A DNA stretch of 64,000 nt from Tepidicella baoligensis (GTDB lineage: Bacteria > Pseudomonadota > Gammaproteobacteria > Burkholderiales > Burkholderiaceae_C), in assembly GCF_013432195.1 (NCBI RefSeq), contig NZ_JACCDB010000012.1, positions 1 through 64,000 of the forward strand. The letters run 5' to 3'. A program made the translations under genes and the position numbers. The notes beneath the pieces are model-generated. The model had not been told where the DNA came from. It ran no database searches and saw nothing but the letters and a program-made list of their open reading frames with translations. Positions 1 to 64,000 of the stretch are shown here, in pieces. The stretch's first letter is position 1. Every line of letters starts with the position of its first letter.

Positions 1-14
1 CATGCTGGGCGCAC

Positions 15-47
15 AAGAAAAAGGGCCAACCGTTCCGGTTGGCCCTT
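15..47 (-). terminator. rho-independent terminator after the primase-helicase gene
   Basis: On the minus strand a perfect 12-bp stem (AAGGGCCAACCG / CGGTTGGCCCTT, loop GAA) is followed by TTTCTT. It lies about 100 bp past the stop of the minus-strand gene at 143 and would end the defence-island transcript. Confidence 0.85.
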
Positions 48-142
48 GGGTGTTGGTGGCGGACGGTTGACCGCGTGCTGGCTGGCCTCCCGAGCTGATG
101 AGCGATGGCGCGGGTTACTGCGGGCACTAGCGAATTCACGCC

Positions 143-2509
143 TCACTCCGAATCTTCATTGCCGATCCGATACCCCATCGCCCGGTAGCCACGTTGGCGC
201 TTATCCCACATCCGCAGCAGCGCCGGGTGACCGGTGTCCACAAAGTCGATGATCCGCACGTCGGTCTTGCTGGCGTGCTCCCGGTGCAGACGCCCGGCGT
301 ACTGCTGAAGCGTGCCCTTCCAGGACACCGGCATGGCGAGCACCAGTGTGTCCAGCGGCGGGTGGTCGAAGCCCTCGCCGACCAGCCTGCCGGTGGCCAG
401 GAGAACTCGGGGCGCGTCGGGCGGCAGCGCGTCAAGCCGGGCGATGAGGTCTGCGCGCTGCTTCTTGGACATCCGGCCATGCAGCACGGAGGGCGCCGGC
501 TCCAGGCTGCCGAGGGCCGCCTCGATGGCGTCGAGGTGTTCCGTGCGTTCGGTCAGGACCAGCACCTTCCGACCTTGCGCCCAAGCATCGCGCACCTCGG
601 CGGCGATGGCCTCGGTCCTGGCCTGATCGCTGGCGAGATGACGGAAGACGTCTTGGATGCCGGCATCTGGCGGGAGATCGATCCACGCATGGCGCGAGCG
701 CGGCACGACCTCCAGGTCGTGCGGCGCCCCGGCCGGGGTAGCCGCCTTGTGGCGGATCGGCCCGCACTGCATGAAGATGATTGGCTGCTGCCCGTCGCGT
801 CGGATCGGAGTCGCCGTCAGGCCCAGCACGTACTTCGCCTTGGTTCGCTTGAGGATCGCGTCGAAGGAGACGGCGCCGACGTGGTGGCACTCGTCGACGA
901 TCACGTGGCCGTAGTCCTCGACCAGCGGGTTCACCTCGCCCTGGCGAGACAAGGACTGCATCACGGCGATGTCGATCCTGCCGGTGGGCTTGGCCTTGCC
1001 GCCGCCAATGGTGCCGACCATACCCTTGCCGACGCCCAGAAACGCCTGCAGCCGCTCCTGCCACTGCTTGAGCAGTTCGGTTCGATGAACCAGCACCAAG
1101 GTATTGACGCCCCGGCGCGCGATCATCGCGGCGGCCGTCACCGTCTTGCCGAAGGCGGTCGGTGCGCACAGCACCCCGGCATCAAAGGGCAGCATCGCCG
1201 CGACGGCGGCTTCCTGGTCGGGACGCAGACTGCCGACGAAAGACACGTCCAGCGGCTGGCCGGCAACGCGTTCGTCTCTCAGGTCGCAGACGATGCCGTT
1301 TTCACGCAGCAGTGACAGGGCGGCATCCAGACACCCTCGGGGTAACGCGATGTGCTGGGGGTAGTTCTCGGCGCAGCCGATGACACGCGGTTTGTCCCAC
1401 ACCGACATCCGCATCGCCTGCGCCTTGTAGAACTCGGGGTTCTGGAACGCTGCCAGCCGGATCAGGCGGTTGGCCAGCGCCTGCGGCAGTTTGGCCTTCT
1501 CGAAATAGATCAGGTTGGCCAGCGTCACGCTTAGTGACTTTGGCATCGGCCCGGGCAGCTTCTTGGTCGAAGTGCTCTCGCGTTTCCACGGCGTGGCCAG
1601 GTCTTCGTCGTCGATGAAGGTGACGTCCAGCGGATGGACGCCACCCGTGGCACGCAGGATGGTCGGCTCGATGTCGTGCGCGGCCATCGGCTGGATGGAG
1701 GCCAGGAATGCCCATTGGTCCGGGTATGGGCGCAGCTCGGCGTCGACGAACACGCTGAAGCCCCTTTCCCTCGGACCCTTCTGCAAGGGCAAGGCGATCA
1801 GATTGCCGAACCCACCTTTGGGCATCGTGTCCTGGTTCGGGAACAGCCGGTCGTAAGACGTGAGGCGGAGCTGCCGCGTGCGCGCGCAGGTATGACTGAC
1901 GATGGCCGTGCCCAGGCGGCGGGCATCGCGCGCCGCCACCCGGTCGGCAAAGAACACCCAGACGTGAGCCCCCTGACCGGAGCGCGAAATCTCCAGCGCC
2001 GCCGGCACACCAAGCTCTGCGCACGACTGCATGAATGCCTGTGCATCATCCCGCCATTCGGCCTCGTCAAAGTCGACAGCCAGGAAGTAGCAGCTGTCGT
2101 CCTCCAACAGGGGATACACCCCGACCGTGTGATCGCCGGCCAGGTGCTTGTAGATCACGGCGTCCGACAGCGGGATGAGCATGCGATTGGCGCAATCGCC
2201 GCATTTGATGCGTGGCTTCTCGCACACGCCGGCGCGCCACTCATTCGCGCAGGCTGGCGCGTAGCCCGACTTGCCGGTGGTCTTGCTTTCCCATCGAACG
2301 GGGAACACGTCGGTGCGGCCGCGGAACAGGCGCCGGAAGAGCGCGACCTTTTCGTCGGTGGACAGTCTCGATGACTCCACAGGCGGCGGAGTGGGCTGCT
2401 GACGCGCACGCCACTCGATGCCGTGCGACTCGAGCAGTGCGATCAGACGGGAGTTCTCGGCGCGCAACGCCGAAAGTTCATCGCTGTCGGCCATCGTGCC
2501 GGCGCTCAT
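143..2509 (-). CDS. TOTE-type archaeo-eukaryotic primase fused to DEAD/DEAH helicase
   Basis: A 788-residue two-domain protein. The N-terminal half has a four-Cys zinc-binding cluster (C87, C96, C103, C106) and an archaeo-eukaryotic primase core with catalytic D146-x-D148 (AVDFDE) and the SxSGxGxH motif around 175-182. The C-terminal half is a superfamily 2 helicase: Walker A APTAFGKT at 449-456, DECH at 539-542, TATP at 565-568 and a QYAGRLHRE motif VI near the end. This combination is the family named TOTE conflict-system primase, thought to act against invading nucleic acid; the antiviral role here is inferred. It is the last gene of the defence island, 35 bp after the truncated AlbA_2 gene. 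ATG at 2494 is an alternative start; neither start has a strong ribosome binding site. Confidence 0.85.
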   Translation of the reverse strand: MSAGTMADSDELSALRAENSRLIALLESHGIEWRARQQPTPPPVESSRLSTDEKVALFRRLFRGRTDVFPVRWESKTTGKSGYAPACANEWRAGVCEKPRIKCGDCANRMLIPLSDAVIYKHLAGDHTVGVYPLLEDDSCYFLAVDFDEAEWRDDAQAFMQSCAELGVPAALEISRSGQGAHVWVFFADRVAARDARRLGTAIVSHTCARTRQLRLTSYDRLFPNQDTMPKGGFGNLIALPLQKGPRERGFSVFVDAELRPYPDQWAFLASIQPMAAHDIEPTILRATGGVHPLDVTFIDDEDLATPWKRESTSTKKLPGPMPKSLSVTLANLIYFEKAKLPQALANRLIRLAAFQNPEFYKAQAMRMSVWDKPRVIGCAENYPQHIALPRGCLDAALSLLRENGIVCDLRDERVAGQPLDVSFVGSLRPDQEAAVAAMLPFDAGVLCAPTAFGKTVTAAAMIARRGVNTLVLVHRTELLKQWQERLQAFLGVGKGMVGTIGGGKAKPTGRIDIAVMQSLSRQGEVNPLVEDYGHVIVDECHHVGAVSFDAILKRTKAKYVLGLTATPIRRDGQQPIIFMQCGPIRHKAATPAGAPHDLEVVPRSRHAWIDLPPDAGIQDVFRHLASDQARTEAIAAEVRDAWAQGRKVLVLTERTEHLDAIEAALGSLEPAPSVLHGRMSKKQRADLIARLDALPPDAPRVLLATGRLVGEGFDHPPLDTLVLAMPVSWKGTLQQYAGRLHREHASKTDVRIIDFVDTGHPALLRMWDKRQRGYRAMGYRIGNEDSE

Positions 2510-2544
2510 GAATTGCGGCGTCTACCGGATCGATGCAAAACATG

Positions 2545-3300
2545 TCATGCCACTTGAAGTTGCGCCTCGGATGGTCCATCCGTCCGGGCAATCGCCAGCT
2601 TTTGATGTCCCGCCGAAAAAAGCAAGCCCACGTTCTTGGGCCACGGTGATTCGGTGGGTCCGCCCGCCACATTCATCTGCCGGGCCAAGGCCTCGACCGA
2701 CAGCCCGGGCGCATCCTCTGCCAGCGTGCTGCCCACCTCCTGCAAAAAGGCCTGCATCAAGGGCTTCGACAGATCATCGATTCGTGCCGACTGGTTGTAG
2801 CGGTCATCGAATGACACCTTGGCCGCCAGGCTCAACAAGTCTTGCTCGGTTTCGCCCTTGGCCTCGACCGTGCTGCTGTACCTGCGGATGAAGTACTTCC
2901 AGACCTTGTGCTTCGCCGTAATGGCTTCCGGCGCTTTGTAAGGCCGGTTCTGCCCGCCCGGTGCCCACAGCACGATCAGCTTGCGCCCCTCGACTTCCTC
3001 TATGCTCAATACCGGGAAGTACGGCGGCTGGATCAACTGGCAGGCGGCCAACAATTCCTGCTGAATCTTGTCGAGCTGGTTATCGGCTAGCCCCACCGGC
3101 GGAAACACCGGTTGACCATTGGCATCACAATCCTGCCCGATCACCACATAACCGCCGCCGAGGTTTTCGAAGTCGTTGGCGAAGGCGCACACGGTACGGA
3201 TGATCGGGTCCGGATTCCACCCGGCCTTGTACTCGATGCGCTCACCCTCGACCGTGCGTTGGCGCAGCAGATCATGGAGATTGATCGGGAGCTTGCTCAT
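2545..3300 (-). pseudogene. AlbA_2 (Schlafen-type) ATP-binding protein, 3'-truncated
   Basis: The first 225 or so residues match the AlbA_2/Schlafen-like bacterial family: an early ERIEYKAGWNPDPI segment, a GGYVVIGQD strand and a KYFIRRYSST segment. Members are usually around 500 residues, with a helix-turn-helix C-terminal part. Here the reading frame stops at 251 residues, and the last 30 residues, after KNVGLLF, no longer resemble the family. I read this as truncation by recombination or frameshift close to 2615. The first 29 bases overlap the preceding gene. Any surviving N-terminal nucleic-acid-binding activity is uncertain. Confidence 0.6.
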
Positions 3301-3859
3301 ACTCTTTTCCCCCCGCTAAGCCGGCTTCCGACCAGAAATGGTCGAAACCATCGCCCACACCCCAACCGACGTTTTGCCCCAACTGACGCACCCGGTCGAG
3401 CCTCGCTAGAAATGCCGCCTGCTGCCCCTTGGGAAGTGCCAGCACATATTTCAGCGCCTGTTCGAACATCCGCACCAGTGCGTCATAAAAGCCTTCATCG
3501 TCCATGCCGCAACCGGCCAGAAAATCGAACACTTCCTCGCAGTAAAACACCGTGAGTTCGGCCAATCCCTCTGGCTGGCCCAGTGCCTTCTTGTAATCGC
3601 TGATGGCCTTCTTGGCCTTGCTGACCGAGATCGGGTTGCGAAAGTCAGGCGGGTTGATCCATCGGATGATTACATCCTTGAAGGGCTCCAGCGGGTCGTC
3701 GCCCAGCCCAAAACGAGCGTGCAAAAACGCCTTGTTGTCCTTGCTGGCGGCGTACAGGTCTTGCACCAGCCCCAGCAAACCGGCGCGGTCGAAATCGGCC
3801 AGCTTGGTTTTGACGTCGCTCCAACTGGGCGTGGCTCTGGTGGTTTTCTTCGTTGCCAT
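3272..3859 (-). CDS. DUF6155-like protein of unknown function
   Basis: A soluble, mostly helical protein of 195 residues from ATG 3859, preceded by AAGGA nine bases upstream; an upstream in-frame start at 3892 is less likely. The opening pattern (KLADFDRAGLLGLVQDLY...NKAFLHARFG) resembles the DUF6155 family, known only as an uncharacterised family. No catalytic motif is visible. It overlaps the AlbA_2 gene by 29 bases and follows the DUF262 gene after 109 bases, so it is part of the defence-island transcript. Function is unknown; an accessory defence role is only suggested by location. Confidence 0.65.
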   Translation of the reverse strand: MATKKTTRATPSWSDVKTKLADFDRAGLLGLVQDLYAASKDNKAFLHARFGLGDDPLEPFKDVIIRWINPPDFRNPISVSKAKKAISDYKKALGQPEGLAELTVFYCEEVFDFLAGCGMDDEGFYDALVRMFEQALKYVLALPKGQQAAFLARLDRVRQLGQNVGWGVGDGFDHFWSEAGLAGGKEYEQAPDQSP

Positions 3860-3968
3860 GCGAATCAGTCCTTGGTCCGAACCATTAAGCACGCCTTAAT
3901 GGTTGCCGGCAGGCATTCGGTTGCCAATAAACGAGCGATGATGTCATCCTCACGCATTCGCCGAAATG

Positions 3969-5693
3969 TCATGGTTTTACCCCATACGATCCAGCCAGAC
4001 GGTTCAGCAAGTCTTGGTGTCGAGACTCCAGGTCACTCAGCGTGAAAGCTCCCAAAGCCAAGAGACGTTGGGAGTTTGGCAAACTTTCGACTCGGTCCTC
4101 AAAGTAGCGCACTCGTTTGTCGGCAAAGTCCAGGTTGCCCAGCGACGTGTTCTTACGTCGTGACAGAAGCATCAGGTTGCCGAGCCGGTGAAGCCATACC
4201 TCACGCTGCGCATCGGTGAAATCCTTGAGCCATTGGCTGGCTTTGCCCGGTGTCTGCGGCAGAATGTGCTCGACGCTGATCTCGTCGGGCAAGTTCAAGG
4301 GTGCGGCATGACTGGCCAGCAGATATTCCAAACGCAACAGCACATACCTGGCAAAGCGCCGCCCATAGATCGCACCGTCGAGCAGATCCATCAGCTGCTT
4401 AGAGTCGAAATCGAAAACCCTGCTGGCCAAGACCTCGTCTGGAGTCCTGGCTGACTCGATGGCCTTGAGCACCTCGTTCATGTTGCTGATCCGCTGGGTT
4501 GGTGTCAGCTGCACAATCCAGTCGGCCGAAAATTTGTTATCGATGCGCTCGATCAGGTCGAGCAGTTTCTGAGCCTTGAATTTGCGATACCAGGCCAGCA
4601 CCGGTGGAATCCAATCGGTGGCAGGCAAGCCACGGCGCATCACGTTGATGCGGTTGCGGTACGCGTTGCCAAGGCTGGTTGGCAGGCCATCAAACTGGAT
4701 TGCCTCGTCGAAAGCGTCCTTGTAGGCTTTGACAGCCTCAAAACTGTCAGTGCCCAGCGCCAGCAACGGTGGTTTGGCACCGTAGATGCGCTCGTCGAAT
4801 TCCTTGAGCAGACCTTCGCGCGCCTTATCTTTCACGTAGATCGTGCGCACCAGGGATAGGAATCGGTCGAATTCATCACGACCCATCTCGCCCTCGACCT
4901 CCTCCCAGTATTCGGCCCATTTGGTGCGCTCACTGTCCTTGCTGATGGCGCCAAGGTTTTTGGCCTTGAGGATGTCGCTGTTTGACAGGGGGATACCGCG
5001 GTCATTAAGGATGGTGAAGAGGCGGAAAGCGTCGTCCAGATCCTCCGTCGACACGTAGATGAACAGGGCGTTGTTCAGCAAATATCCGACAAAGCGATCA
5101 AAGTCTGCGGCTGTCGGGAAGCGGCCTGTGTCATCAAAACTGGCGTGAATGGTCTGCATGCCTGCAGCCATGTTTGCAAGTGACAGGTTCTTGCTGGCAG
5201 CGATGCCAGACAAGTCCATACTGCGCGACCCGTCGTCTGTCTTGATGTAGCGCTCGATAAAGGCACCAACGTTATCGCGAATGTCATAGACGATGCGATT
5301 GCGACCGGGAATCTTCTTCCACTTGTTCTCTTCTTGGAACAGCATCTCCCGGCAAGCGCCCTTGAGTTTGTCGTCCACCACCCGGTCACGAATGCACGCC
5401 AACATCAGCATCAGCGTCGTCAGGCGCTGCTGACCATCCAGCAGTTCGTACTCCTCAAAGCTCACACCATCGGTGATGCGAGTAGCTTTGCGCAAGACCA
5501 TCGAGCCTAGGAAATACTGCCCTTCCGGGTTGTGCTCGCTGGCGTAGTTCACATCGTCGATCAGCTCGGAAATTTCATCCTTGCCCCAGACGTAAGCACG
5601 CTGGTAATCCGGGATGCGGAACCAGAAACGTGAGAACACCTCACCGATGACAATTTTGGCGCTCTCGATTTGCCCCTTTTTACTTGAACTCAT
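3969..5693 (-). CDS. GmrSD-like DUF262/DUF1524 nuclease-type protein
   Basis: A single chain of 574 residues joins a DUF262 (ParB-like NTPase) domain with IPDYQRAYVW at 27-36 and the diagnostic DGQQR at 86-90 to a C-terminal DUF1524 HNH-type nuclease domain with EHILPQ at 475-480 and the later LGNL and KNTSLGN asparagine motifs. This is the architecture of GmrSD-like type IV enzymes that use NTP and cut modified DNA; which modification, if any, is recognised here cannot be told. ATG 5693 is chosen because AGGGAG lies five bases upstream; a GTG at 5699 is the alternative. It starts 15 bases after the res stop, so it is probably co-transcribed with the type III R-M genes. Confidence 0.85.
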   Translation of the reverse strand: MSSSKKGQIESAKIVIGEVFSRFWFRIPDYQRAYVWGKDEISELIDDVNYASEHNPEGQYFLGSMVLRKATRITDGVSFEEYELLDGQQRLTTLMLMLACIRDRVVDDKLKGACREMLFQEENKWKKIPGRNRIVYDIRDNVGAFIERYIKTDDGSRSMDLSGIAASKNLSLANMAAGMQTIHASFDDTGRFPTAADFDRFVGYLLNNALFIYVSTEDLDDAFRLFTILNDRGIPLSNSDILKAKNLGAISKDSERTKWAEYWEEVEGEMGRDEFDRFLSLVRTIYVKDKAREGLLKEFDERIYGAKPPLLALGTDSFEAVKAYKDAFDEAIQFDGLPTSLGNAYRNRINVMRRGLPATDWIPPVLAWYRKFKAQKLLDLIERIDNKFSADWIVQLTPTQRISNMNEVLKAIESARTPDEVLASRVFDFDSKQLMDLLDGAIYGRRFARYVLLRLEYLLASHAAPLNLPDEISVEHILPQTPGKASQWLKDFTDAQREVWLHRLGNLMLLSRRKNTSLGNLDFADKRVRYFEDRVESLPNSQRLLALGAFTLSDLESRHQDLLNRLAGSYGVKP

Positions 5694-5708
5694 TTCCACT
5701 CCCTGGGA

Positions 5709-8231
5709 TTACCTGGATGCAGCAGCAAACAGATCATCAAGCAGCGGATTGCTGTTGATCAGCAGCAGCTTCTTGATCGTGGCGGCCTGGTTGATTTCCA
5801 GGCGCACGAAATGCTCGCCACCAGCCGAAGACTGTTTGCGGATCAGTTGGATGCGCCCGAATAACCCGCCGTGCTTTTCCGCAAACTTTGCCAGACCGAC
5901 CGCTTTCTCAAAGTTGTCAGCCAGGCTGGGATCGTGGGGTTCCAAAATGTCGATAACGAAGCCAGTACCGGCCTTGCGCACCACGACCAGATCCGGAAAC
6001 ATCGGCCGAACGTCGCCACCTGTCTCATATGGAATTTCCAGCGACCACGGCTTCTTGGGCAGGTTACGCAACCAGCCGACCACTTCAGGCTTGGCCAGTT
6101 CTTCCTTCAACACCCCGGCCTCCCAGGAGCCCAATTCGGCACGGAACTGGCCGTTGCCTTCCACATACAGATGGCGCTCCCAGAGGGGATCAGTCGGCAG
6201 TCGCTTGAAGTCGATGGATGCCGGTAATTGCCATGGCACCTCGTTGGGCTTGGCCGTCGCCAGCCGCAGCTTCTCGTAATTGACGCGCCGCTGCTCCTTG
6301 AGTTTGTAGATGGCCTTCTTGTGCTGGTCGTAAAGACCATCGAATGCGGCCTCTGCCTGGGATTCCAGCACGGCCATTTCTGCCGCGTTGCGAGCCAGAA
6401 CGATGGCCTCAACCTTGACTTCCAGCGCATCACGATCCGCGTGGGCGCGCCAATACTCCATCTGCAAACCGTGACTGAAGGCGCGCCCAGCCTCTTCGAA
6501 CAGCCGATCAATGTCCACGTCCGAGGCATCAATGTGATAGTCCGCAGTCGGCTCAGCTACGCCAGTGCCGTTATTGACAGCCAAGGTCCGCAGGCCAACC
6601 TGCGTGATCGCTTTGGTCGCCGCGTCAAACTGGCCTGCCGCCTTGATCGCTGCAATGCGCTGCCCCATCCACTCAACGATCTGCTGCTTGGCCCGGCCCC
6701 AGGCATCGTCATCAATCTCATCGATGGTCAGACTGCGTGAAATGGCCATATACCGGCGCAGTGGGCTTTGCGCCCGAGCGGCATTCACACGGTACGTGAT
6801 CAATTCGTCGAGTGCCGCAAAGATGGACTCGCAGCCTTCGCGCCGCTTGAGCACCACCAAATTGCGGCTGGAGCCGGTTTCGGCGGGCGGCACATCTTCC
6901 GCGTTGTGCAGCGAGGCCACCACGCTTTCCACGGCCCCCGTATCGAAGTAGGGCAAAAACAGATGCACATCGTTGAGCGCCGCATCCTTCTCGATGCGGC
7001 GTGCCAGCGGCGTGCGCACCATCCGGCCCAGCAACTGGGCGATGTAGGTGTGGTCCTCCGCACGGCGGAACGACATCATCACTTCGGCGCGCGGGCAATC
7101 CCAGCCGGTGGACAGGCTGGTCTTGAAGAACACCACACCGATGTTTTTGTCCGCATCAATCCGCGAGGCTTCGACCTTGCGCACCCGGCGGCCGCCCACG
7201 TCCAGGTCACCCGTGTCGTGCATCGCATGGGCAACCTCGCCTTCGTTCAGGCGACGGCCAATGGCACTCTCGATCACGGTCAGTGCTGCGCCAAGATCCG
7301 TCTTGGTCAGTTGCCGTTCTGAGCCGTTCTCAACCTGAACCACCAGTACCGGCCAGATGGTTTGCTCTTTTTCTTCATGGCAGTACGCGCCCCAGGCGGC
7401 CGTCATCTGCCCCCACCGCCGTGCCGCCTCTTCCAAAAGCGCCATCTCAGCCGTGGTGGCGGCTTCCGGGTGATGAATCAGGATGCGGTCTTTCAGCAGG
7501 CCAGACTTGCGCACCTCCTCAGCAGGCACGGCCACCTTGTGCGTGGTCACGGTGTGCTCAGCGTTGGCGATCAAATCCAGGAATCGTTTGGGCGTGGCCG
7601 ACACCCCAATCACCATCGGCATCTTGACCAGGCCAACCTCGGGGTAACCCAACAAGAAGCGCTGCATCAGGGTCTGCGCAGCCTGCGCACCCTTGCCCGA
7701 GGTCATGCCGCGGTGCGCCTCGTCGATCACCACATAAAAGCGATCGGGAATCGCCCGTGCCGTGTTGGTCAGCGTTTCCCAAATCAGATGCTGCCGTCCG
7801 TCGCCACGATTGGTCAGCGGCTGATTGACGGCCAGCTTCTGCGTGTTGATGAAATAGATGCGCCCGCCATCCAGCCGGGGCGCGTCGAAATGCGCATCAA
7901 TGGTGATGAGCTGATTAACCCGGTACACCTTGTCCGATTTGCTCTCGATCTTGAGCTTGGTCTGCTCGTTGAGCTCGGGCATGTCCGACACCCACAAGAT
8001 CACGGCATCGGGTTGCGGCACCCAATCGAGCGGCCAGGCCAACTGGTCATCGGGCTCATCCAGAATCGCCTCGAACAGCGCCGTCATCATGATGGTCTTG
8101 CCGCTGCCCGTGGCCGCCGAGAAGGCCACGACTTGCTGGTTATCGGGCGATACGTTTTTTCGGGCACTGACCAGCGCTTCACGCAGTTTGCCCAGCGCGT
8201 CTTTCTGAAAATCGAACAGGGTGACCTTCAT
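5709..8231 (-). CDS. type III restriction enzyme, Res subunit (DEAD/DEAH helicase-nuclease)
   Basis: An 840-residue protein with TGSGKT at 41-46, DEAH at 170-173, SATP at 211-214 and late motifs SLSTGWDCPRAE and QLLGRMVRTP, the helicase core of type III Res subunits. A C-terminal stretch around 744-766 (FPDLVVV, then FVIDILEPH) is where the PD-(D/E)xK nuclease is expected, but the D...ExK spacing is not textbook. It would translocate on DNA and cut when paired with Mod at unmethylated sites. The start overlaps the end of mod by ATGA, so the two are translationally coupled. Confidence 0.9.
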   Translation of the reverse strand: MKVTLFDFQKDALGKLREALVSARKNVSPDNQQVVAFSAATGSGKTIMMTALFEAILDEPDDQLAWPLDWVPQPDAVILWVSDMPELNEQTKLKIESKSDKVYRVNQLITIDAHFDAPRLDGGRIYFINTQKLAVNQPLTNRGDGRQHLIWETLTNTARAIPDRFYVVIDEAHRGMTSGKGAQAAQTLMQRFLLGYPEVGLVKMPMVIGVSATPKRFLDLIANAEHTVTTHKVAVPAEEVRKSGLLKDRILIHHPEAATTAEMALLEEAARRWGQMTAAWGAYCHEEKEQTIWPVLVVQVENGSERQLTKTDLGAALTVIESAIGRRLNEGEVAHAMHDTGDLDVGGRRVRKVEASRIDADKNIGVVFFKTSLSTGWDCPRAEVMMSFRRAEDHTYIAQLLGRMVRTPLARRIEKDAALNDVHLFLPYFDTGAVESVVASLHNAEDVPPAETGSSRNLVVLKRREGCESIFAALDELITYRVNAARAQSPLRRYMAISRSLTIDEIDDDAWGRAKQQIVEWMGQRIAAIKAAGQFDAATKAITQVGLRTLAVNNGTGVAEPTADYHIDASDVDIDRLFEEAGRAFSHGLQMEYWRAHADRDALEVKVEAIVLARNAAEMAVLESQAEAAFDGLYDQHKKAIYKLKEQRRVNYEKLRLATAKPNEVPWQLPASIDFKRLPTDPLWERHLYVEGNGQFRAELGSWEAGVLKEELAKPEVVGWLRNLPKKPWSLEIPYETGGDVRPMFPDLVVVRKAGTGFVIDILEPHDPSLADNFEKAVGLAKFAEKHGGLFGRIQLIRKQSSAGGEHFVRLEINQAATIKKLLLINSNPLLDDLFAAASR

Positions 8232-10765
8232 GCCCGCGCTCCCTGGGTATCGGTGTGACCGGCAGCGCGGTCCTGGTTCTTGTTGATCATGAAATTGAGC
8301 AGGTAATCGCGGTACAACTGCACCACCGCCAAGCCGGGGTTGGCCTTGGCCGCCACCTCGCGCACGTCCTGCGCCATGGTTTTGAAGGATTCGTCCGCGT
8401 CGGTGACGATGAACACCTGCGACAAGCCGGTGCGGCCTTCCAGCGACTTCAGCAAGCGGCCCATGCGGGTTTCATCCAGCAGCACCACGAAATTGCTGCC
8501 CTCCGGCGCAAACAGCACCGGCTCCGGCTCGCCGCGTTTCAATTCGGGCCGCGGCCCCACGGCGCCCGCCTTCAGCCACAGCAGCGGCAGGATCTCGCGG
8601 AAGGCGCGGCGCAACGACACGCGCTCCTTCTCCAGAAAATCCAGCTTGAAGTAGGCAAGGTTAGCGGCAAAGCCCGCGCTCATCGGGCGCTTTTCTTCTT
8701 CGGGCACCAGCAGCGGCCCGAGCAGCTCCACCACCTGCGCCTTCAACTGGTCGAACACACGCTTGACGGGCGTGACGATGTAAAAGTCGGTGATGTGCTC
8801 TTGTCCGTCGAGTGCCTCCAGCCAATCTTCTGCGGCTGCTGGGTCAAACAGCACGCTGGCCTTGTGGTCTTCCGACACGATGAAGGGGCACGGGTCCTTC
8901 ACCAGCGTTTGCGGCAAGCCGTCGATCAGCGCCACCAACTGCTTCTTCTTGGGCAGTGTGTCGAGCTGCAAAGGATCGACAAAACCGATCTGCGTGAAGC
9001 TGCGCGCTTTCTCGCGCTCCACCGTCTTGCCGGTCAGGTACTCACCGGTCAGCACCGAGCCATCGTCACGGCGACCAAGAATGGTGTACTTGCTGCGCGG
9101 CCAGGTCACCGAACGGCAGATGCCTTGGGCCTCCCACTCTGCATCGCCGGGTTGCAGGCCGCGTGCGCTCAGTGCGGCCGCCTCCTCGGCGGAGACTTCG
9201 TTGTTGGTGACCAAAATGCAGCGGCGTGACCCGCCATCGGTGGCATTGAGCAGGTTGACGGCGTTGAGCGTAGTGCCACTGCCTGCGAAAAAATCCACGA
9301 TCAGGGCGTTGGGGCGGTCGCGGACAATGGCTGCCACGGCATCCCGCGTGGCGTAGAGCGACTTCGGGAAAGAGAATTTCCCACCTTCACCCAGAATCCC
9401 GCGCAGCAAGCTCGAACCATAGTTACCTGCATCGTGGGTGGCGCGGTGCCACACCGTTTTGATGGAGCGCTGCTGGCTTTCGGTGTAACGCACCGTCACT
9501 TCGCCAGTCACTTCGTGCCGGTCAACGATCTCGATAACGCCTGCTTCGATCTGGTTTTGTGCCTTTTGCCCAAGGTACAGAATGGTCCAGGTTCCCCGTG
9601 CCTCATCAAAGCCGCCCAGCTTTACGTAGCCTTTGGCCAGCAGCTGGCGCAAGGTCGGTGGGCTGACCCGCCAGTTACCGAGCGTACCGTCAGTACGCAA
9701 GGGCCATGCCGTGCGGCGATCAGACAGATTACTCAGGTCAGGTTGTTGATCGGGCGGCAAAGGATCGCCAATCTCGACGATCTTGCGCTTCTCCGGATCA
9801 ACCATGATCGGGAAAAACAATCCATACCGATCTTCGCGCCGTGAGTTGGTACCACCTCGCAACAACCGCTCCCATCGCGGCGTTTGAAAGCGCTTGGAAT
9901 CCCCGCGGTCGGGCGAAAGCAGATCGTCGTGGTGTGCGGCCAATGTGACGCCGGGGTTGAAGCAGAACAGCGCGTATTCCTCGGCGCGGGACAGGCGGCC
10001 TTGCGCCACGCCTTTTTGGTTGATGACGATGGTCACCATCTGCCGGTATGCCTCCGGAAACTCCCGCTCCAGCAGCATCCCGAGGTGATGCACTTCGTGC
10101 TCATCAATCGTCACGATCAGCACCCCGGTATCCGGCTTGAGCAGGCGCTTGGCCAGCCTCAGCCGCTTTTCCATGAAGGCCAGCCACTTGCTGTGCCGCC
10201 ACTGGTCGTTGCCGTCCACGTAGTCGTTGTTGTATTTCCAGTCGCGCGCGCCGGTGTTGTAGGGCGGGTCGATGTAGATGCAATCCACCTTGCCGGCATA
10301 CAGGTAATCCAGCAACTGCAGCGCGTGGTAGTTATCGGCCTCGATCAGCGTGTGCCAGGGGGCATCTGCCGGGCCGTTTTGCACGGCATCCACGGGCACC
10401 AGCGCGGGGAAGATGGGCTCGCCAAACTCCCGCACCACCAGCAGTTCATCCACCGGGAACTGCACCGGCTCTGCCGCTGCGCGGGTGGGTTCGCTGGGGT
10501 GGGCCTCGTTGCTGGGCTTGACGCAGGTGGCCACGCCCGCGTGGATGGACTGGATTTGCCACACATCTTTCAGTGCGCCCTGACGGCGACACACCAGATC
10601 GCCCTTGCGCGGCTTGGCACCGTGCAGCGGCAACAACTCCGGCAGGTGATCTTCAAACACCAGGCCGAATTTCTTTTCTTTCTTCGCGTTGTTCCACTCG
10701 GCAGTGAGGCGCTCGCGCAGGCGGGGATCGCTGATTTGGGCGATCAGGGTATCAATGGCGGACAA
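8228..10765 (-). CDS. type III DNA methyltransferase, Mod subunit
   Basis: An 845-residue protein with the N6-adenine/N4-cytosine methyltransferase motifs in the order used by type III Mod proteins: DPPY at 166-169 first, then the SAM-binding FFAGSGT at 492-498. The roughly 300 residues between them should hold the target recognition domain. It is longer than classical Mod proteins (about 650), with a long C-terminal extension also rich in Mod-like helices. It forms a coupled pair with res, and the product would methylate one strand of an unknown asymmetric site. Upstream is a short AlpA-like regulator (10842-11048) on the same strand. Confidence 0.9.
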   Translation of the reverse strand: MSAIDTLIAQISDPRLRERLTAEWNNAKKEKKFGLVFEDHLPELLPLHGAKPRKGDLVCRRQGALKDVWQIQSIHAGVATCVKPSNEAHPSEPTRAAAEPVQFPVDELLVVREFGEPIFPALVPVDAVQNGPADAPWHTLIEADNYHALQLLDYLYAGKVDCIYIDPPYNTGARDWKYNNDYVDGNDQWRHSKWLAFMEKRLRLAKRLLKPDTGVLIVTIDEHEVHHLGMLLEREFPEAYRQMVTIVINQKGVAQGRLSRAEEYALFCFNPGVTLAAHHDDLLSPDRGDSKRFQTPRWERLLRGGTNSRREDRYGLFFPIMVDPEKRKIVEIGDPLPPDQQPDLSNLSDRRTAWPLRTDGTLGNWRVSPPTLRQLLAKGYVKLGGFDEARGTWTILYLGQKAQNQIEAGVIEIVDRHEVTGEVTVRYTESQQRSIKTVWHRATHDAGNYGSSLLRGILGEGGKFSFPKSLYATRDAVAAIVRDRPNALIVDFFAGSGTTLNAVNLLNATDGGSRRCILVTNNEVSAEEAAALSARGLQPGDAEWEAQGICRSVTWPRSKYTILGRRDDGSVLTGEYLTGKTVEREKARSFTQIGFVDPLQLDTLPKKKQLVALIDGLPQTLVKDPCPFIVSEDHKASVLFDPAAAEDWLEALDGQEHITDFYIVTPVKRVFDQLKAQVVELLGPLLVPEEEKRPMSAGFAANLAYFKLDFLEKERVSLRRAFREILPLLWLKAGAVGPRPELKRGEPEPVLFAPEGSNFVVLLDETRMGRLLKSLEGRTGLSQVFIVTDADESFKTMAQDVREVAAKANPGLAVVQLYRDYLLNFMINKNQDRAAGHTDTQGARA

Positions 10766-10841
10766 ACTTCCCTCCTTTTGGCCTACCAGCCCTCACGGGC
10801 TGCAGACTCGTGTTCATTCAGCAATTCGACGGGGCCGGTCA

Positions 10842-11048
10842 TCACGAGCCCTTTTCTTCCGGAGCCGCATGCTCATCGGCACCACCGGCGCGCACCCAGT
10901 CGTCCACCTCGGAAACCTGGAACTTCCACAACCGACCCACGCGGTGCGCTGGCAGGCCTTTGCGGTCGATCCAGCGGTAGACCGAGTCGCGCGTGACACC
11001 CAGATGCTCGGCAATCTGGTCCACGGACACCCACGGTTCAGCGGTCAT
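10842..11048 (-). CDS. AlpA/excisionase-like helix-turn-helix protein
   Basis: A small 68-residue DNA-binding protein. The segment VDQIAEHLGVTRDSVYRW and the following KGLPAHRVGRLWKF wing are typical of the winged helix-turn-helix of the excisionase/MerR-like class. ATG 11048 is used; longer in-frame extensions upstream lack family resemblance. It sits 76 bases upstream of mod on the same strand, a common place for a regulator of a restriction-modification operon, though it may belong to the mobile element instead. Confidence 0.75.
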   Translation of the reverse strand: MTAEPWVSVDQIAEHLGVTRDSVYRWIDRKGLPAHRVGRLWKFQVSEVDDWVRAGGADEHAAPEEKGS

Positions 11049-11168
11049 GGCAGGGCTCCGGCAGCAGCGGTTGGGGCGGCATAAAGTCGGTTTGAATCGC
11101 AAAGACTGCAATTTATCAGGTTGAAGGCCACCAGACGAGGGTTCGATGCCGTGGGCATCATCTTTTTC

Positions 11169-11198
11169 TTGGCTTCTTGATCGTTCAGCGCGTGAATG
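11169..11198 (+). promoter_or_regulatory. promoter-like element TTGGCT-18 bp-TGAATG with TTCAGCGC box
   Basis: TTGGCT (11169-11174) and TGAATG (11193-11198) are separated by 18 bases that end in the near-palindrome TTCA-GCGCG-TGAA overlapping the putative -10. The same layout occurs upstream of the genes starting at 24941 (minus) and 30165 (plus). Here it lies 33 bases upstream of the ATG at 11231. The -10 is poor by sigma-70 standards, so an activator or regulator may be involved. Confidence 0.5.
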
Positions 11199-11230
11199 GT
11201 GGCGTGATCCACCAATCAAGGAGCCCCACG

Positions 11231-11434
11231 ATGAACACCAAGACCACTGCCATCGACACCTATCTCGCCCGCACCGCAGCCATCCACATCAAGGTAGCCC
11301 GGCTGCGCCAACTGACCGACAACCACTTCGGCCACGACCCTGACGCCATCCACTGGGGCCACGTTGGCGACCTCGGGCGGGTGGAGCAGGCGCTCGACGA
11401 CCTGCTCGCCATCTTCGACGGTCGGTCCGAGTGA
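11231..11434 (+). CDS. small conserved-type protein of unknown function
   Basis: A 67-residue protein, largely helical (TYLARTAAIHIKVARLRQL), with no motif I can assign. ATG 11231 follows AAGGAG by seven bases. It is followed immediately by the DUF3489 gene and preceded by the shared TTGGCT-18-TGAATG element. I recognise the neighbourhood (recombinase, DUF2924 and DUF3489 cassettes) rather than the protein. Confidence 0.6.
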   Translation: MNTKTTAIDTYLARTAAIHIKVARLRQLTDNHFGHDPDAIHWGHVGDLGRVEQALDDLLAIFDGRSE

Positions 11435-11445
11435 CGGAGGCCGCG

Positions 11446-11931
11446 ATGGAAACCCTGCCCAAGCTCACCCCGACTCAAGCCCTGCTGCTACGCACTGCCG
11501 CCCACCGCGCCGATGGACAAGTGATTCCGCCTGAGACGCTGCGCGGTGGCGCACGGGTCAAGGTGCTGACTGCGCTGCTCGATCGTGGCTGGATCGAGCC
11601 CGCCGACGGCTACCACGTGCTGACCGACGCGGGCTACGCGGCCATCGGCCAACAGCGGCCTGTGCCGCCGGATGGCGTCGCGAAGTGCGACACCACCGAC
11701 GGCCTCCAACTTCTGGAGGGCATCCCGGTGCGCCCTGGCACCAAACTCGCCGCGCTGGTGCTAGCGCTGCGCCGCCCGCAGGGGGCAACCAGTCTGCAAC
11801 TGATGCTGGCGACCGGCTGGCAGCCGCATTCCGTGCGCGGCGCGATCTCGGGCCTGCTGCGCAAGCGCCTGGGCCTGAACGTGGTGCTGACGCACAACGC
11901 AGCCGGAGAGCGGGTGTACCGGATCGGCTGA
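11446..11931 (+). CDS. DUF3489 domain protein
   Basis: A protein of 161 residues. The C-terminal half (LALRRPQGATSLQLMLATGW, then QPHSVRGAISGLLRKRLGL and ERVYRI) is the DUF3489 winged-helix-like domain; the N-terminal 80 residues form a second small helical module. ATG 11446 is preferred because GGAGG lies five bases upstream; a GTG at 11431 overlapping the previous stop is possible. DUF3489 proteins are usually found beside large serine recombinases with DUF2924. In this window those partners lie about 12 kb away on the other strand. Confidence 0.75.
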   Translation: METLPKLTPTQALLLRTAAHRADGQVIPPETLRGGARVKVLTALLDRGWIEPADGYHVLTDAGYAAIGQQRPVPPDGVAKCDTTDGLQLLEGIPVRPGTKLAALVLALRRPQGATSLQLMLATGWQPHSVRGAISGLLRKRLGLNVVLTHNAAGERVYRIG

Positions 11932-11976
11932 CGGTCAGCCGCGCCGCAAGGGGTCGGAGTTCAGGTCCGGCCCTTG

Positions 11977-11999
11977 GGGTACGCACAACATGCGTACCC
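11977..11999. repeat. perfect 9-bp inverted repeat
   Basis: GGGTACGCA and TGCGTACCC are separated by CAACA. There is no following T-run, so it is either a transcript hairpin after DUF3489 or a protein/recombinase binding dyad. Confidence 0.7.
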
Positions 12000-12042
12000 T
12001 GGCCGTCCTTCCGGTCGCTGGCCGTGGCGGCAGCGCTGGCCT

Positions 12043-12074
12043 GCAAACCGCAAACCCTGCAAACCTCGGTTTGC
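12043..12074. repeat. GCAAACC repeat cluster
   Basis: Three direct copies of GCAAACC (12043, 12050, 12059) and one inverted copy GGTTTGC (12068-12074). The last two form a hairpin with a 2-base centre. It resembles a small iteron or operator cluster. Confidence 0.55.
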
Positions 12075-12320
12075 ACCCTGACGGTGGCGAAGCGCCGCGC
12101 TCGCGCCCCCCGTATTGGCTTTCGGCCAGGAAGGACCCGTGAATGGCCGGGCGGCTTCCTCGACCGTCACCGCTGTCCAGACCTTAGCCGAGATACTACC
12201 CCTGATCGGCCTGCTTTGTTGCACCCCTGAACGACCCCGGATTTGCATCCAGTCCGAAACTGTCTGTCAGCGCGCCCTGCGTTCATCAACGTTGCGCATG
12301 GGTTTGGAAGAGCTACCCCA

Positions 12321-12644
12321 TCAGAGCACCGCCTCCAGCCCCTTGCGTTCGATGAGGTCGAGCAGCTTCTGCGAGGGACCGCTGGGCTTCTTGTCGCCCA
12401 CTTCCCACTTGCGCACGGTCGAGACGCTGGTGTTGAGGACCGATGCCAGCACGGCCTGACTCAAGTGCAGGCGTTCGCGCAAGGCGCGCACTTTCTCAGC
12501 GTCGTATTCATGCACCGGCTCCAGGCACAGCGCGTCGTACTGGCGCATCTTGCGCTTGTCGATGAAGCCCAGGCGATGCAGGTCGCGCGCCGTCTCATGA
12601 ACGGCCTGCAGCAGGCGACTCTTGGACTTAGGCTCGTTTGTCAT
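12321..12644 (-). CDS. HTH antitoxin of RelE-family toxin-antitoxin pair
   Basis: A 107-residue protein. The C-terminal half contains a helix-turn-helix of the XRE type (LHLSQAVLASVLNTSVSTVR, then KWEVGDKKPSG), typical of NadS/HigA-like antitoxins. It overlaps the end of the toxin gene upstream by 17 bases (toxin-first order, as in HigBA-like modules). It should neutralise the toxin and repress the pair. Confidence 0.85.
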   Translation of the reverse strand: MTNEPKSKSRLLQAVHETARDLHRLGFIDKRKMRQYDALCLEPVHEYDAEKVRALRERLHLSQAVLASVLNTSVSTVRKWEVGDKKPSGPSQKLLDLIERKGLEAVL

Positions 12645-13011
12645 GGCAAATCTCCTGCAATGTTCCGTCGGCAACGGAGTCATACAACTGGCGCGCGGGA
12701 AGGGTCAGCAGATCGGCGGCCAGATCCCGCAGCGCCTCCAGTTCCTCGTCATCGATGTTGGCCCGCTCGTTTTTCTCGAAGCCGTAGACGAAGAACCAGC
12801 GATCGCCCTTGTTGGTGGCAATCAGGGTGCGCGCGCCACCACGCTTGCCGCGGTTGCCCAAGCCCACGCGCTTTTTCACCACGCCACCGCCCAGGTCGGC
12901 ATCGATGAGGCCCGCGGCCATCTCCTCGACCGCTTGACACAACCCGGCGTCTGTCAGTTCGGTCTTGCGCATCCAACGAGCGAAGTGGCGCGTCTTGAAG
13001 ACTCTTCTCAT
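12628..13011 (-). CDS. RelE-family toxin
   Basis: A 127-residue protein with the pattern of the RelE toxin family that pairs with NadS-like antitoxins: FKTRHFARW near the start, a GLGNRGKRGGARTLIA strand and DRWFFVYGFEKNER. Family members are mRNA interferases; the activity here is inferred. ATG 13011 shares its A with the TAA stop of the DUF6362 gene (TAATG), so the TA pair is translationally coupled to the tail of the phage-type operon. Confidence 0.85.
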   Translation of the reverse strand: MRRVFKTRHFARWMRKTELTDAGLCQAVEEMAAGLIDADLGGGVVKKRVGLGNRGKRGGARTLIATNKGDRWFFVYGFEKNERANIDDEELEALRDLAADLLTLPARQLYDSVADGTLQEICHDKRA

Positions 13012-13430
13012 TAGTGAAGTATGCCACTTAGTGGCACCATGTGTCGAGAAGTTCCTTGCTCTCCGTTCAGACGGTCGGCCACGATCGAGAGCGCCCGCTG
13101 CCACCGCCGCCAGGCGGTGGTCCGGTCGCAGCCGAAGCGGGCGCAGATGTCGCGCCAGCGGTGGCGCTCGGCGCGCATCCACACGAGATGCCGTTCCTCT
13201 TCCTCCAGCCACAAGACCCAGCGCATGGTCTCGAGCATGCGCTCGATGGCCTCGGGGCTGGGCGGGAAGCGCCGGATCGTCGGCTCGGCCCCCAGCGTCT
13301 CCCAGGGCATGCGGCGGATCGCGGGCCAGGTGTTGAAGTAGCCCTGCACGCGCACGGGCGGCAGGCGGTGGGCGGTGATGGCCGCCTCCCGGAAGCGTTC
13401 GGCCACCCGCTCGACGGTCCACTCAGCCAT
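13011..13430 (-). CDS. DUF6362-type phage helix-turn-helix protein
   Basis: A 139-residue protein whose C-terminal part (HRWRDICARFGCDRTTAWRR) is a helix-turn-helix. The overall pattern matches DUF6362 proteins of temperate phages and phage-like elements, whose role is undefined (small-terminase-like DNA binding is one guess). It overlaps the next upstream gene by eight bases. It closes the replication operon. Confidence 0.65.
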   Translation of the reverse strand: MAEWTVERVAERFREAAITAHRLPPVRVQGYFNTWPAIRRMPWETLGAEPTIRRFPPSPEAIERMLETMRWVLWLEEEERHLVWMRAERHRWRDICARFGCDRTTAWRRWQRALSIVADRLNGEQGTSRHMVPLSGILH

Positions 13431-13632
13431 GGCGCGCCTCCCGTGCGCCGTAGAGCCGCTCGCCGATTCGGCGGATCAGCTCGCGTTCCATCCCATCGAG
13501 CCGGTCGTCCTCCAGGGAGACGACGAGCAGGCGTTGCTCGCGCCAGCCGCGGCGCTTGACGGCTTCCACGTCCATCGGCTCGGGCTGCAGGCGCCCCAGC
13601 GGGCAGCGGTAGCGAGGGGTCGGGATGTCCAT
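13423..13632 (-). CDS. small phage-type hypothetical protein
   Basis: A 69-residue charged protein with no recognisable motif. It sits in the operon between the RuvC-like resolvase (one base away) and the DUF6362 gene (8-base overlap), which is the best argument that it is real. Function unknown. Confidence 0.6.
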   Translation of the reverse strand: MDIPTPRYRCPLGRLQPEPMDVEAVKRRGWREQRLLVVSLEDDRLDGMERELIRRIGERLYGAREARHG

Positions 13633-13633
13633 C

Positions 13634-14110
13634 TCACGCCTCCTGCGCCGCGTCGTGGAGCGGGAGGGCCCAGAGCAACAGCGCCAAGGCGTCGGCCTCG
13701 TTGTCGTCCGCCGGGGCGTGACCCCGGCGACGCACGGCCGCCATCACCGCGTCCTTACCGGCGCGGCCAGAGCCGGTGGCGTGCTTCTTGATCGTGCCCA
13801 CCGGCACGCCCTGGTAGGGAATGCCGTGGTGCTCGCACCAGGCCGTGAGCGTGGCGAGGAACCCGCCGTAGGCGTGGGCCGCATCGGTCGAGACGTGGCG
13901 GCGCACTTCCTCGAAGACCAGCGCGTCGATCCCGTCGGCGTGGGCCTTCAGTTCGGTGATCCAGCGCTTGAAGCGCAGGAAACGCATGCCGCCGCCTTCG
14001 AAGCGTCGGGGCTTGAAGGATTCGGTGCCGCTGGTGATTCGGCCCGTGCGGTCGCGCAGCGCCCAGCCGGTGGTGGTGCCCAGGTCCAGGGCCAGGATCG
14101 TGGTGTGCAT
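13634..14110 (-). CDS. RuvC-like Holliday junction resolvase
   Basis: A 158-residue RNase H-fold endonuclease. Catalytic acids are visible: D9 in LALDLGTTTG, E67/E68 in LVFEEV, and D135/D136 with D140 in ADDNEADALAL. Length and motif spacing fit phage-type RuvC proteins that resolve branched DNA during recombination-dependent replication. It follows a repeat-rich 142-base gap after the primase gene. Confidence 0.85.
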   Translation of the reverse strand: MHTTILALDLGTTTGWALRDRTGRITSGTESFKPRRFEGGGMRFLRFKRWITELKAHADGIDALVFEEVRRHVSTDAAHAYGGFLATLTAWCEHHGIPYQGVPVGTIKKHATGSGRAGKDAVMAAVRRRGHAPADDNEADALALLLWALPLHDAAQEA

Positions 14111-14113
14111 GGT

Positions 14114-14233
14114 GTCAGTCCTCGTTCGGTGGGGACTGACGCATCCGACGCACGATATCGATAGTTCCCGTGAGGCGCGCGCACGCGCGCGCGCGTAGAG
14201 ACTTACGATGGACAGCGTCAGATGCGTCAGTCC
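14114..14233. repeat. inverted and direct GTCAG-type repeats around a CG-alternating tract
   Basis: GTCAGTCC (14114-14121) and GGACTGAC (14133-14140) form an 8-bp hairpin just upstream of the resolvase start. GGACTGACGCATC (14133-14145) is repeated inverted as GATGCGTCAGTCC (14221-14233), with a second GCGTCAG at 14215. Between them lies an alternating CG/CA tract (14175-14195). This could be an operator or a replication origin next to the primase gene. Confidence 0.6.
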
Positions 14234-14252
14234 TGTCGGTGGTCACGGGTGT

Positions 14253-16535
14253 TCAGTCGTCGGCATAGGGGGTGTAGGCGGGCTGCATCGGGTGCTTGAG
14301 ACCCACGCCACGGAAGCCCCGGATGCCGGCGGCGTTGCGCCATTTCTCGACGCCGCGGGTGATCAAGAGGTCGGAGAAGCGGCGCTGTGAGCCGACGAAC
14401 TCGCCGGCGGCCTCCGCCCACTGCTTCCAGTCGGTGAACAGTTCGGCGGTCAGTGACTTGGCATTGGCCTCGCGCACGCAGCGCTCCTCCAGCCAGCGGC
14501 CCAGCGCGTCCTCGGCTTCGAAGTACTCCTCGGTGGCGGCCACGACCTGCGGCGGCGGATCGAGCCGGCCCAGGCGCTGCCAGGCCAGGCACCCTTCCAG
14601 CGCCCAGGCCAGGATGCCGTCCCGCTCGGCCAGCAACTTCTGCTGCAGGTGTTTGTCGCGCCGCTCGGGCGGCACGGTGATCGTGAAGGGGATCAGGTGC
14701 AGCCGCCGCTTCATCGCCTCGTCGATGTTGCGGATGGCGGGCTTGTGGTTGCCAGCGACGAAAAGCTTGAACTGCGGCCAGAACTCGAAGAAGTCCTGCC
14801 GCATGAAGCGCGCGGAGATCTTGTCGCCGCCCGTGAGGCTCTTGACCTTGGATTCGGCCCAGCGCCGCCCTTGCTCGGTCTCGATGGAGGAGACGAAGCG
14901 CGCCCCGCGCAGGCCCGCCATGTCGGTTGGATGCCGGTCGCTGCGCGTCTCCATGAAGGTGTCCATCGGCGCGCTGGCGGCGTAGTCGCCGAGGATCGTG
15001 GCCAGGGTGTTCACGAACACCGACTTGCCGTTGGCGCCGGTGCCATAGAGGAAGAACAGCGCATGCTCCTGGGTCGAGCCGGTCAAGCAGTAGCCGCTGA
15101 CGCGCTGCAAATAGGCTTGCAGGTCCGCGTCGCCGCCGGTGACTTCGGCAAGGAAGCGCCGCCAGGTCGGGCAGTCGCCGCCGGGCGTGGCGGTGGTGAT
15201 CTTGGTCATGCGGTCGGCGCGGTCGTGTGCGCGCATGCGCCCCGTCCTGAGGTCGACCACGCCGCCTGGGGTGTTGAGCAGCCAGGGATCGGCGTCCCAC
15301 TCGGCGGTGGTCGCGGCGTGGCGTCGGTCTGCGCGAGCCAGGCGTTCGACGCCGCCGACGGTGCCGGAGGTGGCCAGCTTGGCCGCCAGCTTGGGGTTGT
15401 CGGCCTGGAGGGCCGCGTGTCGGCAGACACCGCGGATCAAGTCGGTGGCCGCCAGCGTCTCCTCGTTGCGCCAACGCCGGCCATCCCACACCAACCAGCG
15501 GCCCCAGGCCGCCACGTAGCGCCAGTCGCGGTGGTAGCGCCGGGTGAAGGCCAGCGCCAGGGCATCTTCGGTGCCCCACACCGATTCATCCGCGCCGATC
15601 ACCGGCTCGCCGGGGTCCGCAATGTCATGCACCTGCACACGCGGACCGTGGGCGAGGAAGGCCGCGACGTCGAAGCCCTCCATCACGGCGTCCGCCGCGT
15701 CCCAGCCGTCCGCCGCTTCCTCGGGCGGGTAGAGGATGTGGCAGGACTTCGCGCCCGCCGACAGAATCGCCTGGGCCGCCTGCACGGCGTACTCCCAGCC
15801 GGGTTTGTCGCGGTCAGGCCAGACCAAGACGGCCTTGCCCGCCAGCGGCGACCAGTCGGTCTTGTCCACCGGGGCGTTGGCGCCGTGCATCGCGGTGGTG
15901 GCCACGATCCCAGTCTCGATCAAGGCCTGGGCGCACTTCTCGCCCTCGACCAGCACGACCTGGGCGGCCTCCTTGATCCCCGGCTGGTTGTACAGCGGCC
16001 GCGGCTCGGGCGGTGCCATCTTGCGCCGTTTGGCGTCCCAGGGCCGGAACTCCTTCTTGCGCCCGGGCGGGTCGTAGCGGTAGACGACGGCGATGAGCTG
16101 CCCTTGTGCGTCGAGGTAGTCCCACTTGGCGGTGGCCGGGCCGAGATCGTCGATCGGGGTCTTCTTGGCCGCCTTGCGCGGCGGCGCCGTGGGCGCTCGG
16201 CCGACGAGGTCCTCGGCCAGATCGAGGACGCGGGCGAAGTCGCCCTGCACGTCCACGCCGAAGTGAGCGCCGATCAGGTGGAACACATCGCCGCCGGAGC
16301 CTTCGGCACGGTCGGTCCAAAGCCCCGCCTTGTCCCCAATGAGCACGACCTCCAGGCTGTCCCCCGGGCTGCCGAGCACGTCGCCGATGACGAACTTGCC
16401 GCGGCGCTTCTTTCCAGCGGGGAACAGGGTGAACAGCACCGACTCCAGCCTCGCGAGCAGCGCGGCGCGCACGGCCTCGCGGCGTTCGGACGCCGGGATC
16501 TCGGGCGCGGGTGCGGTGTCATTGAAGTCCAGCAT
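14253..16535 (-). CDS. P4/D5-type phage primase-helicase
   Basis: A 760-residue replication protein. The N-terminal part carries a Toprim-like primase region (VEGEK at 196-200; WPDRD with D241 and D243). The C-terminal part is the D5/P4 superfamily 3 helicase with GTGANGKS at 498-505 and the later FVAGNHKP and MKRRLHLIPF motifs. Such proteins both prime and unwind and initiate element replication from a nearby origin. The ATG at 16535 overlaps the upstream HTH gene by 17 bases. It is the central replication enzyme of the 12-25 kb element. Confidence 0.9.
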   Translation of the reverse strand: MLDFNDTAPAPEIPASERREAVRAALLARLESVLFTLFPAGKKRRGKFVIGDVLGSPGDSLEVVLIGDKAGLWTDRAEGSGGDVFHLIGAHFGVDVQGDFARVLDLAEDLVGRAPTAPPRKAAKKTPIDDLGPATAKWDYLDAQGQLIAVVYRYDPPGRKKEFRPWDAKRRKMAPPEPRPLYNQPGIKEAAQVVLVEGEKCAQALIETGIVATTAMHGANAPVDKTDWSPLAGKAVLVWPDRDKPGWEYAVQAAQAILSAGAKSCHILYPPEEAADGWDAADAVMEGFDVAAFLAHGPRVQVHDIADPGEPVIGADESVWGTEDALALAFTRRYHRDWRYVAAWGRWLVWDGRRWRNEETLAATDLIRGVCRHAALQADNPKLAAKLATSGTVGGVERLARADRRHAATTAEWDADPWLLNTPGGVVDLRTGRMRAHDRADRMTKITTATPGGDCPTWRRFLAEVTGGDADLQAYLQRVSGYCLTGSTQEHALFFLYGTGANGKSVFVNTLATILGDYAASAPMDTFMETRSDRHPTDMAGLRGARFVSSIETEQGRRWAESKVKSLTGGDKISARFMRQDFFEFWPQFKLFVAGNHKPAIRNIDEAMKRRLHLIPFTITVPPERRDKHLQQKLLAERDGILAWALEGCLAWQRLGRLDPPPQVVAATEEYFEAEDALGRWLEERCVREANAKSLTAELFTDWKQWAEAAGEFVGSQRRFSDLLITRGVEKWRNAAGIRGFRGVGLKHPMQPAYTPYADD

Positions 16536-16773
16536 CCGACTCCTCCTCGTGCCCTGCGTCGGCCGTGAGCAGGGCTTGACGTTCCTCCATCCACGCCATC
16601 AGTTCGGAGAGCTTGAAACGCAGCAGCTTGCCCACCCGGTAGTGCGGCAGGCGCAGACGCCGGCGCTCCTTCGCGTGCGTGAGCCAGTAGTGCGGCAGAT
16701 TGAGCGCCAGTGCCGCCTCGCGTGCGTCGATCAGGCGCTCCCCGAGCACCGGGTGCAGCGGTGTCTCGTTCAT
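16519..16773 (-). CDS. AlpA-like helix-turn-helix protein
   Basis: An 84-residue protein with IDAREAALALNLPHYWLTHA and a following HYRVGKLLRFKLSEL wing, the excisionase/AlpA-like winged helix pattern. It is coupled at both ends: ATGA overlap with the nuclease gene upstream and a 17-base overlap with the primase gene downstream. It probably binds element DNA, as a regulator or excision factor. Confidence 0.75.
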   Translation of the reverse strand: MNETPLHPVLGERLIDAREAALALNLPHYWLTHAKERRRLRLPHYRVGKLLRFKLSELMAWMEERQALLTADAGHEEESDAGLQ

Positions 16774-17516
16774 GCCGCAGCCCTCCAGCACCGGTCCTGC
16801 CACGGGCACATCCGGCACTCGACATGGGTGGGCTCGGAGAAGGCGCGCGGCAGCAGTTCGCCCGCCTCGGTGGCCGTGATGACCTTCACGGCCCGGTCGG
16901 ACATGCGCTGCGCCAACGCCGCATCGAACGGCACCAGCTCGGCGTGGATCTCCATGGTGTCGGCGTTCACCGCCGTGAACAGGGCCGGGTGCGCGTGCAG
17001 TTCGAGATAGGCCTGGTAGAGCGCCACTTGCGCGGCGTAGACCGGGCGGGCAGACGCAAGCCGGTGCTTCTCCAACTCGCGCCACGATTTGGCGCCCAGG
17101 CACTTGTTCTCCCACAGCGCGGGATAGCCGGCCCCAAAGCCGAGGTCGGGCCCGGCGACGAGCACGCCATCGACGTGGCCCTGCAGGCGCCCGTCGAGCG
17201 CCGAGAAGCCGAAGGGCTCGCCCGCGTCGGTGCGCGTGCGCAGATCGAAGCCCGCCGCGCGCAGCCATCCGACCATGCAGTCCTCGATCACGTGGCCGCG
17301 TTCGAACACGCGCAGCATCCGACCGTCGGTCTCGCGACCCGGATCGACCGGGGCGTCGGCGACCTCGTACTGCAGCGCGCGCTCGCAGGCGGCCCCGAGG
17401 CGCGAGGCGCCCAGGTACGTGCGGCGAGGCTGCGCCGCGCGAGACTGCTGCAGCCCGGCATCGATCAGCGCCGTGATCTGACCCGACAGGCTCTTGGAGG
17501 CGTTGAAGTCCATCAT
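16770..17516 (-). CDS. Cas4-like PD-(D/E)xK nuclease with Fe-S cluster cysteines
   Basis: A 248-residue RecB-type nuclease. H and D in GHVDGV (D116) and E136-x-K138 in WENKC give the PD-(D/E)xK site. One cysteine at 44 (ACERA) and three near the C terminus (C234, C237, C243) match the 4Fe-4S arrangement of Cas4/AddB nucleases. Phage members supply an exonuclease for recombination next to a Sak4-type ATPase, as here. ATG 17516 overlaps the previous stop (ATGATG context). It is not evidence of a CRISPR locus. Confidence 0.85.
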   Translation of the reverse strand: MMDFNASKSLSGQITALIDAGLQQSRAAQPRRTYLGASRLGAACERALQYEVADAPVDPGRETDGRMLRVFERGHVIEDCMVGWLRAAGFDLRTRTDAGEPFGFSALDGRLQGHVDGVLVAGPDLGFGAGYPALWENKCLGAKSWRELEKHRLASARPVYAAQVALYQAYLELHAHPALFTAVNADTMEIHAELVPFDAALAQRMSDRAVKVITATEAGELLPRAFSEPTHVECRMCPWQDRCWRAAA

Positions 17517-18028
17517 CGCCGCGCCTCCTTGGGTGCTGCCGTGCGTGCCGTCTGCGCTTGAGCCTTCGGCTCCTCCCACGGCAGATCGTCCTCGAGGTCG
17601 GCGAAGGGGTCGGACACCGGGTCTTTCAAGCCCCGCACCGGCGGGTACTTGGTCGCTTCGTGGTGCTCGACCATCGCCTCCGTGTAGCAGGTGACGATGG
17701 CGTCGATCACCTGGAGCGCCTCGGCCTCGGAGTAGTCGCCCAGCGGCTTGTCGAAGCCGATGCGTTCTGCCGCCGCGCCGAAGGCCTTGAGGCACTTCTT
17801 CATCGCGGCCAGTTCGACGTCAGACGGATCGATCATGGCCACCTCCGTCTTGGACGTGTGTCCTTCCTGCACCCGCAGCCACTGGCCGTAGAGCGCGTGA
17901 AACGCCTCCTGGCAACGCCGCGAGCAGAACACCCAGTCGATCGGATAGCGCCGGGCGTCGCCCACCGGATGCCGAAGGTCCGTGTGGCCGTAGCCGCGCG
18001 CCTGTCGTTTGCAGACCCAGCACTTCAT
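17513..18028 (-). CDS. DUF6511 domain protein
   Basis: A 171-residue protein. It begins with a zinc-finger-like segment, CWVCKRQARG and later WVFCSRRCQEAF, typical of DUF6511. The rest is helical, with an acidic, proline-containing tail. The start is ATG 18028 with GAGGAGGG close upstream; longer frames are not supported. It is coupled to the nuclease gene by an ATGA overlap. Known only from phage-like elements; function unknown. Confidence 0.7.
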   Translation of the reverse strand: MKCWVCKRQARGYGHTDLRHPVGDARRYPIDWVFCSRRCQEAFHALYGQWLRVQEGHTSKTEVAMIDPSDVELAAMKKCLKAFGAAAERIGFDKPLGDYSEAEALQVIDAIVTCYTEAMVEHHEATKYPPVRGLKDPVSDPFADLEDDLPWEEPKAQAQTARTAAPKEARR

Positions 18029-18038
18029 GCCCCTCCTC

Positions 18039-18668
18039 TCACTGCGCCCAGGCCGGCTTGCCCGGCACGGCGGGGCGTTGCGGGGCGGGCGGCGTGGGGA
18101 TCGCACGGGGCGGGGCGACCGCCGCCGGGGCGCCACCGTTGCCGGTACCGGGGGCCTTCGGCGGCACGCCCATCAGGCGGACGTAGTCCGGGTGGTCGGG
18201 CTCGACGGCGTTTCGGATGACGTTCTTCAACTCGCCGCGGCCGTCCTTCTCGATGTCGATGCGGGCGAGGAACTCGATGCCGTCGAGCTCGTGGAAGCCC
18301 TGGATGCGCCGCGCGGCGGCGGCCTGCGGGCTCATGTCCTGGGGATGGACATTGCGGGCGCTGTTGAGGATCGCGCGCACGAAGCTGCGGCCCATCTGAC
18401 CCCAGGCCGGGCCCTTCGGGGAATGCAGGCCGATGTTGCTCCAGAGCTTGCGCCGGGCGTACTCGCCCTCCAGCACCACGAACTCGGCGGCGAGATAGAC
18501 GGAACCCGTCTCGAAGCTCTGGGTGGCCCAGCCGCCCGTCCAGCCCTGCGCCGGGTCATCAAAGCCCCCGGGCTTGATCGTCATGCGCACGCGGGCAAGC
18601 GTGCCTTTGGGGATGAGCTCGAAGCTTTGCTGTTGTTCGGCGTCGTTGAAATCGCACCAATCGGTCAT
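18039..18668 (-). CDS. phage single-stranded DNA-binding-like protein (tentative)
   Basis: A 209-residue protein with a beta-rich N-terminal two-thirds and a proline-rich disordered C-terminal tail (AIPTPPAPQRPA). Position beside a Sak4-type ATPase and a Cas4-like nuclease, plus the tail typical of SSB-like proteins, suggests an ssDNA-binding partner for recombination. The family is not certain from sequence alone. It starts four bases after the ATPase stop. Confidence 0.55.
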   Translation of the reverse strand: MTDWCDFNDAEQQQSFELIPKGTLARVRMTIKPGGFDDPAQGWTGGWATQSFETGSVYLAAEFVVLEGEYARRKLWSNIGLHSPKGPAWGQMGRSFVRAILNSARNVHPQDMSPQAAAARRIQGFHELDGIEFLARIDIEKDGRGELKNVIRNAVEPDHPDYVRLMGVPPKAPGTGNGGAPAAVAPPRAIPTPPAPQRPAVPGKPAWAQ

Positions 18669-18671
18669 GGC

Positions 18672-19502
18672 TTACTCCTGGGATGCAGTGGCGGATGGCG
18701 GAAGGCGGGTGGCGGCGGCGCACTTGTCGATCAGCGCGCGCAGGTTCGGCGGCTCCAGCAACTCGAGCTGGCCGGAGCGGTCCTTGGCCGGGACGCCGTA
18801 GGGGTTCACCGTGTGGCAGACGAAGGCGCGGTAGATTGATCCGTCCTCGGCCTTGATCTCCGCCAAGGTGACCACCTCGTCGACGATGCCGGGCAGTTCC
18901 GCGGCGGTCTTGGCGCCCTCGATCTGCGGCACGAAGACCTTGCGGTTGAAGTCGTCCAGGCGCTCGTCGAGGATGGCCACGAACACGACGTGCTTGCCGC
19001 GCGCGTGCTGCAGGTGGGTCAGCGCCCCGATGAGTTCCGAACCGAGCAGGCCGTAGGCGCCCCGGGTGTCGGGCTTGCCGGTGCGCTCGCTGTAGGCTTG
19101 CGGCTGGGTCTTGGCCCAGACGAGCGCCAGGCGCGCGAGTACCGTGATCGAGTCGACGAAGTAGGTGTCGTACTTGGCCAGTTGCGCGGGATCGCCGTAG
19201 CGCTCGCACACATGCCGGTAATGCGCCTCGGAGTACGGCGCATCCGCCGGCAACGCCGGGTTCGGGCCGGCCAGGAACACCACGAGATCGCGGAACTCCG
19301 GCCAGGTGCTCGGGCGCACGCAGTCGCCGCGCCAGTCCTTGACGGCCAGATCCCCGGCCTCGAGGTCGACGAACAGGGTCGAGGCTTCGGGCAGGGTCTT
19401 CAACTGGCTGGTCTTGCCGATGCCGCTCTTGCCTAGAAGCACGAGCTTCACGCCCTGCTTCTCGCGCAGCCGCTGATCGGCGGTGATGATGGGGAGGGCC
19501 AT
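18672..19502 (-). CDS. Sak4-like RecA-fold ATPase
   Basis: A 276-residue ATP-binding protein with GKSGIGKTS at 24-32 (Walker A) and KYDTYFVDSITVLARLAL as Walker B, as in the AAA/RecA-like Sak4 recombinases of phages. These anneal or pair single strands with an SSB partner; activity here is inferred. ATG 19502 shares its A with the TGA of the BRO gene. In-frame sequence further upstream lies inside the BRO gene and is not used. Confidence 0.8.
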   Translation of the reverse strand: MALPIITADQRLREKQGVKLVLLGKSGIGKTSQLKTLPEASTLFVDLEAGDLAVKDWRGDCVRPSTWPEFRDLVVFLAGPNPALPADAPYSEAHYRHVCERYGDPAQLAKYDTYFVDSITVLARLALVWAKTQPQAYSERTGKPDTRGAYGLLGSELIGALTHLQHARGKHVVFVAILDERLDDFNRKVFVPQIEGAKTAAELPGIVDEVVTLAEIKAEDGSIYRAFVCHTVNPYGVPAKDRSGQLELLEPPNLRALIDKCAAATRLPPSATASQE

Positions 19503-20275
19503 CACGCCACCTCCTTCAGCCGCTCCGCGACCGCCGGGTTCCAGAGGATCTGGTAGCCGCTGTGCCCGTTGCGCGAGTACGGCATGGCTTCGGCCCAAGC
19601 CTCGCCGGCTTCGGTCAGTTCCCACTCGTCCCGCTCGTTGCGCAACTGCAGGCCGTGGTGGGCCAGGCGCTGGTTGATGGCCTTGGCCGACAGGCCGAGC
19701 AGCCTGCCGAGCTGGGTGGCGTTGAGCGAGCAGATCGCCTCGTTCGCCGCAGTGTCCCGGGCAGGAAGGGCGCGGCGCAGCGTCTCGACCGCCAGGCCCG
19801 TGTTCTCCTGGATGCAGGAGAGCGTGGCCGCCATCGCGATGCCGGGTTTGACCCCCGGCACCTTGGCCACGGCCTCGCCGATCAGCAGCAGAGCGGCGAT
19901 GCGGTCCTGGGTGGGTGCCGGCAGGGTCGGGCGTGCACTTGGCGCCGTGTAGCTGCCCGTCTTGCGGATCGCCGGCAGCACCTCGTGGGTGACCCAGCGC
20001 TTGAAGCGCTTGGCCTCGCGCTTGCGGCTGCCGAGGACCAGGCTGTACAGCCCGGGCTCGTTGACGACGTTGACCTGGTCATTGCCGCGCGAGATGCCCT
20101 GAATCGAGATCAGGGCTTGCTCGTCAGGGTCCAGTCGCGCCAGGGCGCGGGTGGTGTTCGGCAGTTCAAGAACCGCGCACACATCCACCGCGACGAACCA
20201 CGGTTCGCCTTGGGCATCCGTGACGACCCGGACCGGACGGCCTTCGAAATCAAACGGGATCAGTTCGGTGCTCAT
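19502..20275 (-). CDS. BRO-N family phage antirepressor
   Basis: A 257-residue protein. Residues 1-115 are a BRO-N domain (FDFEGRPVRVV, EPWFVAVDVCAVLEL, NEPGLYSLVLGSRK, KRFKRWVTHEVLPAIRKTG). The C-terminal half contains a helix-turn-helix-like NATQLGRLLGLSAKAINQRL segment. Such proteins act as antirepressors or DNA-binding regulators in temperate phages. It is early in the operon, which fits a regulatory role. Confidence 0.85.
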   Translation of the reverse strand: MSTELIPFDFEGRPVRVVTDAQGEPWFVAVDVCAVLELPNTTRALARLDPDEQALISIQGISRGNDQVNVVNEPGLYSLVLGSRKREAKRFKRWVTHEVLPAIRKTGSYTAPSARPTLPAPTQDRIAALLLIGEAVAKVPGVKPGIAMAATLSCIQENTGLAVETLRRALPARDTAANEAICSLNATQLGRLLGLSAKAINQRLAHHGLQLRNERDEWELTEAGEAWAEAMPYSRNGHSGYQILWNPAVAERLKEVA

Positions 20276-20278
20276 GGA

Positions 20279-20758
20279 TCACTCCTCCGAGACGAGGGCC
20301 AGCCGGAACGTGGGCTTGCCGGGCTTGACGGTGCGGGCGGCATCGAACCCGGCGCGCAGTGCCGGCGGCCAGTTGGAGAAGCGCGATTCCGAGACGGAGT
20401 ACTCGACGTCCAGGTAGTCCTCGACCTTCTCGCCGGCGGCGGCGATGCGCCGGGCGATGGCGGCCAGTTGCGCCTGGTCCCAGGACACGCGCTTCGGGAC
20501 ATCGACCGTCACGCGAAGCAGCCCGTCCTTCAGGTGCACGACGCCGAAGTCCTTGCCCGCCTCGAGGCGGGCAGCACGGGCCTGCTCGCCGTAGGCGGCC
20601 TCCAGCGCAGCGTCGAACTTTGCGCGGGCCTGCTTGAGCCAGGCGAGCGCTTCGTCCAGGTGGCGGCTGATCTGCGCCTTCTGGGCGGGCGGAAGCGCGG
20701 TGAGCTGGCCGACGGACATCGCGGCGATGTCGGCGGGGTAGAGGGTCAAATCGCTCAT
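20279..20758 (-). CDS. phage-type hypothetical protein
   Basis: A 159-residue protein from ATG 20758; the frame is open further upstream, but that part overlaps the regulator gene. A helical segment (RHLDEALAWLKQARAKFDAA) precedes a beta region. No catalytic motif seen. It lies three bases before the BRO gene and ten bases after the regulator, inside the early operon. Function unknown. Confidence 0.6.
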   Translation of the reverse strand: MSDLTLYPADIAAMSVGQLTALPPAQKAQISRHLDEALAWLKQARAKFDAALEAAYGEQARAARLEAGKDFGVVHLKDGLLRVTVDVPKRVSWDQAQLAAIARRIAAAGEKVEDYLDVEYSVSESRFSNWPPALRAGFDAARTVKPGKPTFRLALVSEE

Positions 20759-20768
20759 CGCACCCCCT

Positions 20769-21032
20769 TCAGCGCGCCGCGCGCTCGGAGGTCGAGTCGT
20801 GCAGGGCGCCACGCTCGAACTCGATGACCGACTCCAGGGGGTAGCTGACGCGCTTGGACAGCTTCAGGTAGCGCGGGCCCCGCCCTTCGCTGCGCCAGCG
20901 CTGCAGGGTCTTGGGGCTCAGGCCCCAGCGCTGCGCGAGCTCGTTCTCGTTGAGGACCCGACGGTCGCCGGGAGACAGGCTGTTGATCGCATCGACCGGC
21001 GACCGGGGGATGGTGCTTGCCGTTGTCGGCAT
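20769..21032 (-). CDS. AlpA-like helix-turn-helix regulator at head of element operon
   Basis: An 87-residue protein with LNENELAQRWGLSPKTLQRW followed by GPRYLKLSKRVSYPLESV, the winged-helix pattern of AlpA/excisionase regulators. It is the first gene of the minus-strand replication operon and directly follows an array of three 9-mers spaced 23 bases apart, which may be its own operator. Autoregulation is an inference. Confidence 0.75.
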   Translation of the reverse strand: MPTTASTIPRSPVDAINSLSPGDRRVLNENELAQRWGLSPKTLQRWRSEGRGPRYLKLSKRVSYPLESVIEFERGALHDSTSERAAR

Positions 21033-21083
21033 GGAAGCCTCCTATGACGCTGTTGAGGAACAGGTGTCATTGCAGGCTTCGGG

Positions 21084-21138
21084 TGGCGAACCTTGGAGGG
21101 ACCGAATGGCGAACCACGCGGGAACTTCGGGTTCGCCA
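21084..21138 (-). promoter_or_regulatory. operator array upstream of early operon
   Basis: TGGCGAACC occurs at 21084-21092 and 21107-21115, and inverted as GGTTCGCCA at 21130-21138. Start-to-start spacing is exactly 23 bases both times, about two helical turns. It lies 52-106 bases upstream of the regulator start at 21032, which suggests cooperative binding of a repressor or activator. Confidence 0.55.
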
Positions 21139-21214
21139 AAGTTCTCGCCGATACGAAAACGGCGGGCACAAGGCCCGCCGTCATGGTCGAGGATCAGTCA
21201 AGGACGGCTGTGCG

Positions 21215-21628
21215 TCACTCCGCCTGCAAGGCGGCGATCAAGGGGCAGCGCACCCGGCCGCGAATGGCATTGCAGCGCTGCACGAGCTCGGACAGCGCCG
21301 CTTCGATGCGCTGCAGGTCAGCCAGTCGTTCGCGAACGTCAACGAGTTTGCGCTGAGCCTGCGCACGCGCCTCGGCGCAGTGCGATCCGTCCTCGAGCTT
21401 GAGCAGTTCGGACACCTCGTCGAGACTGAAGCCCAGCCGCTGTGCCGACTTGATGAAGCGGACGCGGCCAAGCTCGTCGGCGCCGTAACGGCGGATACTT
21501 CCCTGCGGCCGATCTGGTTCGGGCAACAGCCCCTTGCGCTGGTAGAAGCGGATGGTTTCGACATTGACGCCAGCCGCGCGCGCCAGCGCGCCGATCGTCA
21601 TCGCCTCGATCTCGGGCGTGCTGTTCAT
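21215..21628 (-). CDS. merR: MerR, mercury-responsive regulator
   Basis: A 137-residue MerR-family regulator. The N-terminal winged helix ([20 protein letters not shown]) is followed by a dimerisation helix and three cysteines at 84, 119 and 128. Their spacing of 35 and 9 equals that of the Hg(II) ligands C79, C114 and C123 of the classic MerR. ATG 21628 lies in the divergent promoter; upstream extensions would run through the operator. It activates the divergent merTP transcript and represses itself. Confidence 0.93.
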
Positions 21629-21632
21629 GGTC

Positions 21633-21663
21633 TTGACTCCGTACTTAAGTACGGAAGTAAGCT
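21633..21663 (+). promoter_or_regulatory. mer operator-promoter with 19-bp spacer
   Basis: TTGACT (21633-21638) and TAAGCT (21658-21663) are separated by 19 bases that contain the perfect 16-bp palindrome CCGTACTTAAGTACGG (21639-21654). The over-long spacer with a MerR dyad is the hallmark of MerR-twisted promoters. It drives merT on the plus strand; merR reads the other way. Confidence 0.93.
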
Positions 21664-21669
21664 TACTCC

Positions 21670-22044
21670 ATGAAACCAGACACCCCAACTGCGCAAGGCA
21701 GTACCGGAGGCGGCCGTGCGGCGCTCGCGGCCGGATTCGTCTCGGCCATCCTCGCATCGACCTGCTGCCTCGGGCCATTGGTGCTGATCACGCTGGGCTT
21801 CTCAGGGGCATGGATCAGCAACCTGACGGCCCTCGAACCCTACCGCCCGATCTTCATCGGCGCGGCCCTCGTCGCGTTGTTCCTCGCCGGGCGACGCATA
21901 TGGGCGAAAGCCCCGGCGTGCGAACCCGGACAGGCCTGCGCGGTGCCGTCGGTTCGGCGCGGCTACGAGCTGCTGTTCGGGATCGTGGTCGCCCTGGTGA
22001 TCGTGGCGCTCGGCTTCCCGCTGGTCGCGCCCTGGTTTTACTGA
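21670..22044 (+). CDS. merT: MerT mercuric transport protein
   Basis: A 124-residue inner-membrane protein with three hydrophobic helices (about 17-40, 57-75, 98-120). Cysteines 32-33 in the first helix (STCCLGP) and C84/C90 (CEPGQAC) on the cytoplasmic loop match the Hg(II) relay of MerT. It starts seven bases past the -10 box, giving a very short leader. It would import Hg(II) received from MerP. Confidence 0.93.
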
Positions 22045-22055
22045 ACGGAGGTTTT

Positions 22056-22349
22056 ATGAAGAGATTGCTTGGTTTTCCGATGCTGACGCTCGCCCTGATC
22101 GTGAGCGTGCCAGTCATCGCCGCGACAAAGACCGTCACCCTGTCAGTGCCGGGCATGAACTGCGCCGCCTGCCCGATTACGGTCAAGAAGGCGCTCGGCA
22201 AGGTGCCGGGCGTGGCCAAGACGGACGTGAACCTCGACAAACGACAGGCGACCGTGACGTTCGACGACGCGCGGGCGAATGTAGAGGCGCTGACGCGGGC
22301 GACCCAGGATGCTGGCTACCCCTCGACGGTGGTCGGGAGCGTGAAGTGA
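22056..22349 (+). CDS. merP: MerP periplasmic mercury-binding protein
   Basis: A 97-residue protein: a signal peptide of about 22 residues (hydrophobic core LTLALIVSVPVIA) and an HMA domain with GMNCAAC, C36 and C39 being the metal ligands. It lies 11 bases after merT with a GGAGG ribosome site. It hands Hg(II) to MerT. Confidence 0.93.
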   Translation: MKRLLGFPMLTLALIVSVPVIAATKTVTLSVPGMNCAACPITVKKALGKVPGVAKTDVNLDKRQATVTFDDARANVEALTRATQDAGYPSTVVGSVK

Positions 22350-22567
22350 CTGCCGTCGTTCTGGAATCGACGTTGACTTGTCCGGAGTGCGGTCACACCA
22401 AGACCGAGACCATGCCTACCGATGCCTGCCAGTGGTTCTATGAGTGCGAGGCCTGCCACGCCATACTCAAGCCCAAGCCCGGGGACTGCTGCGTCTATTG
22501 CTCCTACGGCACTGTGCCGTGCCCACCAATCCAGGAGCGTGGCAGAGGTAGTTGTTGCGCCAGCTGA
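22346..22567 (+). CDS. GDCCVxC-domain protein
   Basis: A 73-residue cysteine-rich protein with CPECGH, CEACHA, the diagnostic GDCCVYCSYG and a C-terminal CC. GDCCVxC proteins (sometimes selenoproteins at the GDC position) are common next to metal-resistance genes; their role is unknown, perhaps metal or redox handling. It starts at a GTG that overlaps the merP stop, so it is translationally coupled to merP. No mercuric reductase follows. Confidence 0.8.
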   Translation: MTAVVLESTLTCPECGHTKTETMPTDACQWFYECEACHAILKPKPGDCCVYCSYGTVPCPPIQERGRGSCCAS

Positions 22568-22576
22568 GCGCCAGTC

Positions 22577-23044
22577 TCAAGCTGAAGGAAAGCCCAGCAG
22601 CCGACGCTGCTCGCCCCAGTCGCGAGGCAGCAGGTCTTGGCGGCCACGCAGCGTGTGCAGATTCAGATGCCGGGGCTGGCGTCCGTCCAGGATGGCCTCG
22701 ACGATGTCGGGGGCCAAGAGGGTCAGGCGCAGCACCTCGGCCACCCAGCCGGGCTCCAACTTCAGGGCGCGGGCCAGGTCGGTCGTCGTGGGATAGCGCC
22801 CCTCCTCGAGCAGCCGCTTCCAGTAGAAGGCCTTGCCGAGCGTCTTGATCATCGGCGCATCCAGGCCGCCCGCGGTCGCAGCGGCGGACTCGGGCGTCGG
22901 CGGGATCAGGAGCTTGCGGTTCTGGCGGCGCTTGATCGTCAGCGGCACCAGCGTGACGCGCTGGCCATCGCTGACGTAGCTGCGGGCATCGGTTCCGACC
23001 TCGACGCGGATAGCGCGCTTGCGCGGGTTCGTCGTGGTGCTCAT
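22577..23044 (-). CDS. recombinase-associated hypothetical protein
   Basis: A 155-residue protein coupled to the serine recombinase by an ATGA overlap. A helix-turn-helix-like stretch (TTDLARALKLEPGWVAEVLR) resembles the DNA-binding part of ParB/KorB-like proteins. It may be an accessory or directionality factor for the recombinase; this is inferred from its position only. Confidence 0.65.
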   Translation of the reverse strand: MSTTTNPRKRAIRVEVGTDARSYVSDGQRVTLVPLTIKRRQNRKLLIPPTPESAAATAGGLDAPMIKTLGKAFYWKRLLEEGRYPTTTDLARALKLEPGWVAEVLRLTLLAPDIVEAILDGRQPRHLNLHTLRGRQDLLPRDWGEQRRLLGFPSA

Positions 23045-24471
23045 GCCGGTGTTTCCTCGGTCTGTGCGCTGGATTCCTCGACCAGCGGATGCGCGCCGAT
23101 CTCGGGCCCCAATCCCAGCCAGCCGTCCTCGCGCCAGAGGATGTCGAGTCCGTGCTCATGCAGTTGGACCCGCTCGATCAGCAGCCGCGCGATGCGTTGC
23201 TGCTCGGCCGGGAACAACTGCGCCCACACGTCGCCGATGCGTCGCATCGCCACCACCACCTGCGCCTCATCGAGGGCGGCACCGGCCGGGTGGCGCTGGC
23301 ACGCCCGCCAGGTGCCGATCAGCACCTCCGGCGCCGAGAGCGCCGTGTGGATCTGCGTCAGCACCGCGTTCTCGATCTCGGCCGCGGGCAGGTGGCCGAC
23401 GTCCGGGGCGTCCGGCGCCAGGCTCGCGCCCGCGTTGCGGCGCTTGTGCAGGTAGGGGACGTAGTAGCGGTAGGTGCGTCCGCTCTTCTTCTTGACGAAG
23501 GTGTGCAGCATGCGCTGGCCGTCGGGCGCGAACAGCAGCCCCGCGAGCAGCGCCGGATGCTTGGCGCGGTGCTCGCGCGGCGCCTGCTTGCGGCGCGCGA
23601 TGAAAGCGTGCGCGGCGTCCCACAGGTCTCGTGGCACGATCGCTTCGTGTTGGCCGGGATACCACGTGCCGTGGTTGCGGATCTCACCCAGGTAGATGCG
23701 GTTGCGCAGCAACGCGAAGATGTATTGCTGGTCGATGGGTCGGCCCGTGCGCCGGCGCCCGCCTTGGGTCACCCAGGCCTTGGTGGTGTGCCCCTCGACC
23801 GCCATCTCCCGCACCAGTCGCGCAGCCGAGCCATGCTCGGCGTAGCGCCGGAAGATGTCACGCACGAGGGCTGCCTCGCGCTCGTTGACGACGAGCTTGC
23901 GATCGACGACGTCGTAGCCCAGCGGCGGCATGCCGCCCATCCACATGCCCTTGGCCTTGGAGGCGGCGATCTTGTCGCGGATGCGCTCGCCGGTGACCTC
24001 GCGCTCGAACTGCGCGAAGGACAGCAGGATGTTGAGCGTGAGCCGCCCCATCGAGGTGGTGGTGTTGAACTGCTGCGTGACCGAGACGAAGGAGACGCCG
24101 TTGCGGTCGAACACCTCCACCAGCTTGGCGAAGTCGGCGAGGCTTCGCGTCAATCGGTCGATCTTGTAGACGACCACGATGTCGATCCTGCCGGCCTCGA
24201 TGTCGGCGAGCAGCCGCTTGAGCGCAGGGCGGTCGAGATTGCCGCCGGAGTAGCCGCCGTCGTCATAACCCTCCTCGACGGCGATCCAGCCCTCGTGGCG
24301 TTGGCTGGCGATGAAGGCCCGTCCCGCGTCGCGTTGGGCCTCCAGGCTGTTGTACTCCTGGTCCAGTCCCTCGTCGGTGGACTTGCGCGTGTAGACCGCG
24401 CAGCGCCTCGATGGCGTGACGGGACCAGGAGTCGGCATGGTCGACGAGGGCACGGAGCGTTGTGATCTCAT
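23041..24471 (-). CDS. large serine recombinase
   Basis: A 476-residue site-specific recombinase. The resolvase domain has catalytic Ser31 in AVYTRKSTDEG, followed by the VYKIDRLTRSLADF arginine motif. Then come the recombinase domain (GMPPLGYDVVDRKL) and a C-terminal zinc-ribbon/coiled-coil region without clear cysteines. ATG 24471 overlaps the DUF2924 stop. It is the likely integrase of the 12-25 kb element. The zinc ribbon region (LLFAPDGQRMLHTFVKK) lacks the CxxC usual in phiC31-like enzymes. Confidence 0.9.
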   Translation of the reverse strand: MRSQRSVPSSTMPTPGPVTPSRRCAVYTRKSTDEGLDQEYNSLEAQRDAGRAFIASQRHEGWIAVEEGYDDGGYSGGNLDRPALKRLLADIEAGRIDIVVVYKIDRLTRSLADFAKLVEVFDRNGVSFVSVTQQFNTTTSMGRLTLNILLSFAQFEREVTGERIRDKIAASKAKGMWMGGMPPLGYDVVDRKLVVNEREAALVRDIFRRYAEHGSAARLVREMAVEGHTTKAWVTQGGRRRTGRPIDQQYIFALLRNRIYLGEIRNHGTWYPGQHEAIVPRDLWDAAHAFIARRKQAPREHRAKHPALLAGLLFAPDGQRMLHTFVKKKSGRTYRYYVPYLHKRRNAGASLAPDAPDVGHLPAAEIENAVLTQIHTALSAPEVLIGTWRACQRHPAGAALDEAQVVVAMRRIGDVWAQLFPAEQQRIARLLIERVQLHEHGLDILWREDGWLGLGPEIGAHPLVEESSAQTEETPA

Positions 24472-24941
24472 ACCGGCTCCTTCCGTCCGTCCTTGGTCTT
24501 GAGGCCGAAGAACGCGGGGCCCGACCAAGGCGTGCCGGTGATGTGGCGGGCAATCGCCGTCAGGCTCTTGAACCGCTGCCCCTGATACTCGAAGTCATTG
24601 GGCCCGCGCACCAGCACCCGGTGCTCGACGTCGTCGAAGATCCGTGTGAGCACGGTGCCCGGCAGCAGCCGATTCGCGTCGTGGCGAAGCTGGCGCGGCA
24701 GGATGCCCGTCTCACCGATCTCCTCGAGCTTGCGGCGGGTCGCGGGCTTCAACCCGCCAAAGGCGCGCTCCTGGATCCTGTAGGCGAGCCGGCTCTCCAG
24801 CCACGTGCGGTGGTGATGCTTGGGCCGCTCCTCGAAGTACTCGTCCCACAGCGCCCAGAGGCTGTCCATCGGCAGGTGGGGCAACTGCGCGACGCGGGCG
24901 GCGACGGTGGTCGGGTCTGCAGGGCTTGCGTGTGTCGTCAT
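24468..24941 (-). CDS. DUF2924 domain protein
   Basis: A 157-residue protein with the DUF2924 pattern: ESRLAYRIQERAFGGLKPAT, then LPRQLRHDANRLLPGTVLTR, HRVLVRGPNDFEYQGQRFKS and SLTAIARHITGTPWSGPAFF. These proteins nearly always precede a large serine recombinase and may help it bind DNA. ATG 24941 has GAGGAG nearby. Transcription probably starts at the shared TTGGCT-18-TGAATG element just upstream. Confidence 0.85.
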   Translation of the reverse strand: MTTHASPADPTTVAARVAQLPHLPMDSLWALWDEYFEERPKHHHRTWLESRLAYRIQERAFGGLKPATRRKLEEIGETGILPRQLRHDANRLLPGTVLTRIFDDVEHRVLVRGPNDFEYQGQRFKSLTAIARHITGTPWSGPAFFGLKTKDGRKEPV

Positions 24942-24972
24942 CGGCGAACTCCTCGTGCGTGATCGGGGTTCG

Positions 24973-25002
24973 CATTCACGCGCTGTGGACCGCACAAGCC
25001 AA
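24973..25002 (-). promoter_or_regulatory. promoter-like element TTGGCT-18 bp-TGAATG
   Basis: On the minus strand TTGGCT (25002-24997), 18 bases ending in CAGCGCG, then TGAATG (24978-24973), 31 bases upstream of the DUF2924 start. Thirteen bases (CAGCGCGTGAATG) are identical to the element at 11186-11198. Confidence 0.5.
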
Positions 25003-25259
25003 GGCCAACCGAGTCGCTGTCGGTGGCGGGATGGCCAGATGGCGGAAAGGGGCGCGCGCGCAGCCGCAGCAGGGCGCAGGCCAGCAGATCGACGACCTCT
25101 TGGTGCGCGTGCCGAGGCCGATCGGCCTCGGGAGCCAGGACGAAGGGTTCGGGTTCGTGCATGGTCGGCGTTTTGATGGAAAACGCCGCTCATGCTAGGA
25201 ATCGAGGGCACTTCGCGTAACGGGTTTGGGCGGGGATGCGCGGGCTACGGCGCCCTGCG

Positions 25260-26186
25260 TCATCGCACCTGGTGCTGGCCTGTCGAGACGAACCGGTCGT
25301 AGCTGTCGAAGCTTTCGCCATCCTGCCACGACCGATCCCAAGCGCGCGGCTCGGCACTTTCCAACAGCAGCAGGGTCAGGACGCGATCTCTCGAGGCGTA
25401 GCTGTGCTTGAACTCGCGCAGCTTCATGTAGGGTGCCTCCTCGGGGCACCAGATCGCGGCGGACATCTCGACGCCGTCCCATGCCTGCTCGACGCTCGCG
25501 TCAGCGGCGAGCGTGCCGGGTAAGGGCTCTTGCGGATCGCCGGTGCGCCGGATGCGCGCCCGGGTTCTCACGGCGCTGCTGCTGCGCCATTCGTACTTCG
25601 CGTAGCCGTTGTCCCAGTAGACCAAGATGGCGCGCTGCGGGGTGAACTTGATGAAGCGGATGCACAGCGCCTCGAAGGAGACCTGGAAGCGCTTTGCAAT
25701 GCCACTGAGGACGTGCAGATCGATGCGTCGATTCAAGATCCACTCGCGCAGCCGATCGCCGGGCATCAGCAAATTGCTGGCGAAGTCGTCGGCCTCGCGC
25801 TCGATCAGGCGCATGGTCTCGTGGCCCGAGTAGACGCTCTCCTTGTCGCAGTTGAAACGCGGCTGCCGGTCGCGGTGCAGGATGAAGTGCCCGAGCTCGT
25901 GAGCGATGGTGAAGCGGCGGCGTTCGGGGCTCGCGCGGCCGTTGTAGAGGATGCCCCACTCGGCGGCGTCATGAGGATTGCGCACCAGACTGCCTTCAAA
26001 GCCGCTGATGTCGAGCGGCATCGGCTGCTTGATTTCCCGGACCCCGGTGCCGTACGGCGTGGTCGGCAGCATCTGCCTGACGACATCAAGGTCGATGGCC
26101 TCGGGCATGTCGCCGGCGTGCCAGGCCCGCAGCCACTTCAGAACGGTGGCGGCAGCGGTGAAACCATTGAGGGCCGGGGCGCTCAT
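25260..26186 (-). CDS. ImmA/IrrE-family metallo-endopeptidase
   Basis: A 308-residue protein with the zinc-protease motif HELGH at 96-100 inside FTIAHELGHFILHRD and a downstream EREADDFASNLLMP that supplies the third ligand. This is the ImmA/IrrE (DUF955) signature. Such proteases cleave a partner XRE repressor. The C-terminal 150 residues are an extra domain I cannot assign. It starts five bases after the XRE regulator, so the two form a pair. Confidence 0.85.
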   Translation of the reverse strand: MSAPALNGFTAAATVLKWLRAWHAGDMPEAIDLDVVRQMLPTTPYGTGVREIKQPMPLDISGFEGSLVRNPHDAAEWGILYNGRASPERRRFTIAHELGHFILHRDRQPRFNCDKESVYSGHETMRLIEREADDFASNLLMPGDRLREWILNRRIDLHVLSGIAKRFQVSFEALCIRFIKFTPQRAILVYWDNGYAKYEWRSSSAVRTRARIRRTGDPQEPLPGTLAADASVEQAWDGVEMSAAIWCPEEAPYMKLREFKHSYASRDRVLTLLLLESAEPRAWDRSWQDGESFDSYDRFVSTGQHQVR

Positions 26187-26190
26187 GCTG

Positions 26191-26532
26191 CTAGCTCTCG
26201 CCCTTGCTGCGCTTGCGGAACACCAGTTCGAGGGTGTCGCGGTAGATCTGCTTGTCCTCGTCGGTCATCCCGGCGTACTCACGGAAGAACTGGACATCCT
26301 CCGGGCTGGCCGCTGGCACCTCGCGAGGCTGGTCCTCCATGAGGTCCTCGACGGTGACGCCCAGGACCTTCGCCAGGGCATACACGCGCTCGGCCGAAGG
26401 GCGCTGCCCCTCCTTCATCTCCAGTTCCCAGATGTAGGCCTTGGTGCAGCCGACCGCGTCGGCGACCTGCTGCAGGGTCAGTTTCTTTGCCTCGCGCAAG
26501 CGCCGCAGGCGTGATCCAAACGCCGAAGCCAT
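26191..26532 (-). CDS. XRE-family regulator paired with ImmA protease
   Basis: A 113-residue protein with an N-terminal helix-turn-helix (LTLQQVADAVGCTKAYIWEL) and a charged C-terminal helix region that may be the protease-sensitive part. By analogy with ImmR/ImmA it would repress its own gene and perhaps the divergent plus-strand genes until cleaved. The divergent arrangement with 244 bases between starts fits this. Confidence 0.85.
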   Translation of the reverse strand: MASAFGSRLRRLREAKKLTLQQVADAVGCTKAYIWELEMKEGQRPSAERVYALAKVLGVTVEDLMEDQPREVPAASPEDVQFFREYAGMTDEDKQIYRDTLELVFRKRSKGES

Positions 26533-26627
26533 GGCGATGTCCCCGTCTCGAATCGACTGTCAGTGTAGAAAACCAGACCGCAAGTATAGCCACGAGATAC
26601 CAATTAGCGCCAGACGTGCCGCGATGA

Positions 26628-26656
26628 TTGACAGGCGGAATGGGGCGGGACACAAT
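26628..26656 (+). promoter_or_regulatory. sigma-70-like promoter for the 26777 gene
   Basis: TTGACA (26628-26633), 17-bp spacer, CACAAT (26651-26656), reading toward the unknown gene at 26777. It sits in the divergent region with the XRE regulator, so that protein may control it. Confidence 0.55.
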
Positions 26657-26776
26657 CGCGCTGTATCTCGCTGCTTTACTCTGGCGAGATCGCCGTTCGG
26701 TAACCCGGTCGCCGGCCCGCGAACCAGCCCCCTCGGTCCGCAGCCCTCGACACCTCTTGCGGAAAGGACCGAGAAG

Positions 26777-28030
26777 ATGAAGAAGACCTTCGTCGACGTG
26801 CTGCTCGAACTGCCGGTGGACACGACGCTCAGCGCTTTCCTGGCCTCGCACGGCCTGCCCGTGGCCGACGATTTCGACTGGGAGGACACGCCGCGCACCT
26901 CGCAGGCACTGGTGGAGGCCGTTCGGGCCTGGCCCGACGTCGCCGCCCGTGACCGTCTGATCGGCAACCTCATGGCCAGCATCCAGTTGGCCGACCCGGC
27001 CGGCAAGCAGGCGATGTTCCAGGCCGCCGCCGGGGACGGCGCCGCGCTGCTGGGCCTGGTGGGATGCCGGAGCGATACCCACCGCTCCTTCTGGCTGTAT
27101 GCCAACCACCCGGCGCTGTTCGAGCGGGCCTGTGAGTTCGACTACCTGGAGCGCCACGGATCGCAAGCCCAGCAGCACGACCTCGGCGTGAAGCGTCGGC
27201 CGAACACCTCGGATGCCGCTCTGGCCGCGCTGCGCCAGGCCATCTCGGCCTTCTACCAGCGCGAACTGCAGTGCGGCGACGGCAGCGTGGCTTACCTGGT
27301 GGAACGCCGCCCCGGCGTGTTCCTGCTGACGGTGCACGTCAAGGATCTGGCCATGCTGCGCCTGGAGTTCGAGGGCGCCCATCTCACCCGTCGCGTCGGC
27401 AACCCGAACATCCACATGGTGCTGGAGTATGCGGCGGCCACCGGGGTCGTTCGCACCCTCGTGCGCGGTGGCGCCAAGTACCACCAGATGCTCGTGGACG
27501 CCTTCGCCGAGCACCTGTTGGGCGTCAAGGTGGACGCGCACCGCATCAAGCCGCCGACGCTGGACCTGTCGGTCTTGCGCCTCGGCTTCGATGTGCCGCA
27601 GGCCGTGGCGGACGGCTTCGTGGCGCTGCAGGTCAAGTCCATCTCGATGTTGAGCCCGAGCACGGCACTGAAGCTCGATTGCACGGCGATGGCCTCCAGC
27701 GAGCAGCGCTGCGTCACCGAACTGCTGCGCGAGGAGTTCCCTGGTGAGGACCCGCTGGCCCGCGGCTGGTTGATCACGGCGGCACGCATCAACCTGTACT
27801 ACCCGCCCGAGGCCGGAAAGGCTCGTTCCAAGGTCGTCACGGTCGAGGTGACGCGTCGCGGACGGCTGAACCTGCACAAGTTCGATGCCGCGTTGCAGGC
27901 GCAGTTGGAGGGCTACCTGGTCTCGCTGGGCATCTTGCAGCCCGGGCAGACGCTGAACGCCCAGGAAGCGCCGCCGGAAGCGGACACGGCCAGCCCGCAG
28001 CCGCTTCCCTCCACGATCGACGAGGGTTGA
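26777..28030 (+). CDS. protein of unknown function, divergent from XRE/ImmA
   Basis: A 417-residue soluble protein. I do not recognise a domain. It begins KKTFVDVLLELPVDTTL, has a charged middle, a repeated mixed alpha/beta pattern and a low-complexity proline/glutamate tail. ATG 26777 has GAGAAG/GGAAAGGA upstream; further in-frame sequence upstream is not needed. It is followed after three bases by the zinc-ribbon gene, so the two form one transcript. The setting (XRE, ImmA, two unknown genes) suggests a regulated cassette, possibly a defence or lysogeny module. Confidence 0.7.
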   Translation: MKKTFVDVLLELPVDTTLSAFLASHGLPVADDFDWEDTPRTSQALVEAVRAWPDVAARDRLIGNLMASIQLADPAGKQAMFQAAAGDGAALLGLVGCRSDTHRSFWLYANHPALFERACEFDYLERHGSQAQQHDLGVKRRPNTSDAALAALRQAISAFYQRELQCGDGSVAYLVERRPGVFLLTVHVKDLAMLRLEFEGAHLTRRVGNPNIHMVLEYAAATGVVRTLVRGGAKYHQMLVDAFAEHLLGVKVDAHRIKPPTLDLSVLRLGFDVPQAVADGFVALQVKSISMLSPSTALKLDCTAMASSEQRCVTELLREEFPGEDPLARGWLITAARINLYYPPEAGKARSKVVTVEVTRRGRLNLHKFDAALQAQLEGYLVSLGILQPGQTLNAQEAPPEADTASPQPLPSTIDEG

Positions 28031-28033
28031 TCG

Positions 28034-28996
28034 GTGGCCACGCACGACGCCTGGGCCTTGGTGTGCCGCTTGTTCGCGGGCGGCACGCCCGTCCTTCGAG
28101 CCGCGCTCTCGCCCCGCGAGGTCGCCGCCTTGCCGGCCCTCGGGCAGGCGGTGAAGCCCACGGCCCTGGACCAGCGATTCGTGCTGTGCCCCTACTGCCA
28201 CCAGCACCGGGCGCAGGTCTGGGGCGGCGGGCGCCGGGGGTGTAGTTGTCAGTGCCCCGAGTGCGGGCCGGTGGCCGTCGCGGCCGACGACGCGGTCGCG
28301 TTGAGGTTGGACGAGGACTGGCTGCGCCGAAAGCTGCGGCTGGCGCTTTCGATCGAGAGCCGCGACGGCATCGACGCCCTCGGCGATGGCGTGTGGCGCC
28401 TTGGCGATTCCCGGTGCTCGCCAGTCCTGCTGGCGCGCGATCTGATCCGGCTATGGCGCGAGCCGGCCCTGCTGGACCGGGTGCGGGTCGCAGGAGGGGC
28501 GATCCGCGTCATCACGCCGAAGCCGCGCGAGACGCGCGGGGCGCCCTTCGGCCCGGGCGTGGAGTGGCTGGCGCTGGAGGATCGCTTCGCCTTCTACGGA
28601 GGCGGCATCTCGTTCATCGGCATGCCGGGTGAGCCACCTGCTCCGCAGGCCAGCGATCCAAGGACGCCGGTGAAGGGGCCTTTCTCGGCGGATTTCCGCT
28701 GGGTCACGCTGCCCGACTGGCCGCACGGCCCGATCCGGCTGACCGAGGCTCAGGCCGCAGTCTTCGACGCACTGTGGTCGTTCAAGGGAGAGCCCCGCAC
28801 CGCCGAACAGATCATGCGGCGCGCCGGGCTGGACAGTGACAAGCCCATCGACGTGTTCAAGGTCAAGGCGCGCGACAAGGGCAAGCCCGAGGCCGAAGGG
28901 TCGCTCTTCGCCTATCGTGCGCTCGTGGTGGTGCAGGGACGCCAGGGGCTGTACTCGATGCCCTGTGCTGCGGCGGCGACTGCGGCGCGGGCTTGA
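28034..28996 (+). CDS. zinc-ribbon protein of unknown function
   Basis: A 320-residue protein from GTG 28034. It has a zinc-ribbon-like cysteine set: C52-PY-C55 and C74-PE-C77, with two extra cysteines at 70 and 72. A C-terminal winged-helix-like stretch (RTAEQIMRRAGLDSDKPIDV) follows a variable middle. I do not recognise the family. It lies three bases after the 417-residue partner; the pair is divergent from XRE-ImmA. Confidence 0.7.
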   Translation: MATHDAWALVCRLFAGGTPVLRAALSPREVAALPALGQAVKPTALDQRFVLCPYCHQHRAQVWGGGRRGCSCQCPECGPVAVAADDAVALRLDEDWLRRKLRLALSIESRDGIDALGDGVWRLGDSRCSPVLLARDLIRLWREPALLDRVRVAGGAIRVITPKPRETRGAPFGPGVEWLALEDRFAFYGGGISFIGMPGEPPAPQASDPRTPVKGPFSADFRWVTLPDWPHGPIRLTEAQAAVFDALWSFKGEPRTAEQIMRRAGLDSDKPIDVFKVKARDKGKPEAEGSLFAYRALVVVQGRQGLYSMPCAAAATAARA

Positions 28997-29215
28997 TGCC
29001 TTGCTCATCCAAGCACGATGGACAACCGATGGCAGTGACGCACGTGCAAGTCACTGGGCCACAAGGCCATTTGCGTGCGCTTCCGCAAAGAAGTTGGCGC
29101 GGATTTCGAGAGAAAAGAGGGCGAAAGAGAGTCGAGCCGGGTGGGCCCTTCGCGACCTGGCGACGAAGGGCAGCACACGCAGAACGGGTCGCCGCCCCGC
29201 GTTGTTTCGCGGAAC
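28997..29215. other. gene-free stretch after the zinc-ribbon gene
   Basis: With the terminator beside it and the bases to 29357 this makes a 361-bp gap before parE. Short frames exist but none resembles a protein. The plus-strand unknown genes have no obvious terminator of their own here. Confidence 0.4.
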
Positions 29216-29254
29216 CTGAAAACGAAAACGCCCAACCGGAGCCGGTTGGGCGTT
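29216..29254 (-). terminator. rho-independent terminator of the parDE operon
   Basis: On the minus strand a 13-bp perfect stem (AACGCCCAACCGG / CCGGTTGGGCGTT, loop CT) is followed by TTCGTTTTC. It is about 100 bp past the parE stop and is related in stem core (CCAACCGG) to the terminator at the window's left edge. Confidence 0.75.
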
Positions 29255-29357
29255 GAATGGTGGTGGTGGAGTCGCTCGTCAAACCGAACTCATCTCAACC
29301 GTGGGGTATTATTGTAGCGGAAGCACGCGGAAATTTGTGGGCTTTTGACAAATCAAC

Positions 29358-29711
29358 TCAATGCGTTTGATCATCAGCGCCCGATACATGCCGGGCCAGG
29401 TCCATGCTGTCATGCAGTATCCGTAGCACATCAATGATCTGCCCCTTCGCCACCTTGAAGATCACAAAGTGGCGACCTTTTCTACCCTCCCGGGCTATAT
29501 GCAAGGTGCGAATCCCTGGCCCGATATCGTCATCTCGGGCTTTGGCCCCAAGTATTTCTGGGCCATCGTGCAAAGACTCAATGGCAAGTGTCACTCTCTC
29601 CACATAGGACTCCGCCTGACGAGGGCCGAAATTTTCGGCTGTCCATATGGCGATGTCGAGCAAATCAAACTCCGCTTGCTCAGCCAAGCGAACATGCCAG
29701 ACCAAGCTCAT
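29358..29711 (-). CDS. parE: ParE/RelE-family toxin
   Basis: A 117-residue protein with the ParE-type fold pattern: VRLAEQAEFDLLDIAIWTAE, then FGPRQAESYVERVTLAIESL and the C-terminal RHFVIFKVAKGQIIDVLRIL strand pair. ParE toxins poison gyrase; the target here is inferred. Its start overlaps the antitoxin stop by ATGA, the usual antitoxin-first order of parDE. Confidence 0.85.
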   Translation of the reverse strand: MSLVWHVRLAEQAEFDLLDIAIWTAENFGPRQAESYVERVTLAIESLHDGPEILGAKARDDDIGPGIRTLHIAREGRKGRHFVIFKVAKGQIIDVLRILHDSMDLARHVSGADDQTH

Positions 29712-29989
29712 GCAGCCGCGATCGCTTTGGCGGTGATCAACTTAAGATGCGAGCGTAAAGACTCCCTGGAGTCAAAGGTCTTAAATCGACCCGCTTCAAT
29801 ATCTCCGAGGCCAACTTGCGTGGCAGAGCGGAGCGCCTCGAGGCGGCATGCATCTTCTGTCTCGCGTTGCTCAACGAGTCGAAGCCCCTCTCGCAGCACT
29901 TCGCTGGCGTTTTGGTAGCGGCCGCTGGTCACCAACTGCTCGACCAGCGAGGCTTGATGCTCGGTGAGTACAACATTGCGTGTAGGCAT
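29708..29989 (-). CDS. parD: ParD-family antitoxin
   Basis: A 93-residue protein. The N-terminal ribbon-helix-helix (TRNVVLTEHQASLVEQLVTS, then GRYQNASEVLREGLRL) is the ParD/CopG DNA-binding fold; the C-terminal part should wrap the toxin. It is the first gene of the pair and probably autoregulates the operon from the 175-bp gap upstream. Confidence 0.87.
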   Translation of the reverse strand: MPTRNVVLTEHQASLVEQLVTSGRYQNASEVLREGLRLVEQRETEDACRLEALRSATQVGLGDIEAGRFKTFDSRESLRSHLKLITAKAIAAA

Positions 29990-30098
29990 ATCAACCTCCT
30001 TACCAGAATCATTGGCAGATTATGCCAATCTCCGTGGTGCAGGTCAATCGATCGGTGTTGGCAGCCGAGACTTCTGTGAAATACCCACATCCTGTTGC

Positions 30099-30128
30099 TT
30101 GGCTTTCTGTGCGTTCAGCGCCTAAATC
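30099..30128 (+). promoter_or_regulatory. promoter-like element TTGGCT-18 bp-TAAATC with TTCAGCGC box
   Basis: TTGGCT (30099-30104), 18 bases ending GTTCAGCGCC, then TAAATC (30123-30128), 37 bases upstream of the ATG at 30165. Same architecture as the elements at 11169 and 25002. Confidence 0.5.
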
Positions 30129-30164
30129 AGGGCCCGGATGAACCCGCCCTAACAGGAGCCAAGT

Positions 30165-30476
30165 ATGAAGCTGATGAACCAGAAAGAGCTGGCCGAGCGC
30201 TGGTGTATTGCGGAGGCTACTTTGGAGCGCTGGCGGTCCATCGGGGCCGGACCACCCTACTTGAAGCTGGTGTCACAGGTGCGCTACCGCTTGTCTGACG
30301 TTGAAGCCTTCGAGGCAGCGGGCCTGACAACCCCCACACGCCCGTCGCGCACTTCACACATCTCAGTCCCTCCGCAGCAGCCTCCCCTGGCAAAAAAGCA
30401 GCAGCAAAACGCTGACGTTTTCGCGAAAGCACTCAGCAGCCTGCAGGCGCCCTCAAATACCTGCTACGGAAATTGA
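30165..30476 (+). CDS. AlpA-like helix-turn-helix protein
   Basis: A 103-residue protein: winged helix-turn-helix at the N terminus (MNQKELAERWCIAEATLERW, then GPPYLKLVSQVRYRLSDV) and a Gln/Pro-rich tail. AGGAG lies seven bases before ATG 30165. It is preceded by the shared promoter-like element. It probably regulates or excises an element; no target can be named. Confidence 0.75.
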   Translation: MKLMNQKELAERWCIAEATLERWRSIGAGPPYLKLVSQVRYRLSDVEAFEAAGLTTPTRPSRTSHISVPPQQPPLAKKQQQNADVFAKALSSLQAPSNTCYGN

Positions 30477-30551
30477 CGCCATTCACGTCAAATACTTCCA
30501 GCGACGACCGGCTGCTGGCCGATTCGATATCAAGTCAACCGAGGAACAAAC

Positions 30552-30845
30552 ATGCGTGAGGAAAAACCGAACTCCCCCATTGAGGGCACACCCACCGTGC
30601 TCACCGAAACCGAACTGAGCGAACGTTGGAAGATGAGCATCCGCACATTGCAATTTTGGCGATACAGAAAGACCGGACCCAAGTACATCAAGATCCACGG
30701 TCGAGCCGTTCGCTACCCCATGGATGCCATCTTGGCTTATGAAGCTGAGGCTGGAATCGAGCCTCTGGATGCCTTGAAAGGGAATGGCCATCAACATCTG
30801 GCATCTGACTTCCCGCAACGCTCAGTAATCGAAAGTAGTGTGTAG
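30552..30845 (+). CDS. second AlpA-like helix-turn-helix protein
   Basis: A 97-residue protein with LTETELSERWKMSIRTLQFW and GPKYIKIHGRAVRYPMDAIL, again the AlpA-like winged helix. It is 75 bases after the first one and divergent in sequence from it, so the pair is probably not a recent duplication. Function unknown beyond DNA binding. Confidence 0.7.
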   Translation: MREEKPNSPIEGTPTVLTETELSERWKMSIRTLQFWRYRKTGPKYIKIHGRAVRYPMDAILAYEAEAGIEPLDALKGNGHQHLASDFPQRSVIESSV

Positions 30846-30931
30846 TAGCTGGCAGTAATTGACGGTGGACTCTATCACTCTGTCGAACTTTCCTCAATAA
30901 CGCCTGCGGGTTGGTGCGGAAGCGCACGGAG

Positions 30932-31525
30932 TCATGCGGCCTCATCACGCTTCGCAAGCATCTCATGAAGCCAGGCGCCAAAACGCCGCTCGCACTCCTG
31001 CAGTAAAACATCAGACAGTCGCTGTAGCGCTTCGGCACCCGCCTTTGTCAGGGAGTCCGTTCCTGTCGGCGTGAAACTTCCGTGGGCCACCATGACGCGT
31101 AAAGCTGTGGCAGGAATGCGGATATCAATATCACCGTCCATGAACAGCTGGAGCTTTTTTCGCAACCCTTCTTGTGCGAACAGTCCTGTGGAATCCGCAG
31201 AAGGTCGAAGCAGGACTTTTCGCAACGCTGCCGCCAAGGCGGAATCGGGGATCTTCCAAGATGTGACGTTGCTCCCAATGGCTTCGCCAAGCAGTTCGGC
31301 GGCACTGTAAGCCGCCAGCAAACGCAGTCCAGCGGTGTAGCCGCGCAAGGCCTTTTCGCTGTACCCATATGCATGCACGGCTTCAAAGTGCGCAGCCAAG
31401 CGATACCTTGCGTAAAAGCGGTTGAGTTGCCTTCTGGTAGCTGCCGGGCAAAACCTGTCCTCCCCCTCGCGACACTTCGCGCAAAACAACTTCCAACCAA
31501 CCAAGTGATGAACATTGGTCTTCAT
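30932..31525 (-). CDS. unrecognised protein at end of polysaccharide operon
   Basis: A 197-residue protein, mainly helical, with one short cysteine cluster (CAKC then FC about nine residues on). I do not recognise it. Its ATG overlaps the stop of the CapD-type gene (ATGA), so it is translated from the polysaccharide transcript, as its last gene. It could be a regulator or an unrelated passenger. Confidence 0.55.
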   Translation of the reverse strand: MKTNVHHLVGWKLFCAKCREGEDRFCPAATRRQLNRFYARYRLAAHFEAVHAYGYSEKALRGYTAGLRLLAAYSAAELLGEAIGSNVTSWKIPDSALAAALRKVLLRPSADSTGLFAQEGLRKKLQLFMDGDIDIRIPATALRVMVAHGSFTPTGTDSLTKAGAEALQRLSDVLLQECERRFGAWLHEMLAKRDEAA

Positions 31526-33522
31526 GCAGTCGCCTTTGCTTCAGCCTCTTGCTCCATGTACACCCAGTCGACAATGTCGTCGCTGGGAATGTAGCCAGCC
31601 ACCAGTTGCTGCATCATCAGGCGGATCACGCCCACATCGTTCACATTCAGGGCCATCTCCAGGGCGTTGAGCTTCACCTCGAACTCTGCCCAGGGGATGA
31701 ACTCCTCGTGGGCCTTCATGATACGGGCGTGCACGGTGGGCTTGGGGTTGTCGCCGATCAGCAGCTCTTCATACAGCTTTTCGCCGGGGCGCATGCCGGT
31801 CACGGCAATCTCGATGTCGCCCTCGGGGTGTTGCTCGTCTTTCACCGTCAGGCCCGAGAGTTCGACCATGCGCCGCGCCAAGTCCATGATCTTCACGGGC
31901 TGGCCCATGTCGAGCACGAACACGTCGCCGCCCTTGGCCATCGCGCCGGCCTGGATCACCAGTTGAGCCGCTTCCGGGATGGTCATGAAGTAACGCGTCA
32001 CTTCTGGGTGTGTGAGGGTGATGGGCCCCCCGTCGCGGATCTGCTGGCGGAATTTGGGCACCACCGAGCCCGACGAGCCCAGCACGTTACCAAAGCGCAC
32101 CATGCTGAACTTGGTGCCGCCCGTTCCGACTGGTCCACCCGCGCCCGCCTGGGTGGCTGCCAGCGCCTGTAGCGCCATTTCGGCCAGGCGCTTGCTGGCG
32201 CCCATCACGTTGGTGGGGCGGACGGCTTTGTCGGTGCTGATGAGCACAAAGTCGCTCACGCCGTTTTCTGCGGCAGCCTGGGCGGTTCGCAGTGTGCCCA
32301 ACACGTTGTTCTTGATGCCTGCGGCCGGGTTGTGCTCCACCAGCGGCACGTGCTTGTAGGCAGCGGTGTGGTACACCGTGTCCGGGTGCCAGGTGGACAT
32401 GATCTCGCGCATACGGTCGTCGTCTTGTACCGAGGCCAGCAGGGGCACCAGAACGGGGGGCGTGGCGCCGTCCAGCCCAGCCAGTTTCTCTTCCAGCTCC
32501 TGGTGAATGGCGTAGAGGGCAAATTCGCTCTGCTCAATCAGCAGCAGCTTGGCTGGGTTCACCGCCAAAATCTGGCGGCACAGTTCGCTGCCAATGGAGC
32601 CGCCAGCGCCCGTCACCAACACCACCTTGCCCACGATGTTCTTAGCCAGCAGGATGTGATTGGGCGTGACCGGTTCGCGGCCCAGCAGGTCGTCAATGTC
32701 CAGTTCCCGCAAATCCGAGATGCTGACCTTGCCCTGGGCCAGGTCGGTCACGCTGGGCAAGGTGCGCACCGCCACGCGCGCCACACGGATCTGGCTCAGG
32801 ATTTCGTTGCGGCGCTTTCGGCTCAGGCTGGGCATGGCCAGCAGCACGTCACTGATGTTGAGCGCGGTGGCCAGTTTGTCCAGGTCGGCCGGGTTGTAGA
32901 TGGGCTGACCATTCAGCACGTGGCCGTGCAGGCGGTCGTCGTCGTCCAGGAACCCGGCCACCTGCATTTCGTGGCTATTGGCCATGGCAGCAGCCAACTG
33001 GCGGCCGGTGGTGCCTGCGCCATAGATCAGCACCTTGGGGCGTGAAGCACGCTTGAGAATGCTCAGATACTGGTCACCCAGCCAGACCCGGGCCAACGCA
33101 CGTGACGCCCCCACGAACAGCAGCAACAGAATCGGCTGGATGATGCCCACCGTGCGGGGCACCCCGGCCACGCCAATGGCGGTGAAGACGGAGGCATACA
33201 GCAAACCGTAAATGCCCACCGCGCGCGCCACCGCCAGCAAGGCTGGCCAGCCGCTGTAGCGGAAGATGGCGCGGTACAGGCCCGACACCACAAAGATAGG
33301 TAGCGCAATGCTCACGGACGCCACACCTGCCCAAACGGCCCCTTGAGCCCACTCGCTTGCCCCAGCGAAGCTGATGAATTCACCCAGGCGCAGGTAGTAA
33401 GCCAGCCAGACCGTCAACACGCACAAACTGAGATCGACCATCAGCGCTACGAAGCGCTTCGCCGGTCTTGGTAGTGCCAGCACCGGAACGGCCAACTTGA
33501 ACAGCGGCTTTTTCATCGTCAT
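31522..33522 (-). CDS. membrane nucleotide-sugar 4,6-dehydratase, CapD/WbpM type
   Basis: A 666-residue protein: four N-terminal transmembrane helices, a first Rossmann domain (VLIYGAGTTGRQLAA) and a second catalytic Rossmann domain (VLVTGAGGSIGSELC). The active site has MGASKR in place of YxxxK, the Met/Lys variant known from WbpM-type C6 dehydratases. It would make UDP-4-keto-6-deoxy-GlcNAc at the membrane for sugars such as QuiNAc or FucNAc. ATG 33522 overlaps the previous stop; ATG 33516, with AGGA six bases upstream, is an equally good start. Confidence 0.9.
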   Translation of the reverse strand: MTMKKPLFKLAVPVLALPRPAKRFVALMVDLSLCVLTVWLAYYLRLGEFISFAGASEWAQGAVWAGVASVSIALPIFVVSGLYRAIFRYSGWPALLAVARAVGIYGLLYASVFTAIGVAGVPRTVGIIQPILLLLFVGASRALARVWLGDQYLSILKRASRPKVLIYGAGTTGRQLAAAMANSHEMQVAGFLDDDDRLHGHVLNGQPIYNPADLDKLATALNISDVLLAMPSLSRKRRNEILSQIRVARVAVRTLPSVTDLAQGKVSISDLRELDIDDLLGREPVTPNHILLAKNIVGKVVLVTGAGGSIGSELCRQILAVNPAKLLLIEQSEFALYAIHQELEEKLAGLDGATPPVLVPLLASVQDDDRMREIMSTWHPDTVYHTAAYKHVPLVEHNPAAGIKNNVLGTLRTAQAAAENGVSDFVLISTDKAVRPTNVMGASKRLAEMALQALAATQAGAGGPVGTGGTKFSMVRFGNVLGSSGSVVPKFRQQIRDGGPITLTHPEVTRYFMTIPEAAQLVIQAGAMAKGGDVFVLDMGQPVKIMDLARRMVELSGLTVKDEQHPEGDIEIAVTGMRPGEKLYEELLIGDNPKPTVHARIMKAHEEFIPWAEFEVKLNALEMALNVNDVGVIRLMMQQLVAGYIPSDDIVDWVYMEQEAEAKATA

Positions 33523-34073
33523 TCCTGCCGGATGCGATCACCCCGGCCTGCGCCGGTGACCGTCTTGATGATGTAAGTGAAGTATGCGGACAGTCCCAAG
33601 TCCTGCAACATCCGCGCATCCGTTTCTGCAAGCAGCTTCGGGGTGGACATGTCTATTCCGTTGATCTGTGCCAAACCGGTGATGCCAGGGCGGGCGGCAA
33701 AGACCCCTCGCGCAGTTCGTTCTTCAATCAATTCCGTCTGGTTGAACAAGCAGGGCCGTGGCCCTACCAGGCTCATCTCGCCCTTGAGCACGTTCCACAG
33801 TTGCGGCAACTCGTCGAGCTTGGTACGGCGCAAAAATGCACCCAAGGGCGTCACCGCTGCCGGGTTGGCTAGGTGGGTGGCGACCGATTGGGTATCGGGC
33901 CGCATGGTGCGGAACTTCACCAAAGTGAATGGCTTTTGGTGCCGCCCCACGCGTGTCTGCCTGAACAGGGGTGCGCCAGTGTCAAACAGACCGATCAGAA
34001 ACAGAACCGCCATCAAGGGCAAGGAAACCAAAAGCCCAAGGCCTGCGAGCGCCATATCCAGAACGCGAAGCAT
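33519..34073 (-). CDS. initiating sugar-phosphate transferase (WcaJ/PglC-like)
   Basis: A 184-residue monotopic phosphoglycosyl transferase. One N-terminal membrane helix (LDMALAGLGLLVSLPLMAVL) is followed by the bacterial sugar transferase core: KFRTM, RRTKLDELPQLWNVLKGEMS, LVGPRP and RPGITGLAQI. It transfers a sugar phosphate to undecaprenyl phosphate and starts the repeat unit. ATG 34073 shares its A with the epimerase stop (TGATG). Its pairing with an NAD-dependent epimerase is the WbpL/WbpV-like arrangement. Confidence 0.92.
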   Translation of the reverse strand: MLRVLDMALAGLGLLVSLPLMAVLFLIGLFDTGAPLFRQTRVGRHQKPFTLVKFRTMRPDTQSVATHLANPAAVTPLGAFLRRTKLDELPQLWNVLKGEMSLVGPRPCLFNQTELIEERTARGVFAARPGITGLAQINGIDMSTPKLLAETDARMLQDLGLSAYFTYIIKTVTGAGRGDRIRQE

Positions 34074-35017
34074 CACGCGACTTCCTTGGTTTTGCGGTAC
34101 CACTGCGCCGTGGCTTCGAGCCCCGCCTGCATAGAGTACGGAGGCGTCCAATCCAGTTCTTCCCGCAGCGGTGAGATGTCCACGCACAGAGAGCCCAGCA
34201 GCCGATCAACAGCGGCCTGTTTACCAAGCACCCGCCCAGCCCACTGCATCCACGAGGCAGGAACCGGCAACAGGAACGGCCGACGCCCCAACGAAGCTGC
34301 AATCCGGCGAACCAACTCGGGGGTAGATACATCATCCCCATCACTGACCAGAAAGGCTTTACCGGCAGCTTTTGGGTGAGTGACACACCGGTGAATGGCA
34401 TCAACCAAGTTGCCCAGATAGATCAAGCTGCGCTGGTTATGAATGGCGCCAAGCGGCAAAGGCCGCCGTTTATCAATGGCCTGCATCAGGCGCAGGAAAT
34501 TGCCTTTGACGCCAGGGCCGTAAACAAGGGGAGGCCTGAGCATCACAACCTCCATACCCGTTTCTGCGGCAACTTGCCACAACGCTTGCTCAGCATCCCA
34601 CTTCGAAATGGCGTACGCATCGGCTGGCACCGCCAAATCCGTATCTTGGTAGGGCTCGCTCTTGCCTTCACCCAGCACCTTGACCGTGCTGACAAAAATG
34701 AAGCGCTTGACCCCATGTTGGGCGCACCGCCGTGCCAGATTGGCCGTGCCCAATGTGTTGGCTTGGGTGTACCGGTCAGCTTGGTCCTCAGCGGCGGTGT
34801 CCGTCAAAGGCACTTGAGCGGCCAGGTGAACGACAACATCGGTGTCTTGGCCCAGGGCTTCGCTCCAATCGGTATTTTTATTCAAATCGCCAACCGGAAC
34901 TTCCCAAGGCGTAGTTGATGTGCGAACAGCTCGGACGACTTGATGCTCAGTTTGATCAAGTACAGAGCACAAGGCTCTGCCAACCAGACCATTTGCACCG
35001 GTGACAAATATTCTCAC
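34073..35017 (-). CDS. NAD-dependent nucleotide-sugar epimerase/reductase
   Basis: A 314-residue extended SDR protein: TGANGLVGRAL at the N terminus binds NAD, and YAISK supplies the YxxxK catalytic pair. Proteins of this kind next to a WbpL-like transferase and a CapD/WbpM dehydratase reduce or epimerise the 4-keto-6-deoxy sugar (WbpV-type), so these three genes likely make and load UDP-QuiNAc or UDP-FucNAc. Which sugar is uncertain. Confidence 0.85.
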   Translation of the reverse strand: MRIFVTGANGLVGRALCSVLDQTEHQVVRAVRTSTTPWEVPVGDLNKNTDWSEALGQDTDVVVHLAAQVPLTDTAAEDQADRYTQANTLGTANLARRCAQHGVKRFIFVSTVKVLGEGKSEPYQDTDLAVPADAYAISKWDAEQALWQVAAETGMEVVMLRPPLVYGPGVKGNFLRLMQAIDKRRPLPLGAIHNQRSLIYLGNLVDAIHRCVTHPKAAGKAFLVSDGDDVSTPELVRRIAASLGRRPFLLPVPASWMQWAGRVLGKQAAVDRLLGSLCVDISPLREELDWTPPYSMQAGLEATAQWYRKTKEVA

Positions 35018-35823
35018 CGTCGACCCATCCCATCGCTATTCGGCCACCACTCGGCTTTCAATGTGCCGGTAAAACTGCCGCCGGGTTGCAAGCGACACGG
35101 CCTGCTCACCCGCACCGGCTCAATGCATACAAAACGCTGCCAATCGGCAGCAGGCATATCGGTCAGTCTTTGGGCCTCATGAGCGCCCGGGTTCCATACC
35201 ATCCATTGGTCAAACCCGGTCATGCTGAGCTTGACGGTGTGGCTGGGCAACTCCAAACACACAGGGCCTGGCGTGTCGTACAGCGACTCGTATGCCTGCC
35301 CAGAGCACTGAACAGCCTCCCGGGCTTCGAAGGTTCTTGAGGCGTTGTAGCGGTCGCTCACACTCACGCCCTGCAAACCAGTCAACCGGCATTCCAGCAG
35401 GTTACCCACTACCCAATAGGGGTGCAAACCACCCGTCCATTCAAATGCCGATGTGCCTGTGTTGTGCACATGGAGTTGCATCTCTAGGCCACTGGCTGTG
35501 GCCTGGGCACGCAAGCGCAGATGCGCCTGATGTGGCCAGGTTGGCTGGCCAGCACCACCACACGTCCATTCCCACTCCAACACATGCGAGTCTGCCCCTG
35601 AGGCATTGTGGGTCAGCACCCATTCCACATCTCGGGCCCAGCCATGTTTTTTGAGTGGCCCACGCTCGGCAAACTGCGGGAACAGCACGGGCACGCCCCC
35701 TCTGGCGGCCCGCTGGGCTTTTGTGTAGTACCAGGGCGAAAGATACAGCAGCTCCACCCCACCCGTGCGAGCCTGCAGCAGTTGCGCGCCCAAGGCTTGC
35801 CACGTCAATTGGCATGCAGTCAT
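35014..35823 (-). CDS. D-hexose-6-phosphate mutarotase / aldose 1-epimerase-like
   Basis: A 269-residue beta-sandwich protein: GGVPVLFPQFAERGPLKKHG, then a late GLHPYW and a CIEPVRVS motif, as in glucose-6-phosphate 1-epimerases (YeaD type), whose catalytic His and Glu fall in these motifs. ATG 35823 overlaps the stop of the phosphohexomutase gene. A mutarotase beside a phosphomutase would supply the right anomer for nucleotide-sugar synthesis. Confidence 0.8.
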   Translation of the reverse strand: MTACQLTWQALGAQLLQARTGGVELLYLSPWYYTKAQRAARGGVPVLFPQFAERGPLKKHGWARDVEWVLTHNASGADSHVLEWEWTCGGAGQPTWPHQAHLRLRAQATASGLEMQLHVHNTGTSAFEWTGGLHPYWVVGNLLECRLTGLQGVSVSDRYNASRTFEAREAVQCSGQAYESLYDTPGPVCLELPSHTVKLSMTGFDQWMVWNPGAHEAQRLTDMPAADWQRFVCIEPVRVSRPCRLQPGGSFTGTLKAEWWPNSDGMGRR

Positions 35824-37250
35824 TGCACCTGACTCAATGCCCGTTGGCATAGGTCTTTTGCTTTGTCCAGGGTTGCCGACTCGGCATAGCAACGCAGCTC
35901 TGGCGCATTACCCGAGGCACGCAAATGCACGATATCGCCATCGGCAAAGGTCATGCGCACCCCATCGGTGGTATCGACAACTTTTGGTGGGTTGTGCTTA
36001 CCAGCTATGTGCGACTGTAAGCCCTCCTCTACCGCCACCTGCGCCAACAGTTCACGCGAACGCTCGGTGGCAAATGCCTGCAAACGGTCGCTATGGGTAA
36101 AGCGTTGTGGCAATGCTGCCACCAGCGAAGACACTCGTGTTTGCTGCGTTACCGCCTCTGCCAGCAGCGAAACCATGGGCAACAACGCATCGCGGGTGGG
36201 CAGCGCAGCCAACCCGTGCACAGCAGAACCCAACAAAAAGCCGCCATTGGCCTCAAAACCTGCCACTGGCCCTTTGCCCTGGGCAGTCAGTTCGTTCATG
36301 GCCGCAATCACGTAGGGCGATCCTATCCGCGTGCGCACCACCTGCGTAAAGGCGCCGCATTGCTCAATGGCGGAATTACAGCTCACTGGTACAGCCAAAT
36401 GGGTAATGCCCAAACGGCGCGCGCACAGCAAGCCCAGCAGGTCACCGCGCACAAACTCACCGTTTTCGTCAAACACCAAGGGCCGGTCACCATCCCCATC
36501 GGTGGATACCACAGCATCCAGCTGATGTGCTTTGCACCAGTTACGGGCTTGAGCCAGATCGGCCACGCCAACGGCCTCGGTATCCACAGGTACAAAATCG
36601 TCGCTTCTGCCCAGGGAAACAACTTCGGCACCCAGTTGAACCAGGACGGACTTGGTCACATCCCGACCCACGGCGCTGTGCTCGTACAGCCCAACCCGCA
36701 GACCGGCCAGACATTGCACCCCGAAGTGCTCAACGTAGCGACGGACATAGGCTTCTGTGGCCGTTACGTCCATTGAGGGCAGCAACGGCATTGAAAGCAA
36801 TCTACCCAGCGCACGGGCTGGAATCGAGCAAGACACGATCGCTTGTTCTTCCGCCTTGAGAATCTCGCCCGCCGGGCTGTAAAACTTGATGCCGTTGCGG
36901 TCGAAAGGGATATGACTGCCCGTCACCATGATGCCGGGCATGCCACCAGTCAGGCACCGCAGTGCCAAGGCGGGCGTAGGCAAAGCCCCCAAAAAATCTG
37001 CGCGGTACCCTAGCGCCTGCAACGCGCCACACACCGCGGTAGCGATTGAAGGGCTGCTCGGCCGCAAATCCATGCCCACGGCAACCGCAGCCCCATCGCG
37101 AACAGCGCGAACCACACGCATCTGTTGCATGAATGCGTACACATAGGCAAAAACAGCTTCGGTGTTCAAGTCGTCCACCAAGGCGCGCACACCGCTGGTA
37201 CCAAAGGTTACTGTGGGGAAACGCTCACCAATAAGGAACGACTCGTTCAT
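35820..37250 (-). CDS. phosphomannomutase/phosphoglucomutase-type phosphohexomutase
   Basis: A 476-residue alpha-D-phosphohexomutase: FGTSGVRAL near the start, the phosphoserine loop VTGSHIPFDRNG (S112; a variant of TASHNP), metal-binding STDGDGDRPL and a C-terminal ASGNAPELR phosphate loop. It would interconvert hexose-6-phosphate and hexose-1-phosphate, feeding ManC or GlcNAc routes; the substrate is not fixed by these motifs. ATGA overlap with the glycosyltransferase gene upstream. Confidence 0.88.
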   Translation of the reverse strand: MNESFLIGERFPTVTFGTSGVRALVDDLNTEAVFAYVYAFMQQMRVVRAVRDGAAVAVGMDLRPSSPSIATAVCGALQALGYRADFLGALPTPALALRCLTGGMPGIMVTGSHIPFDRNGIKFYSPAGEILKAEEQAIVSCSIPARALGRLLSMPLLPSMDVTATEAYVRRYVEHFGVQCLAGLRVGLYEHSAVGRDVTKSVLVQLGAEVVSLGRSDDFVPVDTEAVGVADLAQARNWCKAHQLDAVVSTDGDGDRPLVFDENGEFVRGDLLGLLCARRLGITHLAVPVSCNSAIEQCGAFTQVVRTRIGSPYVIAAMNELTAQGKGPVAGFEANGGFLLGSAVHGLAALPTRDALLPMVSLLAEAVTQQTRVSSLVAALPQRFTHSDRLQAFATERSRELLAQVAVEEGLQSHIAGKHNPPKVVDTTDGVRMTFADGDIVHLRASGNAPELRCYAESATLDKAKDLCQRALSQVQ

Positions 37251-38380
37251 GGTCGATTTTTCAGTACATCCTGGTAGAGCTGTGTGTATGCCTTGCCCAG
37301 CGCAGGGCCAGAAAACAGCGCTTCGTAACGGCGCCTGGCGGCACGGCCAAATTTTTCTACAAGTTCCCCGTCGTCCAACAGGGCATTCATGGCGTGAGCA
37401 AGGGCCCCTGGTGACTCTGGCGGCACCACGAAACCCGTTTCACCTTCCAGGTTCACAAACGACGTACCGGTGCCAATCTCGCAGCTCACCATGGGCTTGC
37501 CATACATCGAGGCCTCGACCAGCACCATGCCAAAGGCTTCTGAACGCAGATGAGAAGGCAGCACGAAGGCACGACAGCGCTGCAGCAGAGCCACCTTTTC
37601 GGCGTCCGATATCTGGCCAGCGAAAACCACGTTCTGCAGCCCGAAATTGCACACCTGTGCCTGCAAAGCCGCATGCTCCGGCCCAGTGCCAGCAATCACG
37701 ACTTTCGCGTTCACGCTAGCAGCCGCCTGCACCAAGGTATGCAGCCCCTTGTAGTACCGTAAAACGCCAATGAATAGGAAAAACGGTTCGCCTTGGTCCA
37801 ATCCAAGGCGTTGTAGCACACCATCATCGCCCCACTGAGGGTAGGAGCTCTCATCTATGCCAAGCGGTATTACCCGCACACGGTTACGGTGCTTCGTATC
37901 GGCAAGCACCGGGCTCGTTTGGGCGTAAGGAGGGGACGTGGCAACAATCGCACGCATACCACCCAGCATTCCCTGCATTAGTGGCGCATAAACGCGGCCC
38001 AGCGCGCGCTGCCGGACGACATCCGAATGGTAGGTCATGACCTTCGCGCGCGTGGGGCTGACGACAGACTCCAGCACATCTGCGAATGGCCATGGGAAAT
38101 GGTAGTGAATGACATCAGCCCAACGCGCCGCCTTCGCGAAAGCAGAAAAGGCTTTCGGCCCACCCAGGTCACACGAAGCCGGTGCCGCCCATGAGCGCGC
38201 CCTCCAGACCGCGATGCCGTCGCATTCAACGTGCTCAGGAGTCGGATGCGGCGACAGCGCGAACACCCGAGGTTCATGTCCGAACGCCTTGCTCGCCAGC
38301 GCAATCTGACGAATGGCTTCCTGCAAGCCACCTTGCGGATCGGGAAAGTAGGTGCGGTATACGTGAAGAATCTTGGTCAA
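37247..38380 (-). CDS. glycosyltransferase family 4
   Basis: A 377-residue GT-B transferase. The N-terminal part opens with ILHVYRTYFPDPQGGLQEAI; the C-terminal part has the EAFGMVLVE EX7E motif for nucleotide-sugar binding. Donor and linkage are unknown. It is preceded by a 124-base gap, the largest inside this half of the operon, and overlaps the next gene by ATGA. Confidence 0.88.
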   Translation of the reverse strand: MTKILHVYRTYFPDPQGGLQEAIRQIALASKAFGHEPRVFALSPHPTPEHVECDGIAVWRARSWAAPASCDLGGPKAFSAFAKAARWADVIHYHFPWPFADVLESVVSPTRAKVMTYHSDVVRQRALGRVYAPLMQGMLGGMRAIVATSPPYAQTSPVLADTKHRNRVRVIPLGIDESSYPQWGDDGVLQRLGLDQGEPFFLFIGVLRYYKGLHTLVQAAASVNAKVVIAGTGPEHAALQAQVCNFGLQNVVFAGQISDAEKVALLQRCRAFVLPSHLRSEAFGMVLVEASMYGKPMVSCEIGTGTSFVNLEGETGFVVPPESPGALAHAMNALLDDGELVEKFGRAARRRYEALFSGPALGKAYTQLYQDVLKNRP

Positions 38381-38504
38381 TTCGTTGGCTACTCCCGCTG
38401 AGAGCGCGGCGATAGGTTAGCCTTCGAAAAGGCGCCACCATCGCTCGGCCAAGCTTGAGGGTTAAGTTCAAACCAGAAATGTTGCGCAGTGCTGCGCGCA
38501 TCGT

Positions 38505-40085
38505 TTAGCAGGACAATTCCGGCTCCAGCAGATCGAATAAGGACCTTCCATCCATCGCTTTCGCCAGTTCTGCCGCCCTGATCCGTTGCTTCGCAATAAT
38601 GGACGAGCGGCGAGCCGGATCGTCCAGCACAGCCTTGATCGAGCGGGCCAGATGAGGGTAGTCCTTATTGACGAAATACACACCTGAACCGTCTAACACC
38701 TCCCGGATGGCGGGTAGCCCGAAGGTGAAGACTGGGAGTCCAGAGAGCATGGCCTCGAAAACTGGTATGCAGAATCCCTCGTGCTCACTCATGTTCACAT
38801 ACGCACTGGCCGTTCGGTAGATTTCGGCAAGGCGGGCATCATCGACGCTCCCAAGCCATTTGACCGATTCAGGCGGTAGTTCAAGGTCCTTCTCCTGCAC
38901 CCATCGCAGGTAGTCTCGATAGGCCTTGTCATAGCCACCCCCGACAATCCAGAGCTCGGCAGCACCATCGAGTTTCCGATAGGCTGCCAAGAGTTCGAGC
39001 AGATTTTCGATTTTCTTGTGGCTCTTGATACGACCTACGTACAGGAGTCGCGCACCGGCTGAAAGCGTTGAGCCTTGTGACTCGATGACCTCTGAGTCCA
39101 CCAGCTCTCCGGGAGGCAACAGCCGGGGCGGGATGACCCGGATATCATCCACACCAAAACGTCCGGTGACGCCAAAGAATGACGTTAAAAACTCACCCGA
39201 TGCGCGGGAGTTAGTGGCGAGCAAATCGAACTCCTGCAGTCTCCCAAGCTGTTTGTAAGCCCGCCGGCAGTTCATACTTAGTTCCGGGTCGAATACCTGA
39301 AGAAGCTCAGGCGGAGTGATCCCATGAAAGTAAGCAATCTTGCGAGCAAAAGGCAAGTGCAGTAATTTGTCAAGCGCAGGGTCAAAAGTTGACGAGAAAT
39401 AGAAGAGTTGGTCATTTGGCGTGGTCTCTTCGGTGATCAGATCGACGCGGCGAACAAAGTCGTTCAACGAAAGATCGAACTGCTCTGCGTAGAGCGCCAC
39501 CGGAATGTCGTTTTGCTTCAGCGCCCGATACAGCTCAAGGCTGAAGTTTCCGACGGCATCCTTGAGGAAGACGTTGCGCGAGACAATACGGACCGTAGCG
39601 CCTTCGGGTGCGACGAAGCTCGATGGAGCGTAGATGGGCTGTTGCCAGTCACGGCTGAAACCGAGGCGGAACGAATCCCGATCACTCGCATCCTTAAATG
39701 CGGGCACCTTATCCAGATAAACGATGCCATTGGTGATACTCGATCGTAAAACGGCGTTGACCACTAGCCGCTTGAACTCGACTTTCTGGTCATTGACCCA
39801 CTGATGAACCGGTTGCGCCCCCTCAAGCTCGCACAGCACGCCGTTGGCGGCTTCGAAAACTCGGGCTGACACACGCTCGCCGAGCTGAGCCAGTGGAAAC
39901 TGCCACCAGCCCAGGTGCCCTTCGGGGTGCACTGGGTTGTCCAGATCATAGATGTCGATCACAAGCGAGAGATCGGCAATCGGTATAGACGTAGAAAGAA
40001 CGCATACAAATGCGCCACCAGCCGTTAGGTCAATCAGAGGATCGGCAAACACAACGGTGTTGATCGAAGCTGCGCTCTCGGTCAT
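38505..40085 (-). CDS. glycosyltransferase family 4 with beta-rich N-terminal domain
   Basis: A 526-residue protein. The last 330 residues are a GT-B glycosyltransferase (LLYVGRIKSHKKIENLLELL, then EHEGFCIPVFEAM as EX7E). The first about 130 residues are beta-rich and unlike GT4 proteins; they may bind polysaccharide. ATG 40085 overlaps the previous stop by ATGA; the ATG at 40097 would lie inside the upstream gene. Confidence 0.82.
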   Translation of the reverse strand: MTESAASINTVVFADPLIDLTAGGAFVCVLSTSIPIADLSLVIDIYDLDNPVHPEGHLGWWQFPLAQLGERVSARVFEAANGVLCELEGAQPVHQWVNDQKVEFKRLVVNAVLRSSITNGIVYLDKVPAFKDASDRDSFRLGFSRDWQQPIYAPSSFVAPEGATVRIVSRNVFLKDAVGNFSLELYRALKQNDIPVALYAEQFDLSLNDFVRRVDLITEETTPNDQLFYFSSTFDPALDKLLHLPFARKIAYFHGITPPELLQVFDPELSMNCRRAYKQLGRLQEFDLLATNSRASGEFLTSFFGVTGRFGVDDIRVIPPRLLPPGELVDSEVIESQGSTLSAGARLLYVGRIKSHKKIENLLELLAAYRKLDGAAELWIVGGGYDKAYRDYLRWVQEKDLELPPESVKWLGSVDDARLAEIYRTASAYVNMSEHEGFCIPVFEAMLSGLPVFTFGLPAIREVLDGSGVYFVNKDYPHLARSIKAVLDDPARRSSIIAKQRIRAAELAKAMDGRSLFDLLEPELSC

Positions 40086-42214
40086 GACTGTCCCCACTTT
40101 TGTTTCATTCGTTCTACAAACTGCGCCGTCAGGTCGATGTAACGCATGCCGTTTTGCATCGACGGTTCGATGTGAGTGTTCTCATGGAACTCGTTAAAGG
40201 TCGAGATCATCACCAGATCGGGCTTGTCGGTCAGCGACTCGACAAAGTCCATGCCAGCTCGATAGGTACCGCCATCCTTGCGCGGCACAACCCGATAGGG
40301 GTTGCCGACTCGGTTCGCTGCCGTCAATCCCGAGTCGTCGTACCCAGGCGACAAGGCAGCTACACGGTAGCGCATGCCTGCGTGCCTGGCCCCGTCATAC
40401 GCGGCCTTCCACACCCGGTTCCAGTTTTTCTCCTCAGCCAGTTCGAGCGGCGAGAACGGGACGAACCCATCGAAGAAACCAAATGTCAGCTTGTCTTCAT
40501 CCGTATCGTTTGGCAACCGCAAGCTGACGGCAATGTTCGTGAAGCGCTCGGCAGCTTTGGCTAGGATGGAAACAAATCGCTTGTTTCCATCGTAGGCGCT
40601 CGACCAGAACCAGAACAGCACCGACGCGTCGTCCAGCTTGAGGTAATTGGGGTGGTCAGCGTAAAGCTTCGCGATCATTTGCACCGCTTTCTCCAGCTCC
40701 ACCGTGTCATCGGCATATGGAGCAAGCTGGATGGCAAATTTCAGCGGGCTCTTGCGCTTTGCGGCAATGTCAAAGACATGCTGGATGCCCATCAACTCGA
40801 GCCCATTCACCCCCTTGAAGTCGAGATGCAGGTTGAGGATAACGTAATCGAGGCCCATCTGCTCGAACAGATCCAGATGGTTCTCGATGGTCTGGCCCTT
40901 GACCGAGCTGTAATATCCAATCATTGGTTTGTCAGACACATGCCCACTTTCGGGATTGTCATTCCAGTGCGGGGCGCCAAAGCCTTCGCCAAACCAAAGG
41001 TAATACTGAATCCCGAACATCGTCTGACCACCAGACACGGGGCGCTCAACCCTGCCCTCGCGCGACTTGCTCCAGGCGTCGATCAGAATAACTTCAAGTT
41101 CGTCGGCAGCCCGCTTCCAGGTAAATTCCGGCGCTGCCTTCCGGCCGGCCTCACCCATCTTCCTGGCCACCTCCGGGTGACTCTGCAGGTATCGGATCTT
41201 TTCGGCGAACAAGGATGGATAAGGCCGAACCAGGAAGGAATACTCCGGTTTGCATGCCTCAACGTACCCGCCCTCATCAACTGCGATGACAGGCAAACCA
41301 GCGGCCATGGCCTCGAGGACCACGATGCCGAAGGGCTCCTTGATCGGGGAGAACAGGAATGCGCAGGCGCGAGCCAGCACCAACCCAAGCTCACGATTGC
41401 TCAGCCCGGAGAGGAAGAAAACCCGATCATCAACACCGAGCTTGACTGCAATTTCCTGAAGGCGCTCCTTTTCCGGCCCCGAACCGATAACCAACAATTG
41501 CGCGTCATCCGTCAGAGCAATTGCTTCCACTAGCAGGTTGACCCGCTTGTGCGGCCACAACTGACTAATCGTGACAAAGAGGTTCCGGTCGGTCGGCAAC
41601 TCGATGAAGCTCTCTGGCTCAACGCCGGGATAAACCACATCGTGCACCGGGACACCGTATACCTCCTCCAAGTAGTCAGCGGTATAGCGGCTGTTGGCGA
41701 CGATGCGTTCAGGTCTCACCGACTTATCCATGGCATCAATGGAGTTCAGGTAAGCCTCGTAGAGCGAGTCACCGATACGATCGTAGTTATATTTGGGATA
41801 GATATGGATGTTGCGTGCCGCATCATTTCCCACCTGTTCGACATTCTGCTCATAACGCAGATCGTGGAGCACACGCAGGGGCTCGTGGGGGTACCAGACC
41901 ATCGGGTGCAGATCTACCAAGTGGGTTGGCCAAAGATGCATGTGGTACAAATCATGGCGACCGATCTCCTCCCGCCAAATCTTCGGCAGCAGAACGGCAT
42001 TAAGCAACATCGAATGCTCGCCTTCGAAATATGGGCTCAGTTCGCAACGTTTCACCCCGGGGCCGATGCCGTGCTCGGCAAGCAGCTTTTCCGAAATCCT
42101 CGTAGCGTAGATCGTAATGTCGTGGCGTGACTGCCAAACACGCACACATTCGATCAGGTAGCGTTCAGCGCCACCATATTTTTCTATAAATGGAATAACA
42201 ATTGCTAAATCCAT
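40082..42214 (-). CDS. glycosyltransferase family 4 fused to GH99/WbsX-like domain
   Basis: A 710-residue two-domain protein. Residues about 1-370 are a GT4 transferase (IPFIEKYGGAERYLIE near the start, EPFGIVVLE as EX7E). Residues about 385-710 begin FGIQYYLWFGEGFGAPHW and continue with IGYYSSVKGQTIENHL and MGLDYVILNLHLDF, the pattern of GH99-like WbsX domains found in O-antigen loci. It could add one sugar and trim or add another. ATG 42214 (AGG eight bases upstream) is preferred over GTG 42223. Confidence 0.82.
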   Translation of the reverse strand: MDLAIVIPFIEKYGGAERYLIECVRVWQSRHDITIYATRISEKLLAEHGIGPGVKRCELSPYFEGEHSMLLNAVLLPKIWREEIGRHDLYHMHLWPTHLVDLHPMVWYPHEPLRVLHDLRYEQNVEQVGNDAARNIHIYPKYNYDRIGDSLYEAYLNSIDAMDKSVRPERIVANSRYTADYLEEVYGVPVHDVVYPGVEPESFIELPTDRNLFVTISQLWPHKRVNLLVEAIALTDDAQLLVIGSGPEKERLQEIAVKLGVDDRVFFLSGLSNRELGLVLARACAFLFSPIKEPFGIVVLEAMAAGLPVIAVDEGGYVEACKPEYSFLVRPYPSLFAEKIRYLQSHPEVARKMGEAGRKAAPEFTWKRAADELEVILIDAWSKSREGRVERPVSGGQTMFGIQYYLWFGEGFGAPHWNDNPESGHVSDKPMIGYYSSVKGQTIENHLDLFEQMGLDYVILNLHLDFKGVNGLELMGIQHVFDIAAKRKSPLKFAIQLAPYADDTVELEKAVQMIAKLYADHPNYLKLDDASVLFWFWSSAYDGNKRFVSILAKAAERFTNIAVSLRLPNDTDEDKLTFGFFDGFVPFSPLELAEEKNWNRVWKAAYDGARHAGMRYRVAALSPGYDDSGLTAANRVGNPYRVVPRKDGGTYRAGMDFVESLTDKPDLVMISTFNEFHENTHIEPSMQNGMRYIDLTAQFVERMKQKWGQS

Positions 42215-42435
42215 ACAATTCACCTAACCAAACACGGGCACATCATCATCGCGAGGAAGTCTTTTCATTGAAATTATTTTCATATTCGATAACTCATCTA
42301 ATCTTCCACAGATAACAAAAATATAATACCGCTCATACAAGGAGCACAAGACAAGTTATGTTCATGGGCCCAATACAATCTTGGTTAAGCGTTCGCCGCA
42401 CAAAAGCTTTAATCTTGCGATGACAAGCACAAGAA
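42215..42435. other. AT-rich intergenic gap
   Basis: A 221-base gap, locally about one-third G+C (19 of 60 bases at 42241-42300), in an otherwise GC-rich operon. No gene, terminator or promoter is evident. It joins an AT-rich methyltransferase gene and looks like recently acquired DNA. Confidence 0.5.
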
Positions 42436-43197
42436 TTATTGTGAGCATTCTTCGACAGTTATATGAGGTGCTGGCTTTCGAACAAACAACCAAACACCAC
42501 GATGACCACCATGATTAGTATGCTCTATGTAAAGTGGCGCCCGATCTTCAAGGTCTAGCAGAGACATAACATAGCCAAGATCATAGTCAAACATCATCAT
42601 CGTACCCGCATCAAATTTTGCCAAGTCGAGATTCATGCTCACCTTTTCGCCATCGTGAGTAAAGTAAGTCGACTTCTCTAAAAGCTTGTTTATATGGGTC
42701 GAATCATGATAAATAGAAAACTGAATACTTAAACTCCCTCCCTCCTTTGTCGGACCCCACAGTTTTTTTATCAACTCATAGCCGCGGATGGCCGGGATGT
42801 GTTGAAGAACAATCACCGAATTAACCCAATCAAACTTTTGATCCTCAGGAATATCTTTTAACACCTCAAAATTAGTTGCCCCAGCAGCAATCATATTATC
42901 AGAGCAAATTCTTCTCATTTCGTCTGCCACATCAACTCCGACAAGTCTTTCAATGCGCTTTTGCATAGCAACCATTAATCGCCCTACGCCACACCCAAAA
43001 TCAAGAGCTGAATTCGGACAAAATTCACCAAATATTTTGTTAAAAATATGCCAAGAATAATTTACGTCATCTTCACCTGTCTTGAAGAAACGTTCCAATG
43101 CAGCAGCATCGGGCTCCCTAAATTCATCGTGAGATAGAACGCCCCAATATGGTGCCGTTTTAGCAATTTCGTTCCAGTCTTTATCGGTATCTCTCAT
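42436..43197 (-). CDS. class I SAM-dependent methyltransferase (AT-rich)
   Basis: A 253-residue methyltransferase with motif I LDFGCGVGRLMVAM, then VGVDVADEM and VNSVIVLQHIP. ATG 43197 with AAGAGG eight bases upstream is chosen; ATG 43227 is possible. Base composition is much more AT-rich (about 40% G+C at 42541-42600) than its neighbours, a sign of separate acquisition. It probably methylates a sugar or the chain end. Confidence 0.8.
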   Translation of the reverse strand: MRDTDKDWNEIAKTAPYWGVLSHDEFREPDAAALERFFKTGEDDVNYSWHIFNKIFGEFCPNSALDFGCGVGRLMVAMQKRIERLVGVDVADEMRRICSDNMIAAGATNFEVLKDIPEDQKFDWVNSVIVLQHIPAIRGYELIKKLWGPTKEGGSLSIQFSIYHDSTHINKLLEKSTYFTHDGEKVSMNLDLAKFDAGTMMMFDYDLGYVMSLLDLEDRAPLYIEHTNHGGHRGVWLFVRKPAPHITVEECSQ

Positions 43198-43239
43198 TTC
43201 ATAAACCTCTTGTTTAAAAAAATCCATGACAATTTGGCA

Positions 43240-44652
43240 TCATTGCAACTTTCTTAATACGATTGCATTTTGGTGATCCGAATACCCCTCAAGGGTTGCA
43301 CACACTTCGAAGTACGCTGACCAGTGGCGCAATACATAGTCGACCGTATGGAAGATTCGCCGGTAGAACCCCGGTTTCTGGCTATCGACACCGTCCTCCT
43401 GCCAGCCCACATCCAAGAAGCCATCGCGCTGAAAGGCCATGTAGGCATCAACATCGAACGGCTCGATCGCAGAGGAAAAGTTGGTCATGACTGTCACGAG
43501 CGCGTGCCCCCCCGGCTTGAGGAGGCGGTTCAATTCGGACAGCCAGAGGAACTGGTCCGCTTCTGTCAGATGAGTAAATACCGAGTGGCCGATAACGAGG
43601 TCGACGCTGCCCGATGGAAGTGGCGTCGGAATATCGGTACTGACCAGGGAGAAATCGGCTCCGGGGAGGTTAGCTTGACACCAATTCGCATTCACAGGGT
43701 CGATGTCGATGCCCGTGATGCGGCCATAGCCTTTGCTAATGAGATGTCGAGTGAGGCGACCGCATCCACACCCCCAGTCCAGCACATGGACGTTTTTTCG
43801 GTTCGGGATACCGAAGACTTCATCGAGTTTCTCTACAAATGATGCGCCCGAGAAGAGAAACCAGTCGCGCTCAGTCGAGCCGATTCTTTGCATGTTTTCC
43901 GCTTGAGGAACAGGTGCATCGACACCGGATAGCGGCCAATACCAGTCCTGATGTGCGGGCGTTGCACGCAGTCCATCAATTGCGAAGACCGAGCCGAAAC
44001 GGATACCTTCCTGCCCCTCGAAGCGGGTCAGGTCGACAATCCCTTCAAACGCCACATTACCGAGATAAGCATAGTCGGGATTGAAGAGACCATAACTGAT
44101 CTTGTCCAGCACTTCACCGTTCGCTGTCAGCGCTGCAGGCTCGCGTCGGTTAATAGGCGGCACCAGAATGCCCGATATTCTCAACTGTCGATCCTGCGCC
44201 ATCGTCGCATGCATTCTCAGCCAGCCTTGGGCGAAGGTTGTGGATACGGCTCCGGCGTAGATACCTTTTCCCGAAACCAATGCCGCATCGCCACCACCAT
44301 CAGGCTGTCGGCCCGGGCGTCGGAAGGACAATGTGCGAGCTTTGAAACTCAATGTACGCGGATCTTCTGGTGCATGAAGTGCTTGAGTAAACTCAATAAT
44401 TACGGTTTGAGGATGCCCATTTGTGCGGACTGGTATGGGAATAGTCATCGGACCCGGATTCAGCCGAACATTGATCGTCGCTTGCGGAGTCTGAACCACC
44501 GCAAGACCAGCAACGGGTGATTCGCCAGTAAGAACTAGGACGCCTTCAAGACCAGCGACCTGAATCTCGACCCGTTTTGCAAGCCAGCGGAATTCACCTT
44601 CATGATCTCGTTCGGGGTCGTATGCACCAGTCGCGTAGTTAATGTCATTCAT
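43240..44652 (-). CDS. SAM-dependent methyltransferase with beta-rich N-terminal domain
   Basis: A 470-residue protein. The C-terminal half is a class I methyltransferase (VLDWGCGCGRLTRHL, then ITGIDIDPVNANW and LKPGGHALVTV). The N-terminal 230 residues are beta-rich, perhaps a chain-binding module like those of export-system chain modifiers. It is coupled to the next glycosyltransferase gene by ATGA. A role in terminal methylation of the glycan is possible but inferred. Confidence 0.8.
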   Translation of the reverse strand: MNDINYATGAYDPERDHEGEFRWLAKRVEIQVAGLEGVLVLTGESPVAGLAVVQTPQATINVRLNPGPMTIPIPVRTNGHPQTVIIEFTQALHAPEDPRTLSFKARTLSFRRPGRQPDGGGDAALVSGKGIYAGAVSTTFAQGWLRMHATMAQDRQLRISGILVPPINRREPAALTANGEVLDKISYGLFNPDYAYLGNVAFEGIVDLTRFEGQEGIRFGSVFAIDGLRATPAHQDWYWPLSGVDAPVPQAENMQRIGSTERDWFLFSGASFVEKLDEVFGIPNRKNVHVLDWGCGCGRLTRHLISKGYGRITGIDIDPVNANWCQANLPGADFSLVSTDIPTPLPSGSVDLVIGHSVFTHLTEADQFLWLSELNRLLKPGGHALVTVMTNFSSAIEPFDVDAYMAFQRDGFLDVGWQEDGVDSQKPGFYRRIFHTVDYVLRHWSAYFEVCATLEGYSDHQNAIVLRKLQ

Positions 44653-45653
44653 TCTTGGATTACCTCGGTTCTTAAACTTGCCTTCGCCAATACAGATCGA
44701 TACACGCCGTCTAGGCGTTCCACGACATTGACCCAGCTATACCTCTCGTCCACACAGTCACCATCATGCAAATGCTTGGCTTCAAGCGCCTGCCTGATTC
44801 CCTGCTCAATTGATTTGACAGAGATTGGATCGATGTAGATCGCTCGGTCACCAAAGTACTCTGCGCAAGAGCCCTCGCGCGTAACGACCAAACGGGCGTT
44901 CTGTCCGAGGGCTTCTAACGCGGCCAAACCCGGTGTTTCTAGCGTACTGGGCAATACAAATAATTCGCACGCCTTGTACGCAGACCGCAATAACGGTGAA
45001 TCATGGGCAAGCGGTCCAAGGTAAACGACTTGCTCTCCACCTTCGGAAAGCACCTGCTTAAGGTATTCAGGGCTTCTCGGATGGCCAATCAAGACGAGTC
45101 GCCGCTCCGGGAAAGCTTTCATAGCATGCACAAGCCCCAACTGGTTTTTTCTGGGCTCGATGTTGCCAACATTCAGAATAAATCGATTGTTGATATTGAA
45201 ATGTTCACGAAAGAGTCTTGGATCAGATGCCTCAAAGAAGGATGATTCGACACCGTTGTAAACCGTTGAAAATTTTTCCCTTGGCAATCCGAGGACCGCG
45301 GAGAGAGTTTCGCACTCCATGTCAGAGTTTGCGACGATCCGGTCCGCCAAGGCCAGTTGTGCGCAGATCTCGTCAATAGGGTACAGATGCCTGGTCTGTT
45401 CTGTAATCCAAAGGCTGGATGAAACCACCAAAGGGAGCCCGAGTTGCTTGACGAACCGGCAGAAATGGACAGAGCCGCCAACGCACGAGAAGAAGTGGAC
45501 GATATCGTGCTCCATGAATTTTGGAGCCCAAGGATCAAACAATGACACATCAACCCCGTAGCGAGGCAGGTGCTTGCGATAAGCCAGTAGCTGAACTTCA
45601 CCGCCACCGGGGGTGTGAAACGCCATCGGATAAGTTGCGAACAGCACTTTCAT
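44649..45653 (-). CDS. glycosyltransferase family 4
   Basis: A 334-residue GT-B transferase. Opening KVLFATYPMAFHTPGGGEVQ binds the acceptor; the GNIEPRKNQLGLVHAM and ETPGLAALEALG (EX7E) segments bind the donor. It overlaps its upstream neighbour by four bases. The sugar transferred is unknown. Confidence 0.87.
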   Translation of the reverse strand: MKVLFATYPMAFHTPGGGEVQLLAYRKHLPRYGVDVSLFDPWAPKFMEHDIVHFFSCVGGSVHFCRFVKQLGLPLVVSSSLWITEQTRHLYPIDEICAQLALADRIVANSDMECETLSAVLGLPREKFSTVYNGVESSFFEASDPRLFREHFNINNRFILNVGNIEPRKNQLGLVHAMKAFPERRLVLIGHPRSPEYLKQVLSEGGEQVVYLGPLAHDSPLLRSAYKACELFVLPSTLETPGLAALEALGQNARLVVTREGSCAEYFGDRAIYIDPISVKSIEQGIRQALEAKHLHDGDCVDERYSWVNVVERLDGVYRSVLAKASLRTEVIQE

Positions 45654-46858
45654 TTTTGAGCGTTTCGTCTAGAGAGCAAAGTTTCGAGCATCTTCCGTGT
45701 TCGACTTTGCCAGGTGTTCTCACCTACGAACTCGCGCGACTGCTGCATCGTTAGCCTGCCAGCCGCCAGTTGTGCTTCGATCGCCCGCACAAATCCCTCG
45801 GGGCCATCGCCGATTGCCAGTCCCTGCGAGGTATTTTCGGTAAAGGCCAGGCGGGTGGAGACCACCGGCAGGCCGGCCGCTAGATACTCAAAATACTTCA
45901 TGGGAAACATGCCACGTGTGTACTCGTTCAGTTTCGAAGGCAAAAGGCCAACCTGCATACCACGCAGGTAGTTCGGGAGGACCTCGTAGGGCATATAGCC
46001 CAGAAAGTGAACGTTAGGTAACGCGGCAAGTTCAGCGACCAACGCGCTGCGCTGCCCTTCGCGCTCTTCGCCAATGAGCACCCACTGCCATGCTGGTCGA
46101 CTGCGCGCACAAGCAAATAGCAATTCAAAATCGATCTTGAAGTCTGACAGAACCCCGTGATAGACAAGCCTCGGCTCGGGTATGTTTGCCAAATCGGCGG
46201 GTAGCGGAGCGTCCTGAAAGGCCCTGCCGAAGTGTTCTGCATCGACAACATTGGGGAGATAATGCGCATCTGAATTGTGCTCGCGACATTTCTCGATCAG
46301 CGTCTTGGCCGTAACAAAGACCACGTTGGCACGCTTGAGCAGTTGGACCTCGGCAGCGCGATAGGCCTTAGCATCGACGCCCGGCACCGCAGCCAGATCA
46401 TCCACGCAGTGATACAGCAAGCCACCCTCGCTCAAGCCCTCGATAGCATCGAGCATGAAGGGGTGATAGGTCCATACGACCGGTTTGCCCAGCTCAAGCT
46501 GTTTCATCGATCGCCGGATCGCCAGCCGAAGCAAGCTACCGTTCAGACGCCTGAGCAGCGGATGACGGTAACCGGCGGGCACCACCAAGGGCGAGAGAAT
46601 GAACACACCCGGCGAACGCTCGGGGGCACCAAATACGAGCGATGACAGCCCCTTGCGAAGGCGGTCGAGCAAGCGGTGCCAGTCGCGTCCGCTGCCTGGC
46701 CTTGGTTTGCGCAGTCCCACACTCTCAATGTAAAGCACGCGTGAGCCCAATTTGGCTAGCGATTTTGCACAATGTTGCTTATTGGTCCAGTACGGCTCAT
46801 CCCAGTCCGCGGTCGCAAAAAGGATGCAGCTCTGAGGTACCTGCAAGGTCTCAGCCAT
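45650..46858 (-). CDS. GT-B glycosyltransferase
   Basis: A 402-residue glycosyltransferase, start ATG 46858; the open frame upstream lies inside wecB and is not used. It has LVYHGVLSDFKIDFELLFAC and a C-terminal FPMKYFEYLAAGLPVV donor motif, as in TuaH-like or WbpZ-like group 1 transferases. It overlaps the wecB stop by eight bases. Confidence 0.83.
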   Translation of the reverse strand: MAETLQVPQSCILFATADWDEPYWTNKQHCAKSLAKLGSRVLYIESVGLRKPRPGSGRDWHRLLDRLRKGLSSLVFGAPERSPGVFILSPLVVPAGYRHPLLRRLNGSLLRLAIRRSMKQLELGKPVVWTYHPFMLDAIEGLSEGGLLYHCVDDLAAVPGVDAKAYRAAEVQLLKRANVVFVTAKTLIEKCREHNSDAHYLPNVVDAEHFGRAFQDAPLPADLANIPEPRLVYHGVLSDFKIDFELLFACARSRPAWQWVLIGEEREGQRSALVAELAALPNVHFLGYMPYEVLPNYLRGMQVGLLPSKLNEYTRGMFPMKYFEYLAAGLPVVSTRLAFTENTSQGLAIGDGPEGFVRAIEAQLAAGRLTMQQSREFVGENTWQSRTRKMLETLLSRRNAQK

Positions 46859-47978
46859 GGAACTCCTCGACGGACTTGCCCAACAGGGCGGCGAGGATGC
46901 GGCCGGAGGCCTGACCATCGCCATAGGGGTTCGCTTTAGCACGAAGACTATTGCGGTGATGCTCATCCCCTAACCAAGTATTAACAGCCTCCTCGATAGC
47001 CAGAGTATCTTGACCTGCAAGGGTGGCAAAGCCAGCATGAACACCCTCCATGCGCTCTGTGTGCTGGCGCATCACCACTACCGGCGTACCGAAGGTCGGA
47101 GCCTCTTCCTGGATACCCCCAGAATCACTGAGTACCAGCTGGGCATGGCGGATGAGGTAGAGGCTGGTGTGGTAGTCCACCGGATCGGTTAGGAACAGGT
47201 TGGGGCGCCCCCCCAGCAGGCGATGTACTGGCTCTCGAACGGCCGGATTGAGGTGCACGGGGAAGATCCATTGCAGCTCGGAATAACGCTCACTGAGACG
47301 GGCCAGCATGTTGCAGAAAGCTTCCATCACGGCGCCGAAGTTCTCACGCCGGTGACAGGTGACCAGCACTGCTGGCCCGGCCTCAAGCCGAGCCCTGATT
47401 TCAGCTGGGACTGAGGATGGAATGCCAGCGGGCCAAGCAGCCTGCGCCTGCTGGATTGCATCAACTACAGTATTTCCGGTTACACGTATCCGTGATTCCT
47501 CCACCCCTTCTGTACGCAAGGCGCGGGCCGCGAGGCGGGTAGGTGCAAAGTGGAGGCTGGCGATGCGCGCCAACAAAGTGCGATTGGCTTCTTCCGGGAA
47601 AGGGCTGTTCAAGTCGCCGGTGCGCAGCCCCGCCTCTACATGCCCAACCCGGATCTGACGCTGGAAAGCGGCGAGCCCCGCGCAGAAGGCCGTGGTCGTA
47701 TCGCCTTGAACCAGCACCCAGTCGGGGCGCTCCTGCTCGAGCACAGCATCCATGCCCTCCAGCAGGCGGGCCGCAAGGATGTTTAGGGAACGCCCCGGGC
47801 TCATGGTGTCGAGCATATGGTTGGGGCGCAGACCAAATGCATCCAGGGCCTGTTGGAGCATTTCCCTGTGCTGACCGCTGGCGCAGACTTTCACCTCCAC
47901 CCGCTGCTGCAGGGCAGCGATGACCGGGGCCAGCTTGATGACTTCGGGGCGGGTGCCCAACGCAACCAGAACTTTCAT
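46851..47978 (-). CDS. wecB: UDP-GlcNAc 2-epimerase (non-hydrolysing)
   Basis: A 375-residue enzyme: GTRPEVIKLAP near the start, QGDTTT, RTGDLNSPFPEEANR, TCHRRENFG and SDSGGIQEEAPTFG, all conserved in the WecB family. It converts UDP-GlcNAc to UDP-ManNAc, which can be used directly or oxidised to ManNAcA (though the dehydrogenase here looks UGD-like). ATGA overlap with the deacetylase-like gene. Confidence 0.93.
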   Translation of the reverse strand: MKVLVALGTRPEVIKLAPVIAALQQRVEVKVCASGQHREMLQQALDAFGLRPNHMLDTMSPGRSLNILAARLLEGMDAVLEQERPDWVLVQGDTTTAFCAGLAAFQRQIRVGHVEAGLRTGDLNSPFPEEANRTLLARIASLHFAPTRLAARALRTEGVEESRIRVTGNTVVDAIQQAQAAWPAGIPSSVPAEIRARLEAGPAVLVTCHRRENFGAVMEAFCNMLARLSERYSELQWIFPVHLNPAVREPVHRLLGGRPNLFLTDPVDYHTSLYLIRHAQLVLSDSGGIQEEAPTFGTPVVVMRQHTERMEGVHAGFATLAGQDTLAIEEAVNTWLGDEHHRNSLRAKANPYGDGQASGRILAALLGKSVEEFHG

Positions 47979-49537
47979 CCCAACCTCTTTCCGCTCAGTA
48001 GGGGCTCACAGCGCCCTTTGTATTCCACACCAAAGACCAAACCACGCGAGGCCTCGCCTCGATGGCACAGATAACCCGTATCATCCGTGGCCATTTGAAT
48101 GGCGGCTCGCTCCCGCAAAAAATCGAGCGCCTGAATCTCGTCCAGGAACAAGGGCTTATTGGCCCGGGCACGGATATGGCCAATCAAGCCGCGGTGCGCC
48201 TCAATCCGCTGGGCTTCGTCAATCCAGCCGTACTGATAGCGAGGGGAGAATGGATGGTCCAGATAACCGAAGAGGGTTTGGGTTTCGTAGGCCCGGTCGT
48301 AAGCAGCCTTGAAGATGCGCAGGGGGTCGCCCTCGATTAGCATGCAATCGCCGTGCAGCATGGTCTGCTGGCTGTGACCGATAAAGCCCCTAGGCATATT
48401 TGCCAGTTCGCCACCGCGAGCCATAAGAAACTCTGGGTCATTTCGGATGATGCCGCCAATACAACCGCAGTAGCCGGCATCACACAGCCCGGCCAGTGCA
48501 TAAGGAGGGGACTGATGAAAAGGCGATACGGCATAGCGAACCGATACGCCGGTGGCAGTTCGGATCAAATCGAGAGAATCACTCCCTTCCTTTAGTGCCG
48601 CCTCATAGCTACCGCCCCAGTTGGGTGCATGCGTTGCCGTATGTGAGAGCAATGCGCCGCCATTGGCGCAGAACTCGTGCAGGAAGGATTGATGGGTGTC
48701 ATCGGCCAGATTGCTGGTATGGATTGCCAGCGACAAGGGAACGCCCCATTCGCTATAGGCTTCCCACAACGCTCGCGCCGAGGTGATATCTTCGTCACAA
48801 TCTAGCCGCGTAGTAATCGCTGAATCGTAGCCCCAGGGAATCTCGCTAATAACAGGACAGCAAGGCAAGTTTTCGCTACGCCAGTTACTAAGGAAACGTT
48901 CTACCAGGCGCCACTCAAAAGAATCGATTGGGCCAACCGGACGGTTGTACCAGAGTACCGAGGAATCACCGACACCGAACTGTGCACAGTAAGTCAGTAA
49001 AGCCGCGCCGTTCACATGTAGGTCGGCCAGCACAGAAGCATCTGGCAAGAGAATAGGCTCGGCCAACGCCCAAACGCTCCCATCGGCACGAATCGCACCA
49101 TAGCCCAAGTTGTTCCACTCGTCGGCGAAATCGTATCGTTCGAGCGGTCTAGTCCATCCTGCCGCGCCAAGGCCTGCAGCAGCGTCACGGTAGCGAATCT
49201 CTCCATCACTCTGGGCCCATCCGCCAGCAGTTGCCGACGGACTACGCGCCCAACTGGAAGCATTGGCTGGCCAGGATACAGATGATGCGCCACATGCCTG
49301 ATGCAAGGCAGCGGGCAGTCTGCCAAACACAATCAGCTTGCGCGGCTTGGCATACAACCAATCGATAAGCGCATTACCAAGACGATCGTCGGCATTGACA
49401 CAGACAACGATCGACGCGTTATCGAGCGAAGCATGCGATGCTTGAATTGCCAGACCGTGGCTGACCGAGCGTCTCAACGCTGCCAGTACAAGCGCGACAG
49501 TTGGGGCGTCAGTAGCATTCGCAATTAGATGAATCAT
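47975..49537 (-). CDS. polysaccharide deacetylase-like protein with N-terminal domain
   Basis: A 520-residue protein. The centre has NodB-type motifs: TRLDCDED (the TxDD-like metal/base motif) and LLSHTATHAPNW (HxxxH metal ligands), followed by AVSPFHQSPPYALAGL. The N-terminal 200 residues have no clear match. It would remove acetyl groups from a glycan or sugar intermediate. It is coupled to both neighbours by overlaps. Confidence 0.72.
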   Translation of the reverse strand: MIHLIANATDAPTVALVLAALRRSVSHGLAIQASHASLDNASIVVCVNADDRLGNALIDWLYAKPRKLIVFGRLPAALHQACGASSVSWPANASSWARSPSATAGGWAQSDGEIRYRDAAAGLGAAGWTRPLERYDFADEWNNLGYGAIRADGSVWALAEPILLPDASVLADLHVNGAALLTYCAQFGVGDSSVLWYNRPVGPIDSFEWRLVERFLSNWRSENLPCCPVISEIPWGYDSAITTRLDCDEDITSARALWEAYSEWGVPLSLAIHTSNLADDTHQSFLHEFCANGGALLSHTATHAPNWGGSYEAALKEGSDSLDLIRTATGVSVRYAVSPFHQSPPYALAGLCDAGYCGCIGGIIRNDPEFLMARGGELANMPRGFIGHSQQTMLHGDCMLIEGDPLRIFKAAYDRAYETQTLFGYLDHPFSPRYQYGWIDEAQRIEAHRGLIGHIRARANKPLFLDEIQALDFLRERAAIQMATDDTGYLCHRGEASRGLVFGVEYKGRCEPLLSGKRLG

Positions 49538-50907
49538 GCAGTCACCACATGACGAAACTTAGAACGGACCCCAACCTTCACCAGGTCGGCCAAGGTCACG
49601 AACTCGATCGTGAAGGCGTTTGGCCAATGATGCTCGATTCGGCGGCGTATCTCTTCCGTATCGGCCGACGGCTCCTGAACGATGCGCAGGATCGGTTTCA
49701 ACGAGCGAAGGTCGATCTGGAATTCCTGTATTCCGCCAACCCGATGATCGAGAATGTCCATGATGTGGTGGGTCAGGTGCGCCACGCCATTGATGGGCAC
49801 CACGTCATGGATTCGACCGATTACATCGGAGAGCACGAATCCGTTTGCCCCCTTGGTGACACGGGCTCGGTCACCGGTGGCATAGCGGATGAGCGGCATC
49901 AGTTGGTTGCGAAAGCCGGTGAACACGAGCTCGTTGCCGTCGTCGATACTTCGGTGCTCTGGCCATCCTTCTGATTCGAAAACCTGTAGCCCCCCTTGTG
50001 GGCCATTGAGCTCGTAGGCCATGACGCCAAACTCGGCGAGTCCATAGCGATCCACCACCCTGCATCGCAAAACCTGCTCGATTTTTTCACGCATGTATGG
50101 CTGAAGCAGTTCTCCGCTAGATTCGAACACTTCGAATGCTTTACCACCGCCATACTTGCGTTCCACATGGCAGGCCAGCGCATAAATGGTGGAGGGGTGT
50201 TCGTGCAACAGGTAGGGCTGACGGCGCTTGATCGTGCGCCAGATCTCTTCGAGCCCCGCTTCGTCGACGCGGTCGAAGAAGACATTGCTACGGTTCATGG
50301 CGAAGCATTTGAAGTCTTCTCGGCTAGGCCACTGCGCAACGGCGACATCGGGGAACCGACAGGCGCAGTGCAGTTCTGTTTTGAATTTCTTCTTTCCGAT
50401 TCGCTCACGGGCATACAAGGTAACCGCCGCAGAGTAGTCGGCCGCCGGCTGGTCGTAGTAAATGACCGTCGACACCCCGGTCGATCCGCCTGTCTTGCAT
50501 GCGTGATGTCGGACCTGAGTCAGGGGTTGCGAGAGCATGCGCTCGCCTTGCTCGCGGATGATGTCCTTCGTTAGGTATGGCAGGTCGTTCAGGTAAGCAG
50601 GATCGCGCCGTACCTTTTCAGGATCGAAGTTTAGGCTGGCAAACAGATCTCGGTAATACGGAACCTTCTGACCGGCATGGTGGAGTATGTCGGCTAGACG
50701 ACCCTTGGCCACCGCCATTCGCTGTTCGAGCGGCAGACGATAGTGATGGCGGATTAGCGCGAGCCTGGGCCGCACACTGCGCTTTTCGAGATGCTCGGCC
50801 AATGGATAGGCCATATAGGCACTGACGAGCCCCTTTACGATGCGTAGAGGCTGCCGGGCAAAGGCGTGCTCTGCGACCTCGAGCAGCGGATGATCTGCAC
50901 GAATCAT
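49534..50907 (-). CDS. CapK/PaaK-like adenylate-forming enzyme
   Basis: A 457-residue member of the phenylacetate-CoA ligase-like superfamily found in capsule loci. Features: KVPYYRDLFASLNFDP, the SGS-like loop KTGGSTGVSTVIYY, DRYGLAEFGVMAYE, and a C-terminal ATGDRARVTKGANG. It may activate an acyl or amino group for attachment to the glycan; the substrate is unknown. ATGA overlap with the methyltransferase gene. Confidence 0.8.
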   Translation of the reverse strand: MIRADHPLLEVAEHAFARQPLRIVKGLVSAYMAYPLAEHLEKRSVRPRLALIRHHYRLPLEQRMAVAKGRLADILHHAGQKVPYYRDLFASLNFDPEKVRRDPAYLNDLPYLTKDIIREQGERMLSQPLTQVRHHACKTGGSTGVSTVIYYDQPAADYSAAVTLYARERIGKKKFKTELHCACRFPDVAVAQWPSREDFKCFAMNRSNVFFDRVDEAGLEEIWRTIKRRQPYLLHEHPSTIYALACHVERKYGGGKAFEVFESSGELLQPYMREKIEQVLRCRVVDRYGLAEFGVMAYELNGPQGGLQVFESEGWPEHRSIDDGNELVFTGFRNQLMPLIRYATGDRARVTKGANGFVLSDVIGRIHDVVPINGVAHLTHHIMDILDHRVGGIQEFQIDLRSLKPILRIVQEPSADTEEIRRRIEHHWPNAFTIEFVTLADLVKVGVRSKFRHVVTA

Positions 50908-51602
50908 TTGCCACTCCTGGGGCCATCATCTAGGGTACCCCCTTTGATGGATACCCCTCCGACCGGCGGCTGTCGCGCATCTGTGACCAGCGGGAAGGAA
51001 AAATCGCGATGCAAAAAGACGCTGGATGTCGATGTAAAGGCATTCACTGGAGAAAATCCACTGAAACGTACCTCGATCAGACCAGCACCTCGAAGCAACT
51101 CCGCCGTGTTCGGGTACCACTCAGCGTTATCCAGAATAATCATTCCACCAGGAATCAGTTTTTTAAGTGCGGCTTCGGCCGAGCGGTAGCGCTCAGCACC
51201 ATCGACCACAATCACATCGAATTGACCATCAGCTTCAATAATCTTTTGAGCGTAAGAGATTCCATCCGACTGGTGATTGAGCACCACATTGTCTGGAACA
51301 ATTTTGACAAGGCTATCAAACCATCGCCGATCGAGCTCGACGCTTTCTACGTGCTTGGCACGGCTGGCCCAGAAAAGTGTAGATGAACCCGCACCAAACT
51401 CAAATATACGCTTCTGACTAAAATCAAAGCCTTTAAGGTATTCAATCAATGGATAAGTCAGCCAAGGTTGATACTCGCCACGACCGTTCACTGGAAATCC
51501 ATCGCGTCGATTTACATGACCATGCTCTCTATGCATGATCAAGAGAATACGAGCCGCTGATATCAATCGCCTGGGAAGAATTTTCCGTAAAATATTCTTC
51601 AT
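50904..51602 (-). CDS. class I methyltransferase-like protein
   Basis: A 232-residue protein with FEFGAGSSTLFWASR, VESVELDRRWFDSL and FDVIVVDGAERY, a SAM-binding fold close to FkbM or O-methyltransferase types. It lacks an obvious membrane segment. It starts at the wzt end (ATGA overlap), so it could modify the exported chain. Substrate unknown. Confidence 0.75.
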   Translation of the reverse strand: MKNILRKILPRRLISAARILLIMHREHGHVNRRDGFPVNGRGEYQPWLTYPLIEYLKGFDFSQKRIFEFGAGSSTLFWASRAKHVESVELDRRWFDSLVKIVPDNVVLNHQSDGISYAQKIIEADGQFDVIVVDGAERYRSAEAALKKLIPGGMIILDNAEWYPNTAELLRGAGLIEVRFSGFSPVNAFTSTSSVFLHRDFSFPLVTDARQPPVGGVSIKGGTLDDGPRSGK

Positions 51603-52339
51603 TCGACAGCGACTTCCTCTCGCACAACCTTCTCGTCACTCATGATTTTGCCGTGTTCAAGATGGATTCTTCTGGTGCATACGCGCTCAATGAGCTTAGG
51701 ATCGTGAGAGGCAATAACTAGAATTCCCGCTTTACTGACAAGCTTCTCCAGTCGCACGGCAGCCTTTGCACTGAACTGGGCGTCACCAACGCTCAACCAT
51801 TCATCCATAATCAAAATATCGGCCTCCACACTTGTGGATATGGCAAAGGCCAGTCGCAACATCATGCCACTAGAATAAGTTCGAACAGGCAGATTAAGAT
51901 ACTCGTCCAATTCAGTGAAGTCAGCAATGTCGTCAATCTTGTCGCGAATTACAGAGGGCTTAAGACCATCCATGATTCCGCGTAAATAGATATTCTCAAA
52001 ACCAGTAGCGTCAGGATCAAGGCCCATTGAAACATCAAGTAAAGAGGCAATCTTTCCACGCACATCAAGCGAACCATGAACTGGTGCGTATACTCCTGAA
52101 AGTACGCGTAACAGCGTAGTTTTCCCTGAACCATTGTGCCCAGTTAGGCCGACGCGTTCGCCATGCTCAAAGGTGAAAGTGATCTGGTCAAGCGCCCGCA
52201 CCACCGGATGCTTTCCTGCATCGCTGCCGATCTTGCCTCCAGTGGTCAAGTTGAGCACCTTCTTCTTCAATGAGCGATGGGAGTTCTCGTAGATAGGGAA
52301 CTCGACTGTCACGCTCCGTGAATCAATGAATGCATTCAT
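51599..52339 (-). CDS. wzt: ABC transporter ATP-binding subunit for polysaccharide (Wzt/KpsT type)
   Basis: A 246-residue ATPase: Walker A GHNGSGKTT at 67-75, the degenerate signature YSSGMMLRL (155-158) typical of this subfamily, Walker B ILIMDEW at 174-180 and the switch His211. It lacks the C-terminal carbohydrate-binding domain that long Wzt proteins use to read a capped chain, so export is probably not chain-length gated by a methyl cap in that way. It lies three bases after wzm. Confidence 0.9.
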   Translation of the reverse strand: MNAFIDSRSVTVEFPIYENSHRSLKKKVLNLTTGGKIGSDAGKHPVVRALDQITFTFEHGERVGLTGHNGSGKTTLLRVLSGVYAPVHGSLDVRGKIASLLDVSMGLDPDATGFENIYLRGIMDGLKPSVIRDKIDDIADFTELDEYLNLPVRTYSSGMMLRLAFAISTSVEADILIMDEWLSVGDAQFSAKAAVRLEKLVSKAGILVIASHDPKLIERVCTRRIHLEHGKIMSDEKVVREEVAVE

Positions 52340-52342
52340 GAC

Positions 52343-53179
52343 TTACACCCAATAGGGAACACGGTTGCGCGCGCGCTGCATAAGGTATTGAGCGAGAGCA
52401 AAACCGACTAACAGCAGGCCGATACTCCATAGCCAGGAGGCAAGTTCTAGGTGTGAATTGATCATTGGAGCACGCACTATTTCGATCATGTGATATAGCG
52501 GATTTAGTTCAGCCAACCACGCTTTATCTTTGAGTAAACTCACTTGCCACATGACGGGCGTAAAGAAAAAAGCCACTTGAATCAAGTTGCCAACTATCGG
52601 GTAAACATCACGATAGCGCGCGCAAAGAATGCCAAGCACAATGCCGATCCACGCTCCGTGCAATAGCAGCAAGAATAGACCGGGAATGACCAAAAATAAT
52701 TTGATCCCAGGACGGTGGCCGAAAGCAAGCAAAAATAAAAATACAACGGGCAAGCTATGCATCAGCACGACGAAATTGCGCCACACTACACGCGCCACGT
52801 GAATCGTGAGCGGCATCCGTATCTGTTTGATGAGATAGGCGGAACCAATAAAGGTGTTTGCACCTTCATTGACAACGGTGCTGATGTATTGCCAAACCAC
52901 CAGTCCTACGCCAAGGTAGGGAAGGTAGTGGTGGATTTCTTGTCCAAGCAGCGTTGAATAGAGAATACCCAAGACACCCACCATAATAAGGGTGCTCAGC
53001 GTAAACCAAAAAGGTCCGATGACCGATCTACGATAGCGCTGACGTATATCGTGCCAGCCAAGGGCAAGCCAGACATGTGTTGCTTTCAGCCCAACCGTGA
53101 TGTCCGATTTCCCAGAATGGTTATGCCAAGATTCACTTTGATCCTCAACATCTGAGCGCGAAATATCAGACGCGGCCAT
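52343..53179 (-). CDS. wzm: ABC transporter permease for polysaccharide (Wzm type)
   Basis: A 278-residue membrane protein with six hydrophobic segments and the ABC2-type RQRYRRSVIGPFWFTLSTLI opening. It pairs with the ATPase to export the undecaprenyl-linked glycan. ATG 53179 overlaps the end of manC by 14 bases; an upstream ATG at 53224 lies further inside manC and is less likely. Confidence 0.9.
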   Translation of the reverse strand: MAASDISRSDVEDQSESWHNHSGKSDITVGLKATHVWLALGWHDIRQRYRRSVIGPFWFTLSTLIMVGVLGILYSTLLGQEIHHYLPYLGVGLVVWQYISTVVNEGANTFIGSAYLIKQIRMPLTIHVARVVWRNFVVLMHSLPVVFLFLLAFGHRPGIKLFLVIPGLFLLLLHGAWIGIVLGILCARYRDVYPIVGNLIQVAFFFTPVMWQVSLLKDKAWLAELNPLYHMIEIVRAPMINSHLELASWLWSIGLLLVGFALAQYLMQRARNRVPYWV

Positions 53180-54611
53180 AATTGTCCTGAAAGCGCACAA
53201 TGTCATCCTCACCAAGATATTCACCGCTTTGCACTTCGATCATTACCAGATCAAGTACACCAGGATTTTCGAGTCGATGCTTGTGGCCTGCCGGGATGTA
53301 TGTGGACTCATTAGTGCTCACCATGATTTCACGTTCGCCATTAACGACTTTGGCCATGCCTCTCACCACAATCCAATGCTCGCTGCGGTGATGGTGCATT
53401 TGCAAGCTAAGGCTGGCACCGGGCTTGACCTCAATGCGCTTGATTTTGAAATGAGGCCCCTCTTCCAGCACGGTATAAGTGCCCCAAGGCCGGGCTACAG
53501 TGCGATGCAATTTGTAGGCTTCGTGCAGTTTGGATTTCAGCTGGGCTACCACCTTTTTTACGTCTTGTGATTTATCTGGATGCGCCACCAGCAAGGCATC
53601 GGGCGTATCAATGATCATGAGGTTGTCCACCCCAACGGTGGCGACCAGCCTGTCTTCGCTCTGCACAAAGGTGTTGCGGCTATCGACAAAGATGACCTCT
53701 CCCAGCGCACGGTTTTGATTGTCATCAGGGTGTACCAAATCTTTTACTGCGGTCCAGGAACCGATGTCACTCCAGCCGAAATCAGAAGGAACAACAGCCA
53801 CTTGGCTGGACCGCTCCATGACGGCATAGTCAATCGATATATCCGGCACCTGAGCGAACATCTGGGTCGGGATATCAATCATTTGATCAGCGGCATTGGG
53901 TTGGGCAGTAACGGCTTGCCAGCAAGCCTCAATAGCGGAAGCCACGTCAGGAGCATGCTGAGTTATTTCTTCCAGTAGGCGGCCTGCCTGGAAGCAGAAC
54001 ATGCCGGAATTCCAGTAAAAATTGCCGCTTGCCAAGTAGGCTTGCGCCTTTTCGAAGGACGGCTTCTCAACGAAACGAATGGCCTTTCGGCCGTGTTGCA
54101 TGGTTTCACCAGCTTCGATATAGCCAAACCCCGTCTCTGGGCCACTAGGCACGATGCCAAAAGTAACCAAATAGCCATGTTGGGCCAAAGTTGCGGCATC
54201 GGCCACAGCAGCATTGAATGCGCTCTGGTCTTGAATGAGATGGTCTGCCGCTAACACCAGCATCAATGCATCTGGGCCGTACTTATTCGCTATGTGTTGA
54301 GCGGCCAGTGCCACTGCGGGGGCAGTGTTACGGCCAACAGGTTCGAGCAAAAACATGCCCGGGCGGCGCTCACCCAACTGGGCTGCAGCCAGCTCATCTT
54401 TGCTCATGAAATAGTAGTCACGGTTAGTGACAGTAATCAACTCACCTTTCTCGCTGCCCAAAGCATCTACAGCGGAGGCTGCGCGTTGGTAGGTTTTGAG
54501 CAGCAGGCTCTCACCGTCGGCGAGTTTCATGAAGGGTTTGGGATGGCCTTCACGCGATACCGGCCAAAGGCGAGTGCCGGCACCGCCAGAAAGAATTACA
54601 GGAATTAACAT
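53166..54611 (-). CDS. manC: mannose-1-phosphate guanylyltransferase/mannose-6-phosphate isomerase
   Basis: A 481-residue bifunctional enzyme: GGAGTRLWP (9-17), FVEKP and FGWSDIGSW in the nucleotidyltransferase domain, then a C-terminal cupin isomerase (GASLSLQMHHHRSEHW). It makes GDP-mannose. No GDP-mannose dehydratase is present in the window, so mannose itself may be the unit used. It is 15 bases after ugd. Confidence 0.93.
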   Translation of the reverse strand: MLIPVILSGGAGTRLWPVSREGHPKPFMKLADGESLLLKTYQRAASAVDALGSEKGELITVTNRDYYFMSKDELAAAQLGERRPGMFLLEPVGRNTAPAVALAAQHIANKYGPDALMLVLAADHLIQDQSAFNAAVADAATLAQHGYLVTFGIVPSGPETGFGYIEAGETMQHGRKAIRFVEKPSFEKAQAYLASGNFYWNSGMFCFQAGRLLEEITQHAPDVASAIEACWQAVTAQPNAADQMIDIPTQMFAQVPDISIDYAVMERSSQVAVVPSDFGWSDIGSWTAVKDLVHPDDNQNRALGEVIFVDSRNTFVQSEDRLVATVGVDNLMIIDTPDALLVAHPDKSQDVKKVVAQLKSKLHEAYKLHRTVARPWGTYTVLEEGPHFKIKRIEVKPGASLSLQMHHHRSEHWIVVRGMAKVVNGEREIMVSTNESTYIPAGHKHRLENPGVLDLVMIEVQSGEYLGEDDIVRFQDNYGRV

Positions 54612-54626
54612 GAGTTTACCGTTGAA

Positions 54627-55796
54627 CTATTCATCGAAACCAAAAACATCGCGAGTAAAAACTTTACCCGCCACATCGCTCAACTCAGTAGAGCCTCGAT
54701 TGGCAACAATCAGATCTGCCACATTCTTAAATTGAACTAAATTATTCTGCACCCGAGAGCCGAAAAACCAAGATTCATTAAGTACAGGCTCATACACAAT
54801 AACTTCAACACCTTTGGCCTTGAGACGTTTCATGACCCCTTGAATGCTAGAGGAGCGATAGTTGTCAGAACCGGCTTTCATGACCAATCGATAGATACCA
54901 ACCACTTTCGGTTTTTGACGCAGAATCTCGTCCGCAATGAAGTCTTTGCGAGTGGCATTGGCCTCCACAATGGCGTTGATGAGGTTTTGCGGCACATCGC
55001 GGTAGTTGGCGAGAAGCTGCTTGGTGTCCTTCGGTAGGCAGTAGCCGCCATAGCCGAAGCTTGGGTTGTTGTAGTGGGCACCGATGCGGGGGTCGAGGCA
55101 GACGCCGTCGATGATCTGGCGCGTATCCAGGCCGTGGGTGGCGGCGTAGGTGTCGAGTTCGTTGAAGTAGGCCACGCGCATGGCGAGGTAGGTGTTGGCG
55201 AAGAGCTTTATCGCCTCAGCCTCAGTGCTGTCGGTGAACAGCATGGGGATGTCTTGCTTGATCGCGCCTTCCTGGAGCAGATGGGCAAAGGTTTCGGCGC
55301 GGTCCGAGCGTTCGCCGACGATGATGCGCGAGGGGTGCAGGTTGTCGTAAAGCGCTCGGCCTTCGCGGAGGAATTCGGGCGAAAAGATGAGTTTGTCGCA
55401 ACCGAGCTCGGCCTTGAGCTTTGCCGTATAGCCCACCGGCACGGTGGACTTGATCACCATCACCGCCTGTGGATTGATGGCCAGCACGTCGCGCACCACG
55501 GCCTCAACGGACTTCGTGTTGAAGGTGTTGGTCTCGGGGTCGTAGTCGGTGGGGGTGGCGATGACGACGAACTCGGCACCTTCATAGGCTTCGCGCTTGT
55601 CCAGCGTGGCGCGCAGGTTGAGCGGCTTGTGCTGGAGGTAGTCCTCGATCTCGGTATCGACGATGGGAGAGTGCTTGCGATTGAGCATCGCCACCTTCTC
55701 GGGGACGATGTCGAGAGCGACCACTTCGTGGTGCTGAGCCAGCAAAACGGCGTTGGACAAGCCAACGTAGCCGGTGCCTGCGATGGCGATTTTCAT
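54627..55796 (-). CDS. ugd: UDP-glucose 6-dehydrogenase family protein
   Basis: A 389-residue NAD-dependent nucleotide-sugar dehydrogenase: [11 protein letters not shown] at the N terminus, EFLREG, and the catalytic cysteine in [12 protein letters not shown]. The length fits UDP-glucose dehydrogenase. UDP-glucuronate is the likely product; a UDP-ManNAc dehydrogenase role (with wecB) cannot be excluded without alignment. ATG 55796 is the first gene of the polysaccharide operon, downstream of the ops site. Confidence 0.9.
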
Positions 55797-55902
55797 GAGG
55801 GGAGATGCTCCCGGAGAATGCACACGCGCAGCATGACCTCGATTTCCGTTCGGAAACCGGTCATTCGATTTAATTGGGAAATGATGATCAATGCGCTTTA
55901 GG

Positions 55903-55914
55903 CACGCTACCGCC
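55903..55914 (-). promoter_or_regulatory. ops element (RfaH recruitment site)
   Basis: On the minus strand GGCGGTAGCGTG, identical to the canonical 12-base ops core, 107 bases upstream of ugd and 149 bases downstream of the rfaH stop. A candidate -10 (TATAAA, 55979-55974) and a small inverted repeat (GCAGC/GCTGC, 55981-55995) precede it. Strong sign that the whole operon is elongated under RfaH. Confidence 0.92.
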
Positions 55915-56062
55915 GTGCCGTTTCACGATCAGCAAGCGCGGTCAGCGAGGTTCAACAGGGGATTCCGAGGCTTTTTATAAGCAGCGGAGTGCTGCAAAAG
56001 GCCTAACGGATGGTTGTATTTTGCCACACCGGCATGACTTTGAGAAATGTTTCGACCGAGCT

Positions 56063-56560
56063 TCAGCCGAGCTTGCGCAGGTTGGCCGGCGCAACCCGCA
56101 CCCGGACTTGCTTGGAGAGCAGTTCGATCAACACCATGACGCGGCGCTCGCCGTCGGCCATTTGGTAGATGCCTTCGATACCAGCAAACGGCGCTTCGGT
56201 CAGACGCACGCGCTCACCGGGCTTGAACAGGCGCTCTGGCTCGGCCTGAACAGATGCCTCTTGCGCACGAAGGGCCTCGACCAGCGAGCCGGACACCTTG
56301 GCCGGCTCCACCCCGAAACTGACCAGCCGGCTGACGCCTTTGGTCGAGCGGATGGGTGCCCAGCTTGGCGCTGAATCCCCCTGACCCAGGCGGATGAACA
56401 GATAGCGCGGGAACAGGGGTTCTTCTACCACCGTCAGCACGCCCTGGCGGATTTTTTCGGACGGGAGGGTGGGCAGATAACACTGATAACCTTGGCGCTG
56501 GAGGTTTTCCAGGGCGCACTTTTCCTGCCTGGGCTTGGTATGGACGAGATACCAGTGCAT
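56063..56560 (-). CDS. rfaH: RfaH transcription elongation factor
   Basis: A 165-residue NusG paralogue: N-terminal NGN domain starting HWYLVHTKPRQEKCALENLQ, the YLFIRL and PIRSTKGVSRLVSFG segments, and a C-terminal KOW-like domain (FKPGERVRLTEAPFAGIEGI). These are the features of RfaH, which binds RNA polymerase paused at ops and suppresses termination. ATG 56560 is preceded by GGAGG; a GTG at 56566 overlaps that site and is rejected. Unusually it sits directly beside its own target operon. Confidence 0.93.
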   Translation of the reverse strand: MHWYLVHTKPRQEKCALENLQRQGYQCYLPTLPSEKIRQGVLTVVEEPLFPRYLFIRLGQGDSAPSWAPIRSTKGVSRLVSFGVEPAKVSGSLVEALRAQEASVQAEPERLFKPGERVRLTEAPFAGIEGIYQMADGERRVMVLIELLSKQVRVRVAPANLRKLG

Positions 56561-56646
56561 GACCACCTCCGAAGGTTATTTTTATTGTCAGCATTTTACC
56601 CTCCGGTATTGCGGTGCGGCAATGAATCTGTCCTATGTCGCCTCCC

Positions 56647-57717
56647 CTATTGCGCCGGGGCTTCCGCCTCGGGCGGTTCTTCGAATTCTCCATCGGCCTC
56701 CAGTTGCTGCTGTACCGCCTCTTCCATGCTCACGGTATTCACCACCAGCTCGAAATGCTCGAGGATTTCGGGCTCGTGCCGGGTGATGTAGCTTTTGACG
56801 GCATCGTTGCCGAGCAGTTTGGTCAGGTAGCCCTTAGCCACCACCAGGTTGAGCAAGTCAGAGCCGTAGTTTTCTTCGGCGTCCTTGTACTGGGTCTGCA
56901 CCTGGCTCATTTCCTTTTCGAGTTTGACGATCTGCTCGATCGGGGCCAGTTGCTTGTCACGCTCCGAGGGTTTGAAGTCGGTGCGCTGCTCTGGAGGCGT
57001 GGCCTTGAGCAAGGCGTCGGCATGGGCCACGGTGATGGTGTTGCTGGCGACCATCAGCTCTACCGCCTCCACCTGCCGGGCGGCCTTCATGTTGCGCAGC
57101 ACCCGCGTCACGTCGGGTGTGAATTGCTTGTCCTGCAACCGGGCGATGGCGTCCGGGCAGATGCCTTCGAGCAGGTTGATGCGCCGGTTGATGGAGCTCA
57201 AGTTCACGCCAAAGGCCCGGGCCAGGCGTTCCTTGCTCACCCCGCGATCAATGGCGCGGCGGATCATGTAATGCTCCTGGATGGTCGAGAGCCGGTTGAT
57301 GCGGTGGTTGTAGGTGTAGGTCTCGTCGTCCTTGGCGATCAGGCAGGGGGCCTCGTGGACACCGAGATCCTTCAGTGCCAGCACCCGCAAATGGCCATCG
57401 AGCAGGATGAATTCCGGCTTGGCCGGGTCGTGCTGGATCACCGACAAGGGTTCGATCAGGCCGATTTCATGGATGGACGAGACGACCTGCTTGTACTTGC
57501 GGGTGCTCATCACACCTTCTTGAATCCGCTTGCTGGGCATCAGGGTGTCGAGCGGGATCTGGTAAGTCTCCAGATCGAAGCCGAGCAAGGTGTTGAGCGG
57601 GGCCGTGGGCAGGTTGGGGCCCTCCTCAGCCTCATCGGCCTGATGGATACCGGGGTACATCGGCGTGATGTTGGGTTGGGCCAGTTGTGCCCGTTGTGCG
57701 TTCGTGGCGGGGTTCAT
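56647..57717 (-). CDS. RepB-like ParB-family protein
   Basis: A 356-residue protein with a ParB N-terminal fold (IPLDTLMPSKRI, ILLDGHLRVLALKDLG at 104-119) and a helix-turn-helix (SKERLARAFGVNLSSINRRI), followed by a helical C terminus like the plasmid RepB C-terminal domain. No catalytic nuclease motif is apparent. It is coupled (ATGA overlap) to the second ParB-family gene. No ParA is present, so its role is not classical plasmid partition. Confidence 0.82.
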   Translation of the reverse strand: MNPATNAQRAQLAQPNITPMYPGIHQADEAEEGPNLPTAPLNTLLGFDLETYQIPLDTLMPSKRIQEGVMSTRKYKQVVSSIHEIGLIEPLSVIQHDPAKPEFILLDGHLRVLALKDLGVHEAPCLIAKDDETYTYNHRINRLSTIQEHYMIRRAIDRGVSKERLARAFGVNLSSINRRINLLEGICPDAIARLQDKQFTPDVTRVLRNMKAARQVEAVELMVASNTITVAHADALLKATPPEQRTDFKPSERDKQLAPIEQIVKLEKEMSQVQTQYKDAEENYGSDLLNLVVAKGYLTKLLGNDAVKSYITRHEPEILEHFELVVNTVSMEEAVQQQLEADGEFEEPPEAEAPAQ

Positions 57718-58613
57718 GTCGTGGCTCCATTCAGGTTGTCGATGCGCTCTGCGAGGTACTTGGGCAACGTGTCCAGCCCCTCGGCGCGCAGCAGGTTGAC
57801 GAAATGCTCATCCGAGAAGAGTTTTTTGAGGCCCTGGACGACCAGCAGCAGGCGCTGGTGCGCGTGCTCGGCCTTGAGGACCATCTTGCGTTGGCGCTCG
57901 ACTTCGCGCTGGTAGGTGCGCACCAGGCTGTAGCTGGAAGTAGGCGGCTTGATCTGGGCAGGATCGGGTGAGCCGGGGCCGTAAGCTTGGCGTTTTTCGA
58001 CGAGGCGCTTGGTCTCGATGATCTGGCGCCGGTTGAGCTGGCCGTTCTCGTAAGCCTCCTGCAGCATTTCGCCCAGGCTCTCGTCATCGTCCTTGGCACG
58101 AGCGATTTCAAGGGCTGTGGTGAGCGGGATGGCGCCGCGTTGCACGCCTTCGATCAGGCGTTCTTCCCCCTGGTCCAGAAGGAAGACGATGTCCTTGACG
58201 TACTTGGGCGAGAGACCGGTTTTGTGGATGATGGTGTCAGCGTCGTAGCCGCGCTTGCGCAGGATTTCGATGTCGGCCAGGATTTCCAGGGGACGGTGGC
58301 CGCGCCGGGCGATGTTCTCGGCCAGGCTCATGATGAAGGCGTCTTCGTCGCTGACGTCGACCACCAGGGCGGGGATGTGGGTTTCGCCCAGAATGCGGAA
58401 GGCGTTGAGTCGCCCTTCGCCGCAGACCAGCAGGTACTTGGGATGTCCATCATCACCGGGGCGTTCGGTGACGGTGATGGGTTTCTTCAGGCCGATCGAT
58501 TTGATGTTCTCGACGATCTCCTCGAAGATTTTCATGTTGCGTTCGCGGGAGTTGAGGATTTCAACGCGGGCGATGGGGATCAGAGTGACGGTTTCGGGGG
58601 TGCCGGTCAGCAT
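57714..58613 (-). CDS. ParB-family protein
   Basis: A 299-residue ParB-like protein: GEGRLNAF (65-72, variant of the GERRxRA CTP motif) and ENIARRGHRPLE (99-110, the second ParB box). A helix-turn-helix region (HKTGLSPKYVKDIVFLL) and a coiled tail follow. ATG 58613 has GGAGG upstream; an ATG at 58652 is out of frame. With its neighbour it forms a pair of ParB-type proteins downstream of a serine recombinase. Confidence 0.82.
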   Translation of the reverse strand: MLTGTPETVTLIPIARVEILNSRERNMKIFEEIVENIKSIGLKKPITVTERPGDDGHPKYLLVCGEGRLNAFRILGETHIPALVVDVSDEDAFIMSLAENIARRGHRPLEILADIEILRKRGYDADTIIHKTGLSPKYVKDIVFLLDQGEERLIEGVQRGAIPLTTALEIARAKDDDESLGEMLQEAYENGQLNRRQIIETKRLVEKRQAYGPGSPDPAQIKPPTSSYSLVRTYQREVERQRKMVLKAEHAHQRLLLVVQGLKKLFSDEHFVNLLRAEGLDTLPKYLAERIDNLNGATT

Positions 58614-58707
58614 GGGGGCCTCCGTTTGAGTGGGTGCGTTGGCGTGGTTGTCATGGGGCTTCCTTTCTTGGGATGGTTGGGTGGATGGGTCAGCGGCGTC
58701 AGATTCG

Positions 58708-60288
58708 TCAGATGCGCCGTTGCAGGCGCTCCCGTTCGGACATGCCGTAGAAGAAGGTGAGGTCGTCGAAGCGAAAGCACTCAAAGTCGGCGCTGTTTTT
58801 GTTGCTGACGCGGATTTCCTGCTCGGGCAGGTCGAGCCTGGGCAGCAGGTAGTAGTCGAGCTCCTGGGTGTTGGCGGGATCGAGCCGGATGGCCACCGTG
58901 ATGTCGGGGTGGCCGGTGTCAAACAGCCGTGCCGGATCGAACCGGATGCGCCAGCGCAGATGGCCCGTCGGGGTGGTTTGGCAGCGGGCCAGCACCAGGC
59001 TGATGACCAGCTCGTCGTTGAGGGTCAAGAGATCGGTCTTGGGGTCGCGCCGGATGTGGCCACCCAGCTCGGCAATGGTGTGCTCGGTGCGGGCGATGAT
59101 TTCTGGGTGGAGCTGGCGCAGGCGGCGGTTGATTTCCAGATGCTCGGTGCCGCCCGGTGGGCGGTAACCAATCAGCTCGTAGGCGCGGACGAGGCTGCCA
59201 AAGCGCGAGGTGTACAGGCTGGCCGAGGGGCCGTTGGCCACCTGGTCGATGATGAAACCCGACAGGCGACCGCACTCGGCGTAGAGCGCCTTCAAGTGGT
59301 TGAGCAATTCCTCGTCCGTCAGCCGTTTGCTGCGCTCGGTCAGCACCTCCTGGGCGGCCAGAAAGGTGTCCAGCGGCACGATGCCCTCGAACGCCCCCTC
59401 CTTGCGGATCCACATCTCGGGCGGGTTGTCGACGTGCTTTTTCTTGAGCTTGAAGGAGTGGCGGTTGTAAACGTTGTTGCCGATGTACTTCTCGTTGGTC
59501 AGCACCTGGCGCACCGTGCTGTAGGTCCAGGGGCGGTCCAGATCGGTGTGGATGGGGATGTCGTTGAGCCGCTGGGCGATTTCAGACAGGGGGAGATCGT
59601 CATCGACCAGCCAGCGGTAGATCTGGTGGACTGTGGCCACTTCCTGCGCCGGCCCCGGCACCAGGATCACCCGGTCGGTTTGCAGGCTTTTGTGCTCGCC
59701 GGGTTTCAAGGTGGCTTTGATGGCACCGCTCTGGTCAATCAGCACCCGGCGTAGGCCGAAGCCGGCCGGGCCGCCCTGGCGAAAGCCGAGCTCGATCAGG
59801 CGGCACTGGCCGGCAAACACCTTGGCCGAGAGTTCGCGGCTGTATTCGCCAGCCATGGCGCGCTTGACGCCTTTGACGATGGTTGAAACGGGGGAGCCAT
59901 CGTTTTCAAACTGCTCGGCGACGTAGGCGACGCTGATGCCCTGGCGCTTGCAGATGTACTCGTAATAAGCGGATTCGTCCGCGTCCTGAAACCGGCCCCA
60001 GCGGCTGACGTCGTAGACCAGGATCAGGTTGAAATCGGTGTTGCCCGATTCGACATCGGCGATCAGTTTCTGTAGGGAGGCGCGGCCACCGATGGAGAGG
60101 CCGCTTTTGCCGTCGTCGGCATAGGTGCGCACGATCTCGATGCCCCGCTTGTCGGCGTACTCGCGGATCTTGTCGGCCTGGTTGAGCGTGGAGTATTGCT
60201 GGTGTTCAGTGGACATGCGCACGTACTGGGCGGCCCGGAAGGCTCTGGTGTCGGGGTGGTGGTCGGTGGAGATGTCAGTCAATGCCAT
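58708..60288 (-). CDS. large serine recombinase (ParB/RepB-cassette type)
   Basis: A 526-residue recombinase: catalytic Ser26 in AQYVRMSTEHQ, ILVYDVSRWGRF, the recombinase domain (QGGPAGFGLRRVLIDQ) and VLTNEKYIGNNVYNR. It lacks the cysteine zinc ribbon of phiC31-like enzymes. Length and opening differ from the recombinase at 23041, so this is a second, independent integrase. It precedes the two ParB-family genes with 94 bases between. Confidence 0.9.
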   Translation of the reverse strand: MALTDISTDHHPDTRAFRAAQYVRMSTEHQQYSTLNQADKIREYADKRGIEIVRTYADDGKSGLSIGGRASLQKLIADVESGNTDFNLILVYDVSRWGRFQDADESAYYEYICKRQGISVAYVAEQFENDGSPVSTIVKGVKRAMAGEYSRELSAKVFAGQCRLIELGFRQGGPAGFGLRRVLIDQSGAIKATLKPGEHKSLQTDRVILVPGPAQEVATVHQIYRWLVDDDLPLSEIAQRLNDIPIHTDLDRPWTYSTVRQVLTNEKYIGNNVYNRHSFKLKKKHVDNPPEMWIRKEGAFEGIVPLDTFLAAQEVLTERSKRLTDEELLNHLKALYAECGRLSGFIIDQVANGPSASLYTSRFGSLVRAYELIGYRPPGGTEHLEINRRLRQLHPEIIARTEHTIAELGGHIRRDPKTDLLTLNDELVISLVLARCQTTPTGHLRWRIRFDPARLFDTGHPDITVAIRLDPANTQELDYYLLPRLDLPEQEIRVSNKNSADFECFRFDDLTFFYGMSERERLQRRI

Positions 60289-60312
60289 GGTCGGTCAATC
60301 TTTTTGTTGTGT

Positions 60313-60360
60313 GAGGCCATGTTGGCTTCGAAGGCCAAGCCGTATCAAGGCCATGAGGCC
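60313..60360. repeat. inverted repeats between the recombinase and the HTH-RfaH gene
   Basis: TTGGC and GCCAA flank TTCGAAG (60322-60338), and two GAGGCC copies bound the region. This could be a recombination site, a recombinase operator or a weak terminator. It lies in the 120-base gap between the two minus-strand genes. Confidence 0.4.
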
Positions 60361-60408
60361 TATACCGTCGAGATAAATTGGCCCAGGCAAGCGAAGTGCA
60401 GTCATGCT

Positions 60409-61335
60409 TCACCCCACCTTGCGCAGACTGGCTGCGTCGATCGTCATGGCCACAGGTTTGCTCAAGAGATCCAGCAGCACCATGGCGCGGCCCTCGGCAT
60501 CGTTCATCTGGTAGATCGCCTCCAGCCCGGCAAAGGCGCCTTCGGTGATGCGCACGCTGTCGCCATGAGCAAATAAGGTGGTCGGGGTGCCCTGCTGCGC
60601 GATCTCACGCTCGCGCAGGGTAGCGATCAGGGCGTCATCGACCCGCGCGGGTCGGCTGCCGAAGGACACCAATTCGCTCACGCCGACGGTGGAGCGGATC
60701 GGGCTCCAGCTCTGGCCTTGGCCCCTTTCGTGACCTGATGTGTCGAGCCGCACGAACAAGTAGCGCGCGAACATCGGCTCTTGCACGACGGTGGATTTGC
60801 GGCGGACGAGTTTTTCGGTGGCGAACAGCGGGAGGTAGGACTCATAGCCCTGGCGTGCCAGGTGAGTAAGCGCCACCGATTCCTGTCGGGGCTTGCTGCG
60901 CACCAGGAACCAGGCCGATGTGGCGGGTGTAACTGGTGTGGCCGGTGCGGGTTTTTGAGGGGGTGGCGGTGAGACGGCGGGGGTTTTGGGGGGCGGCGTG
61001 GCGGGCGTAGCTGGCGTAGCGGACGTAAGAAGCTTGGAGGATGGCCGCGGATTGGGCACGGGGGCCGGTAGCCCCTCTTCTGGTGGCGGCGATCGCAGCA
61101 ACTGCGCCATGGCACGGATCAGCGGCAGCGGCCTTGCCGTGGCCAGCACCTGCTCGACCAGGGCCAGCATCTCGCGGCGCTCGTACGCCGCAATGTCTTC
61201 GACCTGGTAGCCGACCTGCAGGCCGGTCTGGGTGATGGCCAGGCCCTCGTCCGCATCGCGCAGTTTGTAGAGCGCCTGCACAGGCAGGCCGAGACGCTCG
61301 GCGGCTTGTGGCGAGGTCAGCAGGCGCGGGGCCAT
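60409..61335 (-). CDS. HTH-linker-RfaH fusion protein
   Basis: A 308-residue chimera. Residues 1-55 look like a MerR/AlpA helix-turn-helix (LLTSPQAAERLGLPVQALYK, then GLQVGYQVEDIAAYERREML). Residues about 80-139 are a Pro/Thr/Ala-rich linker. Residues 140-308 match the local RfaH along their whole length (WFLVRSKPRQES, PIRSTVGVSELVSFG, ITEGAFAGLEAIYQMNDAEG). It would be a NusG/RfaH-type elongation factor with an added DNA-binding head. ATG 61335 has no strong ribosome site. Confidence 0.8.
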   Translation of the reverse strand: MAPRLLTSPQAAERLGLPVQALYKLRDADEGLAITQTGLQVGYQVEDIAAYERREMLALVEQVLATARPLPLIRAMAQLLRSPPPEEGLPAPVPNPRPSSKLLTSATPATPATPPPKTPAVSPPPPQKPAPATPVTPATSAWFLVRSKPRQESVALTHLARQGYESYLPLFATEKLVRRKSTVVQEPMFARYLFVRLDTSGHERGQGQSWSPIRSTVGVSELVSFGSRPARVDDALIATLREREIAQQGTPTTLFAHGDSVRITEGAFAGLEAIYQMNDAEGRAMVLLDLLSKPVAMTIDAASLRKVG

Positions 61336-61436
61336 GGGGCGTGGGGCAAGGTGAACATGCCTCCATGAAGGCGCTGTTCGCGAACAAAGCCAAGGCCATC
61401 TGGCGAGTGTTGTGCAAATTTCTGGCCCACAAACGA

Positions 61437-61492
61437 CAAAAGACCCCGCCTTCACCAGCCACCCATAAGGGAAGCGGATGAAGACGGGGTCT
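61437..61492 (-). terminator. terminator of prophage late operon
   Basis: On the minus strand a 14-bp stem with one mismatch (AGACCCCGTCTTCA / TGAAGGCGGGGTCT) with a 24-base loop is followed by TTTTG. It lies 43 bases past the holin stop. Confidence 0.7.
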
Positions 61493-61534
61493 ATGGTTTA
61501 CTGCTGTTGCGTTTGCTGCAGCCGCTGGTGTTGC

Positions 61535-61963
61535 CTACCTGGGCACGCCGCGCCACTTGTCGAAACTGCGTGCGCCGGTGTAGCCGAGGTAGCCTGCACC
61601 AAAGAGCCACCACAAGCTCTCGGGCACCGCATTGAGCAGCTTGGAGAGGTTTTCGGCGGCCTGAAACACCTCGGCGGGCCACCAGATGCCGATGATGCTG
61701 CCGATCACCGAAAGTAGGATCACGCCGTAGATCACGTACAGAAAGGTTGGGCGTGCCCGACTGGTCCACGGGTCGGCCGAATTGGCTTCCGCCAGTATGG
61801 CCGAGAGGCTCACCTGCATTTCCTGCAAGGCCTGCTGACCTTCAGCTTGAAACAAGGCGAGCTTGGCCTGCTCGCGCTGGGCTGGATCGGGAATCAGGCG
61901 GTCGATCAGTTTGGCACCGGCTTCGAAGAGGCCGGGCGCGAGCGTTGTGAAGATCGGGCTCAT
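61535..61963 (-). CDS. 3-TM holin-like protein
   Basis: A 142-residue protein with hydrophobic segments at FLYVIYGVILLSVIGSIIGI and WWLFGAGYLGYTGA after a helical soluble N terminus (KLIDRLIPDPAQREQAKLAL). This is the pattern of the 3-TM holins of gene-transfer agents and prophages. It overlaps the stop of the DUF6127 gene by ATGA and is the last gene of the late operon. Confidence 0.8.
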   Translation of the reverse strand: MSPIFTTLAPGLFEAGAKLIDRLIPDPAQREQAKLALFQAEGQQALQEMQVSLSAILAEANSADPWTSRARPTFLYVIYGVILLSVIGSIIGIWWPAEVFQAAENLSKLLNAVPESLWWLFGAGYLGYTGARSFDKWRGVPR

Positions 61964-62250
61964 TGCGGGCCTCCGAACAGTTTGATTTTGACGATGGTGC
62001 CGGCGAGCAAGGCCAGCACGAGACCGGTGACCAGCATCTTGACCAGCGTGAGGCCGGCGGTTTTCTTGGCCTCGTTGAAAGCGTCGAGCAGATTCCTAAG
62101 CTCGCGGATGTCGTTTGCAGCATCCGGGCCATCCAGGCCGACATCGGACAAGGCGTGACGCGCCCCACGCTCGGCGGCGCGCTCCAGCAGGGTTTCAAAT
62201 TCGTCATGGGGCATGACCACCATGCCATCCATCAGGTGGGGTTCGTTCAT
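61960..62250 (-). CDS. DUF6127 phage protein
   Basis: A 96-residue protein with a helical acidic N-terminal part (DEFETLLERAAERGARHALS) and one C-terminal membrane helix (KMLVTGLVLALLAGTIVKIK). It fits the DUF6127 family of tail-tip-adjacent phage proteins, probably an accessory of lysis. ATG 62250 has GAAAGGA upstream; longer frames upstream are unsupported. Confidence 0.75.
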   Translation of the reverse strand: MNEPHLMDGMVVMPHDEFETLLERAAERGARHALSDVGLDGPDAANDIRELRNLLDAFNEAKKTAGLTLVKMLVTGLVLALLAGTIVKIKLFGGPQ

Positions 62251-62261
62251 CTTCTTTCCTT

Positions 62262-64000
62262 TCAGATTGGGGCGGTGCTGCTGTCGACACTGCCATCGGC
62301 GCTGTGCACACCCGAGTGCTCGGCCACGCAGGTGATTTCCACCTGCTCGCCACGCGGGCGCACCGCGATCACCCGGGCCAGCAGGCTCCATTGCTCGGCG
62401 ATGCCAAACGCAAAATGGGTGCGCTCGGCCGACAGGCCGGTTTCGATGGGGATGTCGGGCAGGTCGGCAAAGACCACCTGCTGCGCATCGTTGCCCGGCA
62501 TCACCGCATGCGGGCCGCTGACCCCGCCATCGCGACGGCGCAGGGCCATGACATGTTCTTGCCCATCGACAAATGCGACTGGCTCGGACAGCTTGGCGGT
62601 GTGGGTGTCGGCATCCCAGGCGACGATTTCGCCGCCCGCGCCCCAACTGGGCATGTCATGGGCAATGGCGATCAGATCGCCATAGGTGGGAATCAGGCCT
62701 TCGAGCTCGGTGCGCAAGGTGATGATGCGACGGCGGTAGCGGTTGGCCGCCGCCAGATACAACCCCTCGCGCACTGCGTGTGCTTCGGTGGTGCAGCCAA
62801 AGAGCCGCAGCTTGGCCGGGTTGGTGCTGCTGGAGCCCGGCAGGCTCACCGTCACTTCATCGGGTTTCCAGGTGCGGCTGCTGAAGAACTCCACCGTCAC
62901 CGCGTCCGCCGTCTCTTCGCCCGGCATCACGTACTGGATCTTGAGGCTGTTCTTGACGATGTTGCGCGGACTGAAGAGCGCCACGGGCAGTAGCCGGGCT
63001 TCGTCGCGCACCAGGCGCACAATGCCGCCCTGTAGGAAGGGCACCGCTCGCCCACAGCGGGCGACCCGAGTCAACGCCTCCCAGACGGTGACCTGCTGGT
63101 CAAAGACACCATCGAACCGATCACCCCGACCGGCCCAAACCTGATCCAGTTGCGCCAAGGCGGCGAGATCGATTCGGGCATCTGGCAGTTTGGCCCCGTA
63201 GCTCGCACGCAAGATGTCGGCAAAGGCCCATGCGATCGAACGCGTGGGCAATGGAGCAGACCAGCCAGAGTCCACCGACCAGACCGGCAGCTTGCGCGTG
63301 ACGATGCAGTTGATGAGCCGACTGGAGCGCTGCGACAGGTTATCGGTGGCGCGCATGCGGATGGCGAGCAGTGTGACGTTGTCAGGGAAAGTGATACCGC
63401 CGGCCAGACAGCCCCGGGCCTCACCCCAGCGTACCTCGTGCCCGGCGCGGGAACTGCTGTCCTTGCCATCGAGCCGCGTGGCACGCACTTCGTATCGCCC
63501 TGCTGCAATGGGATAACGGTAAGTGCGCCGCTGCGGCGTTGTGGTGGCAGCGGTCAGGCTCTCATTGCCCAGCGTGAACCAGTCGTTCAGTGGCTCGCCC
63601 TCGGCATCGATGGCCCGGGCTTCGACCTTCCAGCTGGCACTGCGGCTGTCCAGGCCACCGGCGTCATTGGCGTAATACAGCCCGCGCGGCAGCAGGATGT
63701 CGATGCCAATGTGCGTGATTTCACTGTCGGCCGGGTTGATGGCAAAGCCTCCTGTCCAGGTCCCGGCCAGCAGTTCCTGCCCGGCGACCTCTGGCGCGGT
63801 CACCACATCCGGGTTGAAGAGCGTGACCGGACTGCCGGGCGGCACGATCTGGTAGGTCACTTCCTCAAACGAGGCAATCGGCGTGTCCTCGATGCGAATC
63901 TGCTCGATGTCGTATTCGCCCAAGCCGATGCAGTGCAGTTGATGCAGGAACTGTTCATTGCCCTGATATTCGCCATAGGGGGTGGCAGCCAAATCCGGAT
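62262..64000 (-). CDS. phage tail-tip host-specificity protein J, C-terminal part (partial)
   Basis: An open frame running off the right edge, 576 residues from the first possible start in the window, but the frame continues beyond it. VQRWTYRYP-like strands, an insertion with ATRLDGKDSS, and the fibronectin-like and baseplate-type segments near VWAGRGDRFDGVFDQQVTVW and PGNDAQQVVFADLPDIPIET are those of lambda J-like tail-tip proteins. It would bind the receptor. The true start lies outside the window. Confidence 0.8.
   Translation of the reverse strand, partial: PDLAATPYGEYQGNEQFLHQLHCIGLGEYDIEQIRIEDTPIASFEEVTYQIVPPGSPVTLFNPDVVTAPEVAGQELLAGTWTGGFAINPADSEITHIGIDILLPRGLYYANDAGGLDSRSASWKVEARAIDAEGEPLNDWFTLGNESLTAATTTPQRRTYRYPIAAGRYEVRATRLDGKDSSSRAGHEVRWGEARGCLAGGITFPDNVTLLAIRMRATDNLSQRSSRLINCIVTRKLPVWSVDSGWSAPLPTRSIAWAFADILRASYGAKLPDARIDLAALAQLDQVWAGRGDRFDGVFDQQVTVWEALTRVARCGRAVPFLQGGIVRLVRDEARLLPVALFSPRNIVKNSLKIQYVMPGEETADAVTVEFFSSRTWKPDEVTVSLPGSSSTNPAKLRLFGCTTEAHAVREGLYLAAANRYRRRIITLRTELEGLIPTYGDLIAIAHDMPSWGAGGEIVAWDADTHTAKLSEPVAFVDGQEHVMALRRRDGGVSGPHAVMPGNDAQQVVFADLPDIPIETGLSAERTHFAFGIAEQWSLLARVIAVRPRGEQVEITCVAEHSGVHSADGSVDSSTAPI

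Follow-up and report, generated by a model that had tools for sequence, protein, structure and literature searches.

How a specialised NusG paralogue finds its target has been worked out in atomic detail for RfaH and the ops element. The locus studied here raises the question of how, and at which genes, an RfaH would be recruited when a DNA-binding-type domain is joined to its front. The ORF concerned lies on the minus strand at positions 60409–61335 of the window, by which we mean the whole 64,000-nucleotide stretch of Tepidicella baoligensis DNA that was analysed, and it encodes 308 residues from an ATG at 61335. Its product, HTH-RfaH, is an RfaH-type transcription elongation factor with an excisionase-type fold added at the N-terminus, and it is carried on prophage-like elements.

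Architecture of the HTH-RfaH protein

The initial annotation held that about 170 C-terminal residues align with the local RfaH, and this was borne out: residues 142–308 match residues 5–167 of the latter with 90 identities in 170 positions (53%, E 1e-58), and HTH-RfaH scores 157.1 bits against the RfaH model TIGR01955, above the curated cut-off of 144.5. This part begins with an NGN domain of RfaH type at residues 140–240 (60616–60918, minus strand), detected by Pfam NusG (E 5.3e-18), whose AlphaFold model superimposes on E. coli RfaH (8pen) over 101 residues at 1.7 Å with a Z score of 13.9. The KOW/C-terminal domain, also of RfaH type, follows at residues 241–308 (60412–60615, minus strand), as judged from the TIGR01955 match, which spans residues 142–304, and from the alignment with the local RfaH.

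The helix-turn-helix (HTH) head and the proline-rich linker that had been proposed in front of this module were both found. The head (residues 1–84; 61084–61335, minus strand) comprises a winged helix-turn-helix at about residues 5–53, then helices at 45–65 and 69–80, on the evidence of profile, predicted fold and purifying selection. The profile search of the head for an HTH gave a divided result. The window protein's own match to Pfam HTH_17 (residues 5–53, E 0.0035, 18.0 bits) stayed under the cut-off of 27, as did five other relatives scanned, of which three gave no HTH hit at all at E 0.1, whereas the head of the relative L109b (L109:3–308; 47% identical to the window protein over the aligned part) reached 27.2 bits, and a PDB search with a profile built from 11 heads returned the excisionase RdfS (8dgl, E 7.9e-6). 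Residues 1–80 of the AlphaFold model showed pLDDT values of 74–87 per 10-residue block, and the predicted head superimposes on the GIsul2 excisionase 8c3t (Z 7.9, 2.0 Å, 56 residues) and on MerR-family and Xis structures (Z 6.9–7.0; Xis 4j2n 6.9, MerR 3hh0 7.0); Z values under 8 may reflect a common arrangement and are no proof alone, and here the sequence profile agrees with the fold. Taken from model and profile, the head is strongly predicted to be a winged helix-turn-helix of the excisionase/RdfS/MerR type, and the objection that it might match no HTH falls away on the relatives and on the fold. The contig of L109b also carries L109a (L109:349–669, minus strand), a separate small HTH gene directly before the second, contig-cut head; the reading of this pair as two standalone heads was set aside, L109b being probably the cut N-terminus of an HTH-RfaH.

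The linker (residues 85–139; 60919–61083, minus strand) is predicted to be disordered, with 21 Pro, 8 Ala and 8 Thr among the 56 residues at about 84–139, pLDDT values under 50 at residues 82–136, and a dN/dS of 0.46. The mean pLDDT of the complete model was 69.6, an earlier model from 11 close sequences having been poor (38.6).

The alternative to a fusion, that is, translation from a downstream start codon near the NGN domain, fails the selection test. Across the 11 sequences of the window's own clade (clade 1), dN/dS was 0.13 in the head, 0.14 in the following helix, 0.11 in the NGN domain and 0.17 in the C-terminal domain. Because the value of the head is near that of the NGN domain, the head is a translated and selected part of the protein, and purifying selection on it like that on the RfaH part excludes the downstream start. 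A longer version starting at GTG 61455 is unneeded; in L007, the frame closes shortly upstream and the gene has its own ATG. By eye, no Shine–Dalgarno sequence was seen near the ATG of the window's HTH-RfaH. We count the two-domain structure and its conservation among the features that are directly observed or strongly predicted.

The functional residues of the RfaH part were compared in 27 aligned HTH-RfaHs, in E. coli numbering and with residue roles taken from PMC7593976 and from the accessible part of PMC5995543. Residues K10, R23, Q24, E48, F51, Y54, F56, and R138 are kept in all 27, among them F56, which contacts RNA polymerase, and E48, which acts in autoinhibition; at the other two autoinhibition positions (PMC7593976), 18 proteins retain I93 and 9 carry V instead, and F130 is replaced by Y throughout, as in 15 of 48 other RfaHs. 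As for the ops contacts (K10, H20, R23, R73), position 20 is H in 6 and N in 21 of the proteins, and position 73 is V, I or L in all 27, the seven local plain RfaHs all having K there. The loss of R73 as proof of lost ops recognition was rejected: the change is undiagnostic because 31 of the 48 other RfaHs also have L, I or V. An RfaH module with its RNA polymerase contact residues and most of its autoinhibition residues is thereby seen or strongly predicted.

Relatives and descent of HTH-RfaH

At least 30 HTH-RfaH sequences (29 of them complete) were found, on mostly betaproteobacterial MAG contigs and on viral contigs, and they fall into three clades of 11 (clade 1, window included), 10 (clade 2), and 9 (clade 3) members. 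The count is a lower bound, one scan having covered 80 of 238 candidates; in L120 the final two residues are missing, and one phage, sampled in two metagenomes, seems to account for both L091 and L100. Full-length relatives came from five loci in public MAG contigs, in a search that also gave the headless RfaH L010, and from five viral contigs. The two further clades, 46–51% identical, emerged from scans that used a conserved DNA site, the terminator or the profile of the head. Two HTH-RfaH modules (L008 and L009, JAIXUS010000045.1) share one 239-kb contig labelled Bacteroidetes, which is possibly misbinned betaproteobacterial DNA.

Among 399 order-level genomes, strong matches to the head were seen in two, the organism's own and G235, with a weak one in G263 (5.8e-4); the head was matched in 1 of 60 relatives (the own genome) and in 1 of 32 genomes of the family of G235 (G235 itself). 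Searches with the full-length protein or profile gave a whole-length match in the own genome only, among 150 family and 369 class genomes, one of the latter (G729) matching a portion of the head weakly (8.5e-4). In addition, none of the 50,697 phage records and none of the 72,556 plasmid records searched reached 80% coverage.

In a tree of 83 NGN–KOW sequences, which leaves out L100, L120, and L133 (the contig of L095), each clade received 100% bootstrap support, and the three clades formed one group together with the headless plasmid RfaH L016 (support 90/92). The simplest reading of this tree would be a single old fusion of head and RfaH, although the place of L016 inside the group would also fit a loss or a repeated gain of the head.

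The 50-residue core of the head is acidic in all 11 clade 1 sequences (net charge −1 to −2, pI 4.7–5.0) and in all nine of clade 3 (−3 to −5, pI 4.2–4.8), near neutral in clade 2 (−1 to +2 in the 6 of 10 examined), and +4 in the standalone L109a. The acidic heads of clades 1 and 3, together with a recognition-helix region that is nearly invariant across clade 1, would fit a head that no longer binds DNA and now binds a protein, for example ParB, the recombinase or a subunit of RNA polymerase, the factor being recruited through that partner. However, the heads of clade 2 are near neutral, the related single HTH genes are more basic, and no partner is known, so that such protein-mediated recruitment seems to us quite improbable.

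The phage-recombinase module and its surroundings

Along the minus strand, the genes follow each other in the order tail protein J, holin, terminator, HTH-RfaH, serine recombinase, ParB1, ParB2, plain RfaH, ops, and polysaccharide operon. The phage genes upstream encode tail protein J (62262–63992 for the ORF as listed; phrog_469, phrog_31) and the holin (61535–61963; phrog_3427, 4.9e-31), and an intrinsic terminator (61435–61492; −40.8 kcal/mol, z −8.7), kept in 11 of 11 clade 1 sequences, separates the holin from HTH-RfaH. The same phage terminator was noted in L104, L110, and L111 with another downstream cassette, which has a long poly-C tract and is possibly phase-variable. On the other side lie the large serine recombinase (58708–60288; Pfam Resolvase and Recombinase) and two ParB/RepB-like proteins. 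ParB1 (57714–58613; Pfam and matches in relatives) has an approximate start, since its ORF opens at 58922 but offers no ATG before 58613, and the similarity to several relatives begins only around residue 101; ParB2 is encoded at 56647–57717 (Pfam RepB, 1.1e-36). Next comes an ordinary, headless RfaH (56063–56566) with its own conserved promoter-like site (56593–56622), all of these features being on the minus strand.

In all 27 relatives whose sequence extends far enough, the recombinase gene lies downstream of HTH-RfaH and on its strand, and the other three of the 30 contigs (L093, L120, L123) end at the HTH-RfaH stop codon or within about 160 nt of it. Both this linkage and the prophage-like setting are seen directly or strongly predicted, and the linkage is consistent with the suggestion, made from sequence at the outset, that the protein may act on the recombinase cassette. 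Read-through from HTH-RfaH into the recombinase would not be universal, because in two contigs 1.1–1.6 kb with polysaccharide-type genes separates them: a nucleotidyltransferase on the opposite strand in L098 (8622–9760), and a family 2 glycosyltransferase and a NUDIX protein in L136 (5888–7490). In both cases, the recombinase retains its own upstream region.

The constant presence of the recombinase, and the fact that, among solved structures, the head comes closest to excisionases (RdfS, GIsul2 Xis, and Pukovnik Xis), could also be explained by a recombination directionality factor or recombinase regulator, the head acting on the serine recombinase or an att site and the RfaH part coupling this to transcription. 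However, relatives of the recombinase occur in 17 of 149 other family genomes, with a ParB1 match adjoining in 13 of the 17, and none of 19 stretches around such relatives (about 1.5 kb on each side) showed a match to HTH-RfaH. Moreover, winged-helix directionality factors are described with tyrosine recombinases in the accessible part of PMC11963761, and no att site was identified at the locus. We consider it unlikely, to a marked degree, that HTH-RfaH is primarily such a factor.

Behind the plain RfaH, a conserved leader contains a perfect copy of GGCGGTAGCGTGC (55902–55914, minus strand), which we take to be the ops sequence, and leads into the polysaccharide operon, whose first gene belongs to the UDP-glucose/GDP-mannose dehydrogenase family (UDPGDH; 54627–55823, minus strand); the leader is presumably JUMPstart-like. 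The leader between plain RfaH and the next gene is conserved in all seven loci aligned (window, L005, L007, L008, L009, L011, L014), with GGCGGTAGCGTGC perfect in six and altered in L009. The genes behind it are of polysaccharide type in the window, L005, L007, L011, and L014, encode an ABC transporter and a GHMP kinase in L008, and, as far as found, are on the other strand in L009. In contrast to this leader, the stretch from HTH-RfaH to ParB2 (window 56600–62000) has no full ops, showing only the 8-base GGCGGTAG inside ParB2 (57067). Two other contigs differ behind ParB2: in L122, a UDPGDH gene is preceded by a perfect ops, but the interval from ParB2 to this gene holds no plain RfaH, and L129 (clade 2) has a 101-residue ORF and no recognisable polysaccharide gene. 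The latter ORF had looked primase-like by eye, a reading dropped as it gave no Pfam match.

The arrangement in L122 would suit an ordinary, ops-dependent RfaH that serves the polysaccharide cargo of the element, with the head as an accessory for stability, dimerisation or minor help in targeting. The same role would fit the retention of the ops-contact residues K10, R23, and Q24, along with E48 and R138, and the recurrence of polysaccharide-type genes by the modules, be it after the plain RfaH (the five loci named above, with L008 compatible), after ParB2 (L122) or between HTH-RfaH and recombinase (L098, L136). However, clade 1 already has an ordinary RfaH, with its own promoter-like site, directly before ops; L009 carries an altered ops, with the genes found behind its plain RfaH on the other strand; in L129 the ORF without a Pfam match takes the place after ParB2, and selection on the head is as strong as on the NGN domain. 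On balance, we find this role rather unlikely.

A 17.7-kb stretch of G235, a 2.0-Mb genome from a different family, is 92% identical at the nucleotide level to window 45861–63593, spanning polysaccharide genes, RfaH, the ParBs, the recombinase, HTH-RfaH, and part of tail J. The shared stretch has 47–64% GC (4-kb windows) and adjoins DNA of 38–46% GC, and 14,750 bases compared from the viral contig L011 recur exactly in G235. The 17.7 kb, in which polysaccharide genes are joined to phage genes, form part of a GC-rich region of at least 76 kb (G235:C1 50–126 kb, L054–L057) in this low-GC genome. Elsewhere in the window, genes for a TOTE-type primase–helicase, a GmrSD endonuclease, a helicase and an N6/N4 methylase at 143–10765 form a probable defence cluster. 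In addition, positions 23041–26186 encode another serine recombinase, accompanied by DUF2924 and an M78 peptidase, and an XRE protein adjoins this set in G235, an arrangement of M78 and XRE that we take to resemble ImmR/ImmA control.

Conserved DNA sites and the proposed recruitment of HTH-RfaH

Two conserved DNA sites were considered as places where the head could bind. Site A, the promoter-like CTTGGCTT-N10-CAGCGCCTTCAT at 61365–61394 (minus strand), ends 29 nt before the ATG of HTH-RfaH and is conserved in the three clades in the form TTGRCT, 17 bp, STTCAT, with CAGMGC constant in the spacer. A scan for the exact pattern found at least 120 viral stretches, of which 118 were examined and gave 198 copies, up to seven per stretch. 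Behind 172 of the 198 copies there was an ATG that is preceded by a Shine–Dalgarno sequence and opens an ORF of 45 codons or more, located 20–39 nt downstream in 159 of them, this being a filter that favours cases with a gene shortly behind the site. HTH-RfaH was present in 2 of the 118 stretches, XRE in 17, M78 in 17, DUF2924 in 43, rec2 in 41, and a small head-related HTH protein in 39, the XRE and M78 genes being presumably ImmR/ImmA-like. In the own genome, eight places match Site A with at most two mismatches, against none in the reversed control, and these include a small head-related HTH gene at 30165 (30165–30476, plus strand, with its promoter at 30098–30127) and the DUF2924-recombinase operon at 25003.

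A Site A private to HTH-RfaH was rejected on these data, as 116 of the 118 stretches with the site show no HTH-RfaH, and because the protein occurs in just two of them, the reader of Site A is probably another protein. Judging from its sequence context, Site A looks like an element-wide promoter family, marking a large mobile-element regulon that would include HTH-RfaH. The palindrome TGTTCGCGAACA was also discarded as a general operator, since it is not kept in L007, L011 or any Site A of clades 2 and 3 compared. As an observation in its own right, the repeated element CTTGGCTT-N10-CAGCGC-STNNAT (window 61365–61394, 24974–25003, 30098–30127, and 11168–11197; loci L216–L333) stands before DUF2924-recombinase operons, small HTH genes, and short ORFs.

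Site B, the highly conserved CTTGATACGGCTTGGCCTTCGAAGCCAACATG before the recombinase (60318–60349, minus strand), is different in L105 and L132, although both proteins have a typical clade 2 head. That the site changes with the recombinase and not with the head weakens Site B as the operator of the head, and the site probably belongs to the recombinase. The sequence CTTCGAAG was absent upstream of 15 of 15 recombinase relatives without HTH-RfaH (15 of 19 loci, with L208–L210 omitted for their distance and L213 because it nearly duplicates L202), an absence equally explained by common descent, because those recombinases are 52–80% identical to the window's.

The explanation we prefer, tentatively and at a little under an even chance, is that of a prophage-borne, two-part factor of the NusG family, whose head docks at the DNA of the element while its RfaH body rides RNA polymerase. 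The excisionase/MerR-type head would bind or dock on the element that encodes it, close to the promoter region either of the adjoining recombinase–ParB–ParB operon or of the HTH-RfaH gene itself. The long flexible linker would then let the RfaH module, presumably closed when free, reach a polymerase that is starting or passing, and the module would stay on it and suppress both pausing and Rho over one of the element's operons. DNA binding and antitermination are what we infer here for head and body, respectively, the operator and the target operon being candidates.

The strongest support for this docking mechanism comes from the architecture, the selection, the family of the head and a module in which no full ops occurs; it is further supported by the recombinase that follows HTH-RfaH wherever there is room, and by the small head-related HTH gene of the window, located behind the same type of promoter as HTH-RfaH. 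It is made doubtful above all by the acidic heads of clades 1 and 3, with no site assignable to the head, and also by Sites A and B both having other plausible readers, by the ops-contact residues K10, R23, and Q24 kept in the HTH-RfaHs, by the genes that intervene before the recombinase in L098 and L136, and by the window ATG without a nearby Shine–Dalgarno sequence. As to the operator that the initial annotation had put forward in place of, or besides, an ops pause, recruitment by DNA instead of ops is possible, in view of the RdfS-type family of the head and the module without a full ops, but the acidic heads, the wide sharing of Site A, the way Site B tracks the recombinase, and the ops of L122 stand against it. 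The fuller version, in which a double-stranded DNA operator at a promoter would recruit the NusG paralogue by a Q-like loading on an RfaH body, driving the recombination/partition operon of a prophage that moves together with polysaccharide clusters, is conceivable, and we hold it to be doubtful.

Some precedents exist for parts of this mechanism. According to the accessible parts of the papers, RdfS binds upstream of intS, in the integrase promoter region, and activates its transcription (PMC11963761), AlpA of Pseudomonas aeruginosa, whose binding element is located between −10 and −35, goes on to act as an antiterminator (PMC7969949), and GafZ of Caulobacter is similar to AlpA and has a predicted HTH (PMC11150451). 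For GafZ, a ChIP-seq peak that starts from a promoter and trails downstream is reported. The proposed logic, a DNA-bound, phage-type gene regulator passing to RNA polymerase, would be common to AlpA, GafZ, and HTH-RfaH by analogy only, as neither of the former is described as NusG-related in those texts. With excisionases and directionality factors (RdfS 8dgl, GIsul2 Xis 8c3t, Pukovnik Xis 4j2n, HTH_17), HTH-RfaH shares the fold and profile of the head and a mobile-element setting by a recombinase; in contrast to them, its head is fused to an elongation factor, is acidic in two of three clades, and has a Pfam score of its own below the cut-off.

With RfaH (TIGR01955; E. coli 2oug and 8pen) HTH-RfaH has in common the NGN–KOW module described above, and it differs in the 84-residue winged-helix head and proline-rich linker, RfaH being NGN–KOW alone, as well as in its place in a phage-recombinase module without a full ops beside the neighbouring operon. 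LoaP, UpxY, and ActX/PrfaH are likewise specialised NusG paralogues; however, HTH-RfaH scores below the cut-offs for LoaP and UpxY, and the accessible portions of the literature mention no HTH head for any of the three. Some NusG homologues have gained extra domains, such as domain DII of Thermotoga NusG (PMC7819879, accessible part). In the accessible open-licence literature, no NusG/RfaH protein with an HTH head was found described, which is weak evidence of absence.

In conclusion, RfaH and the excisionase-type winged helix are each known, and their fusion is a new architecture within a known family, in which an excisionase-type regulator and an elongation factor are joined in one mobile-element protein linked to cell-surface polysaccharide genes. 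As a natural RfaH with a separate DNA-binding-type head, present in three clades and accompanied by headless relatives, it makes a swap of the recruitment signal directly testable, and HTH-RfaH may reach its genes differently from the known RfaH proteins.
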